Shown in pieces: positions 1 to 64,000 of a stretch of DNA of 64,000 nt (position 1 is its first letter; each line of letters opens with the position of its first letter). The DNA comes from Bacteroidetes bacterium HGW-Bacteroidetes-7. GTDB lineage: Bacteria; Bacteroidota; Bacteroidia; Bacteroidales; UBA932. The notes beneath the pieces are model-generated. The model searched no databases. It was not told the DNA's origin and saw only the letters and a program-made list of their open reading frames with translations. Both the position numbers and the translations under genes were made by a program. The stretch lies in NCBI GenBank assembly GCA_002842465.1, contig PHDA01000003.1:1-64000 (forward strand), read 5' to 3'.

Positions 1-15
1 ATGTCAATGATCGCA

Positions 16-187
16 CAAATCCTCAACTCAAAGGCAACATTTGTTTTCCGATAATTTTCTGCGGCTACTTTTCGGAAACGACGAGGACTGTTTGACGACC
101 GAAGGGAGGAGTTCCGCAGTCGCCGAAAAGTACCAGGAAAATTTGAGGGTACCCTAAAACAATCGGTTGCCGGAGTTGAGTGATTTG
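16..187. repeat. Long imperfect palindrome (fold-back repeat)
   Basis: The arms at about 16-75 and 123-187 are imperfect reverse complements. The inner ends match perfectly over 10 bp (TACTTTTCGG at 66-75, CCGAAAAGTA at 123-132) and the outer ends also match (CAAATC-CTCAACTC at 16-29 against GAGTTGAGTGATTTG at 173-187). The 47-base centre has weaker self-pairing (GGACT with AGTTCC). One frame on the minus strand stays open here (65-262) but looks like a by-product of the palindrome. It resembles a small non-autonomous or REP/MITE-like interspersed repeat. Copies elsewhere cannot be seen from this window. Confidence 0.5.
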
Positions 188-435
188 GGAAACAATTGGG
201 AAAGTGCCCATTTCCGAAATTTTAAGTGTTAGCATAACTGTCTGTTTAAATGGGTTATACAAAAACAGATCGCTCGTTTTTTACTTGTTAATTTTGTAAG
301 CTATTGATATATAGGCGCTAAGGCAAAGACTTAAAAGTCGCAAATAAAAATATCAAATCCCCCAACTTTTGTTTGTGATCCCAATCTTTGACACCGTCTT
401 GCCGGAACAATTAATGGCACAACAAACACATAAAG
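188..435. other. Left chromosomal flank without recognised gene
   Basis: No open frame here has a plausible start, leader and protein-like composition. A TAnnTTTG-like box (TAATTTTG, 289-296) is present on the plus strand, but nothing recognisable follows it before the terminator at 436. By inference this is the chromosomal DNA that lay just beyond the 3' side of tRNA-Leu before the element integrated. Confidence 0.4.
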
Positions 436-469
436 AAAAAGAGGATGACTTAAATATCATCCTCTTTTT
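436..469 (-). terminator. Former tRNA-Leu terminator, now separated from its gene
   Basis: A perfect 13-bp stem (AAAAAGAGGATGA at 436-448, TCATCCTCTTTTT at 457-469) closes an 8-base loop, and the arms supply the A and U tracts. It lies one base outside the left attachment repeat. Read on the minus strand it would have followed the tRNA-Leu 3' end directly before integration. It may work in both directions. Confidence 0.7.
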
Positions 470-470
470 C

Positions 471-485
471 GTACCCGGAGCCGGG
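471..485. repeat. Left attachment site (attL core)
   Basis: GTACCCGGAGCCGGG here is identical to 9837-9851, where it forms the acceptor/T-arm end of tRNA-Leu(CAA). Flanking bases differ on both sides (C470 against G9836; T486 against A9852), so the shared core is exactly 15 bp. This is the displaced tRNA 3' fragment expected at the far end of an element integrated by a tRNA-targeting tyrosine recombinase. Confidence 0.85.
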
Positions 486-634
486 TATGAAAATCGATAA
501 TAGACAATTTTCTTTGAGCATCTTTGAAACTCTTTTAAAATCTATTAAAATGCAGAAATACAGATTTATGTAGTATTGTTATTGATTATTACCTGCTACA
601 CTTGTTGTCAATAGTGATCATTTATATTCATTTA

Positions 635-654
635 ACTGGTGCAAACTGGTGCAA
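635..654 (+). repeat. Paired direct repeats, candidate integrase arm sites (left)
   Basis: ACTGGTGCAA occurs twice in tandem (635-644 and 645-654) immediately upstream of the integrase promoter. The same 9-mer CTGGTGCAA is paired again at 9761-9780 near the other end of the element, and an inverted TTGCACCA lies at 7687-7694. Paired short repeats at both ends of a tyrosine-recombinase element are what arm-type binding sites look like. Their overlap with the integrase control region also allows autoregulation. Confidence 0.5.
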
Positions 655-655
655 A

Positions 656-679
656 GTTTTATAAAACTTTTTACCTTTG
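656..679 (+). promoter_or_regulatory. Integrase promoter with palindromic operator candidate
   Basis: TACCTTTG at 672-679 matches the Bacteroidota -7 consensus TAnnTTTG and lies 24 bases before the integrase ATG at 704. Just upstream is a perfect 12-bp palindrome, GTTTTATAAAAC (656-667), placed between the -33 and -7 regions, a natural repressor position. No clear -33 TTG is visible, so the promoter may be weak or need an activator. Confidence 0.5.
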
Positions 680-703
680 AATAACCGCAACAATCAATTT
701 ATC

Positions 704-2029
704 ATGGCAACAGTTACAGCATTTATCAGAGTACCTTCAAACAAGAAAGGTATTGCTAGTGTCCGTTTTAGGCTCCGAGACGGAGAGCAGGTTCAATTAT
801 TTTACAAAAGTCGTCTCAAAGTGAATCCTAGTTTATGGGATAACGCAAAGCAAGAAATCAAAGCAAAAGTAGTATTTGATACCTCAAAGAAAGCCGAGTT
901 TCATAATGGGATAGCCTATATTAAAAACTTGATGCTTGACATTTATGCAAATACTTCAGACAAAAAAAGCCTTACATCAGAGAAGCTTCAGTCAGAGATT
1001 GAGAAACGAATTAATCCAGATGCACCTGGTATGGATCCAGATAAAATGTCATTCATGGATTTATTTGATGAATTCATTCAAAATAGGAAGATATCTGATG
1101 TGAGGAAAAATAATTTTCGTGTCCTTTTCAGGGCATTACAACGATTTGAGTTATACAAACGGCTTTCAGGTTCTAAGTGGTTTGCTTTTGATTTTGACTC
1201 GTTTAATTCGTCTCTTTTGGGCGAAATTGAAGCATTCCTAAAGAGTGAACACAAGCTGGCTGAAAAGTACAAACAGATTTATGAAGAAGTATCGGAATCC
1301 AGGAAGCCTGCCCAACGCGGACAGAATACGATTAATGATTTAATGACAAAATTCCGAACCTTCTTTATATGGGCTAACAATCAGGGCTTCACAAAGAACA
1401 ATCCTTTCACAAAGTTCAGTATTGAAGAGTGTGTTTACGGTACTCCCTATTATATCACTATTGCTGAAAGGAATCATTTGCACAATACCGACTTTTCAGC
1501 AAGGCCACAGCTTGGTATTCAGAAGGATATTTTTGTTTTTCAGTGCCTGATCGGTTGCAGGGTTGGAGATCTTTATAAAATGACCAGGGCAAATATTATT
1601 AACGGAGCTATTGAGTACATTCCAAGAAAAACTAAAGATGGCCGGCCGATAACTGTTCGGGTTCCTTTGAACACCATAGCACGTGAGATCCTGGATAAGT
1701 ACAAAGACTATGAAGGACCGAGGCTTTTCCCTTTCATTTCAGGGCAGAAGTACAATGATGCAATTAAAGACATGTTCGCATTTGCCGATCTTACCAGGGT
1801 TGTTACTGTTATTAATCCAAAAACCAGATTGGAAGAAAAAAGACCGATAAACGAAGTAGCAAGTTCACACCTTGCCAGAAGGTGTTTTGTCGGCAATCTG
1901 TACAAACAAGTTAAAGATCCGAATCTAGTCGGTGTACTTACCGGTCACAAAGAGGGCTCAAAAGCATTTAACCGTTATCGGGAAATTGATGAAGATATAA
2001 AGATAGACCTTGTAAAACTTATTGAGTAA
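704..2029 (+). CDS. Tyrosine recombinase / integrase
   Basis: This 441-residue site-specific recombinase should integrate and excise the element at tRNA-Leu. The N-terminal part is the short arm-binding domain typical of Bacteroidota integrases (MATVTAFIRVP start, then a LWDNAKQEIK region), followed by a SAM-like core-binding domain and the C-terminal catalytic domain. Catalytic signatures are visible: Arg in CLIGCRVGDLYKM, Lys in the beta-hairpin RKTKDGRPI, HLARR (His-xx-Arg), TGHKEGSKA (second His) and the nucleophile Tyr in FNRYREI near the C-terminus. I chose the ATG at 704 because an upstream in-frame TTG at 677 lies inside the -7 box. The gene sits next to attL and faces inward, as is usual for such islands. 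The catalytic set is complete, so it is probably active. Confidence 0.93.
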   Translation: MATVTAFIRVPSNKKGIASVRFRLRDGEQVQLFYKSRLKVNPSLWDNAKQEIKAKVVFDTSKKAEFHNGIAYIKNLMLDIYANTSDKKSLTSEKLQSEIEKRINPDAPGMDPDKMSFMDLFDEFIQNRKISDVRKNNFRVLFRALQRFELYKRLSGSKWFAFDFDSFNSSLLGEIEAFLKSEHKLAEKYKQIYEEVSESRKPAQRGQNTINDLMTKFRTFFIWANNQGFTKNNPFTKFSIEECVYGTPYYITIAERNHLHNTDFSARPQLGIQKDIFVFQCLIGCRVGDLYKMTRANIINGAIEYIPRKTKDGRPITVRVPLNTIAREILDKYKDYEGPRLFPFISGQKYNDAIKDMFAFADLTRVVTVINPKTRLEEKRPINEVASSHLARRCFVGNLYKQVKDPNLVGVLTGHKEGSKAFNRYREIDEDIKIDLVKLIE

Positions 2030-2080
2030 TGAGAGATATGATTGAGCAGTTAATGGCGTAGTCTTATCTGTTAAAAGAGG

Positions 2081-3010
2081 CTAAATTTCTTCAGAAGAAT
2101 CTAGAGGGAAGTCGATTAGCTGATCTAAATCTCTTTGCTTATGAGCATGAATTTTTCCAATTGTATAAGACTTATTAAAGTATACTTTAACTCCCGGATC
2201 ATATTCTTGTCGTATTGTCAGATCTACCTCTAAAATATCTCCTTTTGCAAATTTTTCACCATTGTCGATCATTTTTTGAAATGACTCATCTTTGATTTTG
2301 GCCGTGATTTTGTTTCTCTTGTAATAAAAATCCCATTTTAATAAGGGGTCGAAAGAAGGCCTGATAATAAAAAGCGTTGCTGACTCTGTGACTAGCTTAT
2401 CTCCTCCTTCTTCGGTTTCGGAAATTACAGAAAGTTCGTCGAATTCCTCTCGATCAGCCTTGAATATGGATTTGTTATGCTTATCTAAAACCTCATATCC
2501 GGTAATTGAATCGTCTGAATTTAGTGTGTCAAAGTTTCTAGATATCGCCTCTTTGATTGATTCGTCATTTGCATAAATGTGAAAAACTTGATTGCTGAAA
2601 ATCGTGACGTCTCCATCATTATTTACGACTTCGTAGTTGTCACCTTTTTTAGTGTGAGATTTTGGGGCCTTGCCTTTTAAGAATTTTTTTAAATTGTGTA
2701 ATCCAGCATATATGGTAATTATGCTAGCAGCTAAGTTAATATTTCCTTGAGTAAACAACCCCTTTGCCACACCTCCCATTAGCTCAATCAGATCTAGGTC
2801 AATAATGAAGCTTCCTTTCTCAAGAGCGTTAATTTTTATTTGAATTCGCTTTCCAGAGTCAAGGTGCCTGTTAATCCCTTGAATAATTGTTGTCGTTTGA
2901 GAAAGGCTATTAATAAGTACGCCAGCGTCAATTTGATGTTGCAAACCATCATACTTGATTTTGAATGAGGTGTCTATGTTGTTTGTTTCCATCTCAGATG
3001 TGATTGACAT
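2081..3010 (-). CDS. Unknown 309-residue protein, divergent accessory gene
   Basis: I do not recognise a characterised function. The protein has an N-terminal part with a GSFIIDLDLIE motif, a central hydrophobic helix (INLAASIITIYAGL, about residues 91-104), a short basic stretch, and a hydrophilic, probably beta-rich C-terminal half. Similar-looking proteins of about 300 residues occur as cargo in bacterial islands, but I cannot place it in a named family with confidence. It is the only gene of the element on the minus strand, with its own promoter at 3021-3051, between the integrase and the regulatory genes. Satellites and prophages often keep accessory or anti-phage genes in such a slot, so a defence, exclusion or repressor role is possible; this is inference. 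The ATG at 3010 leaves almost no leader; Met7 (2992) is an alternative start. Confidence 0.7.
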   Translation of the reverse strand: MSITSEMETNNIDTSFKIKYDGLQHQIDAGVLINSLSQTTTIIQGINRHLDSGKRIQIKINALEKGSFIIDLDLIELMGGVAKGLFTQGNINLAASIITIYAGLHNLKKFLKGKAPKSHTKKGDNYEVVNNDGDVTIFSNQVFHIYANDESIKEAISRNFDTLNSDDSITGYEVLDKHNKSIFKADREEFDELSVISETEEGGDKLVTESATLFIIRPSFDPLLKWDFYYKRNKITAKIKDESFQKMIDNGEKFAKGDILEVDLTIRQEYDPGVKVYFNKSYTIGKIHAHKQRDLDQLIDFPLDSSEEI

Positions 3011-3350
3011 AAGGTTTGTGCAAATCTAATAAAAATTAACACTTCCGTCAATTATGATTTTGCTGGATTAATAAACCAAATTTGCGTTATTAAAAAATAT
3101 TCATTAAATACAAAGAGAAAGGGTTTTTATCAATCAAAAATCGATAAATGTTGCGCTTTAAATAGATCATTCCGTAGGTCTGTTTATGGCGCATCTCTTT
3201 TTTCCGACGCTAAGTAATGCAAAATCAAGTATATGAGGGCTTATAAAAGTGCTTTGAATCGCATAACTTTTTAATAACTTCTAACGCACTTTGCAACATT
3301 AGAGTGTAGTAGTTAGTAGCTTTGCAGAGTACATCAACAACAATCGCATT
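3011..3350. promoter_or_regulatory. Divergent control region of the element
   Basis: This 340-base non-coding stretch separates the leftward unknown gene from the rightward HTH operon. On the minus strand, TAGATTTG (3021-3028) with TTG at 3049-3051 and a 20-base spacer forms a Bacteroidota promoter. On the plus strand, TAGCTTTG (3317-3324) with TTG at 3291-3293 forms one for the operon starting at 3351. The AT-rich middle part shows no tRNA, terminator or clear repeat family. It is the obvious lysis/lysogeny-like switch region of the element. Confidence 0.5.
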
Positions 3351-3572
3351 ATGAAGGATTTGAACAAAAATGACAGACTAGAATTGCCTCAAAATTTCAT
3401 TTGTGGGCTTAAAGGGTTAGCCAGGTTTCTTGGTGTTTGTCACAATACAGCTTTAAGAATTAAAAAGGAAAACCGCGTTTCTTACTTTCAGATTGGACGC
3501 AAAATTTATTTTGACCCAGATCAGGTTTTAAAGGAAATGAGTAGATCCAATGAAAACATTAAAAGTAAATAA
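3351..3572 (+). CDS. DUF3853-like excisionase/HTH protein
   Basis: This 73-residue protein resembles the DUF3853 family of small Bacteroidota mobile-element proteins. The core GLKGLARFLGVCHNTALRIKK is a MerR/excisionase-type winged helix-turn-helix, followed by the wing (VSYFQIGRKIYFDPDQV) that such proteins use to grip the minor groove. It probably acts as excisionase or regulator, binding near the att sites. It is first in an operon with the next HTH gene (2 bases between them). It follows a good TAGCTTTG promoter. Confidence 0.75.
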   Translation: MKDLNKNDRLELPQNFICGLKGLARFLGVCHNTALRIKKENRVSYFQIGRKIYFDPDQVLKEMSRSNENIKSK

Positions 3573-3574
3573 TC

Positions 3575-3880
3575 ATGAAGATTACTGAACTGATATCTGA
3601 AGGAGCAAATGTTACCATTTCCATTGGTTTGAAAGAACTCCAGGAGTGGCATCGGGAGATCATGGAGGATTCGCGCAAGCAGATTGTAAAGCAGGCCCTG
3701 GAGAATGCGGAGGAGCAATATTTGAGTCCAACAGAGGCATGCAAAATGCTTTCCGTTAGTAGAGCCACGCTCTCACGCTGGCAAAGCAAGGAATATCTTG
3801 TGCCGATAATGGTGGGCGGTCGCTGTAAGTATCGCATAAGCGAGATACAATCGATTTTGAACAGGAAAAACAGAATTTGA
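3575..3880 (+). CDS. HTH_17-type DNA-binding protein
   Basis: This 101-residue protein has an N-terminal helical section (about residues 1-45) and a C-terminal MerR-like helix-turn-helix: LSPTEACKMLSVSRATLSRW, then the wing MVGGRCKYRISEIQSIL. This is the excisionase/AlpA-like fold used by mobile elements for excision or transcription control. Together with the preceding gene it gives the element two small HTH proteins, which could divide the work between excisionase and regulator. It is separated by 2 bases from the upstream gene and by 1 base from the downstream gene, so all three are probably co-transcribed. Confidence 0.75.
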   Translation: MKITELISEGANVTISIGLKELQEWHREIMEDSRKQIVKQALENAEEQYLSPTEACKMLSVSRATLSRWQSKEYLVPIMVGGRCKYRISEIQSILNRKNRI

Positions 3881-3881
3881 T

Positions 3882-4148
3882 ATGAATGCAACCGGAAACA
3901 TGTCGAATACAATCGAATTAGATTCATTACCCGGTACTCGAAAGGAAGATTCGATCATTAATGAAGTTTATAGGAATCTGGCAAAAGGCCGTGTATTAAC
4001 AACACTTGATGCAGTCAAAAGTAACAGAACAGTCTGTCTGGGTAAATATATCTCCCTTTTGCGAAACAAATACCAAATTGCAATCAAGGATAAATGGATT
4101 GAACTCGAAAATCAGAAGCGAATAAAACAATATTGGCTTGCTAAATAG
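3882..4148 (+). CDS. Winged-helix (HTH_39-like) protein
   Basis: This is an 88-residue hydrophilic protein. The C-terminal two thirds (GRVLTTLDAVKSNRTVCLGK, then ISLLRNKYQIAIKDKWIELE, ending KQYWLAK) match the pattern of the small phage winged-helix domain HTH_39: a start helix, a threonine-containing turn, an L-R-x-x-Y-x-I strand and an aromatic end. The family is found beside phage replication and regulatory genes, which fits here, just before the replication gene. Its exact role (replication accessory or transcription factor) is unknown. Confidence 0.6.
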   Translation: MNATGNMSNTIELDSLPGTRKEDSIINEVYRNLAKGRVLTTLDAVKSNRTVCLGKYISLLRNKYQIAIKDKWIELENQKRIKQYWLAK

Positions 4149-4174
4149 TTAATCCACATCATGCTAACAAGGTT

Positions 4175-4921
4175 ATGGAAAACGGATATTTCAAGTGTTA
4201 TAGAAGCATTCTAGACAGTCAGGTTTTTGCACATCCTGTCGCCCTGAAAATTTGGGTGTGGTGTCTTGCAAAGGCTAATTTTCGCGATAAATATGTGTCT
4301 TTAAAAGTTGGCAAAGGTATGACGACCATACACGTTAAAGCTGGCCAGTTTTTATTTGGTCGTTTTAAAGCTGAAAATGAACTTGGAATTGATGGATCAA
4401 CCATTTACAAGTGGATGCAAAAGTTTGCTTCGGATGCTTTTGGAAATATGATTATCCTTGAAAGTAACAACCAATATACGCTCGTAACAATCACAAATTG
4501 GGCTATTTATCAAGACGAAGGAGAGCATGGTGTGACAACCAAAGGACAACCAAAGGACAACCATGTAACAGCCGAAGAACATCCGTGTAACACAACTAAT
4601 AAAGAAAAGAATATAAAGAATGATAATAATGTTAAAGAGAGATCTGAAATCGCTAAGCGCTTTCAGCCTCCTACAGAAGAAGAAGTAAAAGCATATTGTT
4701 TTGAAAAGGGTTTTGATGTAGATCCAGAAAATTTTGTTGCTTTTTATGCTTCTAAAGGCTGGATGGTTGGAAGCAATAAAATGAAAGATTGGAAAGCAGC
4801 TGTTGTAACCTGGAGCAAAAGACCAAAAAAAAACGGAGATACAAGGACTCATATAAACTCTTATTGGGACAAAGAAATTCTGTGCACACCTGGTGATGAC
4901 AGAGGTTCCAGTACACTTTAA
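4175..4921 (+). CDS. Phage-type replication initiation protein
   Basis: This 248-residue protein probably starts replication of the excised element. The N-terminal half is the replisome-organizer winged helix seen in phage O/DnaD-like proteins (GYFKCYRSILDSQVFAHP; IDGSTIYKWMQKF; YTLVTITNWAIYQ). The middle (about residues 120-165) is low-complexity and hydrophilic. The C-terminal tail (PTEEEVKAYCFEKG ... GWMVGSNKMKDWKAAVVTW) is the short domain that recurs at the end of many phage initiators and probably contacts the host helicase loader. The coding sequence of the middle section contains iteron-like repeats and an AT-rich stretch (4535-4640), like the lambda O gene, where the origin lies inside the initiator gene. 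No helicase or primase is encoded nearby, so host or helper enzymes would be needed. Confidence 0.8.
   Translation: MENGYFKCYRSILDSQVFAHPVALKIWVWCLAKANFRDKYVSLKVGKGMTTIHVKAGQFLFGRFKAENELGIDGSTIYKWMQKFASDAFGNMIILESNNQYTLVTITNWAIYQDEGEHGVTTKGQPKDNHVTAEEHPCNTTNKEKNIKNDNNVKERSEIAKRFQPPTEEEVKAYCFEKGFDVDPENFVAFYASKGWMVGSNKMKDWKAAVVTWSKRPKKNGDTRTHINSYWDKEILCTPGDDRGSSTL
4535..4640 (+). other. Candidate replication origin inside the replication gene
   Basis: Two and a half tandem copies of the 11-mer ACAACCAAAGG (4535-4545, 4546-4556, partial 4557-4562) are followed by two related TGTAACA-containing words (about 4564-4570 and 4585-4591). Next comes an AT-rich stretch (about 4593-4636; 7 G or C in 44 bases). 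Iterons followed by an unwinding region inside the initiator gene are the layout of lambdoid and SaPI-type origins. The repeats encode an unstructured linker, so coding constraint alone does not explain them. Function is inferred only. Confidence 0.4.
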
Positions 4922-4959
4922 TATATTTTTCAATTCATAATCTCATAATCTCAAATACC

Positions 4960-5406
4960 ATGAAAAAGCAAAATTCAAAAAAAGAACCCCAATACATTTT
5001 CATTGGCAGCATTGATTTATTTGCATCTCGCTTAGTGGAAAATATCGGCGAAATCGCTTCAAATGTCGGTTGGTCTCCTGTAAAAGAAGTTCTTCTGGCT
5101 TCAAAAATCATGCTGAAGCAAGAGTCTATAATCACACAACAGGTCGTTCATCAAGACGGAATCAGCACAGTTTTTATTATTCAGGTTGGTAATCAAAACG
5201 GGGCACCTATTGAAGCGATTGAATATGCCGGAGAAGAAATAGTTGAAAAGCTAACAGAAACAGGGCCAGATTCAGTGCCTACACGCTTTGTCGTAGTTTG
5301 CCCGATCATTAGCGAGAATGTTGTTAAAATGTCCCAAAAGCGCAAAATACCGCTAAGTTTTTTAATGGTCAACAATGATCTTTGCACATATTGGGAGTCA
5401 ATTTAA
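4960..5406 (+). CDS. Unknown 148-residue element protein
   Basis: No family is recognised. The N-terminus is basic (MKKQNSKKEP), the body is an alpha/beta mix with strands QYIFIGSID, STVFIIQVG and TRFVVVCPII, and there is no signal peptide or membrane segment. The start follows the replication gene by 38 bases. Its end is 28 bases before the ATG of the TerS-like gene, so it probably belongs to the same transcript. The position between replication and packaging-type genes suggests a late or regulatory function, but the sequence gives no direct evidence. Confidence 0.6.
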   Translation: MKKQNSKKEPQYIFIGSIDLFASRLVENIGEIASNVGWSPVKEVLLASKIMLKQESIITQQVVHQDGISTVFIIQVGNQNGAPIEAIEYAGEEIVEKLTETGPDSVPTRFVVVCPIISENVVKMSQKRKIPLSFLMVNNDLCTYWESI

Positions 5407-5434
5407 GGTAGATTTATTGTTTAATTCACTTACT

Positions 5435-5956
5435 ATGGCAAAGTACAGCAAGAAGATTGTCAAGAGAATAACGGACTTGATTAAGAAGGACACCTATACC
5501 ATTGCTGAAATATGCTCAATGTCAGGCATTCATCCAGATACTTACTATGATTGGATGAGGACGAAATCCGAGTTTTCCGAAGCTATTACGCGCGCGCGCG
5601 AGGAATTCAGAAAATCAACCCTTGTCGAGTGCGAAAAATCTCTTATAAAGCTGATCAAAGGTTATGACTATGAAGAAAGAAAAACGGTCTATATTGATTC
5701 AAGGGGGCCAGAAGGAGTGAGCAAGCCGAAAATCAAGGAGCAGACTACAACAAAGAAGCATGTTTCCCCTTCGCTTGGAGCAATTATCCATTTCCAGACA
5801 AACCATGATCCGAAGAATTGGAATAATCGTCAATATGTTGAGGTTGCCGGAAAAGGCGGGAAAGACTTCTTTGCATCACTGACTGATGAAGAGTTGAATA
5901 GTAGGATTAAAGAGCTTGAATCAAAACTTAATGTAAAACTAAAAACGGAACAATAA
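5435..5956 (+). CDS. Terminase-small-subunit-like HTH protein
   Basis: This 173-residue protein has an N-terminal helix-turn-helix (TYTIAEICSMSGIHPDTYYDW) followed by a helical segment (SEAITRAREEFRKSTLVECEKSLIKLIKG) and a hydrophilic C-terminal half that ends in a short coiled region. The layout matches phBC6A51-type small terminase or transposase-like HTH proteins of Bacteroidota phages, which recognise the packaging site. No large terminase follows. In phage satellites a lone TerS is the classic device for redirecting a helper phage's packaging motor. The ATG at 5435 is preferred to an upstream start at 5375 that would overlap the previous gene. The alternative is a plain DNA-binding regulator. 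Confidence 0.6.
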   Translation: MAKYSKKIVKRITDLIKKDTYTIAEICSMSGIHPDTYYDWMRTKSEFSEAITRAREEFRKSTLVECEKSLIKLIKGYDYEERKTVYIDSRGPEGVSKPKIKEQTTTKKHVSPSLGAIIHFQTNHDPKNWNNRQYVEVAGKGGKDFFASLTDEELNSRIKELESKLNVKLKTEQ

Positions 5957-5960
5957 GGAT

Positions 5961-6428
5961 ATGAGCATTCATCCAAAATTTCAGCCTAGCGATGTTAGAA
6001 CCCGATTTGATAGGTTTATTGAGGCCATTGAAAAACGACAGGTTCTCCGACTTCAGTACCTCGGCGAGATGTGTGTCAAGCATGCACGTGAGGTGCCTGC
6101 TTCTATCGGCTTCACAGACCAGACAGGCAATTTAAGATCTTCAATCGGCTATATGATATTCAAAAACGGAGTGGCTATACACGAAGGTTTTGAGCAAGTC
6201 GGAGAAGGGTCTGAAGGTGTTATGGCTGGCCAGGCATTGGCTAAAAGGGTAGGATCAAAACATACCGAAGGGATTGCCCTTGTCGTGACAGCCGGGATGA
6301 AATACGCGATACACCTTGAGTCGAAGGGACGTGATGTTCTTACTTCGGCCGAGAGCCTTGCAAAGCAAGAACTGCCAAAAATGGTTGAGGAACTGAAAAA
6401 GAATATTAGAAAAGCATTAACCGAATAA
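5961..6428 (+). CDS. HK97-gp10-like head-tail/tail completion protein
   Basis: This 155-residue protein shows the pattern of the HK97 gp10 family, which joins the tail to the head in siphoviruses. The visible parts are an N-terminal helix, FTDQTGNLRSSIGYMIFKNG (the DxTGxLRxSI motif), a beta section and VTAGMKYAIHLESKGRDVL (the YAxxxExGxxxL motif), then a C-terminal helix. It lies 4 bases after the TerS-like gene and 2 bases before the fibre-like gene, so the three form one unit. It is the only clear virion-morphogenesis gene in the element. Finding it without portal or capsid genes is odd. It may be a remnant, or it may help a helper phage's particle accept the element. Confidence 0.7.
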   Translation: MSIHPKFQPSDVRTRFDRFIEAIEKRQVLRLQYLGEMCVKHAREVPASIGFTDQTGNLRSSIGYMIFKNGVAIHEGFEQVGEGSEGVMAGQALAKRVGSKHTEGIALVVTAGMKYAIHLESKGRDVLTSAESLAKQELPKMVEELKKNIRKALTE

Positions 6429-6430
6429 AC

Positions 6431-7606
6431 ATGAAATCAGGTATTATCACATTGGCACAATTATCAAGTACAGGGGAGCCTGTCTATACTGGGCCTGTTT
6501 CAAGCAGCATTCTTGCAGATAATTTCACTAATTACAATACTTTCAGCTTTAATAGCATTTCAAGTAATGAAATTGAGGTAATATTGCCCAGCAAAAGCGA
6601 TATTTTTAACAAATTTGGATTTTCAAATGTTATCAAAAATATTCATATTCTCATTCCTTACGATACTGAAGGATCAATTGTAATAAAGGGGGTTAACGAA
6701 GGAATTATTGTTGATGCGAATAATACAGTATTAGGGAAAGGGGATTACGGATCAATTCCATTAAGCGCCTCAAATTATATAATTTTAGAATACGATTCAG
6801 GGTCATATACTGTTAAGCCAACTATTAAACAAAATCTGAAATCACAAATTGATAACACGGACCTAGCAGCAGTAACCATTGAAAGCGACGAAAGTATTTA
6901 TTCGTCAGATGATATCATAACAGGTTCTGTCCCCGATAACATCAGTAGCCTACAAGCTTTATTTATAAATAAAAAGCAACAAGGATACTACGAAACTAGG
7001 CAGCGGACAGATACTTATTACTCATATTCAGAATGGGAGTATGCAGGATCTCCACAGCCGGCAAGTTTTTATTTTGTTTGGAATGAAGAGTCACAACTAG
7101 AAGAACTTCATCATATTGAAGTCATTGTTTCGTGGCCAGAATTTGTTCCTAATCAATTTTCGGTTAATTATGGAGTTCTGGCAACTGTTGAAGGTGCTGA
7201 AACAAACATTGCTTTTGAAGCCGTAAAAGGGAAAATCAAGGCAACTTCCGGGGGTGTCGTAAGCTGGGATACCGACTATATCGGTCAGGCATATACAGCT
7301 GTAATCGAAGATAAAATACACTTGACAAACTGCTTTTTATTTACAAGCATCAGCGCATCTTCAGTAATTGTCCGGCTGCCTTCAGCTTCAATTATTAATG
7401 CAAAAACAACTCTTCCAGTATCGTTCATTATTCACATAACTATTTCCCACTCTACGAATAATTCAATCAGGTTAACAAGTGTGGTAAATGGACAAATAGT
7501 CAATAATAATGGATCAGATGTGCCATATATTGATTTATCAAAATGTGATTCACTAATGCTGAATTATACAAATGGTAAGTATTATATATTATCAATTTTA
7601 CAGTAA
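6431..7606 (+). CDS. Fibre-like protein with duplicated domain
   Basis: This 391-residue protein is rich in Ser, Asn, Ile and Thr and predicted to be nearly all beta, with no signal peptide. The N-terminal section (about 34-125) and the C-terminal section (about 296-391) look homologous to each other. Each has an F-x-F-x-SIS start, then an I-x-V-x-LPS strand, an I-x-I-x-I-P/S strand, an asparagine-rich G-x-IV-x-N hairpin and a closing L-x-Y-x-x-G-x-Y strand. Repeated beta domains of this sort are typical of phage fibres and base-plate decorations. The gene directly follows the gp10-like gene. No enzymatic motif is seen. A role as virion decoration or adhesin is inference. Confidence 0.5.
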   Translation: MKSGIITLAQLSSTGEPVYTGPVSSSILADNFTNYNTFSFNSISSNEIEVILPSKSDIFNKFGFSNVIKNIHILIPYDTEGSIVIKGVNEGIIVDANNTVLGKGDYGSIPLSASNYIILEYDSGSYTVKPTIKQNLKSQIDNTDLAAVTIESDESIYSSDDIITGSVPDNISSLQALFINKKQQGYYETRQRTDTYYSYSEWEYAGSPQPASFYFVWNEESQLEELHHIEVIVSWPEFVPNQFSVNYGVLATVEGAETNIAFEAVKGKIKATSGGVVSWDTDYIGQAYTAVIEDKIHLTNCFLFTSISASSVIVRLPSASIINAKTTLPVSFIIHITISHSTNNSIRLTSVVNGQIVNNNGSDVPYIDLSKCDSLMLNYTNGKYYILSILQ

Positions 7607-7741
7607 GTAATTACTAAGGTTCAAACCGGTAATGAGTTATAACTATATACTGATTGCCAAGATTAAAGCAGAATAATCATTATAACTTGCACCAAAATGC
7701 AACAAAAACAGAAGTTTCACATTTTTTAACAAAAAACTTTT
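7607..7741. other. Intergenic stretch with inverted arm-type site
   Basis: TTGCACCA at 7687-7694 is the reverse complement of the TGGTGCAA core found paired at both ends of the element. No terminator or strong TAnnTTTG box is evident. The site may be a further integrase/excisionase site or chance (an 8-mer). Confidence 0.25.
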
Positions 7742-8575
7742 ATGAGTAGAATTTTGAAAACAACATCGAGTGAAAAGATATTGATTCACTTTGATAAAGA
7801 AGCAGCAGAGCGAAAGGCTGAATTAATCCATGCATGTGCTGGTCAGCTTAATCATGTGTTAGCTGAATTCGGAAAGCTAAATGAAAAGGCAAAAATCAAC
7901 TCCATTGAAGAACTGAAAACATTTTTTGGGAACCAATCGGGTACAGGTCTATGTAGGCCAGCAAAAGATGCAATAAAAGCCCTTTTCATTGAAAAACTCA
8001 TTCCGGGAGGTACAATCAACGGATTGCCGGTTAGATCTGATTTTATTCAGATACCTGATTTGTCAGGAGTGTTCCGGGCTGTTGAGAAGTGCCACCCTCA
8101 AGTGGCCCTTTACCTAAATGAAGGTGATTTTGAGCTCAAGGATTGTCTGGTTACAGTTGTTGAGAGTGTTGAAGATCGGGCAAAAGAATACTTTTCAATT
8201 TACGCGGAGACTGATGCAGAGATTCAGAGACTTGAAGCAGCTAAAGACCTGATATTAGCAGTGAATAACATATGCAACTTGCTGCCGGAGAATCCTTACC
8301 TTAAATCAAAAATAAATTTACTCGGTGAGTTTTCTTCAATTATTGAAATTGATGATAACGGCAAGTTTGAGGTTAATCCATTCTTTGTCAAGCAAGGAAC
8401 TGTTGTTAATCCGTACATTTCTGAATCATTTGGGACTGTTGCCAATAATGTGTCAGCAGAGAATGGTAATCAGTTTTGTAATGAATATCTTACTAATTTG
8501 ATGAAAGAAGCAGATTTTGATACCTCTGAAGATAATGAAAGGGGAGAGATTTCTGAAGAATATTTTTTAATTTAA
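7742..8575 (+). CDS. Unknown 277-residue element protein
   Basis: No family is recognised. The protein is largely helical, with likely coiled segments near residues 15-55 (EAAERKAELIHACAGQLNHV) and 150-180, no signal peptide and no membrane segment. It ends in a run of acidic residues (DTSEDNERGEISEE). A gap of 135 bases separates it from the fibre-like gene, so it may have its own promoter. Without catalytic motifs it could be a structural, scaffolding-like or regulatory protein of the element. Confidence 0.6.
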   Translation: MSRILKTTSSEKILIHFDKEAAERKAELIHACAGQLNHVLAEFGKLNEKAKINSIEELKTFFGNQSGTGLCRPAKDAIKALFIEKLIPGGTINGLPVRSDFIQIPDLSGVFRAVEKCHPQVALYLNEGDFELKDCLVTVVESVEDRAKEYFSIYAETDAEIQRLEAAKDLILAVNNICNLLPENPYLKSKINLLGEFSSIIEIDDNGKFEVNPFFVKQGTVVNPYISESFGTVANNVSAENGNQFCNEYLTNLMKEADFDTSEDNERGEISEEYFLI

Positions 8576-8749
8576 TTATGAACCTAACAGAACATGATTA
8601 AGATTCAAGGATGCATGGAGTGAAGTGTATCACTGTAGTACATTAATGTATTGAAAAACAGTACAAAAGTAATAAAAAAATTAAAATACAATATTGGTTT
8701 TTAAATTTCTTTGGCCCAATTTTGCTCCTGTAATTAAAAAAAATCGATT
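8576..8749. other. AT-rich intergenic stretch in the element
   Basis: I see no gene, clear promoter or strong hairpin in these 174 bases. A short imperfect inverted region (GTACATTAATGTATTG, about 8637-8652) is present. The rest is A/T-rich. Confidence 0.3.
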
Positions 8750-8959
8750 ATGAAAAAGACAAAAAAACTATCTTGGGAAGAAGCAAATGAAGCAATTCGT
8801 CAAATTCATAGGGATCATGACAATAAATTGCTTGTTGATTTATGCAGAGAAGCAGCCGATAAAGGCGCAAAAGAAGCGCTTGAAGTGATGAATGATTCTT
8901 TCAGCGACGAAGGATCAATAAAGGCGCATGGTTATCCAATAGGAATAAAAATTCAATAA
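8750..8959 (+). CDS. Unknown 69-residue protein
   Basis: This is a small hydrophilic protein with a basic N-terminus (MKKTKKLSWEEANEAI) and a helical body. No domain is recognised. It starts with ATG and is followed 10 bases later by another small gene, so the two are probably co-transcribed. Small paired unknowns near the right end are typical of phage-like elements, where they can be regulators or anti-host peptides. The sequence alone gives no function. Confidence 0.5.
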   Translation: MKKTKKLSWEEANEAIRQIHRDHDNKLLVDLCREAADKGAKEALEVMNDSFSDEGSIKAHGYPIGIKIQ

Positions 8960-8969
8960 TAAAGCAGCT

Positions 8970-9212
8970 ATGAAAGCAAACGATGAAATGGTTATCAGTC
9001 AGATCGATTCAATTCTAACTGATTTTTCTGCAAAGGGTGTTAAAGAAAAATTAGACTTTTCTTTCACTCAAGTACTTCACATGTCAGACGGAATGCTTGG
9101 TTCTGACTTGGCTGAAATGTTTGAACTATTTGGCCGGATATCAGATATATTTCAAATTAGAAGAGAGGCAGTTGAACAATTTTTTACTGATAATCAAGTT
9201 GCACACGATTAG
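8970..9212 (+). CDS. Unknown 80-residue protein
   Basis: This acidic, helical protein (MVISQIDSILTDFSAKG; LGSDLAEMFELFGRISDIFQ) has no recognised domain, signal peptide or membrane helix. It lies 10 bases after the preceding small gene, an operon-like arrangement that could also suit a two-gene antidote system, although neither product looks like a known toxin. A promoter-like box for a possible small RNA begins 22 bases after its stop. Confidence 0.5.
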   Translation: MKANDEMVISQIDSILTDFSAKGVKEKLDFSFTQVLHMSDGMLGSDLAEMFELFGRISDIFQIRREAVEQFFTDNQVAHD

Positions 9213-9248
9213 ATGAAATATGTTTTTATGATATTAACTTTGTAATGC

Positions 9249-9325
9249 GATTAAACAGATCGCTTATTCAAAATGCGGAAGTTTGCCCTTAATTTGCAAG
9301 GCCCGACAGAATGTGGGGCCTTGTT
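9249..9325 (+). ncRNA. Candidate small RNA of the element
   Basis: TAACTTTG at 9235-9242 matches the -7 consensus, so transcription should start near 9249, and a strong terminator ends at about 9325. There is no open frame of useful length between them. A transcript of about 75-80 nt would have a possible 5' hairpin (GCGAT/ATCGC, 9247-9263) and the terminator stem at 9297-9323. No family is recognised. It is either a short regulatory RNA or a leader/attenuator for the next gene. Confidence 0.35.
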
Positions 9326-9327
9326 TA
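9297..9327 (+). terminator. Rho-independent terminator
   Basis: CAAGGCCC (9297-9304) pairs perfectly with GGGCCTTG (9316-9323) across an 11-base loop, followed by TTTA. It ends the candidate small RNA and separates it from the next promoter. Confidence 0.65.
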
Positions 9328-9358
9328 TTGTAGAAAATCATTGTTTTGCATAACTTTG
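9328..9358 (+). promoter_or_regulatory. Promoter for the last gene of the element
   Basis: TTG at 9328-9330 and TAACTTTG at 9351-9358 are 20 bases apart, a good Bacteroidota promoter. The ATG at 9392 follows after a leader of about 27 bases. Confidence 0.6.
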
Positions 9359-9391
9359 TAGAGCTGCATTAGTTAAATCATTCAATCAATC

Positions 9392-9748
9392 ATGTCGGTT
9401 ACCATAAATAAGTATGATATGTTTCGCTTTTACAGGGGTGAAGAGATCAATCCTTTTGACAAAGAAAAACAAAACGCACAGCATCAGTTCTGGTTTTATG
9501 AATCAGTTTTTGAAAGGGAATTTCTCAAGAATGACAGCTCTGACTGGTACTCATTTTTTTCCATGCATGATTTGCAAAAAGATTTTTTGCAAATCCTGTC
9601 TGAATCTGATTATGAAAGGCCAACACAAGGCAAGAAAAAACAGGTATTTGAATTGTGGTTAACTTACCTGTTTAAATACAAGCTTTACCCTGAATATGGG
9701 GGAGAAAACAAAGACGAAAAGGTGTATTACTCTTTTGAATTGAACTAA
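9392..9748 (+). CDS. Unknown 118-residue protein at the right end
   Basis: No family is recognised. The protein is soluble and very rich in aromatic residues (MFRFYRGEEINPFDKE; HQFWFYESVFEREF; SDWYSFFSMHDL; FELWLTYLFKYKLYPEYGG), with no signal peptide or membrane segment. It has its own good promoter just after a terminator, so it is expressed independently of the rest, possibly also in the integrated state. Genes in this position beside attR are often cargo. A second open frame overlapping its first two thirds (9414-9662) was judged a shadow because it lacks its own signals. Confidence 0.6.
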   Translation: MSVTINKYDMFRFYRGEEINPFDKEKQNAQHQFWFYESVFEREFLKNDSSDWYSFFSMHDLQKDFLQILSESDYERPTQGKKKQVFELWLTYLFKYKLYPEYGGENKDEKVYYSFELN

Positions 9749-9760
9749 AGATCATTCTAT

Positions 9761-9780
9761 CTGGTGCAATTCTGGTGCAA
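9761..9780 (+). repeat. Paired direct repeats, candidate integrase arm sites (right)
   Basis: CTGGTGCAA occurs at 9761-9769 and 9772-9780, 57 bases inside attR. The same 9-mer is paired at 636-654 near attL. The spacing is 11 bases here and 10 on the left. The same orientation at both ends is consistent with arm-type sites bound by the integrase in the intasome. Confidence 0.5.
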
Positions 9781-9785
9781 GGGCC

Positions 9786-9820
9786 AAATAAAAAACCTGT
9801 AAACGATTAATTTACAGGTT
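9786..9820 (-). terminator. Element-borne terminator for tRNA-Leu
   Basis: On the minus strand AACCTGTAAA pairs with TTTACAGGTT (plus coordinates 9811-9820 and 9794-9803) around a 7-base loop, followed by a T-rich tract (complement of 9786-9793). It lies 18 bases beyond the tRNA 3' end and replaces the terminator now stranded at 436-469. Confidence 0.7.
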
Positions 9821-9836
9821 GATTTAGTTTTAAAAG

Positions 9837-9851
9837 GTACCCGGAGCCGGG
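9837..9851. repeat. Right attachment site (attR core) in tRNA-Leu
   Basis: The 15-bp GTACCCGGAGCCGGG, identical to 471-485, includes the last 14 bases of the tRNA-Leu gene plus one base beyond. Integration therefore leaves the tRNA intact. Confidence 0.85.
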
Positions 9852-9921
9852 ATCGAACCGGCACAGCCTTGCAGCTACTGGTGTTTGAGACCAGCGCGTC
9901 TACCGATTCCGCCATCCGGGC
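9838..9921 (-). tRNA. tRNA-Leu (CAA)
   Basis: This 84-nt cloverleaf read on the minus strand has acceptor stem GCCCGGA with UCCGGGU, a D-arm (GGCGGAATCGGTAGACGC), anticodon stem CTGGT/ACCAG with loop CTCAAAC (anticodon CAA), a long class II variable arm and T-arm GCCGG/CCGGC with loop TTCGATC. The discriminator is A, followed by CC but not a full CCA. Its 3' end is the integration target of the element at 471-9851. Confidence 0.95.
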
Positions 9922-9948
9922 AAATAAGTGTTCGGTAAACAGGGAGTG

Positions 9949-9956
9949 CAAAAATA
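9949..9956 (-). promoter_or_regulatory. -7 box for tRNA-Leu
   Basis: CAAAAATA on the plus strand is TATTTTTG on the minus strand, matching TAnnTTTG, 28 bases before the tRNA 5' end. Confidence 0.45.
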
Positions 9957-9963
9957 GCTAATA

Positions 9964-10024
9964 TTTTTTTAAAAACAAGAACCTGTGCAGCAGAAAGTCA
10001 AAGCTTACCGGTGCACAGGTCTTG
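9964..10024 (-). terminator. Terminator of the M16 protease gene
   Basis: ACCTGTGCA (9981-9989) and TGCACAGGT (10012-10020) form a 9-bp stem with a 22-base loop. On the minus strand the stem is followed by a T-rich tract (complement of 9964-9980). It lies 25 bases after the protease stop. Confidence 0.5.
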
Positions 10025-10048
10025 ATTATTGTTTTTGAACGGATTCCG

Positions 10049-12859
10049 TTATAATTTTATCAGGATTGGTTTGCCAAGTCCTAGTTTTTCAAGAGGCTTA
10101 AGCTGGGTACGGGCGTCACCTACAACAATAAATACCATTTCGTTGGTGTTAAAGTTTTTGGTAATTACCTCAACAGCTTGCTCAAGAGTCATTTCGTTGA
10201 GCATCTTCTCCTGATTTTTCACGTAGTCAAACGGCATGTTGTACTGCGAAACATTGTAAAGAACTCTCACTAATGCACCAAGGGTCTCAAACGAAGAGGC
10301 CATTGCACGGGTCAGAGAGTTTTTGGTGTCGGCAAGCATCTCTTCGTTAAATGTGCTCTTGTAGTTACCAATAAGGTCGTTGAAGATTGCAACTGCTTCG
10401 GCAGTGGTTGTTGCCTGAACGCTTGACGATGCGGTAAAGTTGTTGTAGAACTTACCGGTCTCAAAGGTCGAAGATGCACCGTATGTGAAACCTCTCTGCA
10501 GACGTAGTACATCAAACAGCATACCTTGAGATCCCGATCCAAGTCTGTAGTTGGTAACCAGCCAAGGGTAGAAAGCAGCATTACCGAAATCCATTGCCGG
10601 TTTGCTTACATATATCATTGACTGTGGTGAACCAGGGTTGTCAACAAAGTATATCTGACCTGTTTTGGCAGGAACTCCCTGCACAGGCTCAGGAACAACA
10701 ACATCAAGAGGAGCCCAGTTATTTGCCAGAGAGGCTAGAGCCGCTTCACACTTAGCAAGGTCAATTGCACCTGCAATATTCATTGTGGCAATCGAAGGAG
10801 AGAAGCTGGCAGTGTAAAATGCCTTAATATCGTCAATTGTAATATTGTCTATACTTTCAGGAGTTCCAAGATGCGATACTGCAAATGTTCCGTCTTGTCC
10901 ATAAAGAAGGAGGTCACGAGTTTTGCGGGCAATGCTTCTTGGGTCGGCAGAGGCCTGGCGGAGGGCCATTTTTGCCTCCTGTTTAACCCTTGCAAATGCC
11001 TGTTCGTCAAATCTAGGTTTGAGAATCATCTCTTCGGTAAGAGCAACAACATCTTTAAAATTCTTTGAAAGAGCGGTACCGCTAATTTCCATTCCCTCAA
11101 TGTCTGAAGAAATTGAAATTCTTGCTCCAAGAAGACCCATTGCGCTCTCAAGCTCCTCAGCTGTTTTAAGTGCAGTACCTTCGTTCATAAGGCGGGCATT
11201 CAAATATGCAAGGCCTTTTTTACCGGCAGGGTCAAGAAGTGAACCTCCTTTAAGACTGATTGTGAATTGAATAACAGGGAGCTCGCTATGGGTAATTCCA
11301 TAAACCTCCATTCCATTTGAAAGTTTTGACTTCCAGATTGAAGGGATATTAATAGAAGGGGTGTTAGGCAGGTATTCTGGTTCAACCGAACGGTCGATTG
11401 CCGAAGGTGTTCTCTCATATTCGTCATCAACAATTTTGCCTCCCTGTGATTTGAGTTGCTGATCCTCTACCTTCTCAATGGTCACCTCGCCCATTCTTGA
11501 GTCTGCTACTGCAAGGGTGGTTTGTCCCTGAGGCACAACACTTAATACCAGGTGGTTCTGACCTTTGAAATACTTCTCATAAACAGCCTTTACCTCCTCC
11601 GGAGTTACCTTCATGAACCTTTCAAGTTCTTCAAGCGATTTCACAGGTGAACCGCCAAATTCGTAATCCCTGGCCATCATAAGGGCTTTGCCCATTACGC
11701 TGCTAAGACGATTGTACAGGTTAACCTCCTGCATAACTTTAATTTTCTGGAGCTCCTGCTCATTAACGCCTTCAGATTCAAATCTTGCAAAGGCTTCTTC
11801 AACAGCAGCATATACATCATTAAGGTTTACGCCATCAAACGCTCTTACAGATATCTGAGCCTGTCCTGCAATCTCTCTTGACATACTGAATGCGTTTACC
11901 ATTGGGGCAAGTCTCTTCTCCTCAACTATAACTTTGTAAAGAGGAGATGTTTTACTGCCTGCAAAAAGTGAAGCAAATGCCGATAGGGCATAAGAATCCG
12001 GATGATATTGCTCAACTGTAGGGTAGGTGATATTGATTTGCGGAAGCTTTGCGTATGCATCTTCCCACATTACATTTTTTGTGCTCTCAAGTACTGCAGG
12101 TGCAGGCTGAGGTTTTTCAACTGTGTTTCCTGCAGGAATCTCTGCAAAATATTTGTTGATAAGCTCTTTTGCCAATTTTACATCAAAGTCACCGGTAAGA
12201 ACCAAAGTTGCATTGTTTGGTACATAGTAGGTGTGGTAGAACTCTTTAACATCGTCAAGAGTGGCATTGCGGAGGTCTTCAATCTCACCGATTGTAGTCC
12301 AGCTGTAAGGGTGTCCTGCAGGGAACAGCTCTTTGGCAATGATAATGCTTGACTGGCCGTATGGCTGACTGTCGTAGTTTTGACGTTTTTCGTTTGAAAC
12401 TATGTCAATTTCTCTTTCAAGTCCGCTTTGGGTTACTGTATTGATAAAGTATCCCATTCTGTCGGCCTCCATCCATAGGATTTTTTCCAGGGCGTCGCGA
12501 GGAACAGCTTCATAGTAGTTTGTACCATCGGCATTTGTAGAGCCGTTAAAGGTTCCACCCATTTTGGCTATCCTTTGGAAAAATGCATTTCTTGGGAGGT
12601 TCTCAGACCTCTGAAAAAGCATATGCTCAAAAAAGTGAGCGAAGCCGGTTCTTCCCGGTTTCTCTCTTCCTGAACCCACATGGTATTGGATTGCAAGGGC
12701 TACAATAGGGTCCGAAAGGTCCTGATGTAACACAACCTTGAGACCGTTGTCAAGGGTGTATTTTTCAAAGGCGATATTAACGCCTGCCTCTTTTGGTGTA
12801 CATGAGTACAGAACAAGAAGAATTACCGGCAGCAAAAGTGTGCGGAATAAATTTTTCAT
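10049..12859 (-). CDS. M16 family zinc protease, double-length lipoprotein
   Basis: This 936-residue protein carries two tandem M16 (pitrilysin/insulinase) units. The first has the inverted zinc motif HFFEH (HxxEH) near residue 80 with the downstream Glu in ATLDDVKEFYHTYYVPNNATL. The second unit (from about residue 510) lacks HxxEH and should be the inactive partner half. The N-terminus is a lipoprotein signal (LLVLYSCTPK), so the enzyme sits in the periplasm or on the outer membrane. It probably degrades peptides or oligopeptide fragments, like PqqL/YmxG-type proteins. It is transcribed alone on the minus strand toward tRNA-Leu, with a terminator in between. The substrate cannot be told from sequence. 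Confidence 0.92.
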   Translation of the reverse strand: MKNLFRTLLLPVILLVLYSCTPKEAGVNIAFEKYTLDNGLKVVLHQDLSDPIVALAIQYHVGSGREKPGRTGFAHFFEHMLFQRSENLPRNAFFQRIAKMGGTFNGSTNADGTNYYEAVPRDALEKILWMEADRMGYFINTVTQSGLEREIDIVSNEKRQNYDSQPYGQSSIIIAKELFPAGHPYSWTTIGEIEDLRNATLDDVKEFYHTYYVPNNATLVLTGDFDVKLAKELINKYFAEIPAGNTVEKPQPAPAVLESTKNVMWEDAYAKLPQINITYPTVEQYHPDSYALSAFASLFAGSKTSPLYKVIVEEKRLAPMVNAFSMSREIAGQAQISVRAFDGVNLNDVYAAVEEAFARFESEGVNEQELQKIKVMQEVNLYNRLSSVMGKALMMARDYEFGGSPVKSLEELERFMKVTPEEVKAVYEKYFKGQNHLVLSVVPQGQTTLAVADSRMGEVTIEKVEDQQLKSQGGKIVDDEYERTPSAIDRSVEPEYLPNTPSINIPSIWKSKLSNGMEVYGITHSELPVIQFTISLKGGSLLDPAGKKGLAYLNARLMNEGTALKTAEELESAMGLLGARISISSDIEGMEISGTALSKNFKDVVALTEEMILKPRFDEQAFARVKQEAKMALRQASADPRSIARKTRDLLLYGQDGTFAVSHLGTPESIDNITIDDIKAFYTASFSPSIATMNIAGAIDLAKCEAALASLANNWAPLDVVVPEPVQGVPAKTGQIYFVDNPGSPQSMIYVSKPAMDFGNAAFYPWLVTNYRLGSGSQGMLFDVLRLQRGFTYGASSTFETGKFYNNFTASSSVQATTTAEAVAIFNDLIGNYKSTFNEEMLADTKNSLTRAMASSFETLGALVRVLYNVSQYNMPFDYVKNQEKMLNEMTLEQAVEVITKNFNTNEMVFIVVGDARTQLKPLEKLGLGKPILIKL

Positions 12860-12953
12860 AGATTTTTGATTAGGTTTTTTATTTAGGATTATATAATTAG
12901 ACGCATTTTACAGCAAAAAGTTAAAATTTGGACAAAAGAATAAAGTTAAATAT

Positions 12954-12987
12954 TTTGGATGATATATAAAGATTTCATTTACCTTTG
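12954..12987 (+). promoter_or_regulatory. Promoter of the B12 uptake operon
   Basis: TTTG (12954-12957) and TACCTTTG (12980-12987) are 22 bases apart. Transcription would start near 12994, exactly at the beginning of the riboswitch. Confidence 0.6.
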
Positions 12988-12990
12988 TTC

Positions 12991-13135
12991 CGTTCAAAGT
13001 TAAGGGAACTCCGTGAGAACCGGAGACAGTACCCGCTGCTGTGATGCTTACCCGAACGGGTTGTCCGCAATCAGAACCACTGCCTGAAAAGGCGGGAAGG
13101 TGACGGACATAAAAGCTAAGTCAGAAGACCTGCTT
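12991..13135 (+). ncRNA. Cobalamin riboswitch
   Basis: This 145-nt leader has the landmarks of the adenosylcobalamin riboswitch in order: GTTAAGGGAACTCCGTG (P3 side), GAACCGGAGACAGTACCCGC, the GCTGTGAT core, GAACCACTG, the GGCGGGAAGG/GACGGAC block, and the B12 box AAGTCAGAAGACCTGC (13118-13133). It precedes a BtuB-like receptor by about 45 bases. High cobalamin should lower expression of the downstream receptor and lipoprotein. No clear intrinsic terminator follows, so control of translation initiation is more likely than termination. Confidence 0.95.
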
Positions 13136-13179
13136 AGAATATTATTATTAACGATCGAACTTTCGGGAGATAGGGCGCG

Positions 13180-15123
13180 ATGCACAAATTGTATGCATTA
13201 TTTGTAATTTATTTTTTCTATGCTGCGGGGCTTATATCTGCTGCAGGAATCTCTGTTTATGGTCAGAGCAAACCCGATACTACACAAAGGGTAAGGCTTG
13301 ATTCTGTAACTGTTACTACAGATACAAGAAGAGCTCCTCTGTCGGGAAGGGTATTTGCAGTGGGGTCTCATATAATTTCGGCATCTGCAGGCTCAATTGT
13401 TGAAACGGCAATGAGCTCCCTTGCAGACTATTTCAGGGCAGAGAGTGCCGTCTATCTCAAAGAGTATGGCAAAGGAATGTCCTCTTTTATCTCAATAAGA
13501 GGCACATCCTCTTCTCACACAACAGTATCATGGAACGGAATGAGTCTGGCACTTCCTACAATGGGGCAGACAGATTTGTCTCACATTCCTGTCTATTTTT
13601 TCGATAAAATGGACCTCCACATTGGAGGAAACTCTACCCTTTACGGTGACGGAAGCATTGGCGGAAACATATCTCTTGCAACAGCTCCCCATTGGAAAAA
13701 GGGGGTTAGCGGAGACATTACAACATCTGCAGGAAGCTTCTCAACTCTCTTTACCGGAGCCACAGTCAGATACTCAAACATCAAGACAGAGAGCAGAACC
13801 AGCATTTTCAGAGGTTCGGCAGTAAACAGATATGCTTTTGAGAACAACACTAAGACGGGAAGGCCAACAGAGTATCTAAATAATTCAGGATATGAAAATT
13901 ACGGAGTTCTTCAGGAGATACATCATAAAATAGGTAAAAGCTCGCTCCTCAATTTCAACCTCTGGTATCTGGACTTCAACAGGCAGATTCAGCCTTCGGT
14001 AGCACTCAATGACAGACCGGAGACATTCGCATCTATTTACGACAAAAACTTCAGGGCATCTCTCTCATACAGCGGACTCCTCTCGAAATTTTCTTACGCA
14101 GCAAGGGTCTCCTATGCCTACGACCACGAGAGATACAAAGAGGATATTATTGCTGCATCAAAAGTTTTAGCCTCTGCCGAGGCGGGCTATTCAACAAGCT
14201 CGGGGAGAGTCTCTTTTAAAGGAGGGGTAACGGCAGAACACATCTCGCCTCAGGTTGACTCATACGCTGATTCAATAACCGAACAACGGACTTACATTTA
14301 TCTGCTTGCAAAAATTGCTCTCACTAATAACCTTGTTGCATCGGCAGGAGCCAGATACGGTATGGTAACAGGCAGCGAAATTCCCGTAATGCCCTCATTT
14401 GATTTGCTCTACATACCATTAAAGACAAATAACACACAGCTCTCTCTCAGGGCCGCCGCCTCAGTAAGCAGCAAAGTACCGTCGCTTAATGACAGGTATT
14501 GGGGAGGAGTACACTCATACCTGAAAAGCGAATCTTCAAAGACAGCCGAGGGGGGGCTAAACCTCTCCTGGTTTAGTGGCCGCTCTTCGCTTGATATGTT
14601 TGTGACTGCTTACATAAGCGAAGTTAACGACTGGATTAGGTGGCTCCCTGCGGGAAGTGTGTGGAGGCCTCAGAATGTGCCCGAGGTAAACTCAAAAGGA
14701 GGAGAGGCCGGGGCCATGCTTACAGCTGCATTGGGAGAGTGGAGCCTTAAAACAGGATTAAACTACAACCTTACCAATGTGGTTATGAAAAAGAGTCTAA
14801 GGGCAGAGGACCCCTCTGTTGGCTATCAGTTGGCCTATCAGCCCAAACACTCATGGAGGGCATCTGTTACAGCAGATAAAGAGCCATTCTCACTCTTTGT
14901 GAGGGTTGCCTATACCGGGGAGAGAACAACCCTCGACATCTTTGACCGGCTCCCTTCCTACACTCTTACTGATATTGGCGCCTCAGCGAAGATCAACATT
15001 AACAAATATAAATTTACACTTAACGCAACAATCCTAAACCTGTTTGACACCAATTATCAGAACGTAAAGTTCTATGCGATGCCCAAAAGACATTGGCAGG
15101 TGTCGGTCAGATGGAATTTTTAA
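13180..15123 (+). CDS. btuB: TonB-dependent cobalamin receptor (BtuB-like)
   Basis: This 647-residue outer membrane receptor should import vitamin B12 or other corrinoids using TonB energy. It has an N-terminal signal peptide (FFYAAGLISAAGISVYG), a plug domain (RLDSVTVTTDTRR; FISIRGTSSSHTTVSWNG; YGDGSIGGNISL) and a 22-strand barrel ending in an aromatic residue (WQVSVRWNF). The direct evidence for the substrate is the cobalamin riboswitch in its leader, and a BtuG-like lipoprotein gene 15 bases downstream. It is somewhat longer than E. coli BtuB (about 610 residues), as is usual in Bacteroidota. Other corrinoid specificity cannot be excluded. Confidence 0.9.
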   Translation: MHKLYALFVIYFFYAAGLISAAGISVYGQSKPDTTQRVRLDSVTVTTDTRRAPLSGRVFAVGSHIISASAGSIVETAMSSLADYFRAESAVYLKEYGKGMSSFISIRGTSSSHTTVSWNGMSLALPTMGQTDLSHIPVYFFDKMDLHIGGNSTLYGDGSIGGNISLATAPHWKKGVSGDITTSAGSFSTLFTGATVRYSNIKTESRTSIFRGSAVNRYAFENNTKTGRPTEYLNNSGYENYGVLQEIHHKIGKSSLLNFNLWYLDFNRQIQPSVALNDRPETFASIYDKNFRASLSYSGLLSKFSYAARVSYAYDHERYKEDIIAASKVLASAEAGYSTSSGRVSFKGGVTAEHISPQVDSYADSITEQRTYIYLLAKIALTNNLVASAGARYGMVTGSEIPVMPSFDLLYIPLKTNNTQLSLRAAASVSSKVPSLNDRYWGGVHSYLKSESSKTAEGGLNLSWFSGRSSLDMFVTAYISEVNDWIRWLPAGSVWRPQNVPEVNSKGGEAGAMLTAALGEWSLKTGLNYNLTNVVMKKSLRAEDPSVGYQLAYQPKHSWRASVTADKEPFSLFVRVAYTGERTTLDIFDRLPSYTLTDIGASAKININKYKFTLNATILNLFDTNYQNVKFYAMPKRHWQVSVRWNF

Positions 15124-15138
15124 ACTTATTTAACTGAT

Positions 15139-16218
15139 ATGAAAAGACATTTTAAAAGAGGGCTTTTAGTGGTCCTGGCAGCTATTGCTCTGGTTTCCTG
15201 TACAAAAGATGAAACCCCGATTGTAATTCAACCGGAGAAAAAGGTGATTGTTATTAATCAAGGGAACTATACCGAGCACTCGGCGAGTCTCTCTGTTTAT
15301 GACGAGGTTACAGGGACGGTCCAGAACAGGGTATTTGAGAGCGCAAACGAAATTTCAATAGGAGCCACAATAATATCAGGAACACTTTCAGCTGACGGGA
15401 AAGCATATTTGATTTGCAACAACCCAGATAAAATCGAGATTATTGACGCAAAAACTTTTAAGATTGCAGAGAACTCACTTACAAGCGGATTGGAGTCACC
15501 ACGGAACGCCATTGTATATCAGAACAGGATTTATGTCTCTAACTGGGGGTATGATTATATAGTAAATTCTTTCGGATTCTGGGAGTTCAATAAATCGTAT
15601 GTCTCTGTTTATGACCTAAACACCAAGGCCTTCATTAAGAAAGTACTGGTAGGTACAGATGCAGAGGGCATGGTTATATACAACTCTAAACTTTTTGTAG
15701 CAGTCAAAGAGGGAGTAGCTGTTATAGATATTGTAAACGACAATATGAGCATCTTCACAACTATTAAGCCTGCCGGAATTAACGGAGGTGCAAAATATAT
15801 AACATTTGATCGCAATTCAAAATTATGGGCATCGTTCCCGGAAAAGGGAGTTGTTCAGATTGACCCGCTTACAATGAGCGTATTGGCTTCGGTTGAAGTT
15901 CCTGTTGATGCTATGGATGGCTATATTACAACTGATGTTTACGGAGAAAAAATTCTTACCTATTATACAAAATTTAACTCATCATATATGCCCGAAGATG
16001 CCGGTATCTATTCGGTTGATGTTAGTTCTAAGAGTGTTTCTAAAATCTTTTCGGGCATATATTTTTACGGAGTAGGGGTTAGCCCCTTTACAGGCAGTGT
16101 ATTTACGGCAGAGGTGAGCTTTACATCAAACTCTTTGATGAAGGTGTTTGGCATAGATGGTACGCCAAAAGGGTCAGCCACTACAGGTGTTGGAACCTGC
16201 CGGTATCTGTTTCTGTAA
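15139..16218 (+). CDS. BtuG-like beta-propeller surface lipoprotein
   Basis: This 359-residue lipoprotein (lipobox ALVSCTKD) belongs to the YncE-like seven-bladed beta-propeller group. Repeating blades are visible as motifs such as GTVQNRVFESAN, LICNNPDKIEIIDAKTFK, VSNWGYDYIVNS, VAVKEGVAVIDIVND and KGVVQIDPLTMSVLASV. In Bacteroides, BtuG is a surface lipoprotein of this fold that captures B12 with very high affinity and passes it to BtuB. Location directly behind a BtuB-like gene under one cobalamin riboswitch supports the same role here. Identity with BtuG is inferred from fold and context, not from residue-level comparison. Confidence 0.8.
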   Translation: MKRHFKRGLLVVLAAIALVSCTKDETPIVIQPEKKVIVINQGNYTEHSASLSVYDEVTGTVQNRVFESANEISIGATIISGTLSADGKAYLICNNPDKIEIIDAKTFKIAENSLTSGLESPRNAIVYQNRIYVSNWGYDYIVNSFGFWEFNKSYVSVYDLNTKAFIKKVLVGTDAEGMVIYNSKLFVAVKEGVAVIDIVNDNMSIFTTIKPAGINGGAKYITFDRNSKLWASFPEKGVVQIDPLTMSVLASVEVPVDAMDGYITTDVYGEKILTYYTKFNSSYMPEDAGIYSVDVSSKSVSKIFSGIYFYGVGVSPFTGSVFTAEVSFTSNSLMKVFGIDGTPKGSATTGVGTCRYLFL

Positions 16219-16234
16219 TTTATTGCGGGGAGTG

Positions 16235-16645
16235 TTACTCCGGAAGGTGAAATGTGATGTTCTTAATAATGTCGGGATGTACACTGTTTGCAACAGGACA
16301 GGTCTTAACGGCAGTCTCAATAAACCTCATCTCTCTTTCGGAGTAGTCATTTCTCGGCAAATAGATGTCAAGCTTGAGTTCACCGACTCTTCTCGGATTT
16401 GAAGTCATTATCTTTTCTGTTTCGATTCTTGTTCCGTCAACCGAAAAACCGTGTGCCTGAGCAGAAATCCCCATTATAGTAAGAATACACGAGCCAAGCG
16501 AAGCGGCAAAAAGGTCTGTAGGTGAGAACATCTCGCCCTTACCGTTATTATCTTCAGGAGCCTCTGTCATTATCTTGCTTCCAGATTTCAAATGTTCTGC
16601 CTCTGTTTTTAAGTCACCAATGTAAAAGGTTCTTATTTTTGTCAT
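16235..16645 (-). CDS. OsmC/Ohr family peroxiredoxin-like protein
   Basis: This 136-residue cytoplasmic protein of the OsmC superfamily reduces organic hydroperoxides with a pair of reactive cysteines. Both are visible: Cys in FAASLGSCILTIMGI (about residue 53) and Cys in VKTCPVANSVHPDI (about residue 117). The N-terminal beta section (KIRTFYIGDLKTEAEHLKSG) and the conserved FSPTDLFAASL stretch fit the family. It converges on the BtuG-like gene and lies downstream of miaB on the same strand, 21 bases from its stop, so it may share that transcript. Confidence 0.88.
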   Translation of the reverse strand: MTKIRTFYIGDLKTEAEHLKSGSKIMTEAPEDNNGKGEMFSPTDLFAASLGSCILTIMGISAQAHGFSVDGTRIETEKIMTSNPRRVGELKLDIYLPRNDYSEREMRFIETAVKTCPVANSVHPDIIKNITFHLPE

Positions 16646-16666
16646 AATATGCTTTATTTTAATGTA

Positions 16667-18019
16667 TTAAACTAGAATTCCCTTGAGTGTAGCTGAGGTA
16701 TATGAGGTTACTTTAACCTTTACATAATCACCAACTTTATGTTCACCCGCAGGAAAAACACAAATTTTGTTCTGTGAAGTTCTTCCGACAAGCTCTGCAG
16801 TCGATCTTTTTGATGTTCCCTCAACCAGCACCTCAACAATTTTATCCATATCTTGCATATTGCTTATATGTGAAAGCTCATTTTGGAGCGCAATAATCTC
16901 GTTAAGCCTTCTGTTTTTGATTTCGTGAGGTACATCATCAGGGTACATTTCGGCAGCTTTGGTGTCGGGCCTTTCAGAGTACTGAAACATAAACGCTGTG
17001 TAGTAGCCCACCTCTCTCATAACCGAAAGGGTTTCAAGATGGTCAGCTTCGGTCTCTCCCGAAAAGCCGGCAATCATGTCTGTACTTATAGTGCTTTCGG
17101 GAATTATATCCTTGATTTTCTTAACTTTTGCAAGATACTCCTCCCGTGTGTACTTGCGGTTCATTCTCTTGAGAACATCATTACTTCCGCTTTGTATTGG
17201 AAGGTGTACATGACGGCAAATGTTTTCAAAGGCGGCTATAGTATGCAGCACAGAATCGTCCATGTCCTTAGGATGCGATGTCGAGAAGCGAACCCTCAAT
17301 TGCGGGCTTATCTTTGCAACCATTTCAAGTAACTTTGCAAATGTTACCTCTCTCTCCCAAAGATAGGAGTTCACATTTTGGCCAAGAAGAGTCACCTCTT
17401 TATATCCGTTTTCAAAAAGTTCTCTTGCCTCGTTAATTATACTTTGTGGATTTCGGCTCCTCTCCCTTCCCCTCACATATGGCACAACACAATATGAACA
17501 AAAGTTATTACACCCTCTCATTATCGCAATATAGGCAGAGACTCCGTTTTTGTCCATCCTTACAGGAGAGATATCTGCATAGGTCTCCTCCTGTGAAAGC
17601 ATGGTATTTATCTGTTTATCACCACCCGAAAGAGCCTCAATCAGCGATGGGAGCTCACGGTATGAATCCGGGCCGGCCACAATGTCAACAGCACCGTTCT
17701 CCAGCAATTTCTCTTTAAGCCTCTCTGCCATACAACCCAGAATTCCAATCTTCAACCCCTTTTTCTTCCTCTTAAGATAGCCCAACTGCTTTATTCTTGC
17801 CCAGACTTTTTGCTCGGCGTTATCTCTTATAGAACAAGTGTTTACAAGAATAAGTGAGGCGTCCTGAATTTTATCGCAAATAGAGTATCCGCAAGGCTGG
17901 AGAACCGAAAGCACAACTTCGCTGTCGTTCACGTTCATCTGACAGCCATAGGTTTCAATATATACTTGCTTAAGATTGTTGTCTAAGATAGGTTTTACGG
18001 AATGGAATTTGATAGTCAT
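16667..18019 (-). CDS. miaB: tRNA-2-methylthio-N6-dimethylallyladenosine synthase
   Basis: This 450-residue radical-SAM methylthiotransferase adds the ms2 group to i6A37 in tRNAs reading UNN codons. The UPF0004 N-terminal domain carries ETYGCQMNVNDSE with the first auxiliary-cluster Cys, and further Cys in VNTCSIRD and ILGCMAER. The radical-SAM motif is CNNFCSYCVVPYVRGRE (about residue 170), and a C-terminal TRAM domain (VEVLVEGTSKRS ... VKVKVTSYTSATLKG) binds the tRNA. Length and motif spacing are those of MiaB rather than MtaB or RimO. A promoter box lies just upstream at 18039-18046. Confidence 0.95.
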   Translation of the reverse strand: MTIKFHSVKPILDNNLKQVYIETYGCQMNVNDSEVVLSVLQPCGYSICDKIQDASLILVNTCSIRDNAEQKVWARIKQLGYLKRKKKGLKIGILGCMAERLKEKLLENGAVDIVAGPDSYRELPSLIEALSGGDKQINTMLSQEETYADISPVRMDKNGVSAYIAIMRGCNNFCSYCVVPYVRGRERSRNPQSIINEARELFENGYKEVTLLGQNVNSYLWEREVTFAKLLEMVAKISPQLRVRFSTSHPKDMDDSVLHTIAAFENICRHVHLPIQSGSNDVLKRMNRKYTREEYLAKVKKIKDIIPESTISTDMIAGFSGETEADHLETLSVMREVGYYTAFMFQYSERPDTKAAEMYPDDVPHEIKNRRLNEIIALQNELSHISNMQDMDKIVEVLVEGTSKRSTAELVGRTSQNKICVFPAGEHKVGDYVKVKVTSYTSATLKGILV

Positions 18020-18038
18020 CTATAGTACATTTATTCCG

Positions 18039-18064
18039 CAAATATATGCTTTTTTATACCTTTG
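18039..18064. promoter_or_regulatory. Divergent promoter pair, miaB and LEA-like gene
   Basis: CAAATATA (18039-18046) is TATATTTG on the minus strand, 20 bases before miaB. TACCTTTG (18057-18064) faces the other way, 22 bases before the gene at 18086. The two -7 boxes are only 10 bases apart, so the promoters probably interfere with each other. Confidence 0.55.
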
Positions 18065-18085
18065 CTGTAATTCAAATATTAAAAT

Positions 18086-18550
18086 ATGAACAGATTATTA
18101 GCTATTGCTTTGGTTACAATTCTTTTTACAACCTCATGTTCAAAACTGAAAGAGGTAGATGTAAGGGATATGAAGGTCACAAAGTTCGAACTCATTAATA
18201 CAACCACTGCAAATATCCATATCGAGTACCTGATTGAGAATCCATCAGGCAGAACAATCTCGGTTCTGAGTGCTGATGGCATTCTTAAAAAAAGAGGTGT
18301 AAATTTTGCTTATGCAACGTTGATTAGTGCCGATGAGATCACTCCAAAGATGGCCAGTATTAACGGGATAGTTTTTAGGATTGAGATTAGTGACCCTCTC
18401 TCCCTTCTTGCGATGGGGTTAAATGTATCGAAATGGGATTTGGATGAATTCTTGCTTGATGGAGTTTTTACATTAAAAGTTTCCGGTGCACGACGGAGAA
18501 CGCTTAAATATAAGGATGTGCCGTTGGAAAACATTATAAATGCACTTTAA
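18086..18550 (+). CDS. LEA-type-2-like lipoprotein
   Basis: This 154-residue lipoprotein has signal and lipobox LFTTSCSKLK. The mature part resembles the LEA14/WHy beta-sandwich: VRDMKVTKFELINTTTANIH, an NPSG turn, then strands to the end. In Bacteroidota such small LEA-like lipoproteins are common and of unknown function, perhaps in envelope stability. It is followed 11 bases later by a SPOR-domain protein, so the two may form a small envelope operon. Family assignment is moderate, from the strand pattern and the conserved NP turn only. Confidence 0.65.
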   Translation: MNRLLAIALVTILFTTSCSKLKEVDVRDMKVTKFELINTTTANIHIEYLIENPSGRTISVLSADGILKKRGVNFAYATLISADEITPKMASINGIVFRIEISDPLSLLAMGLNVSKWDLDEFLLDGVFTLKVSGARRRTLKYKDVPLENIINAL

Positions 18551-18561
18551 TTACCGCAATT

Positions 18562-19053
18562 ATGAAAAGAGTACCTCTTATTAAAACATTTCTTCTGTCA
18601 TTAATTTCTGTTTTGTGGCTCTCTCTTCCTGCAAATGCGCAAGCTCAAATTCTAAATGAGAGTGATACCTTGTTTAGGTCAGATATATTTAAAATTATTG
18701 CAGAGCCAGGCATAACGCTCTCTACAGTAGTAATTAAGCAAAGCAGTCATATTACAAAAACTGTAAATAATTACATAGCAAATGCTTCCAAAAAAAGGTT
18801 GAGTGGCTTTCGCATAAGAATTTTCTTTGATAATAAGCAGGATGCAAGAGATAAGTCTCTCAATCTTGAGAACTCCTTCAGGGAACTTTATCCCGGTGTG
18901 GGTGCTTACAGAACCTATACTAACCCCTATTTTAAGGTAACGGTTGGTGATTTTAGAAACAGATCAGATGCAATGAAGCTCTTTAAAGAGATTGAAAATA
19001 TTTACCCTTCGGCCTTTATTGTGAGAGAGCAAATTAATTTCCCTCCCCTTTAA
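18562..19053 (+). CDS. Secreted SPOR-domain protein
   Basis: This 163-residue exported protein has a cleavable signal peptide (LSLPANAQAQ). The C-terminal half is a SPOR-like fold: LSGFRIRIFFDNKQDARDKS, then NPYFKVTVGDFRNRSDAMKL and a closing strand ending FIVREQINFPPL. SPOR domains bind denuded glycan strands of septal peptidoglycan. The N-terminal half has no known domain. The gene ends 5 bases before the convergent acyltransferase gene, without an obvious terminator between them. Confidence 0.75.
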   Translation: MKRVPLIKTFLLSLISVLWLSLPANAQAQILNESDTLFRSDIFKIIAEPGITLSTVVIKQSSHITKTVNNYIANASKKRLSGFRIRIFFDNKQDARDKSLNLENSFRELYPGVGAYRTYTNPYFKVTVGDFRNRSDAMKLFKEIENIYPSAFIVREQINFPPL

Positions 19054-19058
19054 TCTGA

Positions 19059-20030
19059 CTATAAGTGTTTTCCAAGTATTGGATTTTTCCACCATTTCGG
19101 TTGGAACCTAGCGGCTAATCTTCTGAGCGGAGTGATATATCTCTCAATTTTTTCGGGGTAAATATCTGAAATATTTATCATTATTCCTGTCTCCTCTACT
19201 CCTCCGAATCCATCGTTAATTGCAGTTCCAAAGACCTTCATCGAAGGCGAAAGATTCATATAAGAATTTATAAGTGGAGGAATATTCTCTCCTAGAGTTC
19301 TAATCTCTTTTGATAATACTTTATACCCCTCTTTGTAGTCAACCGAATTGAATAACTCATTAAAGTATGGGTTGTTAGTGTCGTACTCTAGTGGATTAAT
19401 CGGTTTTACAAGCCCCTTTTCATCAGTAAAATAGATGCTTAGAAAATTAAGCAGTGTATTTCTCGCCCTCATATTGTATGACGAGTACATGGTCACTTTG
19501 CCGAAAAAATATTTGATATGAGGATATCTCAGGACCAATGCTCCCAAACCGTCCCAGAGATTGTCAAGAGCGTAGAGCCCTTTTCTGCGAATATTGGTGC
19601 TTTGATAATTCGGCTGGATGAATGATCTTCCCAGCTCAATTGTAAATGGCATATACTCAGAAACAAATTCCGGAGAAAAAGCAAAGAGCTCACTAGTTGC
19701 CATGTGATGGATATCCAGCCCTGAACACTTGATGTAACGATAGCCGCCGATAATTTCCTGGTCTTTAGGGTCCCATACAATAAGTTGCCTGTAAGGGTTT
19801 TTTGAGTCGGTATCAAATTCATCAATATCTATAGGTTTGCCGGTACCACCTCCCGCAAGTCTGAATGAGATCTCTCTGAGCCTTCCAATCTCCCTCATGG
19901 TGTGAGGCGAGTCCTGGGCAGTCACTTCGTAAAGCTTATTGTCTCCTTTACGTGTGTTTCTTATAAACTTATCTGACGATAGCTCATCAATAATGAGCTT
20001 TCGGTCTATGGGTAATATTACCGGTTCCAT
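19059..20030 (-). CDS. GNAT N-acyltransferase of aminolipid synthesis (GlsB/OlsB-like)
   Basis: This 323-residue protein is of the hemolysin-like GNAT acyltransferase type. Such enzymes transfer a 3-hydroxyacyl group to an amino acid nitrogen, giving N-acyl glycine or ornithine, the first step of glycine and ornithine lipid synthesis. Visible features are KLYEVTAQDSPHTMREIGRL, the substrate section FTIELGRSFIQPNYQ and LDNLWDGLGALVLRYPHI. It starts inside the stop codon region of the PlsC-type gene upstream (overlap of 13 bases), the same partner arrangement as glsB/glsA in Bacteroides. I chose ATG 20030 over an in-frame start at 20078 because it matches the conserved beginning MEPVILPIDR. Confidence 0.75.
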   Translation of the reverse strand: MEPVILPIDRKLIIDELSSDKFIRNTRKGDNKLYEVTAQDSPHTMREIGRLREISFRLAGGGTGKPIDIDEFDTDSKNPYRQLIVWDPKDQEIIGGYRYIKCSGLDIHHMATSELFAFSPEFVSEYMPFTIELGRSFIQPNYQSTNIRRKGLYALDNLWDGLGALVLRYPHIKYFFGKVTMYSSYNMRARNTLLNFLSIYFTDEKGLVKPINPLEYDTNNPYFNELFNSVDYKEGYKVLSKEIRTLGENIPPLINSYMNLSPSMKVFGTAINDGFGGVEETGIMINISDIYPEKIERYITPLRRLAARFQPKWWKNPILGKHL

Positions 20031-20857
20031 TTGTTGTTTTTTAGTGAGTAAACTCTCTCCCTGACAATGTCGTTCCATTCATTAACACTTTTACCCGATA
20101 AAAGTTCTTCATAGGTAAAAGGCTTTCCAATATACGCCTTGAATGATCTGTTTTTTTGACGAAACATTTCATGAGGCAACAGAATTGTTTCATAGTTAAA
20201 TTTTATCCCCAACCATTTTCGGAGGTTTGCCAATCTGTAAAAAAACCAGGAGTTTCTACCTTCAAAAAAGATGGGTAAAATATCTCTTTTATATTTAAGT
20301 GCCTGGTTTATATAGCTTTTTTTCCACTCCAGGTCTTCAATTTTGCCTTTGATTAGACGGGAGCAAAGCCCGGCAGGGAAGTATATAATTTGATCCCCGG
20401 AGCTATAGCTTTCATTGAACATATTTGCCGACTCTGCAGTCTGCTTCCCATATTTATTTATTGGTATAAATATTGGCCTTAAAGGTTCGATGCTGTAAAC
20501 CAGATCATTTACAATAAATTTAACAGACTCAAAAATTTGGCCAAAAGCTTCGGACAGAATCAATCCATCAAGACCTCCCAACGGGTGATTTGAGACTATT
20601 ATGTATCTGCGATCCAATTGAAGATTTTCCTGTCCGGTTAATGTGTATTTAATGTTTATACGCTTGAGTGCCTCTGTAGCAAATGGAACACCTCTTAGAT
20701 GACCGTACTCCGAAAGCAGGTCGTTTATCTCTTCTTGGTGGATGAGTTTTTTAAGCCAGCTGAAAACAAAACCCGGGATTATCTTCAATAGTTTAGGGTT
20801 TTTTCCGGCAATAACACTCTCTACATCAACTCTGGTACTTCTCTTCAATTCGCTCAT
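20018..20857 (-). CDS. PlsC-type O-acyltransferase (GlsA/OlsA-like)
   Basis: This 279-residue lysophospholipid-type acyltransferase should add the second acyl chain onto the 3-hydroxyl of the N-acyl amino acid made by its neighbour. The catalytic block is VSNHPLGGLDGL (His and Asp five residues apart rather than the usual four, as often seen in the hemolysin-associated Bacteroidota group). The second block is YFPAGLCSRL, and the third is ILPIFFEGRNSWFF. A short hydrophobic segment near residue 28 (IIPGFVFSWLKKL) may attach it to the inner membrane. Its end overlaps the next gene, so the two are translationally coupled. Confidence 0.78.
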   Translation of the reverse strand: MSELKRSTRVDVESVIAGKNPKLLKIIPGFVFSWLKKLIHQEEINDLLSEYGHLRGVPFATEALKRINIKYTLTGQENLQLDRRYIIVSNHPLGGLDGLILSEAFGQIFESVKFIVNDLVYSIEPLRPIFIPINKYGKQTAESANMFNESYSSGDQIIYFPAGLCSRLIKGKIEDLEWKKSYINQALKYKRDILPIFFEGRNSWFFYRLANLRKWLGIKFNYETILLPHEMFRQKNRSFKAYIGKPFTYEELLSGKSVNEWNDIVRERVYSLKNNKWNR

Positions 20858-20898
20858 CTGAGGCGGGGTTTGTAAGATGCGAAGTTAAATAAAAATCA

Positions 20899-20906
20899 TA
20901 TCTTTG
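20899..20906 (+). promoter_or_regulatory. -7 box for rpoN
   Basis: TATCTTTG places the transcription start near 20912. This rules out the ATG at 20912 as the usual start and supports ATG 20927. Confidence 0.55.
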
Positions 20907-20926
20907 CATAAATGTTCCATAGTAAT

Positions 20927-22333
20927 ATGCTAAAACAGGGATTACAACAAAAACTACTACAAAAGCTTTCGCCACTTCAGATTCAAACAATAAAACTTCT
21001 GGAGTTGCCAACGCTGGAACTTGAACAACGAATAAAAAAGGAGCTGGAGGAGAACCCCGTTCTGGACGAAGTTTCAGACAGCGATGAAATTGATGACGGG
21101 TCCGCGAGATCCTTCTCGCTTAGTGAGTATTCATCAGATGACCAGATTCCATCATATAAGCTCTTTACCAGCAATCAGGGTAAGGATATTAAGCCCGAAT
21201 ACAATACTTTTTCTGTCAGGGAGAGCTTTCATCAATCACTAATCACTCAGCTCGGCTACAGTCAGATGGATGCCAGGGCAAAAGCAATTGCCAAATTCAT
21301 AATTGGCAGTCTTGATGATGATGGTTATCTCAGAAGAGACCTTGATGCTCTTTCCGATGACATCTCATTTAGAGTGGGAATTGAGACAAACCCGCACGAA
21401 CTTGAGTTAATTCTGAAAAAAATTCAGGATTTCGAACCTGTTGGAATAGGTGCTCGTGATCTTCAGGAGTGTTTGCTTTTGCAAATCAGAGCACGAGAGC
21501 GCACGCCTCAGGTAGTGCTTGCCGAGAGCATCCTGGAGGATCACTTTTCGGAATTTACCAAAAAGCATTACCAGAAGATATTGTCTCGCCTTTCAATTAA
21601 TGAAGCACAACTGAGAGAGGCCATAGAGGAGATAGTGCATCTGAATCCAAGACCGGGAGGTCAAATTGATGACTCATACGCTGAACAGGCTCAGCAGGTT
21701 GTTCCGGATTTTGTTTTAGAGTACAAAGACAGTGAGCTGATTATGACTATGCCGCGCTTCTCTGTTCCGGAGCTTAAGGTTAACAAGAGATATGCCGACC
21801 TTTTGATGACTGCAGCAGGTGGAGATAGAGCAGGCAAAGAGGCAGCAACATTTGTAAAACAGAAACTGGATTCCGCAAAATGGTTTATTGAGGCAATAAG
21901 ACAAAGGCATAACACCCTTAATAACACAATGAACGCAATTATTGACTTTCAGCGAGAGTTCTTTATCGAAGGTGACGAAACAAAGTTGCGTCCAATGGTT
22001 CTGAAAAATATTGCCGAAAAGACCAACCTTGATATATCAACCATATCCAGAGTTGTTAACTGTAAATACATACAGACACACTTTGGGATTTACCCTCTAA
22101 AATACTTTTTCTCCGAAGGGCTAATGACAGATGCGGGAGAGGAGGTCTCTACAAGAGAGATTAAAAACATACTCGCATCAAGCATTGATGTTGAGGATAA
22201 GAAGAAGCCGCTAACAGATGAGGAGTTGGTTACTGTTCTGACAGAGAAAGGGTATAGGGTGGCAAGAAGAACTGTTGCGAAGTACCGTGAACAGCTCAAT
22301 ATCCCAATTGCGAGACTTAGAAAGGAGCTTTAA
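20927..22333 (+). CDS. rpoN: RNA polymerase sigma-54 factor
   Basis: This 468-residue alternative sigma factor directs polymerase to -24/-12 promoters and needs enhancer-binding ATPases. Domains in order: the Gln/Leu-rich activator-interacting region I (QQKLLQKLSPLQIQTIKLLELP), an acidic linker, the core-binding domain, and the HTH domain ending in the RpoN box ARRTVAKYRE near the C-terminus (DNA -24 recognition). Start ATG 20927 (MLKQGLQQ) fits the promoter position. Its last codons are followed by an amidohydrolase gene 10 bases on. No enhancer-binding protein is encoded in this window. Confidence 0.95.
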   Translation: MLKQGLQQKLLQKLSPLQIQTIKLLELPTLELEQRIKKELEENPVLDEVSDSDEIDDGSARSFSLSEYSSDDQIPSYKLFTSNQGKDIKPEYNTFSVRESFHQSLITQLGYSQMDARAKAIAKFIIGSLDDDGYLRRDLDALSDDISFRVGIETNPHELELILKKIQDFEPVGIGARDLQECLLLQIRARERTPQVVLAESILEDHFSEFTKKHYQKILSRLSINEAQLREAIEEIVHLNPRPGGQIDDSYAEQAQQVVPDFVLEYKDSELIMTMPRFSVPELKVNKRYADLLMTAAGGDRAGKEAATFVKQKLDSAKWFIEAIRQRHNTLNNTMNAIIDFQREFFIEGDETKLRPMVLKNIAEKTNLDISTISRVVNCKYIQTHFGIYPLKYFFSEGLMTDAGEEVSTREIKNILASSIDVEDKKKPLTDEELVTVLTEKGYRVARRTVAKYREQLNIPIARLRKEL

Positions 22334-22343
22334 AAAACTTAAT

Positions 22344-23972
22344 ATGAAAAATCTATTTGCGGGATTAGTTGTTTTAATCCTGATAACCGGCTGTAAAATG
22401 AAAGAAAGAGTAGATCTTATTGTTTATAACGGTAATATTTACACCGTTGACACAAATTTTTCAAAAGCAAGTGCAATGGCTGTAAAGGGTGGAATACTGC
22501 TTGCCGTTGGAACTGATGATGAAATACTTAATAAGTACAGGGCCTATGAGATGATAGACCTTGAGGGTGCTCCGGTATATCCGGGTCTAAATGATGCACA
22601 CTGCCACCTCACCGGTTTGGGACGAGGTCTCTCCAGAGTGGACCTTAGAGGATCAACCTCATTTGAAGAGATAATTGAAAGATTAAAAGAGAGATACGAA
22701 CGTGATAAACCTGCATATCTGGCGGGAGATGGCTGGGACCAAAATCTGTGGCCTATAAAGGAGTTCCCGGATAATTCAAAGCTTAACGAGCTCTTTCCGG
22801 ACATTCCTGTTGTGCTTTCAAGAGTAGATTTTCATGCTGTCATAGTTAATGATGCAGCAATAAACCTGTTGGGAATAAAACCTTCAGATAAGGATATCCC
22901 TAAAGAGGAGGCTTTAGTGTCAGGAGGTAAATTTCAAGGAGTTTTCCTGGAAAACACAGCAGACAGATTCAAAGTTGTCATACCTGACCCGGTGGCCGCA
23001 GAGCTGAGAGAGATGCTTATAATGGCTCAAAATGAGTGTTTTAAATATGGGCTTACCTCAATTTCACACGCCGGAGAGTCTCTCGACATTATTAATGTTC
23101 TGGACTCAATGTCAACTGATGGGAGCCTTAAACTAAGGACAGATGTATGGCTTACTCCTTCAAAAGAGAATCTGGAAAAATTTACAACCCCATACAAAAA
23201 CGGAAAACTCAGAATAGGAGCGATTAAACTCTATATTGACGGAGCCCTTGGTTCAAGGGGTGCACTGCTTTTAAAACCCTATTCAGATATGCCTTCTGCA
23301 AAAGGCATTAGTGTAATAACGAGGGAAGATTTTGACGAGATGTGCAAATGGGCTTACGAGCACGGTTTTCAGGTGGCCACGCACTGCATTGGAGATGCTG
23401 CAAACAGAGAGGCTCTTACAGTTTATTCAAAATACCTGCCCGAAGGTAATGACCTTCGTTGGAGGATAGAACACTCTCAAATTATTGATAAAGAAGATCT
23501 CGATATATTTGGCAAATATAAAATTGTTCCATCGATTCAGCCGACGCATGCAACCTCTGATATGTTGTGGGCAGATGAAAGATTGGGCGAGAGAATTGCC
23601 GATGCATATATTTACAAACAGCTTCTTGATCAACTTGGTTGGTTGCCAAGTGGAACCGATTTTCCGGTAGAGGAGGTGAATCCTTTCTACACGTTCTTTG
23701 CTGCAGTTTTCAGAAAAAATCTTGACTTTATTCCTGAAGAGGGATTCCAGATGGAAAACGCATTAACACGTGAAGAGGCTCTTCGTTCAATGACAATATG
23801 GGCTGCAAAAGCATCATTTGAAGAGGACTTCAAAGGGTCACTTGAAAAAGGTAAAGTTGCTGATTTTGTGATTCTTGACAGGGACATAATGACCGCCGAT
23901 GAAAAATCTGTTCCCGGGGCTAAAGTTGTTATGACGTACCTGGCAGGGGAGAGAGTTTACAAGGCAGATTAA
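22344..23972 (+). CDS. YtcJ-like amidohydrolase lipoprotein
   Basis: This 542-residue metal-dependent amidohydrolase of the YtcJ/Amidohydro_3 group has lipobox LILITGCKMK, so it is exported, which is common for the Bacteroidota members. Metal ligands and signatures: GLNDAHCHLTGLGRG (HxH), a loop with LSRVDFHAVIVN, GYEHGFQVATHCIGDAAN (His), RWRIEHSQIID (His) and the late Asp in LPSGTDFPVE. The natural substrate is unknown; characterised relatives hydrolyse cyclic amides or N-formylated compounds. It starts at ATG 22344, not at an upstream frame overlapping rpoN. It converges on upp with a 4-base overlap of the coding ends. Confidence 0.85.
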   Translation: MKNLFAGLVVLILITGCKMKERVDLIVYNGNIYTVDTNFSKASAMAVKGGILLAVGTDDEILNKYRAYEMIDLEGAPVYPGLNDAHCHLTGLGRGLSRVDLRGSTSFEEIIERLKERYERDKPAYLAGDGWDQNLWPIKEFPDNSKLNELFPDIPVVLSRVDFHAVIVNDAAINLLGIKPSDKDIPKEEALVSGGKFQGVFLENTADRFKVVIPDPVAAELREMLIMAQNECFKYGLTSISHAGESLDIINVLDSMSTDGSLKLRTDVWLTPSKENLEKFTTPYKNGKLRIGAIKLYIDGALGSRGALLLKPYSDMPSAKGISVITREDFDEMCKWAYEHGFQVATHCIGDAANREALTVYSKYLPEGNDLRWRIEHSQIIDKEDLDIFGKYKIVPSIQPTHATSDMLWADERLGERIADAYIYKQLLDQLGWLPSGTDFPVEEVNPFYTFFAAVFRKNLDFIPEEGFQMENALTREEALRSMTIWAAKASFEEDFKGSLEKGKVADFVILDRDIMTADEKSVPGAKVVMTYLAGERVYKAD

Positions 23973-24622
23973 AGTTTGCTGCCGTAGGCCAAATCTCCGG
24001 CATCTCCAAGACCGGGTACAATGTATGCTTTTATTGTAAGCTCCTGATCAATAGCTCCAACCCAAAGAGTGGTCTTTTTATGAGGGAGGTGTTTTGAGAG
24101 GTATTCAATACCTTCAGTACTTGCTATCGGACATACGATATGTGTATGAACAGGATTTTCTGCCTCACAAAGTCTGTTATAGGCAAGTACAACAGAAGAA
24201 CCCGTTGCGAGCATAGTATCTGCAAGTAAAAGTGTCTTTCCACCAACTGATGGGCTGCTTGCATACTCAATCTGAATAGTAAATTTATTGTCCTTACCAT
24301 ACTTTCTGTAAGCCGCAATAAAGGCGTTTTGAGCCTTGTCAAAAACATTAAGCATTCCATGGTGAAGAGGTAGTCCGGCTCTCATTATGCTGGCAATAAG
24401 AATATTGTCATCACATGTGCTGCAGTTGGCAATTCCTAATGGAGTTGTTACCTCCTTAGAACTGTAGGATAGACCTTTGCTGATTTCATAGGCAAAAACT
24501 GTTCCGATCCTTTCCAGATTAATACGGAATCTCATACTGTCCTTTTGAACCACAGAGTCTCTTATCTCTGCAATAAAATTATTGAGAGCAGAGTTGTTTT
24601 CGCCAAGATTAATAACCTTCAT
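23969..24622 (-). CDS. upp: Uracil phosphoribosyltransferase
   Basis: This 217-residue salvage enzyme makes UMP from uracil and PRPP. The PRPP-binding loop LLADTMLATGSSVV (about residue 130) and the uracil-binding C-terminal section AYIVPGLGDAGDLAYG are both present, as is the IMRAGLPLHHGML flexible-loop region. The length is normal. It is transcribed alone from a TATATTTG box at 24649-24656. The end overlaps the convergent amidohydrolase gene by 4 bases. Confidence 0.95.
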   Translation of the reverse strand: MKVINLGENNSALNNFIAEIRDSVVQKDSMRFRINLERIGTVFAYEISKGLSYSSKEVTTPLGIANCSTCDDNILIASIMRAGLPLHHGMLNVFDKAQNAFIAAYRKYGKDNKFTIQIEYASSPSVGGKTLLLADTMLATGSSVVLAYNRLCEAENPVHTHIVCPIASTEGIEYLSKHLPHKKTTLWVGAIDQELTIKAYIVPGLGDAGDLAYGSKL

Positions 24623-24648
24623 TTCTTGTTTTTTGGGGAATTTTGCCC

Positions 24649-24656
24649 CAAATATA
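24649..24656 (-). promoter_or_regulatory. -7 box for upp
   Basis: CAAATATA on the plus strand (TATATTTG on the minus strand) lies 27 bases before the upp ATG, between upp and the end of radC. Confidence 0.5.
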
Positions 24657-24664
24657 CAAATTAA

Positions 24665-25360
24665 TCACATTAAACCATCATCAGCAAAGCTGAAGTATCC
24701 GTCTCCGGCTATTATAAGGTGATCCAGAAGGGAGATGTCAAAAAGAGATGCAGCCTCTTTAAGCATTCTGGTCTGAGTCTTGTCATTTTCACCCGGACTG
24801 AGATTTCCGGACGGGTGGTTATGAACCAATATTATAGAGCTGGCTAGCTTATCCAGGGCATTTTTGATGACAATTTTCACATCAACAACAGTTGCAGAAA
24901 TTCCTCCTATGCTGATTCTCTCTTTTGATATTAATTTGTTGGCCCTGTTCAGATACATTACCCAGCACTCCTCGTGACTGAGGTCTCTCAGGATTGGGCT
25001 TATAATACCGGCTGCATAGGCCGAAGACTGTATCTTTGGTAAGTCTCTGGACTCACATGTCAGAAATCTTTTTGAGAGTTCAAAAACTGCCATAAAAATA
25101 ACGGCCTTTGCAGGACCAATCCCATTGATCGAAATCAAGTTGTCACAGGATATTCGCGACATCTCCCTTAGGTTGTTGTTTGATATCTGCAATATCTTTC
25201 TGGCTACATCAAGAGCACTCTCCTCTCTTGTGCCGCTACCAAGTAAAATTGCAATCAACTCTGCATCGCTCAGGGCAGCCGCACCCTTCTGTTTCATCTT
25301 CTCTCTAGGCCTGTCATCTTCAAGCCAATCTTTAATTGGAACTCTCTTTTCCGTTGTCAT
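24665..25360 (-). CDS. radC: RadC/JAMM domain protein
   Basis: This 231-residue protein of the RadC family (DUF2466) has an N-terminal UPF0758 helix-hairpin-helix part (LLGSGTREESALDVARKIL; SINGIGPAKAVIFMAVFELSKRF) and a C-terminal JAMM/MPN domain with the zinc motif HNHPSGNLSPGENDKTQT (HxH ... S ... D) and the upstream Glu. The biochemical role is unsettled; the old link to DNA repair has been withdrawn for E. coli radC, and JAMM domains are usually metalloproteases or deamidase-like hydrolases. Start ATG 25360 (MTTEKRVPIKDW) is preferred to a longer frame. It is chromosomal here, not part of the mobile element. Confidence 0.9.
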   Translation of the reverse strand: MTTEKRVPIKDWLEDDRPREKMKQKGAAALSDAELIAILLGSGTREESALDVARKILQISNNNLREMSRISCDNLISINGIGPAKAVIFMAVFELSKRFLTCESRDLPKIQSSAYAAGIISPILRDLSHEECWVMYLNRANKLISKERISIGGISATVVDVKIVIKNALDKLASSIILVHNHPSGNLSPGENDKTQTRMLKEAASLFDISLLDHLIIAGDGYFSFADDGLM

Positions 25361-25371
25361 AATGTATAAAT

Positions 25372-25402
25372 AAAAAATGCTCCTCAAAAATGAGAAGCAT
25401 TT
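25372..25402 (-). terminator. Terminator of rpsT
   Basis: On the minus strand a 12-bp stem AAATGCTTCTCA/TGAGGAGCATTT (one G-T pair) with a 4-base loop ends in a T tract. It lies 29 bases after the rpsT stop and just upstream of the radC start. Confidence 0.75.
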
Positions 25403-25430
25403 ACTATTCTAAGGAGACAAACGGAAAAAA

Positions 25431-25685
25431 TTATGCTAATTTGTTAACATAGGCAGCAATACCGCTTTTTAGGTTTGCAGCTTTGTTCTTGTGAATAACA
25501 TTAATTTTAGCAAGTTTATCTAACATTGAAGATACTTTTGGAAGTAATGCAGTTGCAGCCTCCTTTTCGGTAGTATTGCGCAACGCCTTGATAGCATTAC
25601 GGGTGGTGCGTGCATAGTACTTGTTGTGTAACCTGCGTTTTGCGCTTTGACGCGCGCGCTTTTCTGCTGATGCGTGATTTGCCAT
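25431..25685 (-). CDS. rpsT: 30S ribosomal protein S20
   Basis: This 84-residue, strongly basic S20 protein binds 16S rRNA near the 5' domain during early 30S assembly. The typical opening [20 protein letters not shown] and the long helical hairpin through [19 protein letters not shown] are present. It is monocistronic, with tRNA-Glu just upstream on the same strand and a strong terminator behind it. The tRNA and rpsT may therefore come from one transcript that is processed. Confidence 0.96.
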
Positions 25686-25702
25686 ATCTAATTTGTTTTT
25701 CG

Positions 25703-25774
25703 TAGTCCGTAGGGGAATCGAACCCCTATTGCAAGAATGAAAATCTTGAGTCCTAACCGTTAGACGAACGGACC
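25703..25774 (-). tRNA. tRNA-Glu (TTC)
   Basis: This 72-nt cloverleaf has acceptor GGTCCGT/ACGGACT, D-arm TCGTCTAACGGTTAGGA, anticodon stem CAAGA/TCTTG with loop TTTTCAT (anticodon TTC), T-arm AGGGG/CCCCT with TTCGATT, and discriminator A. CCA is not encoded. It lies 17 bases before the rpsT start on the same strand. Confidence 0.95.
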
Positions 25775-25833
25775 ATTCAAAATCTAATGAATCTTACCGT
25801 TACAGGTATCGGTCATTTTCGATCTTGGGAGTG

Positions 25834-25841
25834 CAAAGGTA
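25834..25841 (-). promoter_or_regulatory. -7 box for tRNA-Glu (and perhaps rpsT)
   Basis: CAAAGGTA on the plus strand is TACCTTTG on the minus strand, about 60 bases before the tRNA 5' end. Confidence 0.45.
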
Positions 25842-25870
25842 AAAACTTTTTTTATTGTTCCAAAAATTTG

Positions 25871-26857
25871 TTAAAAAAAATCAAAGGAGTAAACTATAGA
25901 CTCCACTTGGCGAAGATAGTTTCTTTTGTCGTAGCGTGGAGCATAAACAAATGCCTCAAGAGCGATAACATTTTGATTTGCCTTATCTAAGAAGAAATGA
26001 CTTACAAAAGGTCCTCCCATAAAGTCGTTCTGTACCTCCCACAAACCCTTCATCTCAATAAAGTCCCGTCTGTTAAATTTTATCCATCTTATACCGGGTT
26101 CAACAAGAATGTTTGTTGTCATATAGGATTTTTCTACCGGTCCGGGAACATTTTTTTCTAAAATCATGTTTCTCATCGCAACCAGATTGTCATGACTAAA
26201 GGTTGTTGAATCTTTATATGGAAAGCGATAAACAAAGATGCCCTGATTTGTATAGGTTGTCTCATAAGAGATCCAGATGAAATCATCTGTCTTTTTCTTA
26301 ATGCTGTAGCCTTTTGGGAAATATGGCGAGCCACCAAACTCCAGTGTCACAACATCTCTCAGAGTGCGCTCCTCATACCTCTTTGCATTATTGATATTGC
26401 GGTTTCTTTCGGCCATGAGCAATGCGCCTGATAGTCTGTCCTGATCTTGAATAATTTTTTTGGCGATCTCTTCTCCATTAGGACCGGATATGGTTACTAC
26501 AATTTGAGGAGCAGCCCATACATTCTCCTGTAAAACAATTTTAGTTTCACTAACATCCGGCATAACCTTTACTATGATTAGGTTCCTGTGAGTTTGGAAA
26601 ATGCTTGTAAAGGCGTTTTCAGGAATGTTGACCAGGGTAAACATAGGCTCTCTTTGAGGAAGATATTGTTCGTCAGCGGCAAGAACGGCCCGAAGACCTG
26701 CTCCGGCCTCACTCTCCCAGTCACCTTTATTTATGACAATGACTACCTCTCCGGCTTTGCCGCTTACATTAGGCATGAGCTGAGGCCCTCCGGTGCATTT
26801 GCATGAGAACAGCAGTAATCCGGTTACAACTATTAACAGCCAATTGAGTGTTTTCAT
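25871..26857 (-). CDS. DUF4837 family lipoprotein
   Basis: This 328-residue lipoprotein (signal and lipobox LLLFSCKCTG) is of the Bacteroidota-specific DUF4837 family, whose function is unknown. A conserved-looking core is visible: GEVVIVINKGDWES, an N-terminal half with an NLIIVKVMPD strand, and a C-terminal half with MKGLWEVQNDFMGGPFVSHF and a closing DKRNYLRQVESIVYSFDF. It lies 6 bases after rseP in the same direction, so it is probably last in the dxr-rseP transcript. This suggests an envelope-maintenance role. Confidence 0.85.
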   Translation of the reverse strand: MKTLNWLLIVVTGLLLFSCKCTGGPQLMPNVSGKAGEVVIVINKGDWESEAGAGLRAVLAADEQYLPQREPMFTLVNIPENAFTSIFQTHRNLIIVKVMPDVSETKIVLQENVWAAPQIVVTISGPNGEEIAKKIIQDQDRLSGALLMAERNRNINNAKRYEERTLRDVVTLEFGGSPYFPKGYSIKKKTDDFIWISYETTYTNQGIFVYRFPYKDSTTFSHDNLVAMRNMILEKNVPGPVEKSYMTTNILVEPGIRWIKFNRRDFIEMKGLWEVQNDFMGGPFVSHFFLDKANQNVIALEAFVYAPRYDKRNYLRQVESIVYSFDFF

Positions 26858-26863
26858 AATATC

Positions 26864-28189
26864 CTATTTAAAAAGTCTGTAAATATCATTTCCAAAGGCA
26901 AGGAACATTACCGCAAAAAGTATCATCATCCCTGCAATTTGAGCATATTCAAGAAATTTATCGCTTGGTTTTCTGCGAGTTACAATTTCATAAATGACGA
27001 ATAATATATGTCCTCCATCAAGCGCAGGAATTGGCAACAGATTGAGAACAGCCAGCATAATCGACAACCAGGCCGTAATTCCCCAGAAAACCTCCCAGTC
27101 CCATGAAGAGGGGAATATTTTACCTATTGTTATAAAACTCCCTACCGATTTGTAAGCCTCAGTTTTAGGAGAAAAAATGAGACCCAGCTCTTTGAAGTAA
27201 TTTGCGATTGTACCGGTTGCCTTGTTTAACCCGGCTGGAATTGCGGCCGAGAGTGAATACTTATGCGTTGTTATGTTAAAGAACTTATAAATATCTCCCT
27301 CAAGAACTATGCCGATTCGTCCTGCAGTATCAATGGCTACCATCTTGTGAATAGTTTCTCCCTCTCTTAAAATAGTTACGTCTATGTAATCACCCTTTCT
27401 GGCAAATAGCTTCTCCTGAACATCCTGAATTGCTGGTGTTGGTACGCTGTCAATGGCAACAAACATATCTCCGGGCAGCAATCCTGCATTCACATTTAGT
27501 GAGGAGTCGGGTACTTCCAATATTACAAATGGTGCTCTGAGAGAAAACATTCCCGGCGTCTTAAGTATTTGTGGTATAAAAGATGGGTCAATGTCAACAG
27601 TGATATTCTCTCCTCCGCGGATTACCTGTGCACTTTGTGCCTGGTTGCGTGCCAGTTGCATCTGTAATTCGTGAAAACGGTCAACAGGCTCTCCGTCAAA
27701 CGAAAGTATTTGGTCTCCATTACGGAATCCAACTTCAATGGCCAGGTCGTTACATTGTACTCCGTAAATTGCATCATTTGTCTTAAGATACTCCTCTCCC
27801 CAAGTAAAGAGGGTTGCCGAGTAGATCAGAATCGCCAGAATAAAGTTAAAAAACACTCCTCCAAACATTACAAAGAAACGTTGCCAAGCTGGTTTGCTTC
27901 TGAATTCCCATGGTTTGGGTGCCTCTTTCATGGCATCTTTGTCCATAGATTCGTCAATCATTCCTGAGATTTTGCAATAGCCTCCAAGAGGAATCCAGCC
28001 TATTCCAAACTCGGTATCACTGTTTTTTGGTTTGTACTTGACAAGTGAAAACCATGCATCAAAAAAGAGATAGAATTTTTCAACTCTGATTTTGAACAGG
28101 CGTGCAAAAAAGTAGTGGCCAAATTCGTGAACCAGAATTAAAATTGAAAGAGCCAGTATAACCTGTAGAATTTTGATAATTGTATCCAT
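26864..28189 (-). CDS. rseP: Site-2 intramembrane zinc protease
   Basis: This 441-residue membrane metalloprotease clips transmembrane regulators, such as anti-sigma factors, within the inner membrane. Motifs: the zinc site LVHEFGHYFFARLF (HExxH, residue about 22) in the first membrane helix, two PDZ domains between residues 120 and 300 (FRNGDQILSFDGEP; LLPGDMFVAIDSVP), and the third ligand in NLLPIPALDGGHILF (NxxPxxxLDGG). The length is typical of Bacteroidota RseP. It sits 16 bases after dxr, a conserved pairing in the phylum. Substrates are not evident here, although an ECF system lies 15 kb away. Confidence 0.94.
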   Translation of the reverse strand: MDTIIKILQVILALSILILVHEFGHYFFARLFKIRVEKFYLFFDAWFSLVKYKPKNSDTEFGIGWIPLGGYCKISGMIDESMDKDAMKEAPKPWEFRSKPAWQRFFVMFGGVFFNFILAILIYSATLFTWGEEYLKTNDAIYGVQCNDLAIEVGFRNGDQILSFDGEPVDRFHELQMQLARNQAQSAQVIRGGENITVDIDPSFIPQILKTPGMFSLRAPFVILEVPDSSLNVNAGLLPGDMFVAIDSVPTPAIQDVQEKLFARKGDYIDVTILREGETIHKMVAIDTAGRIGIVLEGDIYKFFNITTHKYSLSAAIPAGLNKATGTIANYFKELGLIFSPKTEAYKSVGSFITIGKIFPSSWDWEVFWGITAWLSIMLAVLNLLPIPALDGGHILFVIYEIVTRRKPSDKFLEYAQIAGMMILFAVMFLAFGNDIYRLFK

Positions 28190-28205
28190 TTATCTTATAT
28201 GTTCA

Positions 28206-29363
28206 TTAATTGTAATTATTCTGTATTTGTCTTGAAATTACTCTTGCCTCCAAGTCAGTAGCAAAGATATCATCCCTGCAGGGATTCTCTATATGACCAA
28301 TCAGGCTCATTACCTGGGAGATGATTTTTGGAATAGCCGAAAATGATATTTTACCTGCAAGAAAGCTTTCAACGGCAATTTCGTTTGCTGCATTCATTGC
28401 ACAAGGTATATTGCCTCCCCTTTCAATAGCATTGTATGCAAGGGCAAGACATGGGAATTTATCAAAGTCAGGTTTGTAAAAATCAAGTTTTGCTAGTTTT
28501 GCAAAATCAAGTCTCTCTGTATTGAGCTCTACTCTAAAAGGGTATGAGAAGGCATACTGAATAGGCAGCCTCATATCAGGAGTACTAAGCTGAGCCGTAA
28601 CAGAGCCGTCTCTAAACTGAGTCATTGAGTGTACGATAGACTGCGGGTGAATAATAATCTCGATATCAGAGGGTTTAACTCCAAAAAGCCAGTGTGCCTC
28701 AATCATCTCAAGCCCTTTATTCATCATACTTGCCGAATCTATTGTCACTTTAGGGCCCATACACCATTTTGGGTGATTAAGAGCCTGCTCTACAGTTGCA
28801 GAGTCAATCTCCTGTGCGCTTTTTAGAAAGAAGGGTCCTCCGGATGCTGTAAGAATTATCTTTTCGACAGGCGACCTTTCACCCTGAAGACACTGGAATA
28901 TTGCTGAGTGTTCTGAATCTACAGGGATTATGGGGGCATTATACTCTTGTGCCATCTTGATTACAAGCGATCCAGCTGCAACAAGTGTCTCTTTGTTTGC
29001 AAGTGCAATGGTCTTTCCTGCTTGTATTGCTTCCAATGTCGATTCCAATCCGCTAAAGCCAACCATCGCTGCCAAAACAACATCAATATTGCTCCCCGAT
29101 ATGAGTTTTCCTATAGATTCTCTTCCGGTAAAAACCTTTATTCCGTGTGGGTCAAGAGCTTTAAAAACCTCGTCATACTTAGTCTCATCTGCAATAACAA
29201 CTGTATTTACATCATGTTTGATTGCCTGCGAAATCAGAAGCGAAGAATTTGAGTTTGCAACAAGAACTTCAGCTGCAAAAAGGTCGGGATGTCTTGATAT
29301 TACATCCAAAGCCTGTGTGCCAATAGATCCGGTGGAGCCCAATACTGCGATTCTTCTCTTCAT
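28206..29363 (-). CDS. dxr: 1-deoxy-D-xylulose-5-phosphate reductoisomerase
   Basis: This 385-residue enzyme catalyses the second step of the MEP isoprenoid pathway, converting DXP to MEP with NADPH. Motifs: the NADPH loop VLGSTGSIGTQALD at the start, the catalytic/substrate sections PVDSEHSAIFQ, TASGGPF and IDSASMMNKGLEMIEAHWLF, and the C-terminal domain with AMNAANEIAVESF. The length is normal. It follows the M23 peptidase gene by 10 bases on the same strand. Confidence 0.96.
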   Translation of the reverse strand: MKRRIAVLGSTGSIGTQALDVISRHPDLFAAEVLVANSNSSLLISQAIKHDVNTVVIADETKYDEVFKALDPHGIKVFTGRESIGKLISGSNIDVVLAAMVGFSGLESTLEAIQAGKTIALANKETLVAAGSLVIKMAQEYNAPIIPVDSEHSAIFQCLQGERSPVEKIILTASGGPFFLKSAQEIDSATVEQALNHPKWCMGPKVTIDSASMMNKGLEMIEAHWLFGVKPSDIEIIIHPQSIVHSMTQFRDGSVTAQLSTPDMRLPIQYAFSYPFRVELNTERLDFAKLAKLDFYKPDFDKFPCLALAYNAIERGGNIPCAMNAANEIAVESFLAGKISFSAIPKIISQVMSLIGHIENPCRDDIFATDLEARVISRQIQNNYN

Positions 29364-29373
29364 CGGGAGATTT

Positions 29374-30243
29374 TTAAAATTTTATGTATTTGGTTGGGTC
29401 TACAGGTACTCCTTTGTGCCATAACTCAAAATGGAGGTGATAGCCGCTGCTTAATGTTCCTGTATTGCCTACAAGGCCTATTGCCATGCCGGCACTTACC
29501 CTGTCCCCCGATTTTTTCAGAAGTTTTGAATTGTGTTTGTATATCGAAATAAGGTCATTTTCATGTTGAATCTGAATCGTAAAGCCTGTCTCTTCTGTCC
29601 ATGCGGCCAAAACAACAGTACCGTCAAGAACAGCAGATACTACCGAGTTTGCAGGGGCGGCAATATCTATAAAAGGGTGATTTGTGGCCATGTTAAAACC
29701 ATTTGAAATAACTCCTTTGACCGGAGGGAAAAAATGTAACCCCTCTATCTGTTCGATGCTTCTGTTACCACTTCCCAGATTGAATTTCTCCTGCCTTATA
29801 ACCTCCTCTCTAAGAATCGAATCCTCTTTAGATACAGATTGCGAGAAAGTTGCTTTCAGGGATGTATCTCCAGGGGTTGCTGCAGATGTGAGGTTTTCCG
29901 GCTGAAGTGGTTCTAATCCGGAGACGATTCTCTGAATATTGTTCAGGTGGAAATCCCACATTCTTATTGTATGTTCGAGAGAGTCTGCCTTTATTGCATT
30001 CTGAACAATTGCTCTTCTGGTTTGCGCATTGGGGTATCCCGGGATAAACTCGCGTAACGGAGTAAATGATATGAGCAGGGTAACCGATCCTATAATGAAG
30101 ATTACCGCAAGGGCAATGCTTACAAGCATCATAAGGCCATTTGCTCTGAAAACAAATAACTCTTCGTGCGAAGTGTCGTTAAATATCGAGAAGCGGAACT
30201 TGCTTCTAAGTCTGTTTCTTTTCTCTTTTCTGATTCTTGCCAT
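29374..30243 (-). CDS. M23 (LytM) family peptidoglycan endopeptidase
   Basis: This 289-residue protein has a basic cytoplasmic N-terminus, one membrane helix (LMMLVSIALAVIFIIGSVTLL, residues about 35-55), a linker, and a C-terminal M23 domain. The zinc motifs are NHPFIDIAAP (H and D) and SGYHLHFELWHKG (HxH). The domain cuts cross-links in peptidoglycan or, in LytM factors, activates amidases; both metal motifs are intact, so an active enzyme is likely. It is downstream of the superoxide reductase gene (9 bases apart) and upstream of dxr. Confidence 0.9.
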   Translation of the reverse strand: MARIRKEKRNRLRSKFRFSIFNDTSHEELFVFRANGLMMLVSIALAVIFIIGSVTLLISFTPLREFIPGYPNAQTRRAIVQNAIKADSLEHTIRMWDFHLNNIQRIVSGLEPLQPENLTSAATPGDTSLKATFSQSVSKEDSILREEVIRQEKFNLGSGNRSIEQIEGLHFFPPVKGVISNGFNMATNHPFIDIAAPANSVVSAVLDGTVVLAAWTEETGFTIQIQHENDLISIYKHNSKLLKKSGDRVSAGMAIGLVGNTGTLSSGYHLHFELWHKGVPVDPTKYIKF

Positions 30244-30252
30244 GGTGGTGAA

Positions 30253-30636
30253 TTATTCTCCTTCTACTTTTACAAAAACCTCCTCACTTCTCCAAAGACC
30301 ATGCTTATTGCAATATGCCAAGGCAGTAAGCCTTAAGCTGACCTTAGGGAAAATTGTAAAATCTGCCTCAATATGTACCGGCTGGTCTCCGAAGCTTGAA
30401 CGATGCAGTTTAGTCTCTCCGACAAGTGTCTCCAGATTCCAGAGTTGAATATATTCATAGTGGTGGTCAGGGGCATTTGGATGTTTTACCTTTGTCCCGA
30501 TTCTGACCTTTACCTTGAATGGAATGTTTCTCTCCGCCTCACTGTTACAGATAATTACAGGAGAATGTTTGTCGGCATAATTGCGTACTTTCTCGCTTCC
30601 GCCGGCAAAATCAACATATGAAAATAGTCTTGGCAT
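30253..30636 (-). CDS. Superoxide reductase (1Fe, neelaredoxin-type)
   Basis: This 127-residue cytoplasmic enzyme reduces superoxide to hydrogen peroxide without releasing oxygen, as anaerobes prefer. The [Fe(His4)(Cys)] site is complete: DKHSPVI (first His), KVKHPN (second), PDHHYEYIQLW (third), and YCNKHGLW (Cys plus fourth His). It lacks the rubredoxin-like CX2C centre of desulfoferrodoxin, so it is the short 1Fe form. I used ATG 30636 (MPRLFSYV); the frame stays open further upstream, but that extension crosses the ruvX promoter and overlaps ruvX. It may head the leftward run M23-dxr-rseP-DUF4837. Confidence 0.88.
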   Translation of the reverse strand: MPRLFSYVDFAGGSEKVRNYADKHSPVIICNSEAERNIPFKVKVRIGTKVKHPNAPDHHYEYIQLWNLETLVGETKLHRSSFGDQPVHIEADFTIFPKVSLRLTALAYCNKHGLWRSEEVFVKVEGE

Positions 30637-30672
30637 AGTGGTAAATAAACCTCCAAATGTACTAAAAAAAAC

Positions 30673-30680
30673 TAACTTTG
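30673..30680 (+). promoter_or_regulatory. -7 box immediately before ruvX
   Basis: TAACTTTG ends only 4 bases before the ruvX ATG (30685), so the transcript would start at or next to the A of the start codon, giving a leaderless mRNA. Confidence 0.5.
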
Positions 30681-30684
30681 CACC

Positions 30685-31122
30685 ATGGAGAGAATTGTGG
30701 GAATAGACTACGGCAAAAAGAGAACAGGGGTAGCTGTGAGCGATCCTCTGGGTATTTTTGCCACTGCAATCGAGACAGTCCCCTCGGGCGATATTGTCCG
30801 CTATCTCAAAAATTATACCCAAAAAGAGCAAGTAGTAAGATTTGTTGTAGGCTATCCGATGAACCTTAACAATACTCCATCTGAGGGCGCCCGGTTTGTT
30901 GACCAGTTTTTAAATCTTCTTAAGAAACATTTTCCCGAAGTACCTGTTACATTAGAAGATGAGAGGTACACATCATCAATGGCATTTCAAACTATGATTG
31001 ACGGCGGGGTAAAGATGATGGATAGAAGGGACAAATCCATGGTTGATAAAATAAGTGCTGCAATTATTCTGCAGTCTTATTTAGACAGAAAGGCGATTGA
31101 GAAAAAAAGAGAGATAAAATAA
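30685..31122 (+). CDS. ruvX: YqgF/RuvX nuclease-like rRNA maturation protein
   Basis: This 145-residue protein has the RNase H fold of the YqgF family, which takes part in 16S rRNA 5' maturation and has been called a putative Holliday junction resolvase. The opening RIVGIDYGKKRTGVAVSDP carries the first catalytic Asp; LEDERYTSSMAF and DKISAAIILQSYLD complete the site. The start is fixed by the conserved N-terminus, even though it leaves essentially no leader. The def gene follows 32 bases on. Confidence 0.93.
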   Translation: MERIVGIDYGKKRTGVAVSDPLGIFATAIETVPSGDIVRYLKNYTQKEQVVRFVVGYPMNLNNTPSEGARFVDQFLNLLKKHFPEVPVTLEDERYTSSMAFQTMIDGGVKMMDRRDKSMVDKISAAIILQSYLDRKAIEKKREIK

Positions 31123-31154
31123 AAGAGAGGTCAAATAAAAAAAGAGTTTTAGTT

Positions 31155-31715
31155 ATGGTATTACCAATTTATGTTTACGGTGCCGAGGTTTTAAGAGGAA
31201 AGGCAGCAGAGGTTGATATTACAGCAGATGGCGCCGCAGATGATTTAAAGAAGTTAATAAACAATATGTGGGAGACAATGGAGAAGGCAGATGGTGTCGG
31301 TCTCGCTGCTCCCCAGGTTGGAAAATCGATAAGGGTTTTAATTGTTGATGGTTCGCTGTTGGCAGATGACACACCGGAACTCAAAGGCTTTAAGAGAGCA
31401 ATGATAAATCCCGTTTTATTGGAAGAGAGCGAAGAGACATGTGAATTAAGCGAGGGTTGCCTGAGCATCCCCGACATTCACGCTTCTGTAGAGAGGCCAA
31501 GCAAAATAAGGGTTTCATACTACGATCAGGATCTGCAGAAGAGAGAGGAGTCCCTTGAAGGTTTTGCCTGCAGAATGGTTCAGCACGAAATGGACCATCT
31601 GGATGGGATACTCTTTACAGACAGGACACCACCAATCAGGAAAAAGATGCTTCAGTCCAAACTCAATAACATCAAGACCGGAAAGGTGAAAACACATTAC
31701 AGAACAGCAAAATAG
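31155..31715 (+). CDS. def: Peptide deformylase
   Basis: This 186-residue metalloenzyme removes the formyl group from new proteins. All three motifs are present: GVGLAAPQVG (motif 1, about residue 55), EGCLSIP (motif 2, metal Cys) and QHEMDHLDGILF (motif 3, HExxH). The length is typical of type I deformylases of Bacteroidota. It lies between ruvX and a phosphohexomutase gene on the same strand. Confidence 0.96.
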   Translation: MVLPIYVYGAEVLRGKAAEVDITADGAADDLKKLINNMWETMEKADGVGLAAPQVGKSIRVLIVDGSLLADDTPELKGFKRAMINPVLLEESEETCELSEGCLSIPDIHASVERPSKIRVSYYDQDLQKREESLEGFACRMVQHEMDHLDGILFTDRTPPIRKKMLQSKLNNIKTGKVKTHYRTAK

Positions 31716-31740
31716 CAACATAAATATAGCAAGCATCAGA

Positions 31741-33105
31741 ATGGGAGCATTTCACGCATACGATATAAGGGGAGTTTACAACAGAGACTTCAACAAAGAG
31801 ACAGTTTATAAGATCGGGTTCTTCCTACCGGAGCTTCTTGACAGCAAAAAGGTTCTCATTGGACGCGACGTAAGGGACTCTTCACCTGAAATAAGGGAGT
31901 ACCTGATTGCCGGAATTACCGATGCAGGAGCAGATGTTTATGACATGGGTCTCTCAACAACCCCAATGGTCTATTATGCTACAGGCAAATATGGCTTCAC
32001 GGCCTCTGTTCAGATTACCGCCTCTCACAATCCAAGAGAGTACAACGGTCTAAAGGTCTCCCGTGAGAATGCGCTTCCCGTAGGTTTTGATAACGGGCTT
32101 GGTCTGCTGAAGGAGTGGACTGAGACTCGTGAAATTATTAAGGCGGAGGTTAAAGGGAAGAAATTTGAAATCGATGTTAAGAAAGAGTACATAGAATTTC
32201 TGCTTAAATACAGAAAAGACCTTTCTAATCTTAAAATATGCGTCGATGTTTCAAACGGTATGGCTGCACTTCTAATAAAAGATGTGCTTGGTATAGAGTC
32301 TCCGGAGCTTCATTATATATTTGACCAATTGGACGGCACATTTCCAAATCACGAGGCAAATCCTCTGGTTGCCGAGAATATTGTTGACTTGCAAAGAGAG
32401 GTTAAAGAGAAGGGTTGCGATGTAGGGGTGATTTTTGACGGAGATGGTGACAGAGTTATGTTTGTTGACGAAAACGGCCGCTTTATCTCTCCCGATCTCA
32501 TGATAGCACTTCTGGGCCACTATTTTCTGGAAGAGAGAGGAGAAAAAGGAGCTGTTCTTCAAGATATTAGGAGTTCTAAAGCGATAGGAGAGTACCTTGC
32601 TCCAATGGGAGGGCAGATGCACACATGGAGAGTAGGAAGAGCCTTTGCCGCGCACAAGTTAAGAGAGATTGACGGAGTTTATGGAGGAGAGCTTGCCGGA
32701 CACTACTATTTTCGAGATTTCTTCTACAGTGACTCAGGTATAATGGCATCTCTTATTATACTTGGGGTAATATCTGACTTTAAAAAGAGAGGTATTAAGT
32801 TATCCGGCATTATTTCCGGGATAGAAAAGGATAAAAACTCAGGTGAGATAAACTTTAAGATTGAGAGAAAAAAAGAGGCGATGGATCTTGTGAGGGATTA
32901 CTTTTTATCAAAAGAGAGTGCAACTGCCAATTACGATTTTGACGGATACAGGGTAGAGTTTCCTGAGTGGTGGTTTAATATAAGGCCTTCAAATACAGAG
33001 CCATATCTTAGGTTTATTGCCGAGGCTACATCAGAAGAATTACTTTCACAAAAGGTATCTAAGGTTAAAGAACTACTCGAATCAGGAGGATTTTTCGACA
33101 AATGA
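31741..33105 (+). CDS. Phosphomannomutase/phosphoglucomutase
   Basis: This 454-residue enzyme of the alpha-D-phosphohexomutase family interconverts hexose 1- and 6-phosphates for nucleotide-sugar synthesis. The phosphoserine loop is TASHNPREYNG (about residue 95), the Mg loop DGDGDRVMFVD, the sugar-specificity loop GGELAGHYYFRDF (the GGE/EXSGH-like region) and the phosphate-binding loop RPSNTEPYLR. The specificity loop GELAGH agrees with PMM/PGM rather than glucosamine mutase, but this does not settle the substrate. The next gene overlaps its stop (ATGA), showing coupling. Confidence 0.9.
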   Translation: MGAFHAYDIRGVYNRDFNKETVYKIGFFLPELLDSKKVLIGRDVRDSSPEIREYLIAGITDAGADVYDMGLSTTPMVYYATGKYGFTASVQITASHNPREYNGLKVSRENALPVGFDNGLGLLKEWTETREIIKAEVKGKKFEIDVKKEYIEFLLKYRKDLSNLKICVDVSNGMAALLIKDVLGIESPELHYIFDQLDGTFPNHEANPLVAENIVDLQREVKEKGCDVGVIFDGDGDRVMFVDENGRFISPDLMIALLGHYFLEERGEKGAVLQDIRSSKAIGEYLAPMGGQMHTWRVGRAFAAHKLREIDGVYGGELAGHYYFRDFFYSDSGIMASLIILGVISDFKKRGIKLSGIISGIEKDKNSGEINFKIERKKEAMDLVRDYFLSKESATANYDFDGYRVEFPEWWFNIRPSNTEPYLRFIAEATSEELLSQKVSKVKELLESGGFFDK

Positions 33106-34127
33106 TAACCCCCCCATCAGGACGCAGGAAAATACACACCGGGATATTAATTTCCGCTTTACTTCTCCTGTTCGGCACCTGGTTATCTTTTGGAAAAGGG
33201 GCTACATATCAGGCCTTGGGAACAAGAGTTGAATTGCATGATATAATTCCGGAAAGCAGAGTTGTAATTAATATTCCATCAGGAGTATTTGCAAACGGGC
33301 TGAGGCCTACCAGAGTCATCTTTTATGCCCTCCCAAACGGCAACACAATAGAGCAGACAGAGGGAAGAGCTGTGACCGATGAGAGTGAATGGCGCTATAA
33401 TATTCAGCACATAGCTGCACAGACAGCTTTTCTCAGAGAGAGTGATTCAAGCAATAACTATATAGTTGTATATGTCGAGAGTAAAACTCGTGCCTGGACA
33501 TCTCATGCTTCAAAATATGCCCAATCAGGCAATATGTACACATCTCTCGTTGACAGCGTCAGAAATTTTCTTGCATTCAATTTCTCACGTTTTGCCTCTG
33601 TTGAAAATCAGAAACTTATTCTGGCAAGCCATAGTGGAGGAGGGAGGTTTGTTTTTAATTATATCGCCTCCAGTGATGTTATTCCCCATTTCATTGAGAG
33701 GCTTATTTTTATAGACAGTAATTATGGCTATGAATCAGAAATTCACCTCAATAAGATAGCAGAGTGGCTTAAAAAAGGAGAAAAGCACCTTGAGGTTATG
33801 GCCTATGTTGATACTACTGTTATCCTGGAGGGTAAGCCTATTGTGAGCAGTAAAGGGGGGACGGGTTACAGAAGCCACATGATGGCTACAGATCTTAAAA
33901 ACACAGGAGTAGAGTTAAATTTCACTGCAGATTCAACCTTCAAGAAGTATGTGGGAGAATCTGCAGAGATTATTATTAAGGAGAACCCTTCAGGAAAAAT
34001 TTACCACACCGTTCTCGTCGAGAAAAACGGTCTGATTCACGGTGTTTTATCGGGAAGCAGCATAAGTGAAAAAGGGTACATTTTCTGGGGAGAGAGGGCT
34101 TATGAAAAATATATTGCAAAACCATAG
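33102..34127 (+). CDS. Exported alpha/beta-hydrolase-like protein
   Basis: This 341-residue protein has an N-terminal membrane or signal segment (GILISALLLLFGTWLSFG). The centre has a nucleophile-elbow-like motif, ILASHSGGGRFVF (G/S-x-S-x-G-G), after a strand, followed by IERLIFIDSNYGYE and a late histidine in GYRSHMMATD or GLIHGVLSG that could complete a triad. This suggests an extracytoplasmic esterase or peptidase-like hydrolase. I do not recognise a named family. The start overlaps the mutase stop by 4 bases, and the next gene follows within 4 bases, so the three are one operon. Confidence 0.65.
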   Translation: MITPPSGRRKIHTGILISALLLLFGTWLSFGKGATYQALGTRVELHDIIPESRVVINIPSGVFANGLRPTRVIFYALPNGNTIEQTEGRAVTDESEWRYNIQHIAAQTAFLRESDSSNNYIVVYVESKTRAWTSHASKYAQSGNMYTSLVDSVRNFLAFNFSRFASVENQKLILASHSGGGRFVFNYIASSDVIPHFIERLIFIDSNYGYESEIHLNKIAEWLKKGEKHLEVMAYVDTTVILEGKPIVSSKGGTGYRSHMMATDLKNTGVELNFTADSTFKKYVGESAEIIIKENPSGKIYHTVLVEKNGLIHGVLSGSSISEKGYIFWGERAYEKYIAKP

Positions 34128-34131
34128 ATAT

Positions 34132-35532
34132 ATGAAGAGATATATTTCACTCGACATTTTAAGAGGACTCTCCATTTTCGGGATGGTCTTCTCGGCCATT
34201 ATACCACATGGGGTTTTACCTGCATGGATGTACCATATACAAAACCCGCCCCCGGCACACTCTCTGGATATGACTGTTTCCGGAATCAGTTGGGTTGATT
34301 TAGTCTTTCCAATATTCATATTTTGCATGGGTGTTGCTATTCCTCTTGCAGGCAGAAGACGGCTTGACCTACCTGACGATACAGGGGCAGGCAGAAGATA
34401 TCTGGCAGAGATTTTTGAACGCTTTGTAATGTTATGGCTCTTCTCGTACCTATATGTTTTTCTAAATTTTTCAACGGTAAAGGGCTGGTGGCCTCAACTT
34501 GCAACTATTGTAGGATTCCTGGCGCTTTTCCCTCTCTATATGCAGCTCTCAAAGACTACATCAAAACGCAAACTAATAATATACAGAGTTGCCGGGCTTA
34601 TTCTCACCGTTGCAATTATAGCATACGGGCATTTCAAATTTGACGAGGTTATCTCTCTCAACAGAAGAGGGATTATAATATTTCTTTTAGCCTTTATTTA
34701 CCTATTTGGGGCTCTGATTTGGTACTTTACAAGAAACAGCAACAGAATGAGAGCAGCGGCATTTGCTGCAGTACTGCTGTTTGCTGCGATTACAATGTTC
34801 TTTGAAGTTCCTCAGAAGTTATATACTCTCAAGGATATACGATGGATTGTAAACATTGAGTATATATACTTTCTGCTCATACTTATCCCCGCAACATACT
34901 TGGGTGATCTGTTGCACAAAAAACTTAATTCAACCTCCCCATATGATCCTGTTGGAGAGAGTCGGTTGTCAGGCGGAGGTACAACAATGCCGCTTATATT
35001 AATGGCTATCTATATAGTTTGGTTGATGGTAGCGCTTTACAAAGGGTACTATCTTGTAAATATATTTGTTTCGCTTGTGTTCGTTTCCAAAATACATCAG
35101 CTTATAGAACAGAGAATGCCGGTTTACACTAAGGAGAGCGCAATTGCTTCGATACTTGGTTTAGCGGGTGCAGTTCTTGTTATGATCGAGGGAGGTATAA
35201 CCAAAGTGCCTTGCACCATTGCCTATTGTTTTATTACTACATCTATTAGCATATATCTTCTTATTATAATTGACAGAATTTCATATAATGCCCACAACTC
35301 ATACCTGGCAAGAATTTTCTCGGGTTCGGGCAGTAACCCTCTCATGAGCTACATAGCATTTGGTAGTTTTGTTATGCCATTGTTTAAAATTACAGGATTG
35401 GTAATAATCTACCAGGCAGCCTATCCGGCCGATTATCCCTGGATTGGGGTCTTAAGATCGGCAGCTGTTGTGCTGCTAACCATGGCTGCTGTTGCAGCTA
35501 TGAGCGAGAGAAAAATTTTCTGGAGAGCATAA
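34132..35532 (+). CDS. DUF5009/NagX-like multi-pass acyltransferase
   Basis: This protein of about 466 residues has 10 or more predicted membrane helices. The opening RYISLDILRGLSIFGMVFS and the HSLDMTVSGISWVDLVFPIF section match the DUF5009/heparan-alpha-glucosaminide acetyltransferase-like group (the SLDxLRG hallmark of the acyltransferase_3 superfamily). Such proteins move an acyl group across the membrane onto sugars. The start at 34132 follows the previous stop by 4 bases; an earlier in-frame ATG (34102) would overlap it. The co-transcribed exported hydrolase suggests a shared substrate, perhaps an acetylated amino sugar; this is inference. Confidence 0.75.
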   Translation: MKRYISLDILRGLSIFGMVFSAIIPHGVLPAWMYHIQNPPPAHSLDMTVSGISWVDLVFPIFIFCMGVAIPLAGRRRLDLPDDTGAGRRYLAEIFERFVMLWLFSYLYVFLNFSTVKGWWPQLATIVGFLALFPLYMQLSKTTSKRKLIIYRVAGLILTVAIIAYGHFKFDEVISLNRRGIIIFLLAFIYLFGALIWYFTRNSNRMRAAAFAAVLLFAAITMFFEVPQKLYTLKDIRWIVNIEYIYFLLILIPATYLGDLLHKKLNSTSPYDPVGESRLSGGGTTMPLILMAIYIVWLMVALYKGYYLVNIFVSLVFVSKIHQLIEQRMPVYTKESAIASILGLAGAVLVMIEGGITKVPCTIAYCFITTSISIYLLIIIDRISYNAHNSYLARIFSGSGSNPLMSYIAFGSFVMPLFKITGLVIIYQAAYPADYPWIGVLRSAAVVLLTMAAVAAMSERKIFWRA

Positions 35533-35544
35533 ATTTAAATTAGT

Positions 35545-37344
35545 ATGAAAAATTTGGATTACGGAGTTATCGGAAACTGCAGAACGGCTGCACTTATCTC
35601 TAAAGGGGGAAGTCTGGACTGGTTATGCTTCCCTGACTTTGACTCCCCTTCAATTTTTGGCAAAATTCTGGACGAAAAAAAGGGGGGGTGTTTCTCTTTT
35701 GAATTTGAAGGTGAATATAAATGCTCACAAAAATATCTGCAGGGGACAAACATTCTGTGCACAACCTTTGAGTTACCGGATGGCTCATTTGAGGTGATGG
35801 ACTTTATGCCAAGGTACAAGACAGGAGATGAATCAAACGACTACTATCTGCCGGCAGAAATATACCGCTATATCAGACTTTTAAGTGGCAAGCCATCTTT
35901 CAGAATCAATTACTCCCCTGCACCCGATTATGCAAGAGCATCAACTGTGCATTCAATTGGTAGAAATTACATCAGGACAAGTTCGGCAGAAAATGAAAGA
36001 GACTCCGTTTATCTATATTCAAGTCTGAATCTAGAATCGATTCTGGAGAAAAAAAACTTTACACTTACAGGCGAGGAGTTTGTTCTCATTTCATATAATC
36101 AGAAACTTGTTGATATTGATATAAGAAGGGTATATCTTGAATATTCAAGGACAAAAGTCTATTGGCTTAACTGGGTTAACCGCTCAAAAAAATATAAGAC
36201 GTTTGAGAGTGAGGTAGAGAGGAGTATGCTTATCCTTAAACTTATGTCTTTTCAGCCTACAGGCGCTGTGCTTGCTGCCCTCACAACCAGCATTCCCGAG
36301 ACTATTGGAGAGGTAAGAAACTGGGACTACCGATTTTGCTGGTTAAGAGACGGGTCAATGTCAATCGAGACCTTGCTGAGCATGGGTCACAGGGGTGCTG
36401 CAAAGAGGTTTATAAGCTTTGTGAAGGGTATAATTCACTCGAAAGGAGATAAATTCCAGATAATGTATGGTATAAGGGGAGAGAGAAAGCTCACCGAATT
36501 TACACTTGATCATTTAGAAGGCTACGAGCAATCAAAGCCTGTCAGAATAGGAAATGCCGCATACGAACAAAAGCAGAATGACTCTTTTGGTTACCTGATG
36601 GATGTTATCTATAAGTATTATCTCTATTTTCCCGGAACTCTTGACGAAATAGAGGATATGTGGGAGGTAGTAAAGAACATAGTAAGATCTGTTTCTGCAG
36701 AGTGGAGGTCACCCGACCAAGGTATTTGGGAGATACGCTACAGTATGAGCCATTATGTATTCTCAAAAGTAATGTGCTGGGTAGCTCTTGATCGTGCAGT
36801 CAAAATTGCAGAGCTGATTGGAAAGCATAACTACGCCGATAGCTGGGCAAAAGAGGCCTCAGAGATACTCAATGATGTTCATGAAAATGGATGGAAAGAG
36901 CAGATAGGCAGCTTTTCTCAAACCTATTCAAATCTGGAACTTGACTCTTCGTTGCTGCTAATGGAGGAGTATGGCTTTATTGATGGTTCAGACCCGAAGT
37001 ATGTAAGTACAGTTAAGGCAATAAGGGATAATTTGTTGCATAATGGATTAATGTACAGATATAAAGCCGAAGATGATTTTGGGAAACCCACATCAGCATT
37101 TACAATTTGTACATTCTGGCTGATAAGGGCTCTGTTTGTAATTGGTGAGAAAGAGCAGGCATCAGCAATTTTTAATGAGATTCTTAAGTATTCAAACCAT
37201 CTTGGCCTCTTTAGCGAAGATCTGGATTTTGAAACCAAGAGACAACTCGGCAACTTCCCGCAGGCATATTCACATCTTGCACTAATTAATACAGTAGAGC
37301 TGTTTTCAGAAGAGAAAATGAGGTCAAGATTTATTCGCCCGTAA
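35545..37344 (+). CDS. Glycoside hydrolase family 15 (glucoamylase or trehalase type)
   Basis: This 599-residue cytoplasmic protein has no signal peptide. The N-terminal trehalase-like beta-sandwich (LDYGVIGNCRTAALISKGGS; GGSLDWLCFPDFDSPSIFG) is followed by a GH15 alpha/alpha toroid with VRNWDYRFCWLRDGSMS (first catalytic region, about residue 257), RIGNAAYEQKQNDSFG and a late SEDLDFETKRQLGNFPQAYSH with the second acid. GH15 enzymes of this architecture include bacterial trehalases. The neighbouring trehalose-6-phosphate synthase/phosphatase gene argues for trehalose turnover, although glucoamylase or glucodextranase activity cannot be excluded. Its coding end overlaps that of the convergent channel gene by 14 bases. 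Confidence 0.85.
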   Translation: MKNLDYGVIGNCRTAALISKGGSLDWLCFPDFDSPSIFGKILDEKKGGCFSFEFEGEYKCSQKYLQGTNILCTTFELPDGSFEVMDFMPRYKTGDESNDYYLPAEIYRYIRLLSGKPSFRINYSPAPDYARASTVHSIGRNYIRTSSAENERDSVYLYSSLNLESILEKKNFTLTGEEFVLISYNQKLVDIDIRRVYLEYSRTKVYWLNWVNRSKKYKTFESEVERSMLILKLMSFQPTGAVLAALTTSIPETIGEVRNWDYRFCWLRDGSMSIETLLSMGHRGAAKRFISFVKGIIHSKGDKFQIMYGIRGERKLTEFTLDHLEGYEQSKPVRIGNAAYEQKQNDSFGYLMDVIYKYYLYFPGTLDEIEDMWEVVKNIVRSVSAEWRSPDQGIWEIRYSMSHYVFSKVMCWVALDRAVKIAELIGKHNYADSWAKEASEILNDVHENGWKEQIGSFSQTYSNLELDSSLLLMEEYGFIDGSDPKYVSTVKAIRDNLLHNGLMYRYKAEDDFGKPTSAFTICTFWLIRALFVIGEKEQASAIFNEILKYSNHLGLFSEDLDFETKRQLGNFPQAYSHLALINTVELFSEEKMRSRFIRP

Positions 37345-38422
37345 CTTTAGCTTGATATAATTGTGAACCTGAAAGTTTAGTCTCTATTTTTGAGAATGAA
37401 CCGGGGTACTCTCTGTTTATAAAGTCAATAAGTTGTTCTCTTATATTTACTCTCAGATCCCAGTTTTTTGATGCGTCACTGCTGCTGAGCAGTACCCTTA
37501 TCTCCTTATGCCACTCCTTGGATGCGGTTACCTGTATGTTTTGAACCCTTCCGTCCCAGTCAGGGTTGCCTTTCAGAATAAGAGAGAGGTGCTCCCTCAG
37601 AGGCTCTACGGGCAATTCATAAGAGACATACAAAAAAATTGTTCCCATAATAGAGGACTCTGTTCTTGTCCAGTTTTGAAAAGGCTGCTCCAGGAAATAG
37701 CCCGAAGGCAGGATCAATCGTCTCTGATCCCAAATTCTCACTACTACATAAGTTAATGTGATCTCTTCAATTCTGCCCCACTCCCCCTCAACAATAACCA
37801 CATCATCAAGCCTTATTGGTTGAGTTATCGCAAGCTGCATTCCTGAAAGTATCTGACCTATACTTTTCTGAGCAGCAAGGCCGATAATTAAACCTGCAAC
37901 ACCGGCTGATGTCAGCAAACTAATTCCTATGCTCCTGACACTGTCAATTGTCATTAGTGCTACCGATATGAAAATCACCCCGATGACTGTTATTGCCAAC
38001 CCTTCGAATACCTTCATCTGAGTAAGGCTCTTTCTTGCTCCAAGATTATCAGGATTTGCAATATCCAGCCTCTTTTCAAGTTGATAAAAGAGTACCCTGA
38101 CCAGCTGAATTACTATCCATCCGAATGAGAGAACAAGAAGGATATTGTTAATCTTTATAATTACATCAAACTCAGGTAGTTTGTTTATGAAAATGTGGTT
38201 AAACAACTTCAGTGAAGTCCAGAATACCAGCCATATAGCCGGAAACCGGAACAGTTTGATCAAAAAATCATCCAGTTTTGTCTCGGTTCTCAGAGCTATC
38301 TTCTTAAGTCTCTTTAAAACAAATCTATATGCTATGAGTACAATTATAAAAAAAAGTACAAAAAGTGAGTAAAGCATAATAGGTTCCGGCAGAAAGCCGG
38401 TAATAAAATTTTCTTTAAACAT
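37331..38422 (-). CDS. MscS-type mechanosensitive channel
   Basis: This 363-residue inner membrane protein has three or four N-terminal helices and the typical pore helix rich in Gly and Ala (SAGVAGLIIGLAAQKSIGQI), then the beta domain (IRLDDVVIVEGEWGRIEEI; ILPSGYFLEQPFQNWTR) and a soluble C-terminal domain. It should open under membrane tension to release solutes after osmotic downshift. It lies 20 bases downstream of the trehalose synthesis gene on the same strand, so compatible-solute synthesis and emergency release appear to be co-expressed. Confidence 0.9.
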   Translation of the reverse strand: MFKENFITGFLPEPIMLYSLFVLFFIIVLIAYRFVLKRLKKIALRTETKLDDFLIKLFRFPAIWLVFWTSLKLFNHIFINKLPEFDVIIKINNILLVLSFGWIVIQLVRVLFYQLEKRLDIANPDNLGARKSLTQMKVFEGLAITVIGVIFISVALMTIDSVRSIGISLLTSAGVAGLIIGLAAQKSIGQILSGMQLAITQPIRLDDVVIVEGEWGRIEEITLTYVVVRIWDQRRLILPSGYFLEQPFQNWTRTESSIMGTIFLYVSYELPVEPLREHLSLILKGNPDWDGRVQNIQVTASKEWHKEIRVLLSSSDASKNWDLRVNIREQLIDFINREYPGSFSKIETKLSGSQLYQAKVTGE

Positions 38423-38442
38423 AATAATTCCTCCCCGCTCTT

Positions 38443-40614
38443 TTATTCTCCTCCGGCCATCCTTCTCAGAAATGGCAATGTGTCGGTCTGATTTAGAAGA
38501 TTAAAACGTGCACTTTCAGACAGAGTTCCAATCTTAATTGTATAAGACCCCAGAGGGAGTGCATTAAACATATCTTCGTCTGTAACATCATCTCCCATAG
38601 CCATAATAAAGTCATATTCTTTATCCTTTAACAGGCGATTAACTTCCGACCCTTTAGTAAACTGTGGGTATTTAATCTCTACAATTTTGTTCCCCTTCAT
38701 TATCTGCAGATGCTCTCTGGTACAAGGGGAGATAAGTGCCTGAATCAGTTGTGGTACCCTGATTGATGCCAGCCAGGTATCTACCTTTCTGTAATGCCAC
38801 ACAAGTGCTGTCTCTTTAATTTCAAGAGATGACCTTGGTGTCTTCTCAACAAACTGTTGAAGTACCTGAAGAATCTCCTCCTCCCACTCCTTAGGAGGGC
38901 TGTTCTTTACCCAGCCTGAACTCTCTTTGTGAAATGCTCCGTGCTCAGCAGCAAGACCTATATCAATTCCTCCAAGCCACTTTTCAAGTGTGTTATGGTC
39001 CCGGCCACTGCTAATGACAACATGGTTTTTTTTATCTGAGGCGAGCAACCTAAGTGTTTCAAGAATCTCTTCAGTTGGAACGGCATCTTCGGGTTTTGGC
39101 ATAAAGGGCGACAGTGTTCCGTCGTAGTCGAGAATTATTAGCCTCCTCTTAGTCTTTTCATATGCTACCTTTATCTCCACTTCGTACTCTTTGCTGAGAA
39201 TTTTTGAAAAGAGAGATAGGTTTCTCTCCCGAATACTTTTAAGATCCCTTATGAAATCTCCTGCCCATTTATTTACTGTTTGCTTTGAAACTCTCTTTTG
39301 CATCCATTTCATTCGTTCACGTTGCTCGCTCTCGGGCATTTCGAGCGCCCTCACTATGGCCATCTCAATTTGGGTGGAGTCATTAGGGTTAATTATAAGA
39401 GCATCTATAAGTTCGATTGATGCACCCGCCATTTCGCTCAGTATCAGCACTCCGTTAGTATCTCTTTTTGCGGCTATGTACTCTTTTGCAACAAGGTTCA
39501 TTCCATCTCTGAGAGGTGTAACCAGAGCAATATCAGCCACATGGTACATTGCGCAAAGCTCTTCAAAGGAGAATCCATGATAGAAATAGTGAACCGGAGT
39601 CCAGTTCATGTTTGAATAGATGCCATTAATTGAGCCAATGGTCTCGTCAATTTTTGTTTTAAGTCCGGAATAGCTCTCTACATTATCTCTTGAAGGTACA
39701 ATTATCATAAAGAGTGAGACTTTATTCCAGTATTTGGGGTTATTCTCAAGAAACTGTGCAAACCCCTTTAGCCTGTGAAGAATTCCTTTACTGTAATCTA
39801 AGCGGTCAACAGACAGAATAATCTTATGGTCTTTGTAATCTTTTTTAAGTTTGTGAGCAATTCTGTCCACTTTTGGATTCAGAATTGAGTCATAGTAAAG
39901 GTCAAAATTTATACCCATTGGCAGAGCATCTACCCTGACAATTCTATCACGAAGCCTCACTTCATCCAGATCGAAGCTCATGTCAAGCACTCTCTCTGAT
40001 GCACTTATAAAGTGCCTCATGTATTCGTAAGTGTGAAACGCTATCAGGTCTGCTCCAAGCAATCCTGTAAGCAGTTCGGCTCTCTCGGGCAGTACCCGGA
40101 ATAATTCATACGAAGGAAAAGGTATGTGATGAAAGTAACCTATACTTACGGCCGGGTTTATGTCTCTTAACATTTTCGGAAGCAGCATCAACTGATAATC
40201 CTGGACCCACACAATGTCGCCGGGCTCCATTATTTTTTTGGCAGCCTGTGCAAACATTTGGTTAACCTTTTGATAACTGTCCCAGTGGCTGCTTTCGTGT
40301 TGAATAAGAGTGAAAAAGTAGTGACACATGGGCCATATCTTGCTATTGCTATAACCTTCGTAGTACTCTTTAATATCTTTTTTTGAAAGAAAGACCGGAT
40401 GTAAGTTTTTCTCCAGCAGGTGTTGTGTGATAACCTCTTTATCCTCCTCATTTTTAGCATCAACACCCGGCCATCCGATCCAGTGGCGTTCAATCTCTGT
40501 ATCGAGAGAATCAAGCCCGGTTGTGAGGCCTCCCTCACTTCTGGAGAATCGGAAAGATCCTTTGGTTTTTATAGCTTTTACGGGAAGTCTGTTGGAAATT
40601 ATGATGAGTTTCAT
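38443..40614 (-). CDS. Fused trehalose-6-phosphate synthase/phosphatase
   Basis: This 723-residue bifunctional enzyme makes trehalose from nucleotide-glucose and glucose-6-phosphate. The GT20 synthase domain (1-470) shows RLPVKAIKTK, SEGGLTTGLDSL, RHWIGWPGVD, YFHHIPFPSYELFRVLPER, SVDRLDYSKGI and PLRDGMNLVAKEY. The HAD phosphatase domain (about 490-723) shows LDYDGTLSPF (nucleophile Asp), VISSGRD and AMGDDVTDEDMF. The synthase-phosphatase fusion is common in Bacteroidota and plants. It is followed by the MscS gene and faces the GH15 gene beyond it. Confidence 0.94.
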   Translation of the reverse strand: MKLIIISNRLPVKAIKTKGSFRFSRSEGGLTTGLDSLDTEIERHWIGWPGVDAKNEEDKEVITQHLLEKNLHPVFLSKKDIKEYYEGYSNSKIWPMCHYFFTLIQHESSHWDSYQKVNQMFAQAAKKIMEPGDIVWVQDYQLMLLPKMLRDINPAVSIGYFHHIPFPSYELFRVLPERAELLTGLLGADLIAFHTYEYMRHFISASERVLDMSFDLDEVRLRDRIVRVDALPMGINFDLYYDSILNPKVDRIAHKLKKDYKDHKIILSVDRLDYSKGILHRLKGFAQFLENNPKYWNKVSLFMIIVPSRDNVESYSGLKTKIDETIGSINGIYSNMNWTPVHYFYHGFSFEELCAMYHVADIALVTPLRDGMNLVAKEYIAAKRDTNGVLILSEMAGASIELIDALIINPNDSTQIEMAIVRALEMPESEQRERMKWMQKRVSKQTVNKWAGDFIRDLKSIRERNLSLFSKILSKEYEVEIKVAYEKTKRRLIILDYDGTLSPFMPKPEDAVPTEEILETLRLLASDKKNHVVISSGRDHNTLEKWLGGIDIGLAAEHGAFHKESSGWVKNSPPKEWEEEILQVLQQFVEKTPRSSLEIKETALVWHYRKVDTWLASIRVPQLIQALISPCTREHLQIMKGNKIVEIKYPQFTKGSEVNRLLKDKEYDFIMAMGDDVTDEDMFNALPLGSYTIKIGTLSESARFNLLNQTDTLPFLRRMAGGE

Positions 40615-40711
40615 GGGACAAAAATTGGTGGGTCAATACGCAATATAGCATTTTCCACCCTTAATTACAAAAACTCACCGTTGAAATCCAACCTCATATA
40701 AATCTATTCGC

Positions 40712-40719
40712 TAAATTTG
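40712..40719 (+). promoter_or_regulatory. -7 box for the DUF819/Omp85-like pair
   Basis: TAAATTTG lies 42 bases before the ATG at 40761 in the divergent gap between the trehalose gene and the DUF819 gene. Confidence 0.4.
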
Positions 40720-40760
40720 TCTGCCTAAACTTTAATATATGTCAGCCTAAACTCACATAC

Positions 40761-41918
40761 ATGATACTATTACTAACAGCATCTTATATTGTCACTCCTG
40801 CAGTTGTTTTATGGCTTTGCAGAAAAATAAAAATTCTTAATAAAATTGGTCCGGTTCTCCTTTTATATCTGATAGGAATTTTACTTGGTAATTCGGGGAT
40901 AATATCTGATGAAGCCTTTAAGATTCAAGATATTATAGTAACTGTAATAATCCCGCTGGCAATTCCAATGATGCTCTTCTCCTGTAATTTTTTGCAGTGG
41001 AACATCAAAAATGCAGTACTCACCCTCATAACAGGAATAATTGCAGTAGTAGTGGCGATTTTTGCGGGTTATTTCGTATTTAAACCATTGATTGGTAATG
41101 ACCCCGCATTTAGTGGAAGCTTTGACAAAATAGCAGGAATGCTTGCCGGAGTATATACAGGAGGAACACCCAATTTGGCAGCAATTAAGCTGATGCTTGG
41201 GATACCTAACGAGATTTATATTATGGTTCACTCTTACGATATGGCAATTAGTCTCATTTACCTGACTTTTGTTTTGTCATTTGGGATTAAGTTATTCAGG
41301 AGGATACTCCATTATGAACCGTCTAAAAAAGGAATAAAGAGTGAGCATATGCCATTTGAGCCCGAAGGGGATGAACCATACAAAGATTTCTTTAAGAGGG
41401 AGAACTTCTTGCCGGTTTTGGGTGCTGCAGCACTTTCGTTGTTGATTTTTGCCATTGCCGGAGGGCTCTCCATGATACTTCCCAAAGATTTACAAATGGT
41501 AGTGGTGATACTTACAATAACCTCTCTGGGCATAGGGGCTTCATTTATCAAACGGGTACGTGATATTAAAAAGAGTTATGACGCCGGAATGTATCTGGTC
41601 TATATTTTCAGCATGGTTGTGGCATCAATGGCCGATCTTGGAAGATTAAACCTTGCCGGAGGATTATACATACTTCTCTATATAGCCTTTGTAATTTTTG
41701 GGTCGCTCATATTGCAGTTGATAATGGCCAAAATATTAAAAATTGATGCCGACACTGTGTTAATTTCGTCGGTTTCGCTAATTAATTCACCACCTTTTGT
41801 TCCGCTGATTGCAACCGCAATGAACAACAAAAGTGTAATTATAACCGGTTTAACTGTGGGTCTTGTGGGATACGCAATAGGAAACTACTTAGGATATCTG
41901 ATTTCGATAATTTTATAA
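40761..41918 (+). CDS. DUF819 family membrane protein
   Basis: This 385-residue integral membrane protein has about 10 helices in two similar halves, without a signal peptide. The opening ILLLTASYIVTPAVVLWLCRK, the conserved FAGVYTGGTPNLAAIKLMLG-like stretch (MLAGVYTGGTPNLAAIK) and NSPPFVPLIATAMNNKS are characteristic of the DUF819/YjcL family. The two-fold repeat of helices suggests a transporter of the gluconate/aspartate-exchanger type, but substrates are unknown. The Omp85-like barrel gene follows 11 bases on, and the two may form an inner/outer membrane pair. Confidence 0.85.
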   Translation: MILLLTASYIVTPAVVLWLCRKIKILNKIGPVLLLYLIGILLGNSGIISDEAFKIQDIIVTVIIPLAIPMMLFSCNFLQWNIKNAVLTLITGIIAVVVAIFAGYFVFKPLIGNDPAFSGSFDKIAGMLAGVYTGGTPNLAAIKLMLGIPNEIYIMVHSYDMAISLIYLTFVLSFGIKLFRRILHYEPSKKGIKSEHMPFEPEGDEPYKDFFKRENFLPVLGAAALSLLIFAIAGGLSMILPKDLQMVVVILTITSLGIGASFIKRVRDIKKSYDAGMYLVYIFSMVVASMADLGRLNLAGGLYILLYIAFVIFGSLILQLIMAKILKIDADTVLISSVSLINSPPFVPLIATAMNNKSVIITGLTVGLVGYAIGNYLGYLISIIL

Positions 41919-41929
41919 AATTAAAGAAG

Positions 41930-43231
41930 ATGAAAAAAGCACTTGCATTTAGAGTAATAGCTTTACTGGCGGTAATGACGCTGTCAACAACAGCAGTTCA
42001 AGGTCAGGACAATAAGACGGGACAAACTCAGGATAACAAGTCCGTTAAAACTCAGGAGAATAAGACCGGCTGGAATTTTGGCCCGCTTCCCGCAATCAGC
42101 TACAATAGTGATCTTGGATTTCAGTACGGAGCTTTGTGCGACATCTACTGGTTTGGTGACGGAAGCACCTTTCCCGATTACATACACAAGTTTAACGTTG
42201 AGGTGTCAAGATATACAAAGGGCTCCGGTATATATCACCTGTTTTACGACTCCAAATATCTGATAAAAAACCTGCGAACCACTGTCGATTTCAGTTACCT
42301 CACCGACAGGATGATGGATTTTTACGGATACAACGGGTATGCTGCAAGATATTCTACTCAAAGAGGCGAGTCATTTTACAAATATGACAGAAACCTTTTA
42401 AGGGCAACTGTAGATGTCCAGGGGAATATCTCCGGAAATTTAGGCTGGGTAGTGGGTGCCGGAGTATATGGATATAAAACAGCACCGGTTAAGTTGGAAA
42501 AATATGCAGGAGAGCCATCTCTTTTTCAGTACTATGTAGATGAAGGGTTGATCAGTTCAAGTGAGAAGGATGGCGGTACCAGGCTTGAGGTAAAGCTAGG
42601 AGTGGTTTACGATACAAGGGATAATGAGGCAGACCCGTACAGAGGTTTTAAGGGGGAGGCTATTTCGTTATTATCTCCCGGCTTCGGCGGTGAAGGTTAC
42701 ACTAAGCTCTATTTGTCTGCCTCGGGATATATCCCCATAATAGACAATAAACTGACTTTTGCAGCCAGAGGAGTGTATCAGGGAACAGTTTTAGGAGAGC
42801 AACCATTTTATATGATGCAGAACATAACCACTCTCTACTTCAGGCAAATCACAAGCGAAGGGCTTGGCGGACTCAACACAATCAGGGGAGTGCTTAGAAA
42901 CAGGGTAGTAGGAGCAGGAGTTGTTCTCTCAAATTTTGAACTCAGATACCGTTTTGCTCACTTTAAATTTCTTGGACAAGGGTGGTATCTGGCGGTTAAC
43001 CCGTTTTTTGATGCCGGCAGGGTAGTTCAGTATCATAAACTAAAAGAGATGTCCCAAAGTATGAATCCTGATATCTGGAGCATACTGAACGAAAAATTCC
43101 ACATGAGCGCAGGCGTTGGTATCAAGGCTGTTATGAACCGTAATTTTGTAATCTCGGCAGAGTGGGGTAAACCCTTTAATTCGCTTGATGGCAATAGTGG
43201 TTTGAACATTGGTTTGAACTTTATTTTTTAG
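41930..43231 (+). CDS. Omp85/BamA-like outer membrane barrel protein
   Basis: This 433-residue protein has a signal peptide and then a short low-complexity region with three QDNKT-like repeats (residues about 26-47). The rest is a 16-strand beta-barrel related to the bacterial surface antigen domain: RYTKGSGIYHLFYDSKY, YDTRDNEADPYRGF, and the lid-loop-like GLGGLNTIRGVLRNRVVG. It lacks POTRA domains, so it resembles the barrel-only members found with patatin-like or other partners rather than the assembly factor BamA. The function is unknown; placement behind a DUF819 permease suggests solute passage or assembly of a surface factor. Confidence 0.8.
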   Translation: MKKALAFRVIALLAVMTLSTTAVQGQDNKTGQTQDNKSVKTQENKTGWNFGPLPAISYNSDLGFQYGALCDIYWFGDGSTFPDYIHKFNVEVSRYTKGSGIYHLFYDSKYLIKNLRTTVDFSYLTDRMMDFYGYNGYAARYSTQRGESFYKYDRNLLRATVDVQGNISGNLGWVVGAGVYGYKTAPVKLEKYAGEPSLFQYYVDEGLISSSEKDGGTRLEVKLGVVYDTRDNEADPYRGFKGEAISLLSPGFGGEGYTKLYLSASGYIPIIDNKLTFAARGVYQGTVLGEQPFYMMQNITTLYFRQITSEGLGGLNTIRGVLRNRVVGAGVVLSNFELRYRFAHFKFLGQGWYLAVNPFFDAGRVVQYHKLKEMSQSMNPDIWSILNEKFHMSAGVGIKAVMNRNFVISAEWGKPFNSLDGNSGLNIGLNFIF

Positions 43232-43282
43232 AAATTTTAATTATCTGTAACAATACTAAATGTTGTTCGTCTTTTAATCGGA

Positions 43283-43783
43283 ATGACATCTCAGGAGTTT
43301 AACATATTGGTTGGAAGGCTTAGGCCAAGGCTGGTCCACTTTGCAAATGGTTTTGTAAAGGGAGGTGCTGCCACAGCCGAAGATATGGTACAGGAGGCTG
43401 TCATTAAGTTATGGAGATCTAATGAGTTACAAGAGATTAGAAATCCCGAGGCCCTGACTGTACAGATACTTAAAAACGTATGTCTTGACTATATTAAACT
43501 CAAAAAGAATAATATGGATGCCCTAAATCCAAACTTTAGAGTTTATACAGAGGTTGACCCCTCTGCAGCACTTGAGAGCAAAGATGAGATGTGCAACATA
43601 AACAGTTATCTGACTCAGCTTCCCGAAGATCAGATGCTGGCAGTCAGACTAAGAGATATTATGGGTTACGAAATGGAAGAGATTGCACATATACTCGGAA
43701 CGTCCGAAGGAAATGTGAGAACTCTGCTCTCGAGAGCCCGCCAGAGACTAAGAGAAAAATTGATGTCAAAATGGAAACAATAG
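43283..43783 (+). CDS. ECF-type RNA polymerase sigma factor
   Basis: This 166-residue sigma-70 family protein has only regions 2 and 4. Region 2: RPRLVHFANGFVKGGAATAEDMVQEAVIKLW (-10 binding). Region 4: LPEDQMLAVRLRDIMGYEMEEI, then GTSEGNVRTLLSRARQRLRE (-35 HTH). It starts an operon with a membrane-anchored protein whose gene overlaps its end by 13 bases, the usual sigma/anti-sigma order, then DUF4252 and a barrel protein. Confidence 0.92.
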   Translation: MTSQEFNILVGRLRPRLVHFANGFVKGGAATAEDMVQEAVIKLWRSNELQEIRNPEALTVQILKNVCLDYIKLKKNNMDALNPNFRVYTEVDPSAALESKDEMCNINSYLTQLPEDQMLAVRLRDIMGYEMEEIAHILGTSEGNVRTLLSRARQRLREKLMSKWKQ

Positions 43784-44313
43784 ACAGAAAAATAGCCGGA
43801 GATCTTTTGGAAAGATACTTCGAAGCTCAGACAACACTTCAGGAGGAGCAGCAGTTGAGAGAGTATTTCTCAGGCACTGATATTGCACCTGAGCATGCTG
43901 TTTACACACAGATGTTCTGCGCCTTTGCAGAAGAGCGACAACAGTTAAATATGACTGACCCTACTTTTTCTGCAGAAGATAAATTTACAGTAAATAGTAA
44001 TTCAAAAAAATTCCACTTCAGGTGGATGTCCATAGCCGTAGCTGCTGCTCTGGCAATCTTTGCATTCCTTATGATGCCCGAGAGAGGAGACTCTTTGAAA
44101 CTAATAATTGATGGAGTAAATGTAAAAAACAGAGAACTTGCAATTTCTATGGCAGATACACAAATGGAGCAGGTAAATTCCATGCTTGGTCGTTTCCGTG
44201 ACGGTAGTACCAGGCAAATTGACAATATGAATAAAATGGGAGATGCACTCTCTCCTTTTAAATCTTTTAACAGGATTTTGACACAAACTTCGGCAACAGA
44301 TCGTCTTAAATAG
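43771..44313 (+). CDS. Membrane-anchored protein, possible anti-sigma factor
   Basis: This 180-residue protein has a cytoplasmic N-terminal helical region (DRKIAGDLLERYFEAQTTLQEEQQLREYF), a single membrane helix (MSIAVAAALAIFAFLMM, residues about 90-106) and a periplasmic tail. N-terminal helices followed by one membrane span, together with a 13-base overlap with the ECF sigma gene, are typical of anti-sigma factors, and the pattern of L/E repeats resembles other Bacteroidota members. No zinc-binding HxxxCxxC motif is seen, so it would not be a ZAS-type anti-sigma. The start at 43771 is the ATG nearest the sigma gene end. Confidence 0.65.
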   Translation: METIDRKIAGDLLERYFEAQTTLQEEQQLREYFSGTDIAPEHAVYTQMFCAFAEERQQLNMTDPTFSAEDKFTVNSNSKKFHFRWMSIAVAAALAIFAFLMMPERGDSLKLIIDGVNVKNRELAISMADTQMEQVNSMLGRFRDGSTRQIDNMNKMGDALSPFKSFNRILTQTSATDRLK

Positions 44314-44360
44314 CAGAAGACTTCTGAAACTTATAAGAAATATTTTAAAAATTACAGATA

Positions 44361-44852
44361 ATGAAAAAGGTTTTACTAATAGTACTTGTCGCGATGCTCT
44401 GCCCTTATATAGTGGCGGCACAGGCGAAACATATACACCTTATTCTTGATAAATATGAAAAGAGAAAAAAGGTTGAATCTATCATAATCTCACCGGCAGT
44501 GCTCCAGATGGCAGGCAATGGTAACTATAACGCATCAACCAAGGAGCTTTTGTCAAAGATAAGTGAGATGAGGATTGTAAACGTAAAAGATGGTGCAGAA
44601 GAAAATGGAAAGCCATTGAGTATTATAATCCGGAACGACCTTGACAAGGTTCTTACAGGTGAGAGATTCTCAAGAGTGCTTAAAATGCAGGATGGTGAGG
44701 AGCTTTTGGAGCTTTTTGTAACCAAAAACGAAGAGGGTGTTCTGGTCTTCCTTGCAACAAGCCCCAAGGAGTTTGCAATAATCTCAATATTCGGCAATAT
44801 TGACAAGAGCGTGATTAATGCAGTGATGACCGGTGGAATAAAGGTCAAATAA
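44361..44852 (+). CDS. DUF4252 family secreted protein
   Basis: This 163-residue exported protein has a signal peptide (LIVLVAMLCPYIVAAQA). The mature part matches the DUF4252 pattern: a helical start (LILDKYEKRKKVESIIISP), a central EMRIVNVKDG strand, the FSRVLKMQDGEELLELFV section and GVLVFLATSPKEFAIISIFGNID. DUF4252 genes often follow an ECF sigma/anti-sigma pair in Bacteroidota, as here (48 bases downstream). Function is unknown. Confidence 0.85.
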   Translation: MKKVLLIVLVAMLCPYIVAAQAKHIHLILDKYEKRKKVESIIISPAVLQMAGNGNYNASTKELLSKISEMRIVNVKDGAEENGKPLSIIIRNDLDKVLTGERFSRVLKMQDGEELLELFVTKNEEGVLVFLATSPKEFAIISIFGNIDKSVINAVMTGGIKVK

Positions 44853-44901
44853 TCACAACTTATAAACTAAATCAATTTTTTCAAAAAGACAATAATCAGA
44901 C

Positions 44902-45714
44902 ATGAGTATGAAAAAGATAATAAGGACCGTCTTTGCAGCAATAATACTACCGGTAGCTCTGCTATTAAACTACACCCAAGCTGCATCACAGACTGTCGTT
45001 AAAATTGGTGAGGCTGAGATAGCAATCCAGTCTCCTATAAGCATAAAGAAAAAAGAGACAACTGTTAATGTCAATGAACGTGAAGTATCTTTCGGAAGAT
45101 CCGACAGATTTGGTGTGACAAAGTCAAAATATCCAAGAAGTTATGAAGATTTCTTTTTTGGAATTGCTATGGCAGTTCCACTCAGAAATCAGGAATATCT
45201 GCCAATGCATTACGGTAGTTCGCATAGTATTGAGGTGGGTTTCAAATATTTTTATCGTCCGGCAGCAAGATATGCAATCGGTACTTTATGGCAGTACAGT
45301 TTTTACAACTATAAACTGAAAGATGCTGCAGTAAATGAGACTTTTGTAAGCAATGTTCCCGGAGAGATCCGCTCAGAGTCCTTTAGGACAGACAATCTGG
45401 GTACCGGCATAATTAACCGATTCTACCTTTTCCCAATGCAAAATAAACCATTTATGCTGGATATCGGCGGATATGTTGACTTCTCTTACAGCAAGAGATA
45501 TAATGTTAAGACTATCGAAAACGGTAAGAACACAAAGCATAAATACAGAGACGGGTCAAAATTTAACCCAATTCAGGCCGGGCTATACGGTGCCATAACA
45601 AAGGGTTCCTACTCTTTATTTGCAAAATACAGGCTGACCAATCTGTTTAACCCGGATGCTATTCCTTTGGAGCTACCAAGGTTGAGCATGGGAGTACAGA
45701 TATCTCTTGATTAA
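44902..45714 (+). CDS. Outer membrane beta-barrel protein, unknown
   Basis: This 270-residue protein has a signal peptide (FAAIILPVALLLNYTQAASQ). The mature part shows alternating aromatic strands (YFYRPAARYAIGTLWQYSFY; DIGGYVDFSYSKRYNVKT; YGAITKGSYSLFAKYRLT) and ends with a strand SMGVQISLD, suggesting an 8-stranded outer membrane barrel of the porin_fam-like kind. It is fourth in the ECF operon, so it may be the regulated outer membrane product or the sensor output. Met3 (44908) is an alternative start. Confidence 0.65.
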   Translation: MSMKKIIRTVFAAIILPVALLLNYTQAASQTVVKIGEAEIAIQSPISIKKKETTVNVNEREVSFGRSDRFGVTKSKYPRSYEDFFFGIAMAVPLRNQEYLPMHYGSSHSIEVGFKYFYRPAARYAIGTLWQYSFYNYKLKDAAVNETFVSNVPGEIRSESFRTDNLGTGIINRFYLFPMQNKPFMLDIGGYVDFSYSKRYNVKTIENGKNTKHKYRDGSKFNPIQAGLYGAITKGSYSLFAKYRLTNLFNPDAIPLELPRLSMGVQISLD

Positions 45715-45738
45715 TAATAAATGATGTATTTAGAGAAG

Positions 45739-46269
45739 TTACAGCTCCAGGAGACCTTCGGGAATCCGGGCTGTAATTTTTTTTGACTTATCGTTAATTG
45801 CAACAATAATCTCTTCGTGAATTGGGAGAAGTAACTCATCTCCCTTTTTGTCATTTCGGGATATTCCAAAGCATGGATTCCCGGGATAGTCGTAAAACTC
45901 CCTTATGGTGCCAATCAGGTTACCGGTTTCGTCAGCAAGAGTGTAGCCAATGAATTGCGAAGGGCCCTGCTCTTGATCATCTTCCTGAACCTGGCTTGAT
46001 TCAATGTAGATAAATTCTCCGGCAACCTCGGCAATCTGAGGTTCATTGCAAATCCCCTCCAGTTTTACCAGCGCCTGATCACTGCCTTTAGAAGATATAC
46101 TCTCAATAAAAAAGGGGACCGGTAGTCCATCGTAATTGATGAATACCGGTCTCTTCTCATCTATTTCGCCCTTGAAGCGGGGTGAGTACCTTATTAGCAT
46201 CTCGCCCTTGGTCCCGAACGATTTTATGACCTTTGCGACAGGCAGCAAATTTATTGCCGACTCTGACAT
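45739..46269 (-). CDS. rimM: Ribosome maturation factor RimM
   Basis: This 176-residue assembly factor for the 30S head binds S19. The N-terminal RimM barrel opens with LLPVAKVIKSFGTKGEMLIRY; the C-terminal PRC-barrel follows after about residue 100 (YTLADETGNLIGTIREFYD; EELLLPIHEEIIVAINDKS-like stretch). It is directly downstream of rpsP (5 bases), the usual pair; trmD, often next in other bacteria, is not here. Confidence 0.94.
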   Translation of the reverse strand: MSESAINLLPVAKVIKSFGTKGEMLIRYSPRFKGEIDEKRPVFINYDGLPVPFFIESISSKGSDQALVKLEGICNEPQIAEVAGEFIYIESSQVQEDDQEQGPSQFIGYTLADETGNLIGTIREFYDYPGNPCFGISRNDKKGDELLLPIHEEIIVAINDKSKKITARIPEGLLEL

Positions 46270-46274
46270 AATTA

Positions 46275-46883
46275 TTACTCCTTAGTTTCGGTTGTCTCAG
46301 CAGCGGGAGCTTCTCCCTCTGTGCTTTCGATTTCGGCAGCGGGTTCAGCAACCGGTTCAGCAGCTACTTCAGCAACAACTTCGGCGTTAGCTTCGGCGTT
46401 AGCTTTTGCGGCCTTTTCAGCCTCTTCCCTCTTCTTCTTTGCAATCTCTTCTGCTCTTGCCTCTTTTACTTTAGATTCTGCCTCAATCACCGCTTTTTTA
46501 GAGTTGCGGCTATTTTGTGCAAGATCAGATTTTTTGGCACTAACTTTACCCTCTTTTTCGGAAACCCAGTCATTCCATTTCTGGTCTGCTATCTCTTGAG
46601 TGATTGCGCCTTTCTTAACTCCTTCCTGAAGGTGTTTCCTTAAAAGAACACCTTTGTAAGAGAGAATTCTGCGACAAGTGTCAGTAGGTTGAGCACCGTT
46701 CAATAACCATTGAAGAGCACTGTCGTTATTGAGCTCAATGGTTGCAGGGTTAGTGTTTGGATTGTAAGAGCCGATTCGCTCTATAAAACGACCGTCGCGT
46801 GGTGAGCGACTGTCTGCGATAACAATGTGAAAGAATGCGGCATTCTTTTTACCATGTCTGGCCAGACGAATTTTAACAGCCAT
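46275..46883 (-). CDS. rpsP: 30S ribosomal protein S16 with long acidic/alanine tail
   Basis: The first 85 or so residues are a normal S16 ([49 protein letters not shown]). The remaining roughly 115 residues are an extension typical only of Bacteroidota: a helical [19 protein letters not shown] segment and a repetitive Ala-Glu-Val-Pro tail ending in ETTETKE. A 12-bp unit is tandemly duplicated in this tail region (about 46380-46405), so slippage may have enlarged it. The tail should project from the ribosome; its role is unknown. rimM follows. Confidence 0.95.
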
Positions 46884-46944
46884 AATACTGTGGTTTTAAA
46901 GTTTTTATTTATTTAACTTCCTTAACTTCTCGAGAAAAGGCCCG

Positions 46945-46952
46945 CAAATATA
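46945..46952 (-). promoter_or_regulatory. -7 box for rpsP-rimM
   Basis: CAAATATA on the plus strand (TATATTTG on the minus strand) lies 62 bases before the rpsP ATG. Confidence 0.4.
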
Positions 46953-46990
46953 CGATCTTTTTTAATAAAAACATAAAAATTTCACAAAAT

Positions 46991-47026
46991 GAAAAGGCAC
47001 CGTCTATTTTTTAGACGATGCCAATC
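46991..47026 (-). terminator. Terminator of the PHP phosphoesterase gene
   Basis: GGCACCGTCTA (46996-47006) pairs with TAGACGATGCC (47012-47022), with one G-T pair on the transcribed strand. A T-run follows on the minus strand. It ends transcription from the PHP gene before the rpsP promoter, and the AT context lets it act on both strands. Confidence 0.7.
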
Positions 47027-47070
47027 CTTTTTACTTAACCTAAAACTTAAACTATGAAAAAACTTCTCGT

Positions 47071-48183
47071 CTAATTAAAATACAAATCGTGTGCCAAAGT
47101 TTTGTTTTCATAAATGAAGATGTTCTTAAAATTCACATTAATGAATTTTTTATCTGTTTCAGGTGTTGTTACTATAACCGAAGCGAGCGCCGGAATAGTG
47201 TAAATCTTATTACCAACCTTCATTTCGTAGTGTGCCGAACCGTTGTTGGTAACGTTAATAAAAATTGTTTTTCCGTCACTGTAAACCTTTTTTGCGGCAA
47301 GATTTGCATCAACAAACATCTTTGCAACATCTTCCCTTGCAGCAAGCATGTTCTGAAAATAGGCAAGAGTCCTGCGAGAGTCCAGCGCCTCCCTTATCCC
47401 TTCTGCAGAATTCTCTTTTGCTAAAACTAGTGTAACCGGGCGATGTACTCCGTTCTTTCGAAGTGTTCCACTCTCTACATAACCGTGAACATCTGTGGTT
47501 GCAATAATCGCGAGGTTTTTATCGATAGCCCATGAAAGAACTCTGGGATAGAATTCGGTATTATTGTAAACCTCAATACCGTCAATAAGGCCATCTTTAA
47601 AAAGGTCTGCCTGAAATTCTTTTATGTATGTTGAGTCAACAGCCCATCCCGGGTGGTTCCACATCACAAACGCTCCCTGTCTCTTTGCCTCTTTGATTGA
47701 CTCCTTAGGGTCGTCAACAGCAATCTTGTTGGCATCTTCAATGAAAAGTGCGTTAAAGTGGCCTATTGTCCGTTGAGTGCGGGTGATTTCGGTACCCTTA
47801 ATAAGAGTAAGCCCTGTTTGAGCCGCGGCAGGCTTGGCAATTTCGTATGATGTATTGTGATCGTTATTGGTGTATTGCCTGTATGGGCGATACTCAATAT
47901 GGTCTGTTATTGATAGTGCGTCCATACCTCCCAACCAGGCCTCTGCAACCCTTTGGGTAGGCCATACCAAACCATCTGAAAACATTGTATGTGTGTGAAA
48001 ATCACATGATAAAACGGTATATCCGTTAATTTTTGGATATGTGATATTGGTTCTGTGTTCAGTCTGGTAAGAGGGGTAGTGTACCTTGTTGGGGTTAAGA
48101 TTCTGACCATTGAGTTGCTGAAAGTTGGCAACTCCCACAAAAACAACTGTCAGCAAAAATGCTATATAAGAGGTCTTATTCAT
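47071..48183 (-). CDS. Exported PHP-domain phosphoesterase
   Basis: This 370-residue protein has a signal peptide (LTVVFVGVANFQQLNG). The PHP domain shows its metal motifs in order: CDFHTHTMFSDG (HxH), ITDHIEYRPY (D-H), an H in VMWNHPGW and TTDVHGY (D-H). These form the tri-nuclear site of TrpH/PHP phosphoesterases. The C-terminal 80 residues form a beta domain (NGSAHYEMKVGNKIYTIP). The substrate is unknown; secreted Bacteroidota members may cut cyclic or nucleotide phosphodiesters. The 54-base gap after the dipeptidase gene includes a direct repeat. Confidence 0.85.
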   Translation of the reverse strand: MNKTSYIAFLLTVVFVGVANFQQLNGQNLNPNKVHYPSYQTEHRTNITYPKINGYTVLSCDFHTHTMFSDGLVWPTQRVAEAWLGGMDALSITDHIEYRPYRQYTNNDHNTSYEIAKPAAAQTGLTLIKGTEITRTQRTIGHFNALFIEDANKIAVDDPKESIKEAKRQGAFVMWNHPGWAVDSTYIKEFQADLFKDGLIDGIEVYNNTEFYPRVLSWAIDKNLAIIATTDVHGYVESGTLRKNGVHRPVTLVLAKENSAEGIREALDSRRTLAYFQNMLAAREDVAKMFVDANLAAKKVYSDGKTIFINVTNNGSAHYEMKVGNKIYTIPALASVIVTTPETDKKFINVNFKNIFIYENKTLAHDLYFN

Positions 48184-48224
48184 CTCAGATTATTTATTTA
48201 GATTCTTAGCTCAGATTATTTATT
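48184..48224. repeat. Direct repeat in the dipeptidase-PHP gap
   Basis: CTCAGATTATTTATT occurs at 48184-48198 and again at 48210-48224 (period 26). It could be a regulatory repeat or simply a short duplication; no hairpin is formed. Confidence 0.4.
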
Positions 48225-48237
48225 CAGTTTATTAATC

Positions 48238-48987
48238 TTATCTGCTCAATCTCTTTTTGTCAGCCAGCTCTTCAAAAGATATATCCATGAGTGAATACCC
48301 TGAACGATCCTTAATATTATAATGCCACCACTCGTGTTCGTACATTGTAAAGCCATTCTCTGTCATTACCTTTAGCAGTTTTTCACGATTTGCAATTTGT
48401 GCAGAATCAAGCTCCATATAGCTATGGGATGCTCTCTCCGAAAATTCGTCAAACGGGGTAGGCATTACAAGCTCTTCACCTGTTTCAAGATTAATTAAAG
48501 TCAGATCAATTGCAACTCCTCTGTTGTGAATTGACCCTTTCCATGGCGCTGCTACGAATGTTGTGTCAGGGTAAACTTCATAAAAATAGAGAGTGCCAGC
48601 ATAAGGGCGGTAAGCATCAAATACTTTAATGCCAAGCCCCTCTTTTGCCAGTAAATTCTGGATTTTAACCAGAGAATCAGCGGCAGGCTTCCTCATATAG
48701 GCTTTTGGAGCAGTGTATATTTGTTTTCCTGTAAAGTTATTTGTTCCTGCATACCGTATTTCCAGCACAACTCCCGGGATATAGGTCTCAAGGTCAACCA
48801 TTACATTGGAGCTGTCTTCTGCAACACTTTGAAGATATGCTTCGCTTGTGTTAATTATCTCCAGGCCATAGGGATTCTTGGGGTCTGTACCCGGGTCGCT
48901 TTTGCAACCGAAAGTGGCTAAAGCCACCATTAACAGCAATGCTGCAAAAGCGGTGGCTCTTATGAGGGTTAATCTGATTTTTTTCAT
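48238..48987 (-). CDS. D-alanyl-D-alanine dipeptidase-like lipoprotein (VanX/DdpX family)
   Basis: This 249-residue lipoprotein has lipobox ALATFGCKSD. The M15D peptidase motifs are present: FDAYRPYAGTLYF, the zinc motif SIHNRGVAIDLTLIN (SxHxxGxAxD) and EHEWWHYN (ExxWH). Such enzymes split D-Ala-D-Ala from peptidoglycan turnover; in this chromosome without van genes a recycling role is more likely than vancomycin resistance. It lies 8 bases after the AOR gene, so an operon with it is possible, although no functional link is known. Confidence 0.88.
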   Translation of the reverse strand: MKKIRLTLIRATAFAALLLMVALATFGCKSDPGTDPKNPYGLEIINTSEAYLQSVAEDSSNVMVDLETYIPGVVLEIRYAGTNNFTGKQIYTAPKAYMRKPAADSLVKIQNLLAKEGLGIKVFDAYRPYAGTLYFYEVYPDTTFVAAPWKGSIHNRGVAIDLTLINLETGEELVMPTPFDEFSERASHSYMELDSAQIANREKLLKVMTENGFTMYEHEWWHYNIKDRSGYSLMDISFEELADKKRLSR

Positions 48988-48995
48988 TTTAATAT

Positions 48996-51152
48996 CTATT
49001 GTAACGGTTTAACAACCTCAATAAGCTCCGGCAGATCCATTCCTATCTTCTGAAGGTGCTCAACCTTTGGAACTCCGTTGTTGTTCCACCCTCTTCTGAA
49101 ATAGACAGCATCAAGCAGCTTTTCGTATTGATCTTCACGGTGCTCTCTTAATTTGGACATCTTTTGTTCAAGAGTAAGCTCTGCAGGGTTTATTCCCAAT
49201 AGTTCATTCAGCTGTTTGTCATATCTCTCCTGGCGGCTAAGATACTCCTCCTGAGTAACCGGGCCGGCTGCTCTGTATGGTTGAGCATCATACTCTCTTG
49301 TTCCAAAGCCTAGACGGATATTGAATATCTTCTGAAAATTATATACTCTTTCAGACATTTTTATCATCTCCTCCTTGTCAAATTCACGTCCGGTAACAGC
49401 CTTGAAAATTGTTACGTAGTTGTCAACATGCTCGGGAACCTTGTTTGGTTCGGGTTGCTGTGCATTGTCGGCAGGTTCAATGTCGTTCCAGCATAGTTTG
49501 CAGAAGCCGGCCAGACCAAACCATGTTCTAAAATATGGGAAGTAGTGTAGAGCTTCCGCTTTGTTTTCAAAAGTAGGAATCATGTTGTTTACCATGTCCA
49601 TAAATATAAGCCAGGCCTCATCGTGCTGCGGCCCTTTGTTGGTCATTGCGTATCCGCCCTGTTGTGCAAGAGACTCTTTTGAGAGGTACATAGAATATTC
49701 CAGACCTTTGTTCTCCATTGCAATGTCATTGATGAATTTGGCGTCACCCCAGTTATTCTCAATAAACATTTTTTTCAGACGCATTACTCCAAGTCCTGCA
49801 GTAACTCCAAATCCTTCGCCGCGAGCCATCTGGTGCAATAGCTCAAGTGATGCATTTGCATTACCCCAGGTTAGATCAACTCCACCGGTTCTTTCGGCAT
49901 TTAGAATTCCGTTATCCCAGCACTCCATAAGGAAACCGACTATGTTGCCCCAGGTAATTGTACATACACCGTAAGTGTCACAGTAGAAATTCTGCTCTAT
50001 AATGGCCAACGGATCAAAAATGGCAATATTAGAACCCAGTGCTGCAGCGTTTTCATACTCAGGACCATCTACAATCACCTTTGACCCTTTATATGGCCCG
50101 GTAGTAAGTTCGAAGTCATCAACCCCTTTTGCACAAGACATATTGCATCCAATCCAGCAGCCGTCAGGAACTCCTTGGGTAAAGTATTTTTTCCAAACCT
50201 CAAGGTCAATTTTCGGGCAATCTTTATGGTCACCGTATTTGAAGTTCATTACTGGAAGAATATCATATTTTTCAAGTACCCCCATTAGGTGGGCAGTACC
50301 AAGCTGTTTCATCTGACACTGTACATCATCAAGCTCTCTCATCTCTTTGTTGAATCGCTTGCCCCTCTCCATAATAGGCTCCATCTCGGCAACATTGTTA
50401 AAATTGCCGGTAACTTTAGGAACTTTGGCAACAATTGCTCTAACCCCTTTTTGCCTCATAAGAGTACCAAGTCCACCACGCCCTGCCTGCTTTAGCCTTA
50501 CCTTGCCACGTTTCATATCGTAGAATGTAAAGTTTAACATTCCAATCAATGAGTGCTCGGCAGCTTTGCCTGACGCAACAACAGATACATTGATTTTATC
50601 TTTTTCACTATCTGCAAACATCTCCAGGAGCTCTTCTCCCAAAAGGTGAGAGTCGTAGCTGAGCCCCTGAGGAGTTTCAAAAATCTCGACAATATGATCT
50701 GTGCCGTTGATAAACACAATTACATCTTTATTTGAAATCCCCTGCAATTCAAGGGCATCAAATCCGGCAATTTTCAGGTGAGGGCCAAAGTGGCCTCCAA
50801 CATTACTGTCAATAATCTTCTCTGTCTGAGGTGATATGGCTACAACTATCGACTTCCCGGCACCGGAATACTGTGTTATACCGCAGCATGGACCTCCGGA
50901 GATTACAATCTCATTCTCAGGGTCGCTCCACTTTGTGTTTGGCTTAACTGCATCCCAGAGCATACGAAGTCCGTAACCTTTACCGCCGATAAATTTCTCT
51001 TTAGTCTCGGGGGCAATATCTCTGACTTCAATTTTGTTGTTACCCACATTTACATACAGACTGACATCGCTGTACCCTTTATCCATTGGTTTCCATGAAT
51101 AAGGTGCCGAGGCAATTATTTTCCTGCTGTTTTTAATCTCCTGCAAGTTCAT
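48996..51152 (-). CDS. aor: Tungsten-type aldehyde ferredoxin oxidoreductase
   Basis: This 718-residue enzyme of the AOR family oxidises aldehydes (or runs the reverse with low-potential ferredoxin) at a tungsten-bis-pterin centre. The N-terminal pterin-binding domain includes FIGGKGYGLRMLWD, the SGPC-like SGGPCCGITQYSGAGKS and SNVGGHFGPHLKIAGFDAL. The [4Fe-4S] cysteines are GCWIGCNMSCAKG (about residues 329-337; C-x3-C-x3-C) with a distal Cys near residue 552 (GFCKLCWND). It is longer than the archaeal AOR (about 605) because of an N-terminal and C-terminal addition, and the variant Cys spacing hints at a subclass. The start is ATG 51152. ThiF- and ThiS-like genes diverge from it. Confidence 0.9.
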   Translation of the reverse strand: MNLQEIKNSRKIIASAPYSWKPMDKGYSDVSLYVNVGNNKIEVRDIAPETKEKFIGGKGYGLRMLWDAVKPNTKWSDPENEIVISGGPCCGITQYSGAGKSIVVAISPQTEKIIDSNVGGHFGPHLKIAGFDALELQGISNKDVIVFINGTDHIVEIFETPQGLSYDSHLLGEELLEMFADSEKDKINVSVVASGKAAEHSLIGMLNFTFYDMKRGKVRLKQAGRGGLGTLMRQKGVRAIVAKVPKVTGNFNNVAEMEPIMERGKRFNKEMRELDDVQCQMKQLGTAHLMGVLEKYDILPVMNFKYGDHKDCPKIDLEVWKKYFTQGVPDGCWIGCNMSCAKGVDDFELTTGPYKGSKVIVDGPEYENAAALGSNIAIFDPLAIIEQNFYCDTYGVCTITWGNIVGFLMECWDNGILNAERTGGVDLTWGNANASLELLHQMARGEGFGVTAGLGVMRLKKMFIENNWGDAKFINDIAMENKGLEYSMYLSKESLAQQGGYAMTNKGPQHDEAWLIFMDMVNNMIPTFENKAEALHYFPYFRTWFGLAGFCKLCWNDIEPADNAQQPEPNKVPEHVDNYVTIFKAVTGREFDKEEMIKMSERVYNFQKIFNIRLGFGTREYDAQPYRAAGPVTQEEYLSRQERYDKQLNELLGINPAELTLEQKMSKLREHREDQYEKLLDAVYFRRGWNNNGVPKVEHLQKIGMDLPELIEVVKPLQ

Positions 51153-51222
51153 CAGATAGTTTTTTAGTTTTAAATTTGAATTGGTAAATTTACAAAAAAA
51201 TGATAGCCTAACAACCCGATTT

Positions 51223-51813
51223 ATGCCAACATTTAACCAAATCAAGTCAATTCTTTCGCAAAAGACGGTAGGAATTGCAGGAGCCGGAGGATTGGGCTCA
51301 AATTGTGCAGTATCCCTGATAAGATCAGGTGTAGGAAAGTTAATCGTTGCCGATTATGATCGGGTCTCTCCGGAAAATCTTAACAGACAGTTCTATTTCA
51401 GGAAGCAGGCCGGGATGAAAAAGGTTGATGCCCTTAGAGAAAATCTACACAAAATATGCCCCGGATGCATGCTGCAGATGCACGATACATGGGTGACAAG
51501 AGAGAATATTGACCTGCTCTTTTCGGTTTGCGATGTTGTTGTCGAAGCTTTTGACGATGCAGAACAAAAAAGTATGCTTATTGATCATATGCTCACCAAT
51601 CTTCCCAATATCCCGCTTGTCGCGGCATCAGGAATGGCAGGTTATGGGAGAACAGCTCTGCTTAAGATTATACAATCGGGCAATCTCTATGTTTGTGGTG
51701 ACGAAGAGAGCGAAATTTCTGAAGAAAACCCGCCTCTTGCTCCAAGGGTGAGTATTGTTGCAAATATGCAGGCAGATATTGTCCTTCAGTTGCTGCTAAA
51801 GGATGCTTTTTAA
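51223..51813 (+). CDS. Short ThiF-family adenylyltransferase
   Basis: This 196-residue E1-like protein activates the C-terminal GG of a sulfur-carrier protein. The nucleotide loop is VGIAGAGGLGSNCAVSLIRSG, then DYDRVSPENLNRQFYF (Arg and Asp of the adenylation site) and APRVSIVANMQADIVLQLLL at the end. It is the short clostridial type, without the C-terminal zinc domain. Next to AOR, it could supply sulfur for molybdopterin (MoeB role); it could equally belong to thiamine synthesis, but no other thi genes lie here. Start 51223 is the first ATG; an in-frame TTG at 51181 has no leader. Confidence 0.82.
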   Translation: MPTFNQIKSILSQKTVGIAGAGGLGSNCAVSLIRSGVGKLIVADYDRVSPENLNRQFYFRKQAGMKKVDALRENLHKICPGCMLQMHDTWVTRENIDLLFSVCDVVVEAFDDAEQKSMLIDHMLTNLPNIPLVAASGMAGYGRTALLKIIQSGNLYVCGDEESEISEENPPLAPRVSIVANMQADIVLQLLLKDAF

Positions 51814-51834
51814 TTTTAAGGAAAATTACAGAAG

Positions 51835-52038
51835 ATGAAAATTACATTAAATAACAGACCCGAAAATTTTGAAACAGATTCTCTCTCGATATCAAAAATT
51901 ATGGAGGTTAAATCGTTTCACTTCAAAATGATTGTTGTAAGACTGAATGACACTCTTATCAAAAGAGAGCAATATGAGACAACTCAAGTGAAAGATGGTG
52001 ATGATCTGAAAATTATACATCTGGTAAGCGGAGGCTAA
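51835..52038 (+). CDS. ThiS/MoaD-like sulfur carrier
   Basis: This 67-residue ubiquitin-like protein ends in the required Gly-Gly (LVSGG). The beta-grasp pattern is visible: MKITLNNRPENFE first strand, VVRLNDTLIKREQYE helix-strand region and VKDGDDLKIIHLVSGG. It lies 21 bases after the ThiF-family gene, which should adenylate it. It may serve thiamine (ThiS) or pterin-cofactor (MoaD) synthesis. The close AOR gene argues for the latter; the sequence alone does not separate the two. Confidence 0.8.
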   Translation: MKITLNNRPENFETDSLSISKIMEVKSFHFKMIVVRLNDTLIKREQYETTQVKDGDDLKIIHLVSGG

Positions 52039-52044
52039 ACTCTG

Positions 52045-53121
52045 CTAACCTTTAGGCTCCTCCTTTGCAAAAATATCAAGCTGTTGCCTTACCGACTCTT
52101 CGTGAATAGCCTCAAGGACTGTTCTTATGAACTCTTCGTTTACCAAAAGCTCCGAAGCCTGAGCAATTCTGCGGTTTACAGTATAATCATACCTTACCGG
52201 CTGTAAAACAGGCATATTGTGCTCCATCTTGTATCTCCCTATTTCTCTGGATATTGCCATCCTTTTTGAGATAAGATCAAGAAGTCTTTCATCAACCTCA
52301 TCCATCTCCCTGCGGAGCTCACTCAGCCTCTCTGTTGAGTCAACTGTATCTCGAATAACCAGAGCCTTAATAATTGCATTGAGTGCAAGGGGAGTAATCT
52401 GCTGCTCTTTATCACTTAGTGCTACAGATGGGTTAATGTGTGTTTCAACCATTAGTCCGTCAAACCCCATATCCATAGCCTGTTGTGAAATCGGGTAGAT
52501 TAATTCCGGTCTTCCGCCAATGTGGCTGGGATCGCACAATATTGTAAGCGAAGGAACTCTTCTTTTTAACTCAATTGGAATATGCCAATGGGGGAGATTT
52601 CTAAACAGCCCCTTTTCGTAAGAGCTAAACCCTCTGTGCACAACAGCAATATTTGTTATTCCGCTGTTCATTAACCTCTCTACTGCTCCAAGCCACAGTT
52701 CAGGATCGGGGTTAACAGGATTCTTAACAAGAACAGTAATATCTGTTCCGATAAGAGAATCGGAAATTTCCTGAACTGCAAAAGGGTTGGCTGTTGTTCT
52801 TGCTCCTAGCCATAAAATATCTACTCCAGCCTTCAGGGCCATCTCAATGTGTTTTGAATTGGCAACTTCGGTTGCAGTTAACATTCCCGTTGCCTCTTTA
52901 ACCTCTTTGAGCCACTCAAGTCCCCTCTCTCCAACGCCCTCAAAACCACCTGGCTTTGTCCTTGGTTTCCAGATTCCGGCCCTGAATATTTTTACTCCGA
53001 AAGAGGCCAGACTAAAGGCTGTTTCAAGAGTCTGTTCCCGACTCTCGGCACTACAGGGTCCTGCCAGGATAAGTGGCTTCTTAAATGTTTCTCCCTTAAT
53101 GGTCAGGTTTCTTATTTCCAT
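52045..53121 (-). CDS. Bifunctional DAHP synthase/chorismate mutase
   Basis: This 358-residue enzyme joins the first step of the shikimate pathway to chorismate mutase. The DAHP synthase (type I beta-like, about residues 1-260) shows AGPCSAESREQTLE, RAGIWKPRTKPGGFEGVG, AVVHRGFS and a metal-binding HIGG region. The C-terminal chorismate mutase type II domain (about 265-350) shows RREMDEVDERLLDLISKRM and the helical YDYTVNRRIAQ region. This fusion is widespread in Bacteroidota and allows feedback control of aromatic amino acid synthesis. It converges on the ThiS-like gene (6 bases apart). Confidence 0.94.
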   Translation of the reverse strand: MEIRNLTIKGETFKKPLILAGPCSAESREQTLETAFSLASFGVKIFRAGIWKPRTKPGGFEGVGERGLEWLKEVKEATGMLTATEVANSKHIEMALKAGVDILWLGARTTANPFAVQEISDSLIGTDITVLVKNPVNPDPELWLGAVERLMNSGITNIAVVHRGFSSYEKGLFRNLPHWHIPIELKRRVPSLTILCDPSHIGGRPELIYPISQQAMDMGFDGLMVETHINPSVALSDKEQQITPLALNAIIKALVIRDTVDSTERLSELRREMDEVDERLLDLISKRMAISREIGRYKMEHNMPVLQPVRYDYTVNRRIAQASELLVNEEFIRTVLEAIHEESVRQQLDIFAKEEPKG

Positions 53122-53163
53122 ATATTAAAATTGGAATATTACCGAAATATAGCTGTTTTTTGA

Positions 53164-53171
53164 TACTTTTG
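53164..53171 (+). promoter_or_regulatory. -7 box for the molybdopterin-like lipoprotein gene
   Basis: TACTTTTG fits TAnnTTTG and lies 33 bases before the GTG start at 53205, in the 83-base divergent gap. Confidence 0.5.
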
Positions 53172-53204
53172 TGCTCATTTTATTTTTCAATTAACAGATA
53201 ATTC

Positions 53205-54269
53205 GTGAATAAGTTTCGTTTTCTTGCAGTTCTTGTGATTGCTCTTTTTGCTGCAGGAGGCTGCAAATATTTTGGTGCTGACGCTTTTAGCGGTTCAACT
53301 CTCATCTGGGAACCAGGTGCAAACAACTATTTTAACAGAGAAAAACCAACAACTCTTCCATTTATTGGGAAAGTTCTGGTTACTGGCGAGGTTGAAAAAG
53401 ATCAGTTTGTAAACACATCAGGAATGCCATGGCACTCTGTTACAATTAAGGAGTATGCACCCTCTGCCGACTCTATGAAATTTGAGGGAGCCTTTAGATA
53501 TGACGGTTATGCTCTTTGTGATATTTTAAGCACGATTAAGGTAAATAAACTCTCAAAAGAAGATTTCTATCCTCCTGTAGATCTTTATGTTGAGATTTGG
53601 AATAATAAGGGAGAGTATGTGGTCTTCAGTTGGGGAGAGATCTTCTACTCTGCCGATCCATACAAGATTATTATGGCAAAAAGTGTCTCAAGGGTTATCC
53701 CGGGCAAAACAGGAGAGCTTTGGACACTGCCTGAAGAGTCAAAGCTGATAGCTGGTAATGACCTTGTAACTGTTAGGAATTTAAGTGACCCCATTAAGAT
53801 CGTGATAAAATCATTAAAGGGAGATTTTAAAATCGAAAGAGATCCGGTAAACTTTAATTCCCAAAAGCTGGCCTTTGGAATTGACGGGGACCGTAACGCC
53901 ATTAGGGAAATTTTTGAGTTACCTTCTAATTTGCCTGTAATTTCAAGTCGCAGCATATTTTATGGTCAAAGTATGGGATATAAAGGTGAAAAAACATTTG
54001 CCGGAGTTGACTTTAGCCTTGTAATGAAGAGCATTTTTCCTGCCGACCCATCAATTTTCAAAAACGCAATTGTTTGTGTTGAGGGGATGGATGGTTTCAG
54101 AGCAGCTTTTTCATTTTCCGAAATAGTTAACAGAAGCGATAGCAGGGAGCCTCTTCTAATGACAGGTGGTTCAGAGAAGGGAAGAGAGGGATTTTCACTA
54201 TATTGCAGAGGAGATATGTTTGCCGACAGAGCAATCAAGGGTCTGAACAAGGTTACAATAATGAGATAA
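53205..54269 (+). CDS. Lipoprotein with two molybdopterin-domain-like repeats
   Basis: This 354-residue lipoprotein (lipobox LFAAGGCKYFG; GTG start confirmed by the signal peptide). It appears to hold two related sections with the sulfite-oxidase-type pattern: YDGYALCDILSTIKVNK ... YVEIWNNKGEYVVFSWGEIF and later FAGVDFSLVMKSIFP ... AIVCVEGMDGFRAAFSFSEIV. Both resemble the strand pattern of the Oxidored_molyb fold (cofactor-loop strand, then DGY/F-x-x-x-F-S-W/F-x-E). The canonical Mo-ligand Cys in the R-C-x-x-G position is not seen in the first section, so enzyme activity is doubtful; it may bind or sense a pterin or an oxyanion. The WtpA gene follows in 13 bases. Confidence 0.5.
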   Translation: MNKFRFLAVLVIALFAAGGCKYFGADAFSGSTLIWEPGANNYFNREKPTTLPFIGKVLVTGEVEKDQFVNTSGMPWHSVTIKEYAPSADSMKFEGAFRYDGYALCDILSTIKVNKLSKEDFYPPVDLYVEIWNNKGEYVVFSWGEIFYSADPYKIIMAKSVSRVIPGKTGELWTLPEESKLIAGNDLVTVRNLSDPIKIVIKSLKGDFKIERDPVNFNSQKLAFGIDGDRNAIREIFELPSNLPVISSRSIFYGQSMGYKGEKTFAGVDFSLVMKSIFPADPSIFKNAIVCVEGMDGFRAAFSFSEIVNRSDSREPLLMTGGSEKGREGFSLYCRGDMFADRAIKGLNKVTIMR

Positions 54270-54282
54270 ATTTAAAGATGCT

Positions 54283-55212
54283 ATGGGAGCTGCTCGTAAA
54301 ATTGCTTTTCTGATAATGGCTGCATTGTTTATCTGCAGTTGTAACAGTAGGAAGGCTGTGACAGATTCCGACGGAATAAATGGTAATCTTGTTATTTTCC
54401 ATGCAGGTTCACTCGCGATGCCCTTTAAAGCTATTGCCGATTCATTTATGAGAATAAATCCGGGAGTAAAAGTTTTGAACGAGGCCTCAGGGAGCATAGA
54501 TGCTGCCAGAAAAATAACCGAGCTTAATAGGGAATGCGATATAATGGCCTCTGCAGATTATGCAATTATTGATAATATTCTTATCCCCAAATATGCTTCA
54601 GAAAACATCCGTTTTGCCGCCAACGAAATGGCGTTGGTCTATACTTCAAAATCTCGCTATTCCGGTGAGATTGACACAACAAACTGGATAGACATTCTTG
54701 CAAAAGATGGTGTATTTACAGGCCGGTCTGATCCCGATGCTGACCCTTGCGGATACAGAACAATACTAACCCTTAAGCTGGCAGAGATATATTATGGTCA
54801 GGCCGGCCGCCACGACTTAATAGCGTTGACTGAAAAAATACTGGCAAGATCAGCCAGGTTTATCAGACCGAAAGAGGTTGACCTTTTGGCGCTTCTTGAG
54901 ACAGGTGCTGTTGATTACATATTTCTATATAAATCGGTAGCTGTCCAGCACAATCTTGAATTTCTTCCCCTGCCGGCTGCAATAAATTTAGGCGATCCGC
55001 AAATGTCCGAATATTACTCTCAGGCAACAACTGAGGTAAGGGGAGCAAAACCAGACCAAAAAATTAAAATAAAGGGAGAGCCAATGGTTTATGGAGTAAC
55101 CATATTAAACAGTGCCCCCAACAGAAGAGCTGCCGAGGCGTTTATTGAATTTTTGCGGTCAGATGAAGGTGGAAAGAAAATTCTGATGCAAATGGGTCAG
55201 AGTGCTCTCTGA
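54283..55212 (+). CDS. wtpA: Tungstate/molybdate-binding lipoprotein (WtpA type)
   Basis: This 309-residue extracytoplasmic binding protein has lipobox LFICSCNSRK. Signature parts are NLVIFHAGSLAMPFKAI (oxyanion-binding start), IMASADYAIIDN and, most tellingly, GRSDPDADPCGYRTILTLKLAE, which matches the archaeal WtpA/ModA2 group rather than classical ModA. It should capture tungstate (or molybdate) for an ABC importer. No permease (wtpB) or ATPase (wtpC) gene adjoins it; the next gene is on the other strand. It therefore relies on a transporter elsewhere, or the operon has been cut. It lies 3 kb from the AOR gene, the likely consumer. Confidence 0.85.
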   Translation: MGAARKIAFLIMAALFICSCNSRKAVTDSDGINGNLVIFHAGSLAMPFKAIADSFMRINPGVKVLNEASGSIDAARKITELNRECDIMASADYAIIDNILIPKYASENIRFAANEMALVYTSKSRYSGEIDTTNWIDILAKDGVFTGRSDPDADPCGYRTILTLKLAEIYYGQAGRHDLIALTEKILARSARFIRPKEVDLLALLETGAVDYIFLYKSVAVQHNLEFLPLPAAINLGDPQMSEYYSQATTEVRGAKPDQKIKIKGEPMVYGVTILNSAPNRRAAEAFIEFLRSDEGGKKILMQMGQSAL

Positions 55213-55235
55213 TTAACAGATGTCACTCTTATGCG

Positions 55236-55805
55236 CTATTTTTTCGGTTTTAAAATTAACTCCTCAAGAGATCTCTTAGGCACGTGGTGAATCTGCTGCG
55301 AATCTCTCCAGTATTTGATCTCTCCATCTTTAACCTCGTCTATAACCACAATCTCTTTTGGCTTACCCAAAGCAATAACCAGTATTATTTCAAGATTTTC
55401 CGGCAAATCCAACAATTGAGTAAGAGCCTCTTTTCTGAATGTTGCAATCATACATCCGCCATAACCGAGTTCAACGGCTCTGAGCAGAATACTTTGTGCA
55501 AAAATTCCGTGGTCACAAGAGTAGCCTGCAGATATGCTCTTATCATGTATAAGAATTATGTATCCCGAAGGTCTCTCCCCTTCAGATGGCCCGTCCCACT
55601 CTTTGAGGTAACCTGCCCAGCCAAGGTTTGGGTAAATTTGAGCATTAATACCCCGCTCATTGCAAATATAAAATTTAATAGGCTGTATGTTTCTTGACGA
55701 TGGCGAAAGCCTTGCAGCATCAACCATAGAGATAAGGTGATCTTCCTGAATGGTTACATCTTCGAAAAATCTTCTGTAGCTTCTGTTTTCTTTAAATGGG
55801 ATCAT
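55236..55805 (-). CDS. Nitroreductase family protein
   Basis: This 189-residue FMN-dependent reductase has the nitroreductase/BluB fold. The opening NRSYRRFFEDVTIQEDHLISMV (FMN-binding Arg), AARLSPSSRNIQPIKFYIC and ELGYGGCMIATFRKEALTQLL (nicotinamide/FMN section) are typical. It is short and probably a dimeric enzyme reducing nitro groups or quinones; the substrate is unknown. A HAD-family gene lies just upstream on the same strand with 6 bases between the coding regions. Confidence 0.85.
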   Translation of the reverse strand: MIPFKENRSYRRFFEDVTIQEDHLISMVDAARLSPSSRNIQPIKFYICNERGINAQIYPNLGWAGYLKEWDGPSEGERPSGYIILIHDKSISAGYSCDHGIFAQSILLRAVELGYGGCMIATFRKEALTQLLDLPENLEIILVIALGKPKEIVVIDEVKDGEIKYWRDSQQIHHVPKRSLEELILKPKK

Positions 55806-55811
55806 GATTAT

Positions 55812-56525
55812 CTATTTTATTTCAAACATTTCCAGCATTTTACTTAACCCTGCTGCTCTAATCAGGTTAGGGTGTTCGGTCTCCTCAACAACTTCGTGTG
55901 CCCAGATAATATCCGATGGGATATAAATAGCATACCCGCCAATATCCAACACAGGCTTTATGTCTGACTTGAAAGAGTTGCCCACCATTAGAAAATTTTC
56001 AGGTTTAATATTGTGCTCTTCAACTATTTTCAGATAACTGTCAGGATGTTTTTCACTCATTATCTCTACCGCAGAGAAGTATTTTTTAAGCCCCGACCGC
56101 TCTACCTTTGACTCCTGCTCCTTAAGGTCTCCCTTGGTTGCTAGTACAAGCGGGTAACACTCAGCAAGTGTAGCAAGAACCTTTTCTGTGTCGGGGTAGA
56201 GTTCTATTGGCCTTCCAATTGTCTCTTTGCCAATCTGTATAAGTTTAAGTATATGATCATTGGTAAGAGTACCTCCACTTAACTCTATGCCGCACTCAAT
56301 CAGCGATATTATAAATGGTTTAGACCCGTATCCAAGCAAGGGTAGATTATCTTTTTCAACCTTTAGCAGAGCATCGTTGGCCCTCTTAGAGTCGCACCAC
56401 GGCTCCATAAGCTGGGCAAACCTCTTCTCGGCATTATGATAGTGATACTCGTTTATCCAAAGGGTATCATCAGCGTCAAACGCTATCAGTTTAATATTGC
56501 TGTTAAGTCTAATTTTTTGGGACAT
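55812..56525 (-). CDS. HAD family hydrolase
   Basis: This 237-residue cytoplasmic phosphatase has motif I IAFDADDTLWINEYHYH (the nucleophile Asp, with DxD), motif II LVLATKGDLKEQESK (Thr), motif III Lys near YFSAVEIMSEKHP and motif IV MVGNSFKSDIKPVLD. The cap is of class I with helical insertion after motif I. Typical members are phosphoglycolate- or sugar-phosphate phosphatases. The specific substrate cannot be seen. It is first in a two-gene unit with the nitroreductase. Confidence 0.88.
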   Translation of the reverse strand: MSQKIRLNSNIKLIAFDADDTLWINEYHYHNAEKRFAQLMEPWCDSKRANDALLKVEKDNLPLLGYGSKPFIISLIECGIELSGGTLTNDHILKLIQIGKETIGRPIELYPDTEKVLATLAECYPLVLATKGDLKEQESKVERSGLKKYFSAVEIMSEKHPDSYLKIVEEHNIKPENFLMVGNSFKSDIKPVLDIGGYAIYIPSDIIWAHEVVEETEHPNLIRAAGLSKMLEMFEIK

Positions 56526-56562
56526 TTCTGAAAATTTTGGAATACAAAAGTAGTAAAAATGG

Positions 56563-59010
56563 TTATTGAGATATCGAAAAGATCTCTCCTTCCAAAGTTA
56601 AGCCTTCAATCGAGATATTATGACGAGTCTTTCTATCGCTTGAATAATAAGTAATTACAGCCTTACCGTCCTCGTCTGTCTTAATCATTGGATTCCAATA
56701 AAGAGTAGTTCTGGTATCAAAGGAAACTGAATTGTTGTCCTCTTCAAGGGAATAATCGGGCGAATAGAACTTAGATGGCTTTTGCCATCCCAGAGGCCTT
56801 GCAAAAATTGTATTGAAGTACATATCAGGTGATCTGGCCAGGCTCGAGACAGAGTATCTCAGAGTTACAAGAACAACCCCGGAAAGGGTTCTGTAGAGAA
56901 ACCCCTCATTACCTCTTAGAAAGGCCACATTCTCAACATCATCCACCATATATTTGTCAAGATCGCCTGTACTGCCAACTCTGAGTCTGTTTATATAAAC
57001 GTGTGGTTCTTCCTTCTCTCCGGTGATTGTGGCGCTTCTTGTCGAGAGCATAATTCTTGAACCATCCTCTGCACTGCCTCCATGCATCAGACCCGGGAAT
57101 GTTCCCAATATGTAATCAAAGAGAGACCATCCGGCATATATGTCCAGATCTTCCCTCTCTCTTATTTGTCGCTTATCAAAGGTTTGATTGAAAGGAGAAG
57201 GATTGTGCTTTGCAGCGACCTTATAGTTGGATGTAACCGTCGCAGCAGTGAGCATTATTGATCCTAAGCCTCCTGATTGTTCAAAAATTCTGAAATAACT
57301 GTCGTCCGAAGCAGCATCTCTTTTTATACGAGGAGTTGGTAAAAATTGGTAGTAGGTAAGGGATGGGAATGTCTGTTTTGCCAACTCCAGATAATAACCC
57401 TTTTGCCCCTCTTTGCCTGTACAGGATATTATAAACCCGGTACTATCGGCAAAATCCAGATCCGAAACAATAAAGTTCCCGGTTTTGTTGAGGTTCTCAC
57501 TTACAGCAAGGTTGATTTCAGGAGCCAAAACAGAAATGGTGGCTCTTTTGGTATTTCTGAAATTGCTGGTGGCCCTTCCTGAGACAGTTTGGGTAAACTC
57601 CTTTTGATACCAGGGTCTGTTTGCAGCCCTTTTGCCATTAAATCCAAAGTCACCGGAGAGAATTGCAGGCAAATCGTAGTACCTCCATCCTTGAACCATC
57701 ATAAGCAGATCTATTGCCCTCTCTCTATCTTTGTTACTTTCGTCAAAGTACCATGCTGCCCTCTCAATCTGCCCCCTCAATTCAGAGGTGAGATGCATAT
57801 ATGATTTCAAATTGTCTGAATAGGGTTGGGCAGGTGCAAGAAAACTATCTGTAACAGATATTGAAAACTCTCCTTTTACAGGTATTCCGGATGAATCTTT
57901 CAGGCTTATTTTTATTGTTGCCTTCTCTCTTCTCTCCAGCTCATCAGATGGTTTATCTGTCTCCACTACAGTCTGCAAAGAATTTTCGGGGAATCTGAAA
58001 ATCAGCCTCTCAGCCAAAACGTTTAAATCGTTATCAATCAATAGAATGTGATTTATGCCCGGCTGCAGATTGTTCTCATTAAGAATAAATACTCTTTCGT
58101 CTCTTGTGAGTTCTTCAAAAAAGAGTATTTCGTCACCATCATGCACTAATATATTAGCTCCTTTTGAGATAAAATCATTAGTTATAAGCGTGTTGATAAA
58201 AATTCTGCCATCACGGTTGAGTACATTGATTGCAGCACCCTGATGTTCGGCAGGTGGCAGATTAAACCTATGGTTACCGCCTTTTCCATCTGGAACAAGC
58301 ACATAGTAAATGTCAGCTGATGCTGCATAGAACCTGAACTTTCCCATACCGTTGTGCTCGGTTGAAATATTTGTAATTGCAGAGTCTCTGCTGTTATATA
58401 GAGTTCCCTTAAGATCTGTTCCTCTGCCCTCATTATCAGTAGCTTTAAAAGCGATAAGGGTGAATTTGCCGGAGATTATCCGCCCGCTCTCAGGGAAAAA
58501 TTGTAACGATACAACCGATGAATCTTTCTCTATCGGCACAGTTGCCGTGTCAACAGAGTCTGCAGTATCTTTATATGCGGGATTTATAACTGAAATTTTT
58601 TTGTGAAACATATAGTCCGGGAGTGAATTTACCATCCATTGGCTGTAGGCCCTTAATGTGTATTCACCGGTTGGTATAGAGTGGCTTATAGGTACTCTTC
58701 CCGCAATGCCCTCCTCCCCGTATTTTATCTTTACACGTGAGATAAGCGTGTCTCCGTATAGCTCAACATAAATGAATCGACTCTCCTCAAATACTGAGAT
58801 AGGAGTGTTGTTTTTTAGATAGCCTTTGAACCAGATAAACTCACCGGATACATAGAGCGATTTGTCTGTATGAAGAAAAAGTTTTTCAGGAGAGCTCTCC
58901 TCTGCAAACTTGGAATATCTGCTCAGAACAGAATCTTTAACACTCTGTGTCCACAGGTTGCTGCTAAACAAGAGAAGTATGCAGGTAAGGAAAAAGGTTG
59001 ATTTCTTCAT
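56563..59010 (-). CDS. Large exported MG2/plug-like protein
   Basis: This 815-residue protein has a signal peptide (CILLLFSSNLWTQS). The N-terminal third has an MG2 (macroglobulin-like) domain (KLFLHTDKSLYVSGEFIWFK; GEYTLRAYSQWMVNS), then further Ig-like strands (EKATIKISLKDSSGIPVKGE) and a C-terminal region with a TonB-plug-like stretch (IYAGWSLFDYILGTFPGLM; MLSTRSATITGEKEEPHVYI; GVVLVTLRYSV). Such multi-domain proteins are common in Bacteroidota; no full barrel follows the plug, so it is not itself a receptor. It probably sits in the envelope. Function is unknown. Confidence 0.78.
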   Translation of the reverse strand: MKKSTFFLTCILLLFSSNLWTQSVKDSVLSRYSKFAEESSPEKLFLHTDKSLYVSGEFIWFKGYLKNNTPISVFEESRFIYVELYGDTLISRVKIKYGEEGIAGRVPISHSIPTGEYTLRAYSQWMVNSLPDYMFHKKISVINPAYKDTADSVDTATVPIEKDSSVVSLQFFPESGRIISGKFTLIAFKATDNEGRGTDLKGTLYNSRDSAITNISTEHNGMGKFRFYAASADIYYVLVPDGKGGNHRFNLPPAEHQGAAINVLNRDGRIFINTLITNDFISKGANILVHDGDEILFFEELTRDERVFILNENNLQPGINHILLIDNDLNVLAERLIFRFPENSLQTVVETDKPSDELERREKATIKISLKDSSGIPVKGEFSISVTDSFLAPAQPYSDNLKSYMHLTSELRGQIERAAWYFDESNKDRERAIDLLMMVQGWRYYDLPAILSGDFGFNGKRAANRPWYQKEFTQTVSGRATSNFRNTKRATISVLAPEINLAVSENLNKTGNFIVSDLDFADSTGFIISCTGKEGQKGYYLELAKQTFPSLTYYQFLPTPRIKRDAASDDSYFRIFEQSGGLGSIMLTAATVTSNYKVAAKHNPSPFNQTFDKRQIREREDLDIYAGWSLFDYILGTFPGLMHGGSAEDGSRIMLSTRSATITGEKEEPHVYINRLRVGSTGDLDKYMVDDVENVAFLRGNEGFLYRTLSGVVLVTLRYSVSSLARSPDMYFNTIFARPLGWQKPSKFYSPDYSLEEDNNSVSFDTRTTLYWNPMIKTDEDGKAVITYYSSDRKTRHNISIEGLTLEGEIFSISQ

Positions 59011-59080
59011 AATTAAGACTTAAGCAAAAAATATTTTGCGAATCTATGAAAAAAATCAGGACTGTTGATTGGAATATAAA

Positions 59081-59116
59081 TAAAAAGAGACCGGAAATAC
59101 AAAAAATCCGGTCTCT
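59081..59116 (-). terminator. Terminator of the POT transporter gene
   Basis: AGAGACCGG (59086-59094) pairs perfectly with CCGGTCTCT (59108-59116) over a 13-base loop, followed on the minus strand by TTTTT. It lies 32 bases after the transporter stop. Confidence 0.75.
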
Positions 59117-59147
59117 CTGTCTTTCTGGCATTAATGCCGTTTAATTA

Positions 59148-60674
59148 CTACTTAGATACCCTTTCTAGCCACTTAAGCATGAAGAGCATTGTGCCCATTG
59201 ATATAACACAGGCTACTACAAACAAACTCCATGTCAACCAGATTGGAACGTTATCGTAGAAAATTGCTCCGATAAACAGTAGCTGGTTACCCAGTGCCGT
59301 GGCACCGAGCCAACCTCCCTGCATCAGACCCTGATATTGCGGAGGAGCAACTTTTGAAACGAATGAAATACCAAGAGGGCTGATAAATAGCTCTGCAACA
59401 GTAAGGATAAAATATGTTCCCATAAGAAGGAATGGAGTTACCTTCATTGCCTCAGGTAAGCTACCCATAGCTGTTACGCTCTGGCTGTCCGGAAGACCAA
59501 ATGAACCCAATGCCATAACTGTAAAACCGATTGCGGCGATAAGCATACCTATTGCAATCTTTTTAGGAGTTGATGGTTCGATGCCCTTAGCCCTCAGCCA
59601 TCCGAAAATAGCAATTACGACAGGAGTAAGGAACACTACAAACAGTGGGTTAAAACTCTGGAAATCCTCAACGGCCATGTTGTACCCGAAAAGATTCAAT
59701 GATGTGTAATCCCTTGCGAAGAATGTGAGGGTCAGACCGTTTTGGTGGAAAGAGAACCAGAAGAAGATAACAACTGCAAATACAGCAAACAGTGCATAGA
59801 TACGTTGTTTAACCTCTTTTGCATCCATCTGAATCTCACCTCTTGCAGCAGCATCGGCAGCTGCATCCTTTTTGCTTTTGGCATCCGGAAGTTTATGTTT
59901 GTTAATAAGGAAAATACCAACAGAGATAAGCATGGTTAAGATTGCAACTCCAAAGGCATAGTGAAAACCTGTAACAAATGAGTTTAGGTAAGAGTTAACA
60001 AAACCATCCATGTTACCTGCAAATGCACCTGTTAAGTCAACTTTGGCGGCCAGCTCTGTAAGCCTTACACTACCTTCAGCTGTAAGTGTTCCGTCAAGAT
60101 ACTGGTGACACATTGAAGGGAGACTTGGATTATATTCAAACCCGTTTTTAGCAAGCCAAAGGGCTCTTACATATTTTGCAACAAAAGGAGCAAACATTGC
60201 ACCTACATTGATAAACATGTAGAAAAGCTGGAACCCTGAATCACGTAATTTGCTATATTCCGGCTTGTCATACATTTGACCCACAAGAGCCTGAAGGTTA
60301 CCTTTGAAAAGTCCGTTACCAAATGCAATTGTAAATAGACCAACGCATGAGATAATCAGAAAAAGGGTTTTGTTTGGAACAGGAGTTGGGGTAGGAATTG
60401 CGATCATCAGATAACCCAAGGCCATAACAAAGAGACCCACTAATATGGTGCCTTTATAATTCCTTGTTTTATCGGCTATCAATCCGCCTACAAGTGCCAG
60501 GATGTAAATCAAAGCATAGAAAACGGAATAAATTATACCGGCGTTTGTACCGTCAAGGCCAAATTTGGCCTGAAGGAACAGCACCAGGATAGCCATCATG
60601 GTGTAAAAACCAAAGCGTTCGCCCATGTTTGCAAGGGCTGCAGCCATTAATCCTTTTGGTTGTCCTTTGAACAT
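59148..60674 (-). CDS. POT-family proton-coupled peptide transporter
   Basis: This 508-residue inner membrane transporter of di- and tripeptides (MFS, PTR2/POT) has 12 or more helices and the signature ANMGERFGFYTMMAILVLF (ExxERFxYY motif, helix 1) near the N-terminus. GNGLFKGNLQALVGQMYD (second POT signature) and a C-terminal PPQYQGLMQGGWLGATALGNQL also fit. The start at 60674 (MFKGQPKGLM) is preferred to an in-frame TTG at 60683. Peptide uptake matches a proteolytic anaerobe that also has a histidine dipeptidase gene 2 kb away. Confidence 0.93.
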   Translation of the reverse strand: MFKGQPKGLMAAALANMGERFGFYTMMAILVLFLQAKFGLDGTNAGIIYSVFYALIYILALVGGLIADKTRNYKGTILVGLFVMALGYLMIAIPTPTPVPNKTLFLIISCVGLFTIAFGNGLFKGNLQALVGQMYDKPEYSKLRDSGFQLFYMFINVGAMFAPFVAKYVRALWLAKNGFEYNPSLPSMCHQYLDGTLTAEGSVRLTELAAKVDLTGAFAGNMDGFVNSYLNSFVTGFHYAFGVAILTMLISVGIFLINKHKLPDAKSKKDAAADAAARGEIQMDAKEVKQRIYALFAVFAVVIFFWFSFHQNGLTLTFFARDYTSLNLFGYNMAVEDFQSFNPLFVVFLTPVVIAIFGWLRAKGIEPSTPKKIAIGMLIAAIGFTVMALGSFGLPDSQSVTAMGSLPEAMKVTPFLLMGTYFILTVAELFISPLGISFVSKVAPPQYQGLMQGGWLGATALGNQLLFIGAIFYDNVPIWLTWSLFVVACVISMGTMLFMLKWLERVSK

Positions 60675-60735
60675 AAAAATCAAATTATTAGTTAGTGTAT
60701 AAAATCTAATGTTCGCAAAAATAATAAAATTTGGA

Positions 60736-60743
60736 TAACTTTG
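60736..60743 (+). promoter_or_regulatory. -7 box for the acyltransferase gene
   Basis: TAACTTTG precedes the ATG at 60764 by 20 bases and covers the region where a TTG start (60731) would otherwise lie. Confidence 0.55.
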
Positions 60744-60763
60744 TTAAAAACTTAAAGCATCGG

Positions 60764-61660
60764 ATGACTAAAACTGCATTTTTATTACTTGCCTCCATCA
60801 TCTATCTTATATCTCTTTTACCATTAAGGGTCCATTACTTTTTTTCTTCAATTCTGGTTTTCTTCATAAGCAAAGTAATGGGATACAGAAGATATACCTC
60901 AACCATTAATATTTCAAGATCATTTCCTGAATTTAAGTATGACAAGGTTGAGAAGACTGTTAACAAATTTTTCAAAAATTTCTCGGAAATTGTTGCTGAA
61001 ACCATTTGGATTATTTCGGCATCCGAGAAAAGTGTATCTAAAATGGTTGCTATTTCTAATCCTGAAGTTTTAAGTGAAATTTATAACAGGGGAGAATCTT
61101 TGATTCTGGTAGGAGGGCATACGGGAAACTGGGAGGCTATTACCAGATTGGAACTCTTCTCATCTCCTTCTCCCATAGGGTTTAAAGGGAAAAGAGTGGT
61201 TGTTGCCTACAAGAGGCAGCATAGTAAATTGTCTGACACCCTAATCCGGTGGACAAGGAGTACCCACAAAACAGCAAATCTGGTAGAATCCGGATCCCTT
61301 GCCAGGTATATGCTCAAAAACAAGAAAGAACAACATTGCTATATCCTCTATGCCGATCAGACCCCTTTGCCTGGCTCAAAATTTGTGGTTAATTTTCTCC
61401 ATAGAGAAACCACAATGATAAATGGTCCGGAGGTATTGTCGAGACTGACAGACTGTGCAGTGGTTTATTTTGAGATGATTAGAGAGAGTAGGGGCAGGTA
61501 TAAAATTGTTTTTACAAAAATTACCGACCGCCCATCAGGGTTAAAAGAGGGCGAAATAACCGAAAAATATGCCCGGCTGCTTGAAGAGACCATAAAAAAC
61601 AACCCGGATAACTGGTTGTGGTCCCATAAGAGGTGGAAAAGAGGGGTTGAGGAGAACTGA
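60764..61660 (+). CDS. Lipid A-type late acyltransferase (LpxL/HtrB family)
   Basis: This 298-residue membrane-anchored acyltransferase has an N-terminal helix (TAFLLLASIIYLISLLPL) and the catalytic motif GGHTGNWEAI (H-x4-E, about residue 123). The second block is YADQTPLPGSKFVVNFLHRET, typical of the lysophospholipid/lipid A acyltransferase group. It should add a secondary acyl chain to lipid A or a related lipid. The protein is short for LpxL but normal for Bacteroidota. It has its own promoter, and DUF4831 follows 57 bases later. Confidence 0.85.
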   Translation: MTKTAFLLLASIIYLISLLPLRVHYFFSSILVFFISKVMGYRRYTSTINISRSFPEFKYDKVEKTVNKFFKNFSEIVAETIWIISASEKSVSKMVAISNPEVLSEIYNRGESLILVGGHTGNWEAITRLELFSSPSPIGFKGKRVVVAYKRQHSKLSDTLIRWTRSTHKTANLVESGSLARYMLKNKKEQHCYILYADQTPLPGSKFVVNFLHRETTMINGPEVLSRLTDCAVVYFEMIRESRGRYKIVFTKITDRPSGLKEGEITEKYARLLEETIKNNPDNWLWSHKRWKRGVEEN

Positions 61661-61717
61661 ATGCCATTAACGATTGTTTAATATTTTGATAATACACAGA
61701 TCATAACAAGGAGAGAC

Positions 61718-62794
61718 ATGAAAAATCTATTTAAGATTCTACTGATTGCAATAGCAATGGTTACAACTATCAGGGCTGAATCACAAATCATCAATCCGGG
61801 ACAAGGTGTCCCTGCCGGAGCCATAGTCTATTCATTACCTATGACAGCTGTGCATCTTACGGTAAGTGCAGAAAACGAGCTGTTTACGGCAGGCCCATAT
61901 GCAAGATTTGCACAGAAATACCTGGGAGTACAGGCAAGAGAAGAGAACAGAGAGACTTACAGAATCACATCTGTTGCGATGGTACCTTACATTGAGGCCG
62001 ACCCTTCGATAAACATTGCGCTTAATCTTGGGAATAATAAAAATGCCTCAGCAAATTTTCTTGAGATGATTAATCAAGGGCTCATAATGTGGTCTGACTC
62101 CAATGCCGGTAAGATGGCAAAAATTCAATTCCCATCTTTGGCAAGTAATTCGGACTTTTTAAGATCAATGTCGGGATCAAATCTGACAAACGAAATGACA
62201 ACCCTTTACAGAACGGTTCAGGGAAGATCAAGCCTTGACAGAGCTGCTGTACAGCAAAGTCAGGTTGTTGAGAAAAGTCTTGAAAAGAGAGCTGAAGAGA
62301 CTGCCAATATGATCTTTAAACTTAGAGCAAAAAGGCTTGATATTATTACCGGAGAGACTGACGCAACATTTAGTGGAGATGCTCTCAGGGCAGCCATAGC
62401 TGAAATTAACCGACTTGAACAGGAGTACCTTGATCTTTTCCTAGGCAAAACTGACATTGGAAAACAGACGATGTCGTTTGATGTGGTTCCAAAAACAGAC
62501 AATGAAAAACAGATCTATATTGCTTTCAGAATTTCCGATACACAAGGGCTTCTGCCTGCAAGCAATTTATCAGGACGCCCTGTAGTTTTGGAGCTAATCA
62601 GAGAGGAGGCATCTGCGGCCGTAAACATGGATGCAACAGTTGCTGCAAAAGGGAGAGTTATCTACAGAAAACCTGCGATGGTTAATGCAAGGCTTAATGA
62701 CGGACAAACATTGCTTATGCAGTCAAGAATTCCTGTTTATCAACTTGGCAATATGATGTCATTCCCTATTGAAATTGCTACAGGAAGGTTGTAA
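61718..62794 (+). CDS. DUF4831 family secreted protein
   Basis: This 358-residue protein has a signal peptide (LLIAIAMVTTIRAESQ). It follows the DUF4831 pattern: VYSLPMTAVHLTVSAENELF, AGPYARFAQKYLGVQAREEN, and a C-terminal MQSRIPVYQLGNMMSFPIEI stretch. The family is Bacteroidota-specific and of unknown function, probably envelope-associated. Unusually for this genome, a good Shine-Dalgarno-like AAGGAGA lies 6 bases before the ATG. The central segment (residues about 160-240) is helical and may be coiled. Confidence 0.85.
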   Translation: MKNLFKILLIAIAMVTTIRAESQIINPGQGVPAGAIVYSLPMTAVHLTVSAENELFTAGPYARFAQKYLGVQAREENRETYRITSVAMVPYIEADPSINIALNLGNNKNASANFLEMINQGLIMWSDSNAGKMAKIQFPSLASNSDFLRSMSGSNLTNEMTTLYRTVQGRSSLDRAAVQQSQVVEKSLEKRAEETANMIFKLRAKRLDIITGETDATFSGDALRAAIAEINRLEQEYLDLFLGKTDIGKQTMSFDVVPKTDNEKQIYIAFRISDTQGLLPASNLSGRPVVLELIREEASAAVNMDATVAAKGRVIYRKPAMVNARLNDGQTLLMQSRIPVYQLGNMMSFPIEIATGRL

Positions 62795-62872
62795 TTATGC
62801 TCCTTTTTTAGTAATTTTGATTCTTTACGCGAAAAATAATTCAATTAAATATTAATTTTTAAAATTACCGTT

Positions 62873-64000
62873 ATGGACATCAGAGAATTGAAACCCGAGA
62901 GGGTATGGACCCATTTTTATTCACTTACCCAAATTCCACGCCCTTCTAAAAAAGAGGAAAAAGCAGTGCTATTCCTTGAGAAGTTTGGTAAAGACCTGGG
63001 TCTTGAGACAATAAAAGACCAACTGGGAAACATTATCATCAGAAAGCCCGCCAGCAAAGGCATGGAGAACAGAAAAGGGATTATTTTCCAGGCCCACATA
63101 GATATGGTTCCACAGAAGAACAGTGACAAAGTACACGATTTTGAAAAAGATCCGATTATACCAAGAGTAGTTGAAGACTGGATGTACGCAACCGGAACAA
63201 CCCTTGGAGCAGATAATGGTCTAGGCATAGCAGTGGCAATGGCAGTTCTTGAAGATAAAGATATGGTGCACGGCCCTGTTGAGGCGCTCTTTACAATTGA
63301 CGAAGAGGCAGGAATGAATGGAGCAAGAGGTTTGAAAGCCGGTTTGCTTAAAGGTGATATTCTTATTAACCTTGACTCAGAGGATGAGGGAGAGCTTTAT
63401 GTAGGATGTGCAGGGGGTCTTGATGCCACTGTTAAGTTTACTTACAGCGAAGTAGCTACACCTGCAGGTACAGAAGGGTACAAGCTAAGCATAACAGGTC
63501 TTAAAGGCGGTCACTCAGGAATGGACATCGTTCTTGGCAGAGGTAATGCAAATAAGGCTCTGGTAAGAATTTTACTTCCTCTTATGAAAGATCTTGGTGT
63601 ATCTCTTGCCTCAATTGAGGGAGGAAGTCTTAGAAACGCAATTCCAAGAGAGGGTTTTGCAACACTTGCAATACCGGCTGTTAACGCAGAGGCTGCAAAA
63701 AAGGTTGTTGAAAAGCACTTTACCGAGATGAAGCATGAACTTGCTGCACACGAAGCTGATCTTAAAATTACACTTGAAAAATGTGATACCCCGGCTACAA
63801 TAATAGACAACAAAACCGCACTAAACATGGTTAAGGCTGTCTATGTGTGTCCTAACGGAGTAGAGAGGATGAGTGACGCAATGCCGGGCCTTGTTGAGAC
63901 ATCAAACAACCTTGCAATTGTTAAATCCGGCAACGGAAAAATAGAGATCAGCTGTCTTATGAGAAGTTCGGTTGATTCAGCTAAAGATATTCTTGCTGCT
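62873..64000 (+). CDS. pepD: Aminoacyl-histidine dipeptidase, 3' end outside window
   Basis: The first 376 codons of a cytosolic M20 metallopeptidase (beta-alanyl/aminoacyl-histidine dipeptidase, usually about 485 residues) are present; the reading frame runs off the window end. Metal ligands and signatures: FQAHIDMVPQ (His), TTLGADNGLGIAVAMAV (Asp), FTIDEEAGMNGARGL (two Glu), LINLDSEDEGELYVGCAGG (Asp) and KGGHSGMDI of the dimerisation part. It cleaves Xaa-His dipeptides and fits with the peptide transporter upstream. Confidence 0.95.
   Translation, partial: MDIRELKPERVWTHFYSLTQIPRPSKKEEKAVLFLEKFGKDLGLETIKDQLGNIIIRKPASKGMENRKGIIFQAHIDMVPQKNSDKVHDFEKDPIIPRVVEDWMYATGTTLGADNGLGIAVAMAVLEDKDMVHGPVEALFTIDEEAGMNGARGLKAGLLKGDILINLDSEDEGELYVGCAGGLDATVKFTYSEVATPAGTEGYKLSITGLKGGHSGMDIVLGRGNANKALVRILLPLMKDLGVSLASIEGGSLRNAIPREGFATLAIPAVNAEAAKKVVEKHFTEMKHELAAHEADLKITLEKCDTPATIIDNKTALNMVKAVYVCPNGVERMSDAMPGLVETSNNLAIVKSGNGKIEISCLMRSSVDSAKDILAA

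Follow-up and report, generated by a model that had tools for sequence, protein, structure and literature searches.

An insertion of about 9.4 kb lies at the 3' end of a tRNA-Leu(CAA) gene (471-9836) in the window, the 64,000-nucleotide stretch of contig PHDA01000003.1 of Bacteroidetes bacterium HGW-Bacteroidetes-7 that was analyzed here. The 15-bp sequence GTACCCGGAGCCGGG is identical at both ends, and the borders proposed in a first-pass annotation of this DNA (471-9851) are correct. Fourteen open reading frames were taken as genes and scanned with Pfam and PHROGs; they are listed below together with the other features of the locus.

471-485, no strand: att direct repeat GTACCCGGAGCCGGG, distal copy, 15 bp identical to 9837-9851
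636-654, no strand: arm-type repeat pair CTGGTGCAA x2, left end, copies at 636 and 646
704-2029, plus: tyrosine integrase, 441 aa (PF13102, 1.6e-7; phrog_1, 1.6e-17)
2081-3010, minus: accessory gene, 309 aa, LAPAL family / defence candidate PDC-S42
3351-3572, plus: small HTH protein, DUF3853 (PF12964, 1.7e-10)
3575-3880, plus: HTH_17 protein, excisionase/regulator-like (PF12728, 4e-8; phrog_66, 3e-8)
3882-4148, plus: small early-region protein, 88 aa (phrog_4973, function unknown, 4e-4)
4175-4921, plus: DnaD-like replication initiator / helicase loader, 248 aa (phrog_2514, 1.3e-27)
4960-5406, plus: protein, 148 aa (60% identity to the G048 element)
5435-5956, plus: terminase small subunit (TerS), 173 aa (phrog_309, 5e-22)
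5961-6428, plus: neck / HK97 gp10-type head-tail joining protein, 155 aa (phrog_5377, 9e-47; phrog_5, 1e-4)
6431-7606, plus: orphan protein, 391 aa (no Pfam, PHROG or PADLOC match)
7742-8575, plus: orphan protein, 277 aa (no family at a meaningful E-value)
8622-8759, no strand: conserved, mostly non-coding block common to the G048 element (74% over 144 alignment columns)
8750-8959, plus: small protein, 69 aa (40% over 52 aa to contig L002)
8970-9212, plus: small protein, 80 aa, kept in the G048 element (43%)
9392-9748, plus: right-end protein, 118 aa, kept in the G048 element (68%)
9761-9780, no strand: arm-type repeat pair CTGGTGCAA x2, right end, copies at 9761 and 9772
9836-9921, minus: tRNA-Leu(CAA), intact, integration target (ARAGORN and Rfam)
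9837-9851, no strand: att direct repeat GTACCCGGAGCCGGG, copy at the tRNA-Leu 3' end

The two arm-site pairs described earlier are both present, one at each end of the element. The window holds five copies of CTGGTGCAA against 0.47 expected, with at least five found in none of 100 shuffles; the fifth copy lies far off, at 49830. An empty attB, which the first-pass annotation had suggested testing for in sequencing reads, was found in a congener (G122), where the left flank of the window joins directly onto the same tRNA end; the flank match consists of two pieces, 207-336 and 393-468, each with 78% identity.

The integrase, excisionase-like genes, phage-type initiator, terminase-small-subunit-like gene and gp10-like morphogenesis gene that had been read from the sequence all find family matches. 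Phrog_66 is an excisionase/regulator family and the DUF3853-type HTH gene adjoins its member; phrog_5377 is itself of unknown function, phrog_5 is labelled 'tail completion or Neck1', and the product has a homologue annotated 'neck protein' in Porphyromonas phage phage005b_ATCC49417 (PP754928; hereafter phage005). The large terminase (TerL), portal, capsid, lysis and conjugation genes had been described as absent, and no match to these, to a tail tube or to a relaxase was seen among the 14 ORFs with Pfam or PHROGs. Integrase, initiator, TerS and neck are supplied by the element itself, which has nothing recognizable for a DNA-packaging motor, head or tail. The fibre-like label given to 6431-7606 is without support, with no family, no match in the phage collection and an unusable predicted model (pLDDT 35). 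The lone minus-strand gene of the element, 2081-3010, was absent from the earlier annotation; its product matches NCBIfam NF053583 (2e-53), PADLOC PDC-S42 (3e-30) and phrog_3243 (1e-39), and nothing in the phage collection. The 148-aa protein occurs in 2 of 398 genomes of the family, its own included, and here only in two tRNA-Leu elements, with no confirmed relative in viral contigs. Relatives of the 118-aa right-end protein are present in viral contigs L103 (52%) and L104 (47%).

The second tRNA-Leu element belongs to G048, another species of the genus. It is 13.8 kb long, sits in the same tRNA-Leu with a 21-bp att repeat, and has one copy of the 8-base core of CTGGTGCAA at each end. The integrase (68%), TerS (79%), neck (78%) and three other genes, small right-end genes among them, are conserved at 41-79% identity, whereas many other genes (cargo) differ; the HTH proteins are 38% identical over 76 aa, and the right end at 9758-9836 is 79% identical. 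The same virion genes are missing from the G048 element as from the window, and no tape measure match was found in it either. Among 25 genomes of the genus, the closest integrase is that of G048 and there is no other close one; the next three (38-40% identity) lie in regions without a recognized phage structural gene. A full prophage carrying the window-type integrase, which the first-pass annotation had named as evidence for a deletion derivative, was not found among these genomes.

TerS plus neck is an unusual gene pair for phage satellites. The gap between the two genes is 4 bases in the window and 12 in G048, with no gene remnant in between, and the block aligns end to end over 994 columns at 75% nucleotide identity. 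Between the two elements the dN/dS of TerS is 0.11 (NG86) or 0.19 (YN00), compared with 0.14 (NG86) for a neighbouring host gene, while dS is saturated for the integrase, neck and 118-aa genes; on these ratios TerS is under purifying selection. In a census of 47 strong TerS places, TerL or portal was found within 2.5 kb in 37, a neck instead in three (the window, G048 and G622), neither in six, and a contig end in one.

The third of these, G622, comes from another Bacteroidales family and holds a third att-bounded element, of 18.0 kb in a tRNA-Arg, with TerS, TerS2, neck and a 1216-aa tape measure; no TerL, portal or capsid match was seen in the 20 of its 23 picked ORFs that were scanned. The order of neck then tape measure (986 aa) is also found in L139, and both tape measures compare with 1357 and 1443 aa in two full phages. 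Both L139 and L050 are open-ended contigs: the first terminates in a protease gene that weakly matches head maturation proteases (best 2e-9) and whose best family is of unknown function (phrog_11747, 3e-92), and the second contains an in-frame neck::tape-measure fusion. With G622 left out, the TerS of the window, G048, L139 and L050 form one clade (support 97/85), which drops to 85/77 or 75/33 when the long-branched G622 is included. A well-supported branch separates the necks of these elements, although the three label changes in the neck tree could amount to one gain plus two losses.

Phage005 and a second locus in the G048 genome, the prophage G048:C8, represent the sort of phage that supplied these TerS and neck genes, and they are a plausible helper type. 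Their TerS (48-51%; 48% between window and phage005) and neck (40-55%) are homologous to those of the satellites, but they have their own TerL, portal and capsid genes, with tail genes as well. In the window's own genome (92.4% complete) no TerL was found with three queries, of which phrog_2 also misses the TerL of G048:C8, a member of phrog_38. No packaging site was identified, the satellites and the G048 prophage sharing coding homology and short matches only.

Like phage satellites in general, the element is a discrete integrated unit with integrase and att sites and without self-sufficient virion genes. P4-like satellites are marked by Psu, Sid, delta and the primase-helicase alpha, none of which is among the family matches of the 14 ORFs. 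Streptococcus satellite phage Javan259 (MK448388) is an annotated satellite with a TerS-like gene (28%, 3e-4), but has an annotated terminase large subunit and no annotated neck. PICIs are small and att-bounded, with a terminal integrase, a regulator/excisionase-like protein, a replication gene, TerS and an accessory gene of defence type, and the window element resembles them in these respects, its accessory gene being a defence candidate. Its phrog_309 gene corresponds to the TerS of TerS-carrying PICIs, with redirection predicted, and its HTH_17 protein matches PF12728, a Pfam family that stands for AlpA in one PICMI model; no Stl-type repressor was recognized among its ORFs. The definition of PICIs includes a primase/Rep module and excludes phage structural genes besides packaging redirection, whereas the window element has a DnaD-like initiator and carries a neck protein; no inhibitor was recognized in it, nor any known PICI gene for packaging redirection or capsid resizing. 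Of the earlier name, a candidate PICI-like phage satellite, the satellite part is supported; strict PICI membership does not hold. PICIs have been reported from many Firmicutes and Gammaproteobacteria, as outlined in PMC10803314, whereas the relatives of the window element are Bacteroidales.

The PLEs of Vibrio cholerae, compared by description only (TAC, TMP, BhuB and the contractile helper ICP1), are described as putting their own TMP into chimeric, shorter tails (PMC12987554). G622 and L139 are similar in that each carries its own tape measure, shorter than in either of the two full phages compared, but no tape measure was recognized in the elements of the window and G048, which lack the PLE combination of TMP and tail chaperone. 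The window element also resembles cf-PICIs, some of which carry putative tmp genes (PMC12987554), in being small with part of a packaging/morphogenesis set; it differs in having no capsid, portal or TerL, and so no capsid/packaging operon of its own.

We regard the element as very probably a phage satellite, because a sister element at this tRNA in a second species retains integrase, TerS-neck and small right-end genes, with the same set of virion genes missing. This agrees with the first-pass preference for a satellite over a prophage reduced by deletion, which the TerS dN/dS and the same gene economy in G622 also support. A cryptic prophage, decaying after one deletion between TerS and neck and another beyond neck, has some appeal, since TerS (17187) and neck (33830) of phage005 flank exactly the missing genes and a single deletion would yield the TerS-neck junction; the fusion in L050 points the same way. 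It is nevertheless improbable, given open reading frames, intact att sites and arm repeats, and a TerS-neck pair whose amino acids are conserved in a second species although its synonymous sites are close to or at saturation, while cargo was exchanged and G622 shows the same economy. The marks of a defective prophage, namely disrupted genes or relaxed selection and intact full-length sisters at the site, were not seen: the frames are open, the TerS dN/dS is 0.11-0.19, and the only same-site sister found is itself satellite-like. The satellite lineage as such likely arose through an old deletion.

The loss of capsid genes from a cf-PICI-like relative that kept TerS and neck is slightly less probable than the cryptic prophage. 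The closest neck besides that of G048 (71%) lies on L002, a 10.1-kb contig where it accompanies an MCP gene (73% to phage005), with no tail gene recognized beyond the neck, and where the opposite strand carries TerS, DnaD-like and, by eye, DnaB-like genes. But L002 is open-ended and lacks an exact terminal repeat, its TerS shares only 35% identity with that of the window, and its neck branches next to the satellite pair and not inside it, a placement that is weakly supported (87/56). Capture of phage genes by an integrative mobilizable or defence island would fit the defence candidate and the settings of the next-closest integrases in the genus; with no relaxase or conjugation match among the 14 ORFs, and with a single same-strand run of genes that holds TerS, neck and the phage-type initiator, it is very improbable. 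A satellite using its neck as a weapon, a decoy that poisons head-tail joining of helper or competitor, is unlikely, though the strongest of these alternatives: Tai and Rta block tail assembly, and satellites and PICIs are described as encoding tail-assembly inhibitors (PMC11364771, PMC12987554), and an excess connector subunit could be dominant negative. The neck is, however, a full-length homologue of phage necks (54-55% to phage005, 66% to L003) and no fragment, and its retention with a tape measure in G622 and L139 fits building better than poisoning.

For the satellite reading, we infer helper dependence from gene content and consider the explanation as a whole probable. Upon infection by a phage of the phage005 or G048:C8 type, or upon its induction, the HTH proteins would permit excision and the DnaD-like protein would start replication of the element. 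Its TerS, quite likely a redirector of packaging, would bind the element's own packaging site and pass it to the helper TerL, by which satellite DNA would enter helper heads. The neck may, with rather more doubt, be built into particles, replacing the helper neck where filled heads meet helper tails and giving hybrid particles, for which the chimeric tails of PLEs with their own TMP offer a precedent; alternatively it could spare particles from an inhibitor of the helper's neck. Since neck is followed by tape measure in G622 and L139, the altered part of the virion would be the neck or tail and not the capsid. Tentatively, and with considerable reservation, Bacteroidales may have a satellite family of their own that reprograms the helper virion at the neck/tail instead of the capsid. 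It would keep a satellite-specific TerS lineage while the neck, accompanied in some members by a shortened tape measure, was replaced from various local phages, matching every satellite to the heads and tails of its helper; TerS and neck alone, as in the elements of the window and G048, would be the most reduced form.

Known satellite families have been described from Firmicutes, Gammaproteobacteria (Vibrio included), and marine and soil bacteria (in the accounts of PMC10803314 and PMC11389934). No described phage satellite of Bacteroidota was found in our literature searches, the marine and soil families being unchecked for Bacteroidota hosts. In 2026, tail takeover by PLEs was presented as a first among satellites (PMC12987554). 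The G048 genome offers a testable pair, with a satellite and a prophage of the same virion type together. If the proposal is true, a second group, with TerS and neck and with a tape measure in relatives, would mean that satellites also take over the head-tail joint.

The insertion, gene content and conservation of the element are established at the level of sequence. It is a 9.4-kb insertion, and its left end lies 470 bases from the start of the window. The features that define its ends are as follows.

471-485: first copy of the 15-base direct att repeat, GTACCCGGAGCCGGG
9837-9851: second copy of the att repeat, forming the 3' end of tRNA-Leu(CAA)
9836-9921, minus strand: tRNA-Leu(CAA)

An empty site is found in the congener G122, where the same tRNA end is directly joined to the left-flank sequence of the element, aligned as two segments, 207-336 and 393-468, both 78% identical. 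The close congener G143 shares the tRNA and the right flank and has no match to the left flank of the window. Two copies of CTGGTGCAA lie just inside each element end, in the position expected for tyrosine-integrase arm sites, and the window holds five copies in total versus 0.47 expected, a number reached in none of 100 shuffles. These repeats, motif pairs and empty site bear out the intact att sites and paired arm sites of the first-pass annotation. The G + C content of the element is 36.5%, versus 41.2% for the rest of the window to its right.

The gene order begins with an integrase, followed by a single gene on the minus strand and a pair of small HTH genes, of which one is excisionase/regulator-like; a further small gene and a DnaD-like initiator come next. 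It continues with a 148-aa orphan, the terminase small subunit (TerS), an HK97 gp10-type head-tail joining (neck) protein, two orphans and three small genes. The genes previously described as terminase-small-subunit-like and gp10-like are recognizable as TerS and neck, separated by 4 bases, and the reported lack of large terminase, portal, capsid and lysis genes holds: none of the 14 ORFs matches families of large terminase (TerL), portal, capsid, tail tube or lysis. A fibre function for 6431-7606, also proposed earlier, is unsupported, with no family or phage match and an AlphaFold2 model of pLDDT 35.5. For the 148-aa gene the structure model is weak (pLDDT 56.3), so that its best Foldseek match, EndoMS (2.2e-4), is a lead only. 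The lone minus-strand gene matches both the LAPAL family of NCBIfam at 2e-53, labelled there as ‘putative phage structural protein’, and the PADLOC defence candidate PDC-S42 (3e-30), labels that conflict. A search of PDB sequences with the neck profile gave no match up to an E of 1.

This gene content suggests that the element works like a satellite, as proposed earlier. It is not a strict PICI, because its replication gene is of another, DnaD-like type and a structural gene, the neck, is present; nor is it a cf-PICI, a PLE or a P4-like element. Within the open-licence literature, to which the search was confined (subscription papers lay outside it), no described Bacteroidota satellite was found. 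One preprint naming both Bacteroidota and satellites concerns marine elements, and the integrations that it confirms are in archaea (PMC12324425).

A search with the neck protein across 299 family genomes gave matches in 16, including the window's own. In G048, of the same genus, the neck (78% identity) adjoins a TerS (79%) within a 13.8-kb element, L026, that occupies the same tRNA-Leu(CAA) and is bounded by 21-bp perfect repeats. Besides TerS and neck, the two elements share the integrase (68%), the 148-aa gene (60%) and a pair of genes at the right end (41-43% and 67-69%). Their cargo differs; that of G048 includes a DnaC-like loader, a protein weakly matching an HD domain, an M78 peptidase and a DUF4411 protein, among others. 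The last two genes overlap at the tRNA end (L026 2327-4056), on the strand opposite to the other genes; the peptidase has weak RmrA/CapP similarity, and the two are likely an accessory or defence pair. After that of G048, the closest integrases in the genus (38-40%; L182, L183 and L184 in G077, G089 and G180) lie in regions where no phage gene was recognized; those of G077 and G089 are near a gene pair that by eye resembles replication genes.

The TerS-neck pair has been maintained by selection. Across 994 columns the block aligns unbroken between the two elements, with 75% identity in nucleotides, and dN/dS for TerS is 0.11 by NG86 and 0.19 by YN00, the latter obtained for TerS only. The remaining NG86 values are 0.08 for the 148-aa gene and 0.23 for the 80-aa gene (dS >2.5), and 0.14 for the neighbouring host peptidase gene; synonymous sites are saturated in the integrase, neck and 118-aa gene. 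A mostly non-coding block (window 8622-8759, L026 6079-6215) is 74% identical in both elements and could be a promoter pair, an origin or a packaging site. Within it, an exact 19-base string resembles, on the reverse strand, a Bacteroidota promoter. As a satellite marker the string failed: its viral-contig matches, L180 and L181, have no tblastn match to the queried satellite genes, and it is therefore probably promoter-like.

More distant relatives were identified with TerS, which has matches in 9 of 398 family and 13 of 393 order genomes, the window's own included. In G622, from another Bacteroidales family, 15-bp repeats enclose an 18.0-kb element at the 3' end of tRNA-Arg(TCT). Its genes include an integrase at the far end and a row made up of TerS, another gene of TerS type, neck and a tape measure of 1216 aa, and no TerL, portal or capsid match was found among 20 of its 23 picked ORFs, the other three being small (62-82 aa). 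The 16.6-kb contig L139 encodes an integrase, HTH, DnaD, DnaB, neck then a 986-aa tape measure, tail completion and TerS on the other strand and, at the contig end, a protease weakly matching head maturation proteases. Locus L050 has two TerS genes and a neck fused in frame to the tape-measure end (6118-6672, 184 aa, joining the N-terminal part of one to the C-terminal end of the other). L069, L070 and L072 represent one element: two TerS-type genes are present, the available sequence beyond them has no TerL, and L069 and L072 contain tape-measure pieces. A 237-aa gene of G048, L139 and L050, tried as a marker, was found only in the same two contigs and in no record of the phage collection. 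The 10.1-kb viral contig L002 (IMGVR_UViG_3300010965_000090) encodes a major capsid protein and neck with no tail gene recognized after the neck, and TerS, DnaB-like and DnaD-like genes on the other strand; with its contig ends open, it is possibly a capsid-forming satellite of Bacteroidota.

A census gave 72 TerS-like places, not all independent: several near-copies are among them, and a single TerS is common to L069, L070 and L072. Among the 47 strong places, TerL or portal lies within 2.5 kb in 37 (the 37th, L037, by a PHROG match to TerL), or in 36 excluding self-hits, as some TerL queries derived from the loci themselves. A neck occurs instead in three, neither in six (L045 only because its TerL is >2.5 kb away), and one is at a contig end. 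The 25 weaker places comprise three with TerL or portal and 22 with neither. Solitary TerS-like genes in the chromosomes of a single family account for 18 of the 28 places in the order search (G711, 9; G774, 4; G425, 3; G538, 2; loci L145-L147 and L152-L166). They encode ~160-290 aa and stand singly at scattered positions, nine at most in one genome, and the 1.2-1.4 kb available downstream matches no terminase, portal or neck.

In PICIs that encode TerS, this protein steers satellite DNA to the TerL of a helper. The TerS of the window element would act likewise, and its neck protein would serve in hybrid particles. The closest precedent that has been tested is PLE11, which transfers efficiently only with its own tape measure; this protein enters the particles and accompanies shorter tails (PMC12987554). 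According to the same source, no satellites before PLEs were known to alter tail assembly, and a figure legend in it lists cf-PICIs that carry putative tmp genes. The main rival explanation is that the neck protein is a decoy, a role comparable to that of the PICI tail-assembly inhibitors described in PMC11364771.

A separate prophage in G048, G048:C8, encodes TerL (phrog_38), portal, major capsid protein and a tape measure of 1443 aa beside a homologous TerS (51%) and neck (42%). It also has a lysis-type region and an integrase of its own, and several of its virion genes were named by homology or by eye. No packaging site common to it and the satellites was convincing outside homologous genes. 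The window's genome (92.4% complete) has no large terminase by PF03237, phrog_2 or a two-sequence TerL profile, and hence no resident helper was seen; phrog_2 misses the G048:C8 TerL, which makes its blank result weakly informative. An infecting phage would be able to serve as helper. In Porphyromonas phage phage005b_ATCC49417 (PP754928, L007), a reversed 6.7-kb cluster between minor and major capsid genes (23730-30464), annotated with a second integrase and an anti-repressor, could be a nested element. The neck query matches OQ791282.1, ‘Shigella phage Henu10’, with the same identity and coordinates as Riemerella phage ON933637, and the former's host label is doubtful.

Phylogenies of the two proteins are discordant. 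With G622, L050b and L070 excluded, the TerS of the window, G048, L139 and L050 forms one clade with support 97/85 (35 rows); with the long-branched G622 included, support is 85/77 (39 rows) or 75/33 (38 rows). E cut-offs were 1e-37 for the 39-row tree and 1e-50 for the others, the window and L050b rows were trimmed by 20 residues to a later start, and near-copies (L048, L049, L051, L052, L064) and fragments or duplicates (L069, L071, L072) were excluded, as were duplicate loci from the ORF set. In the neck tree, the window and G048 lie beside L002, the Porphyromonas phage and a Prevotellaceae phage group, L139 and L050 group with phages L046 and L053, and G622 takes a third, unsure place. This tree excluded L027 (the same gene as L010) and the weak L022 and L023, and the L050 fusion was cut to its first 112 residues. 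Three label changes are required by its starred branches; one gain plus two losses might account for them. Among these few elements, the simplest reading is a satellite TerS lineage together with necks acquired from different phages.
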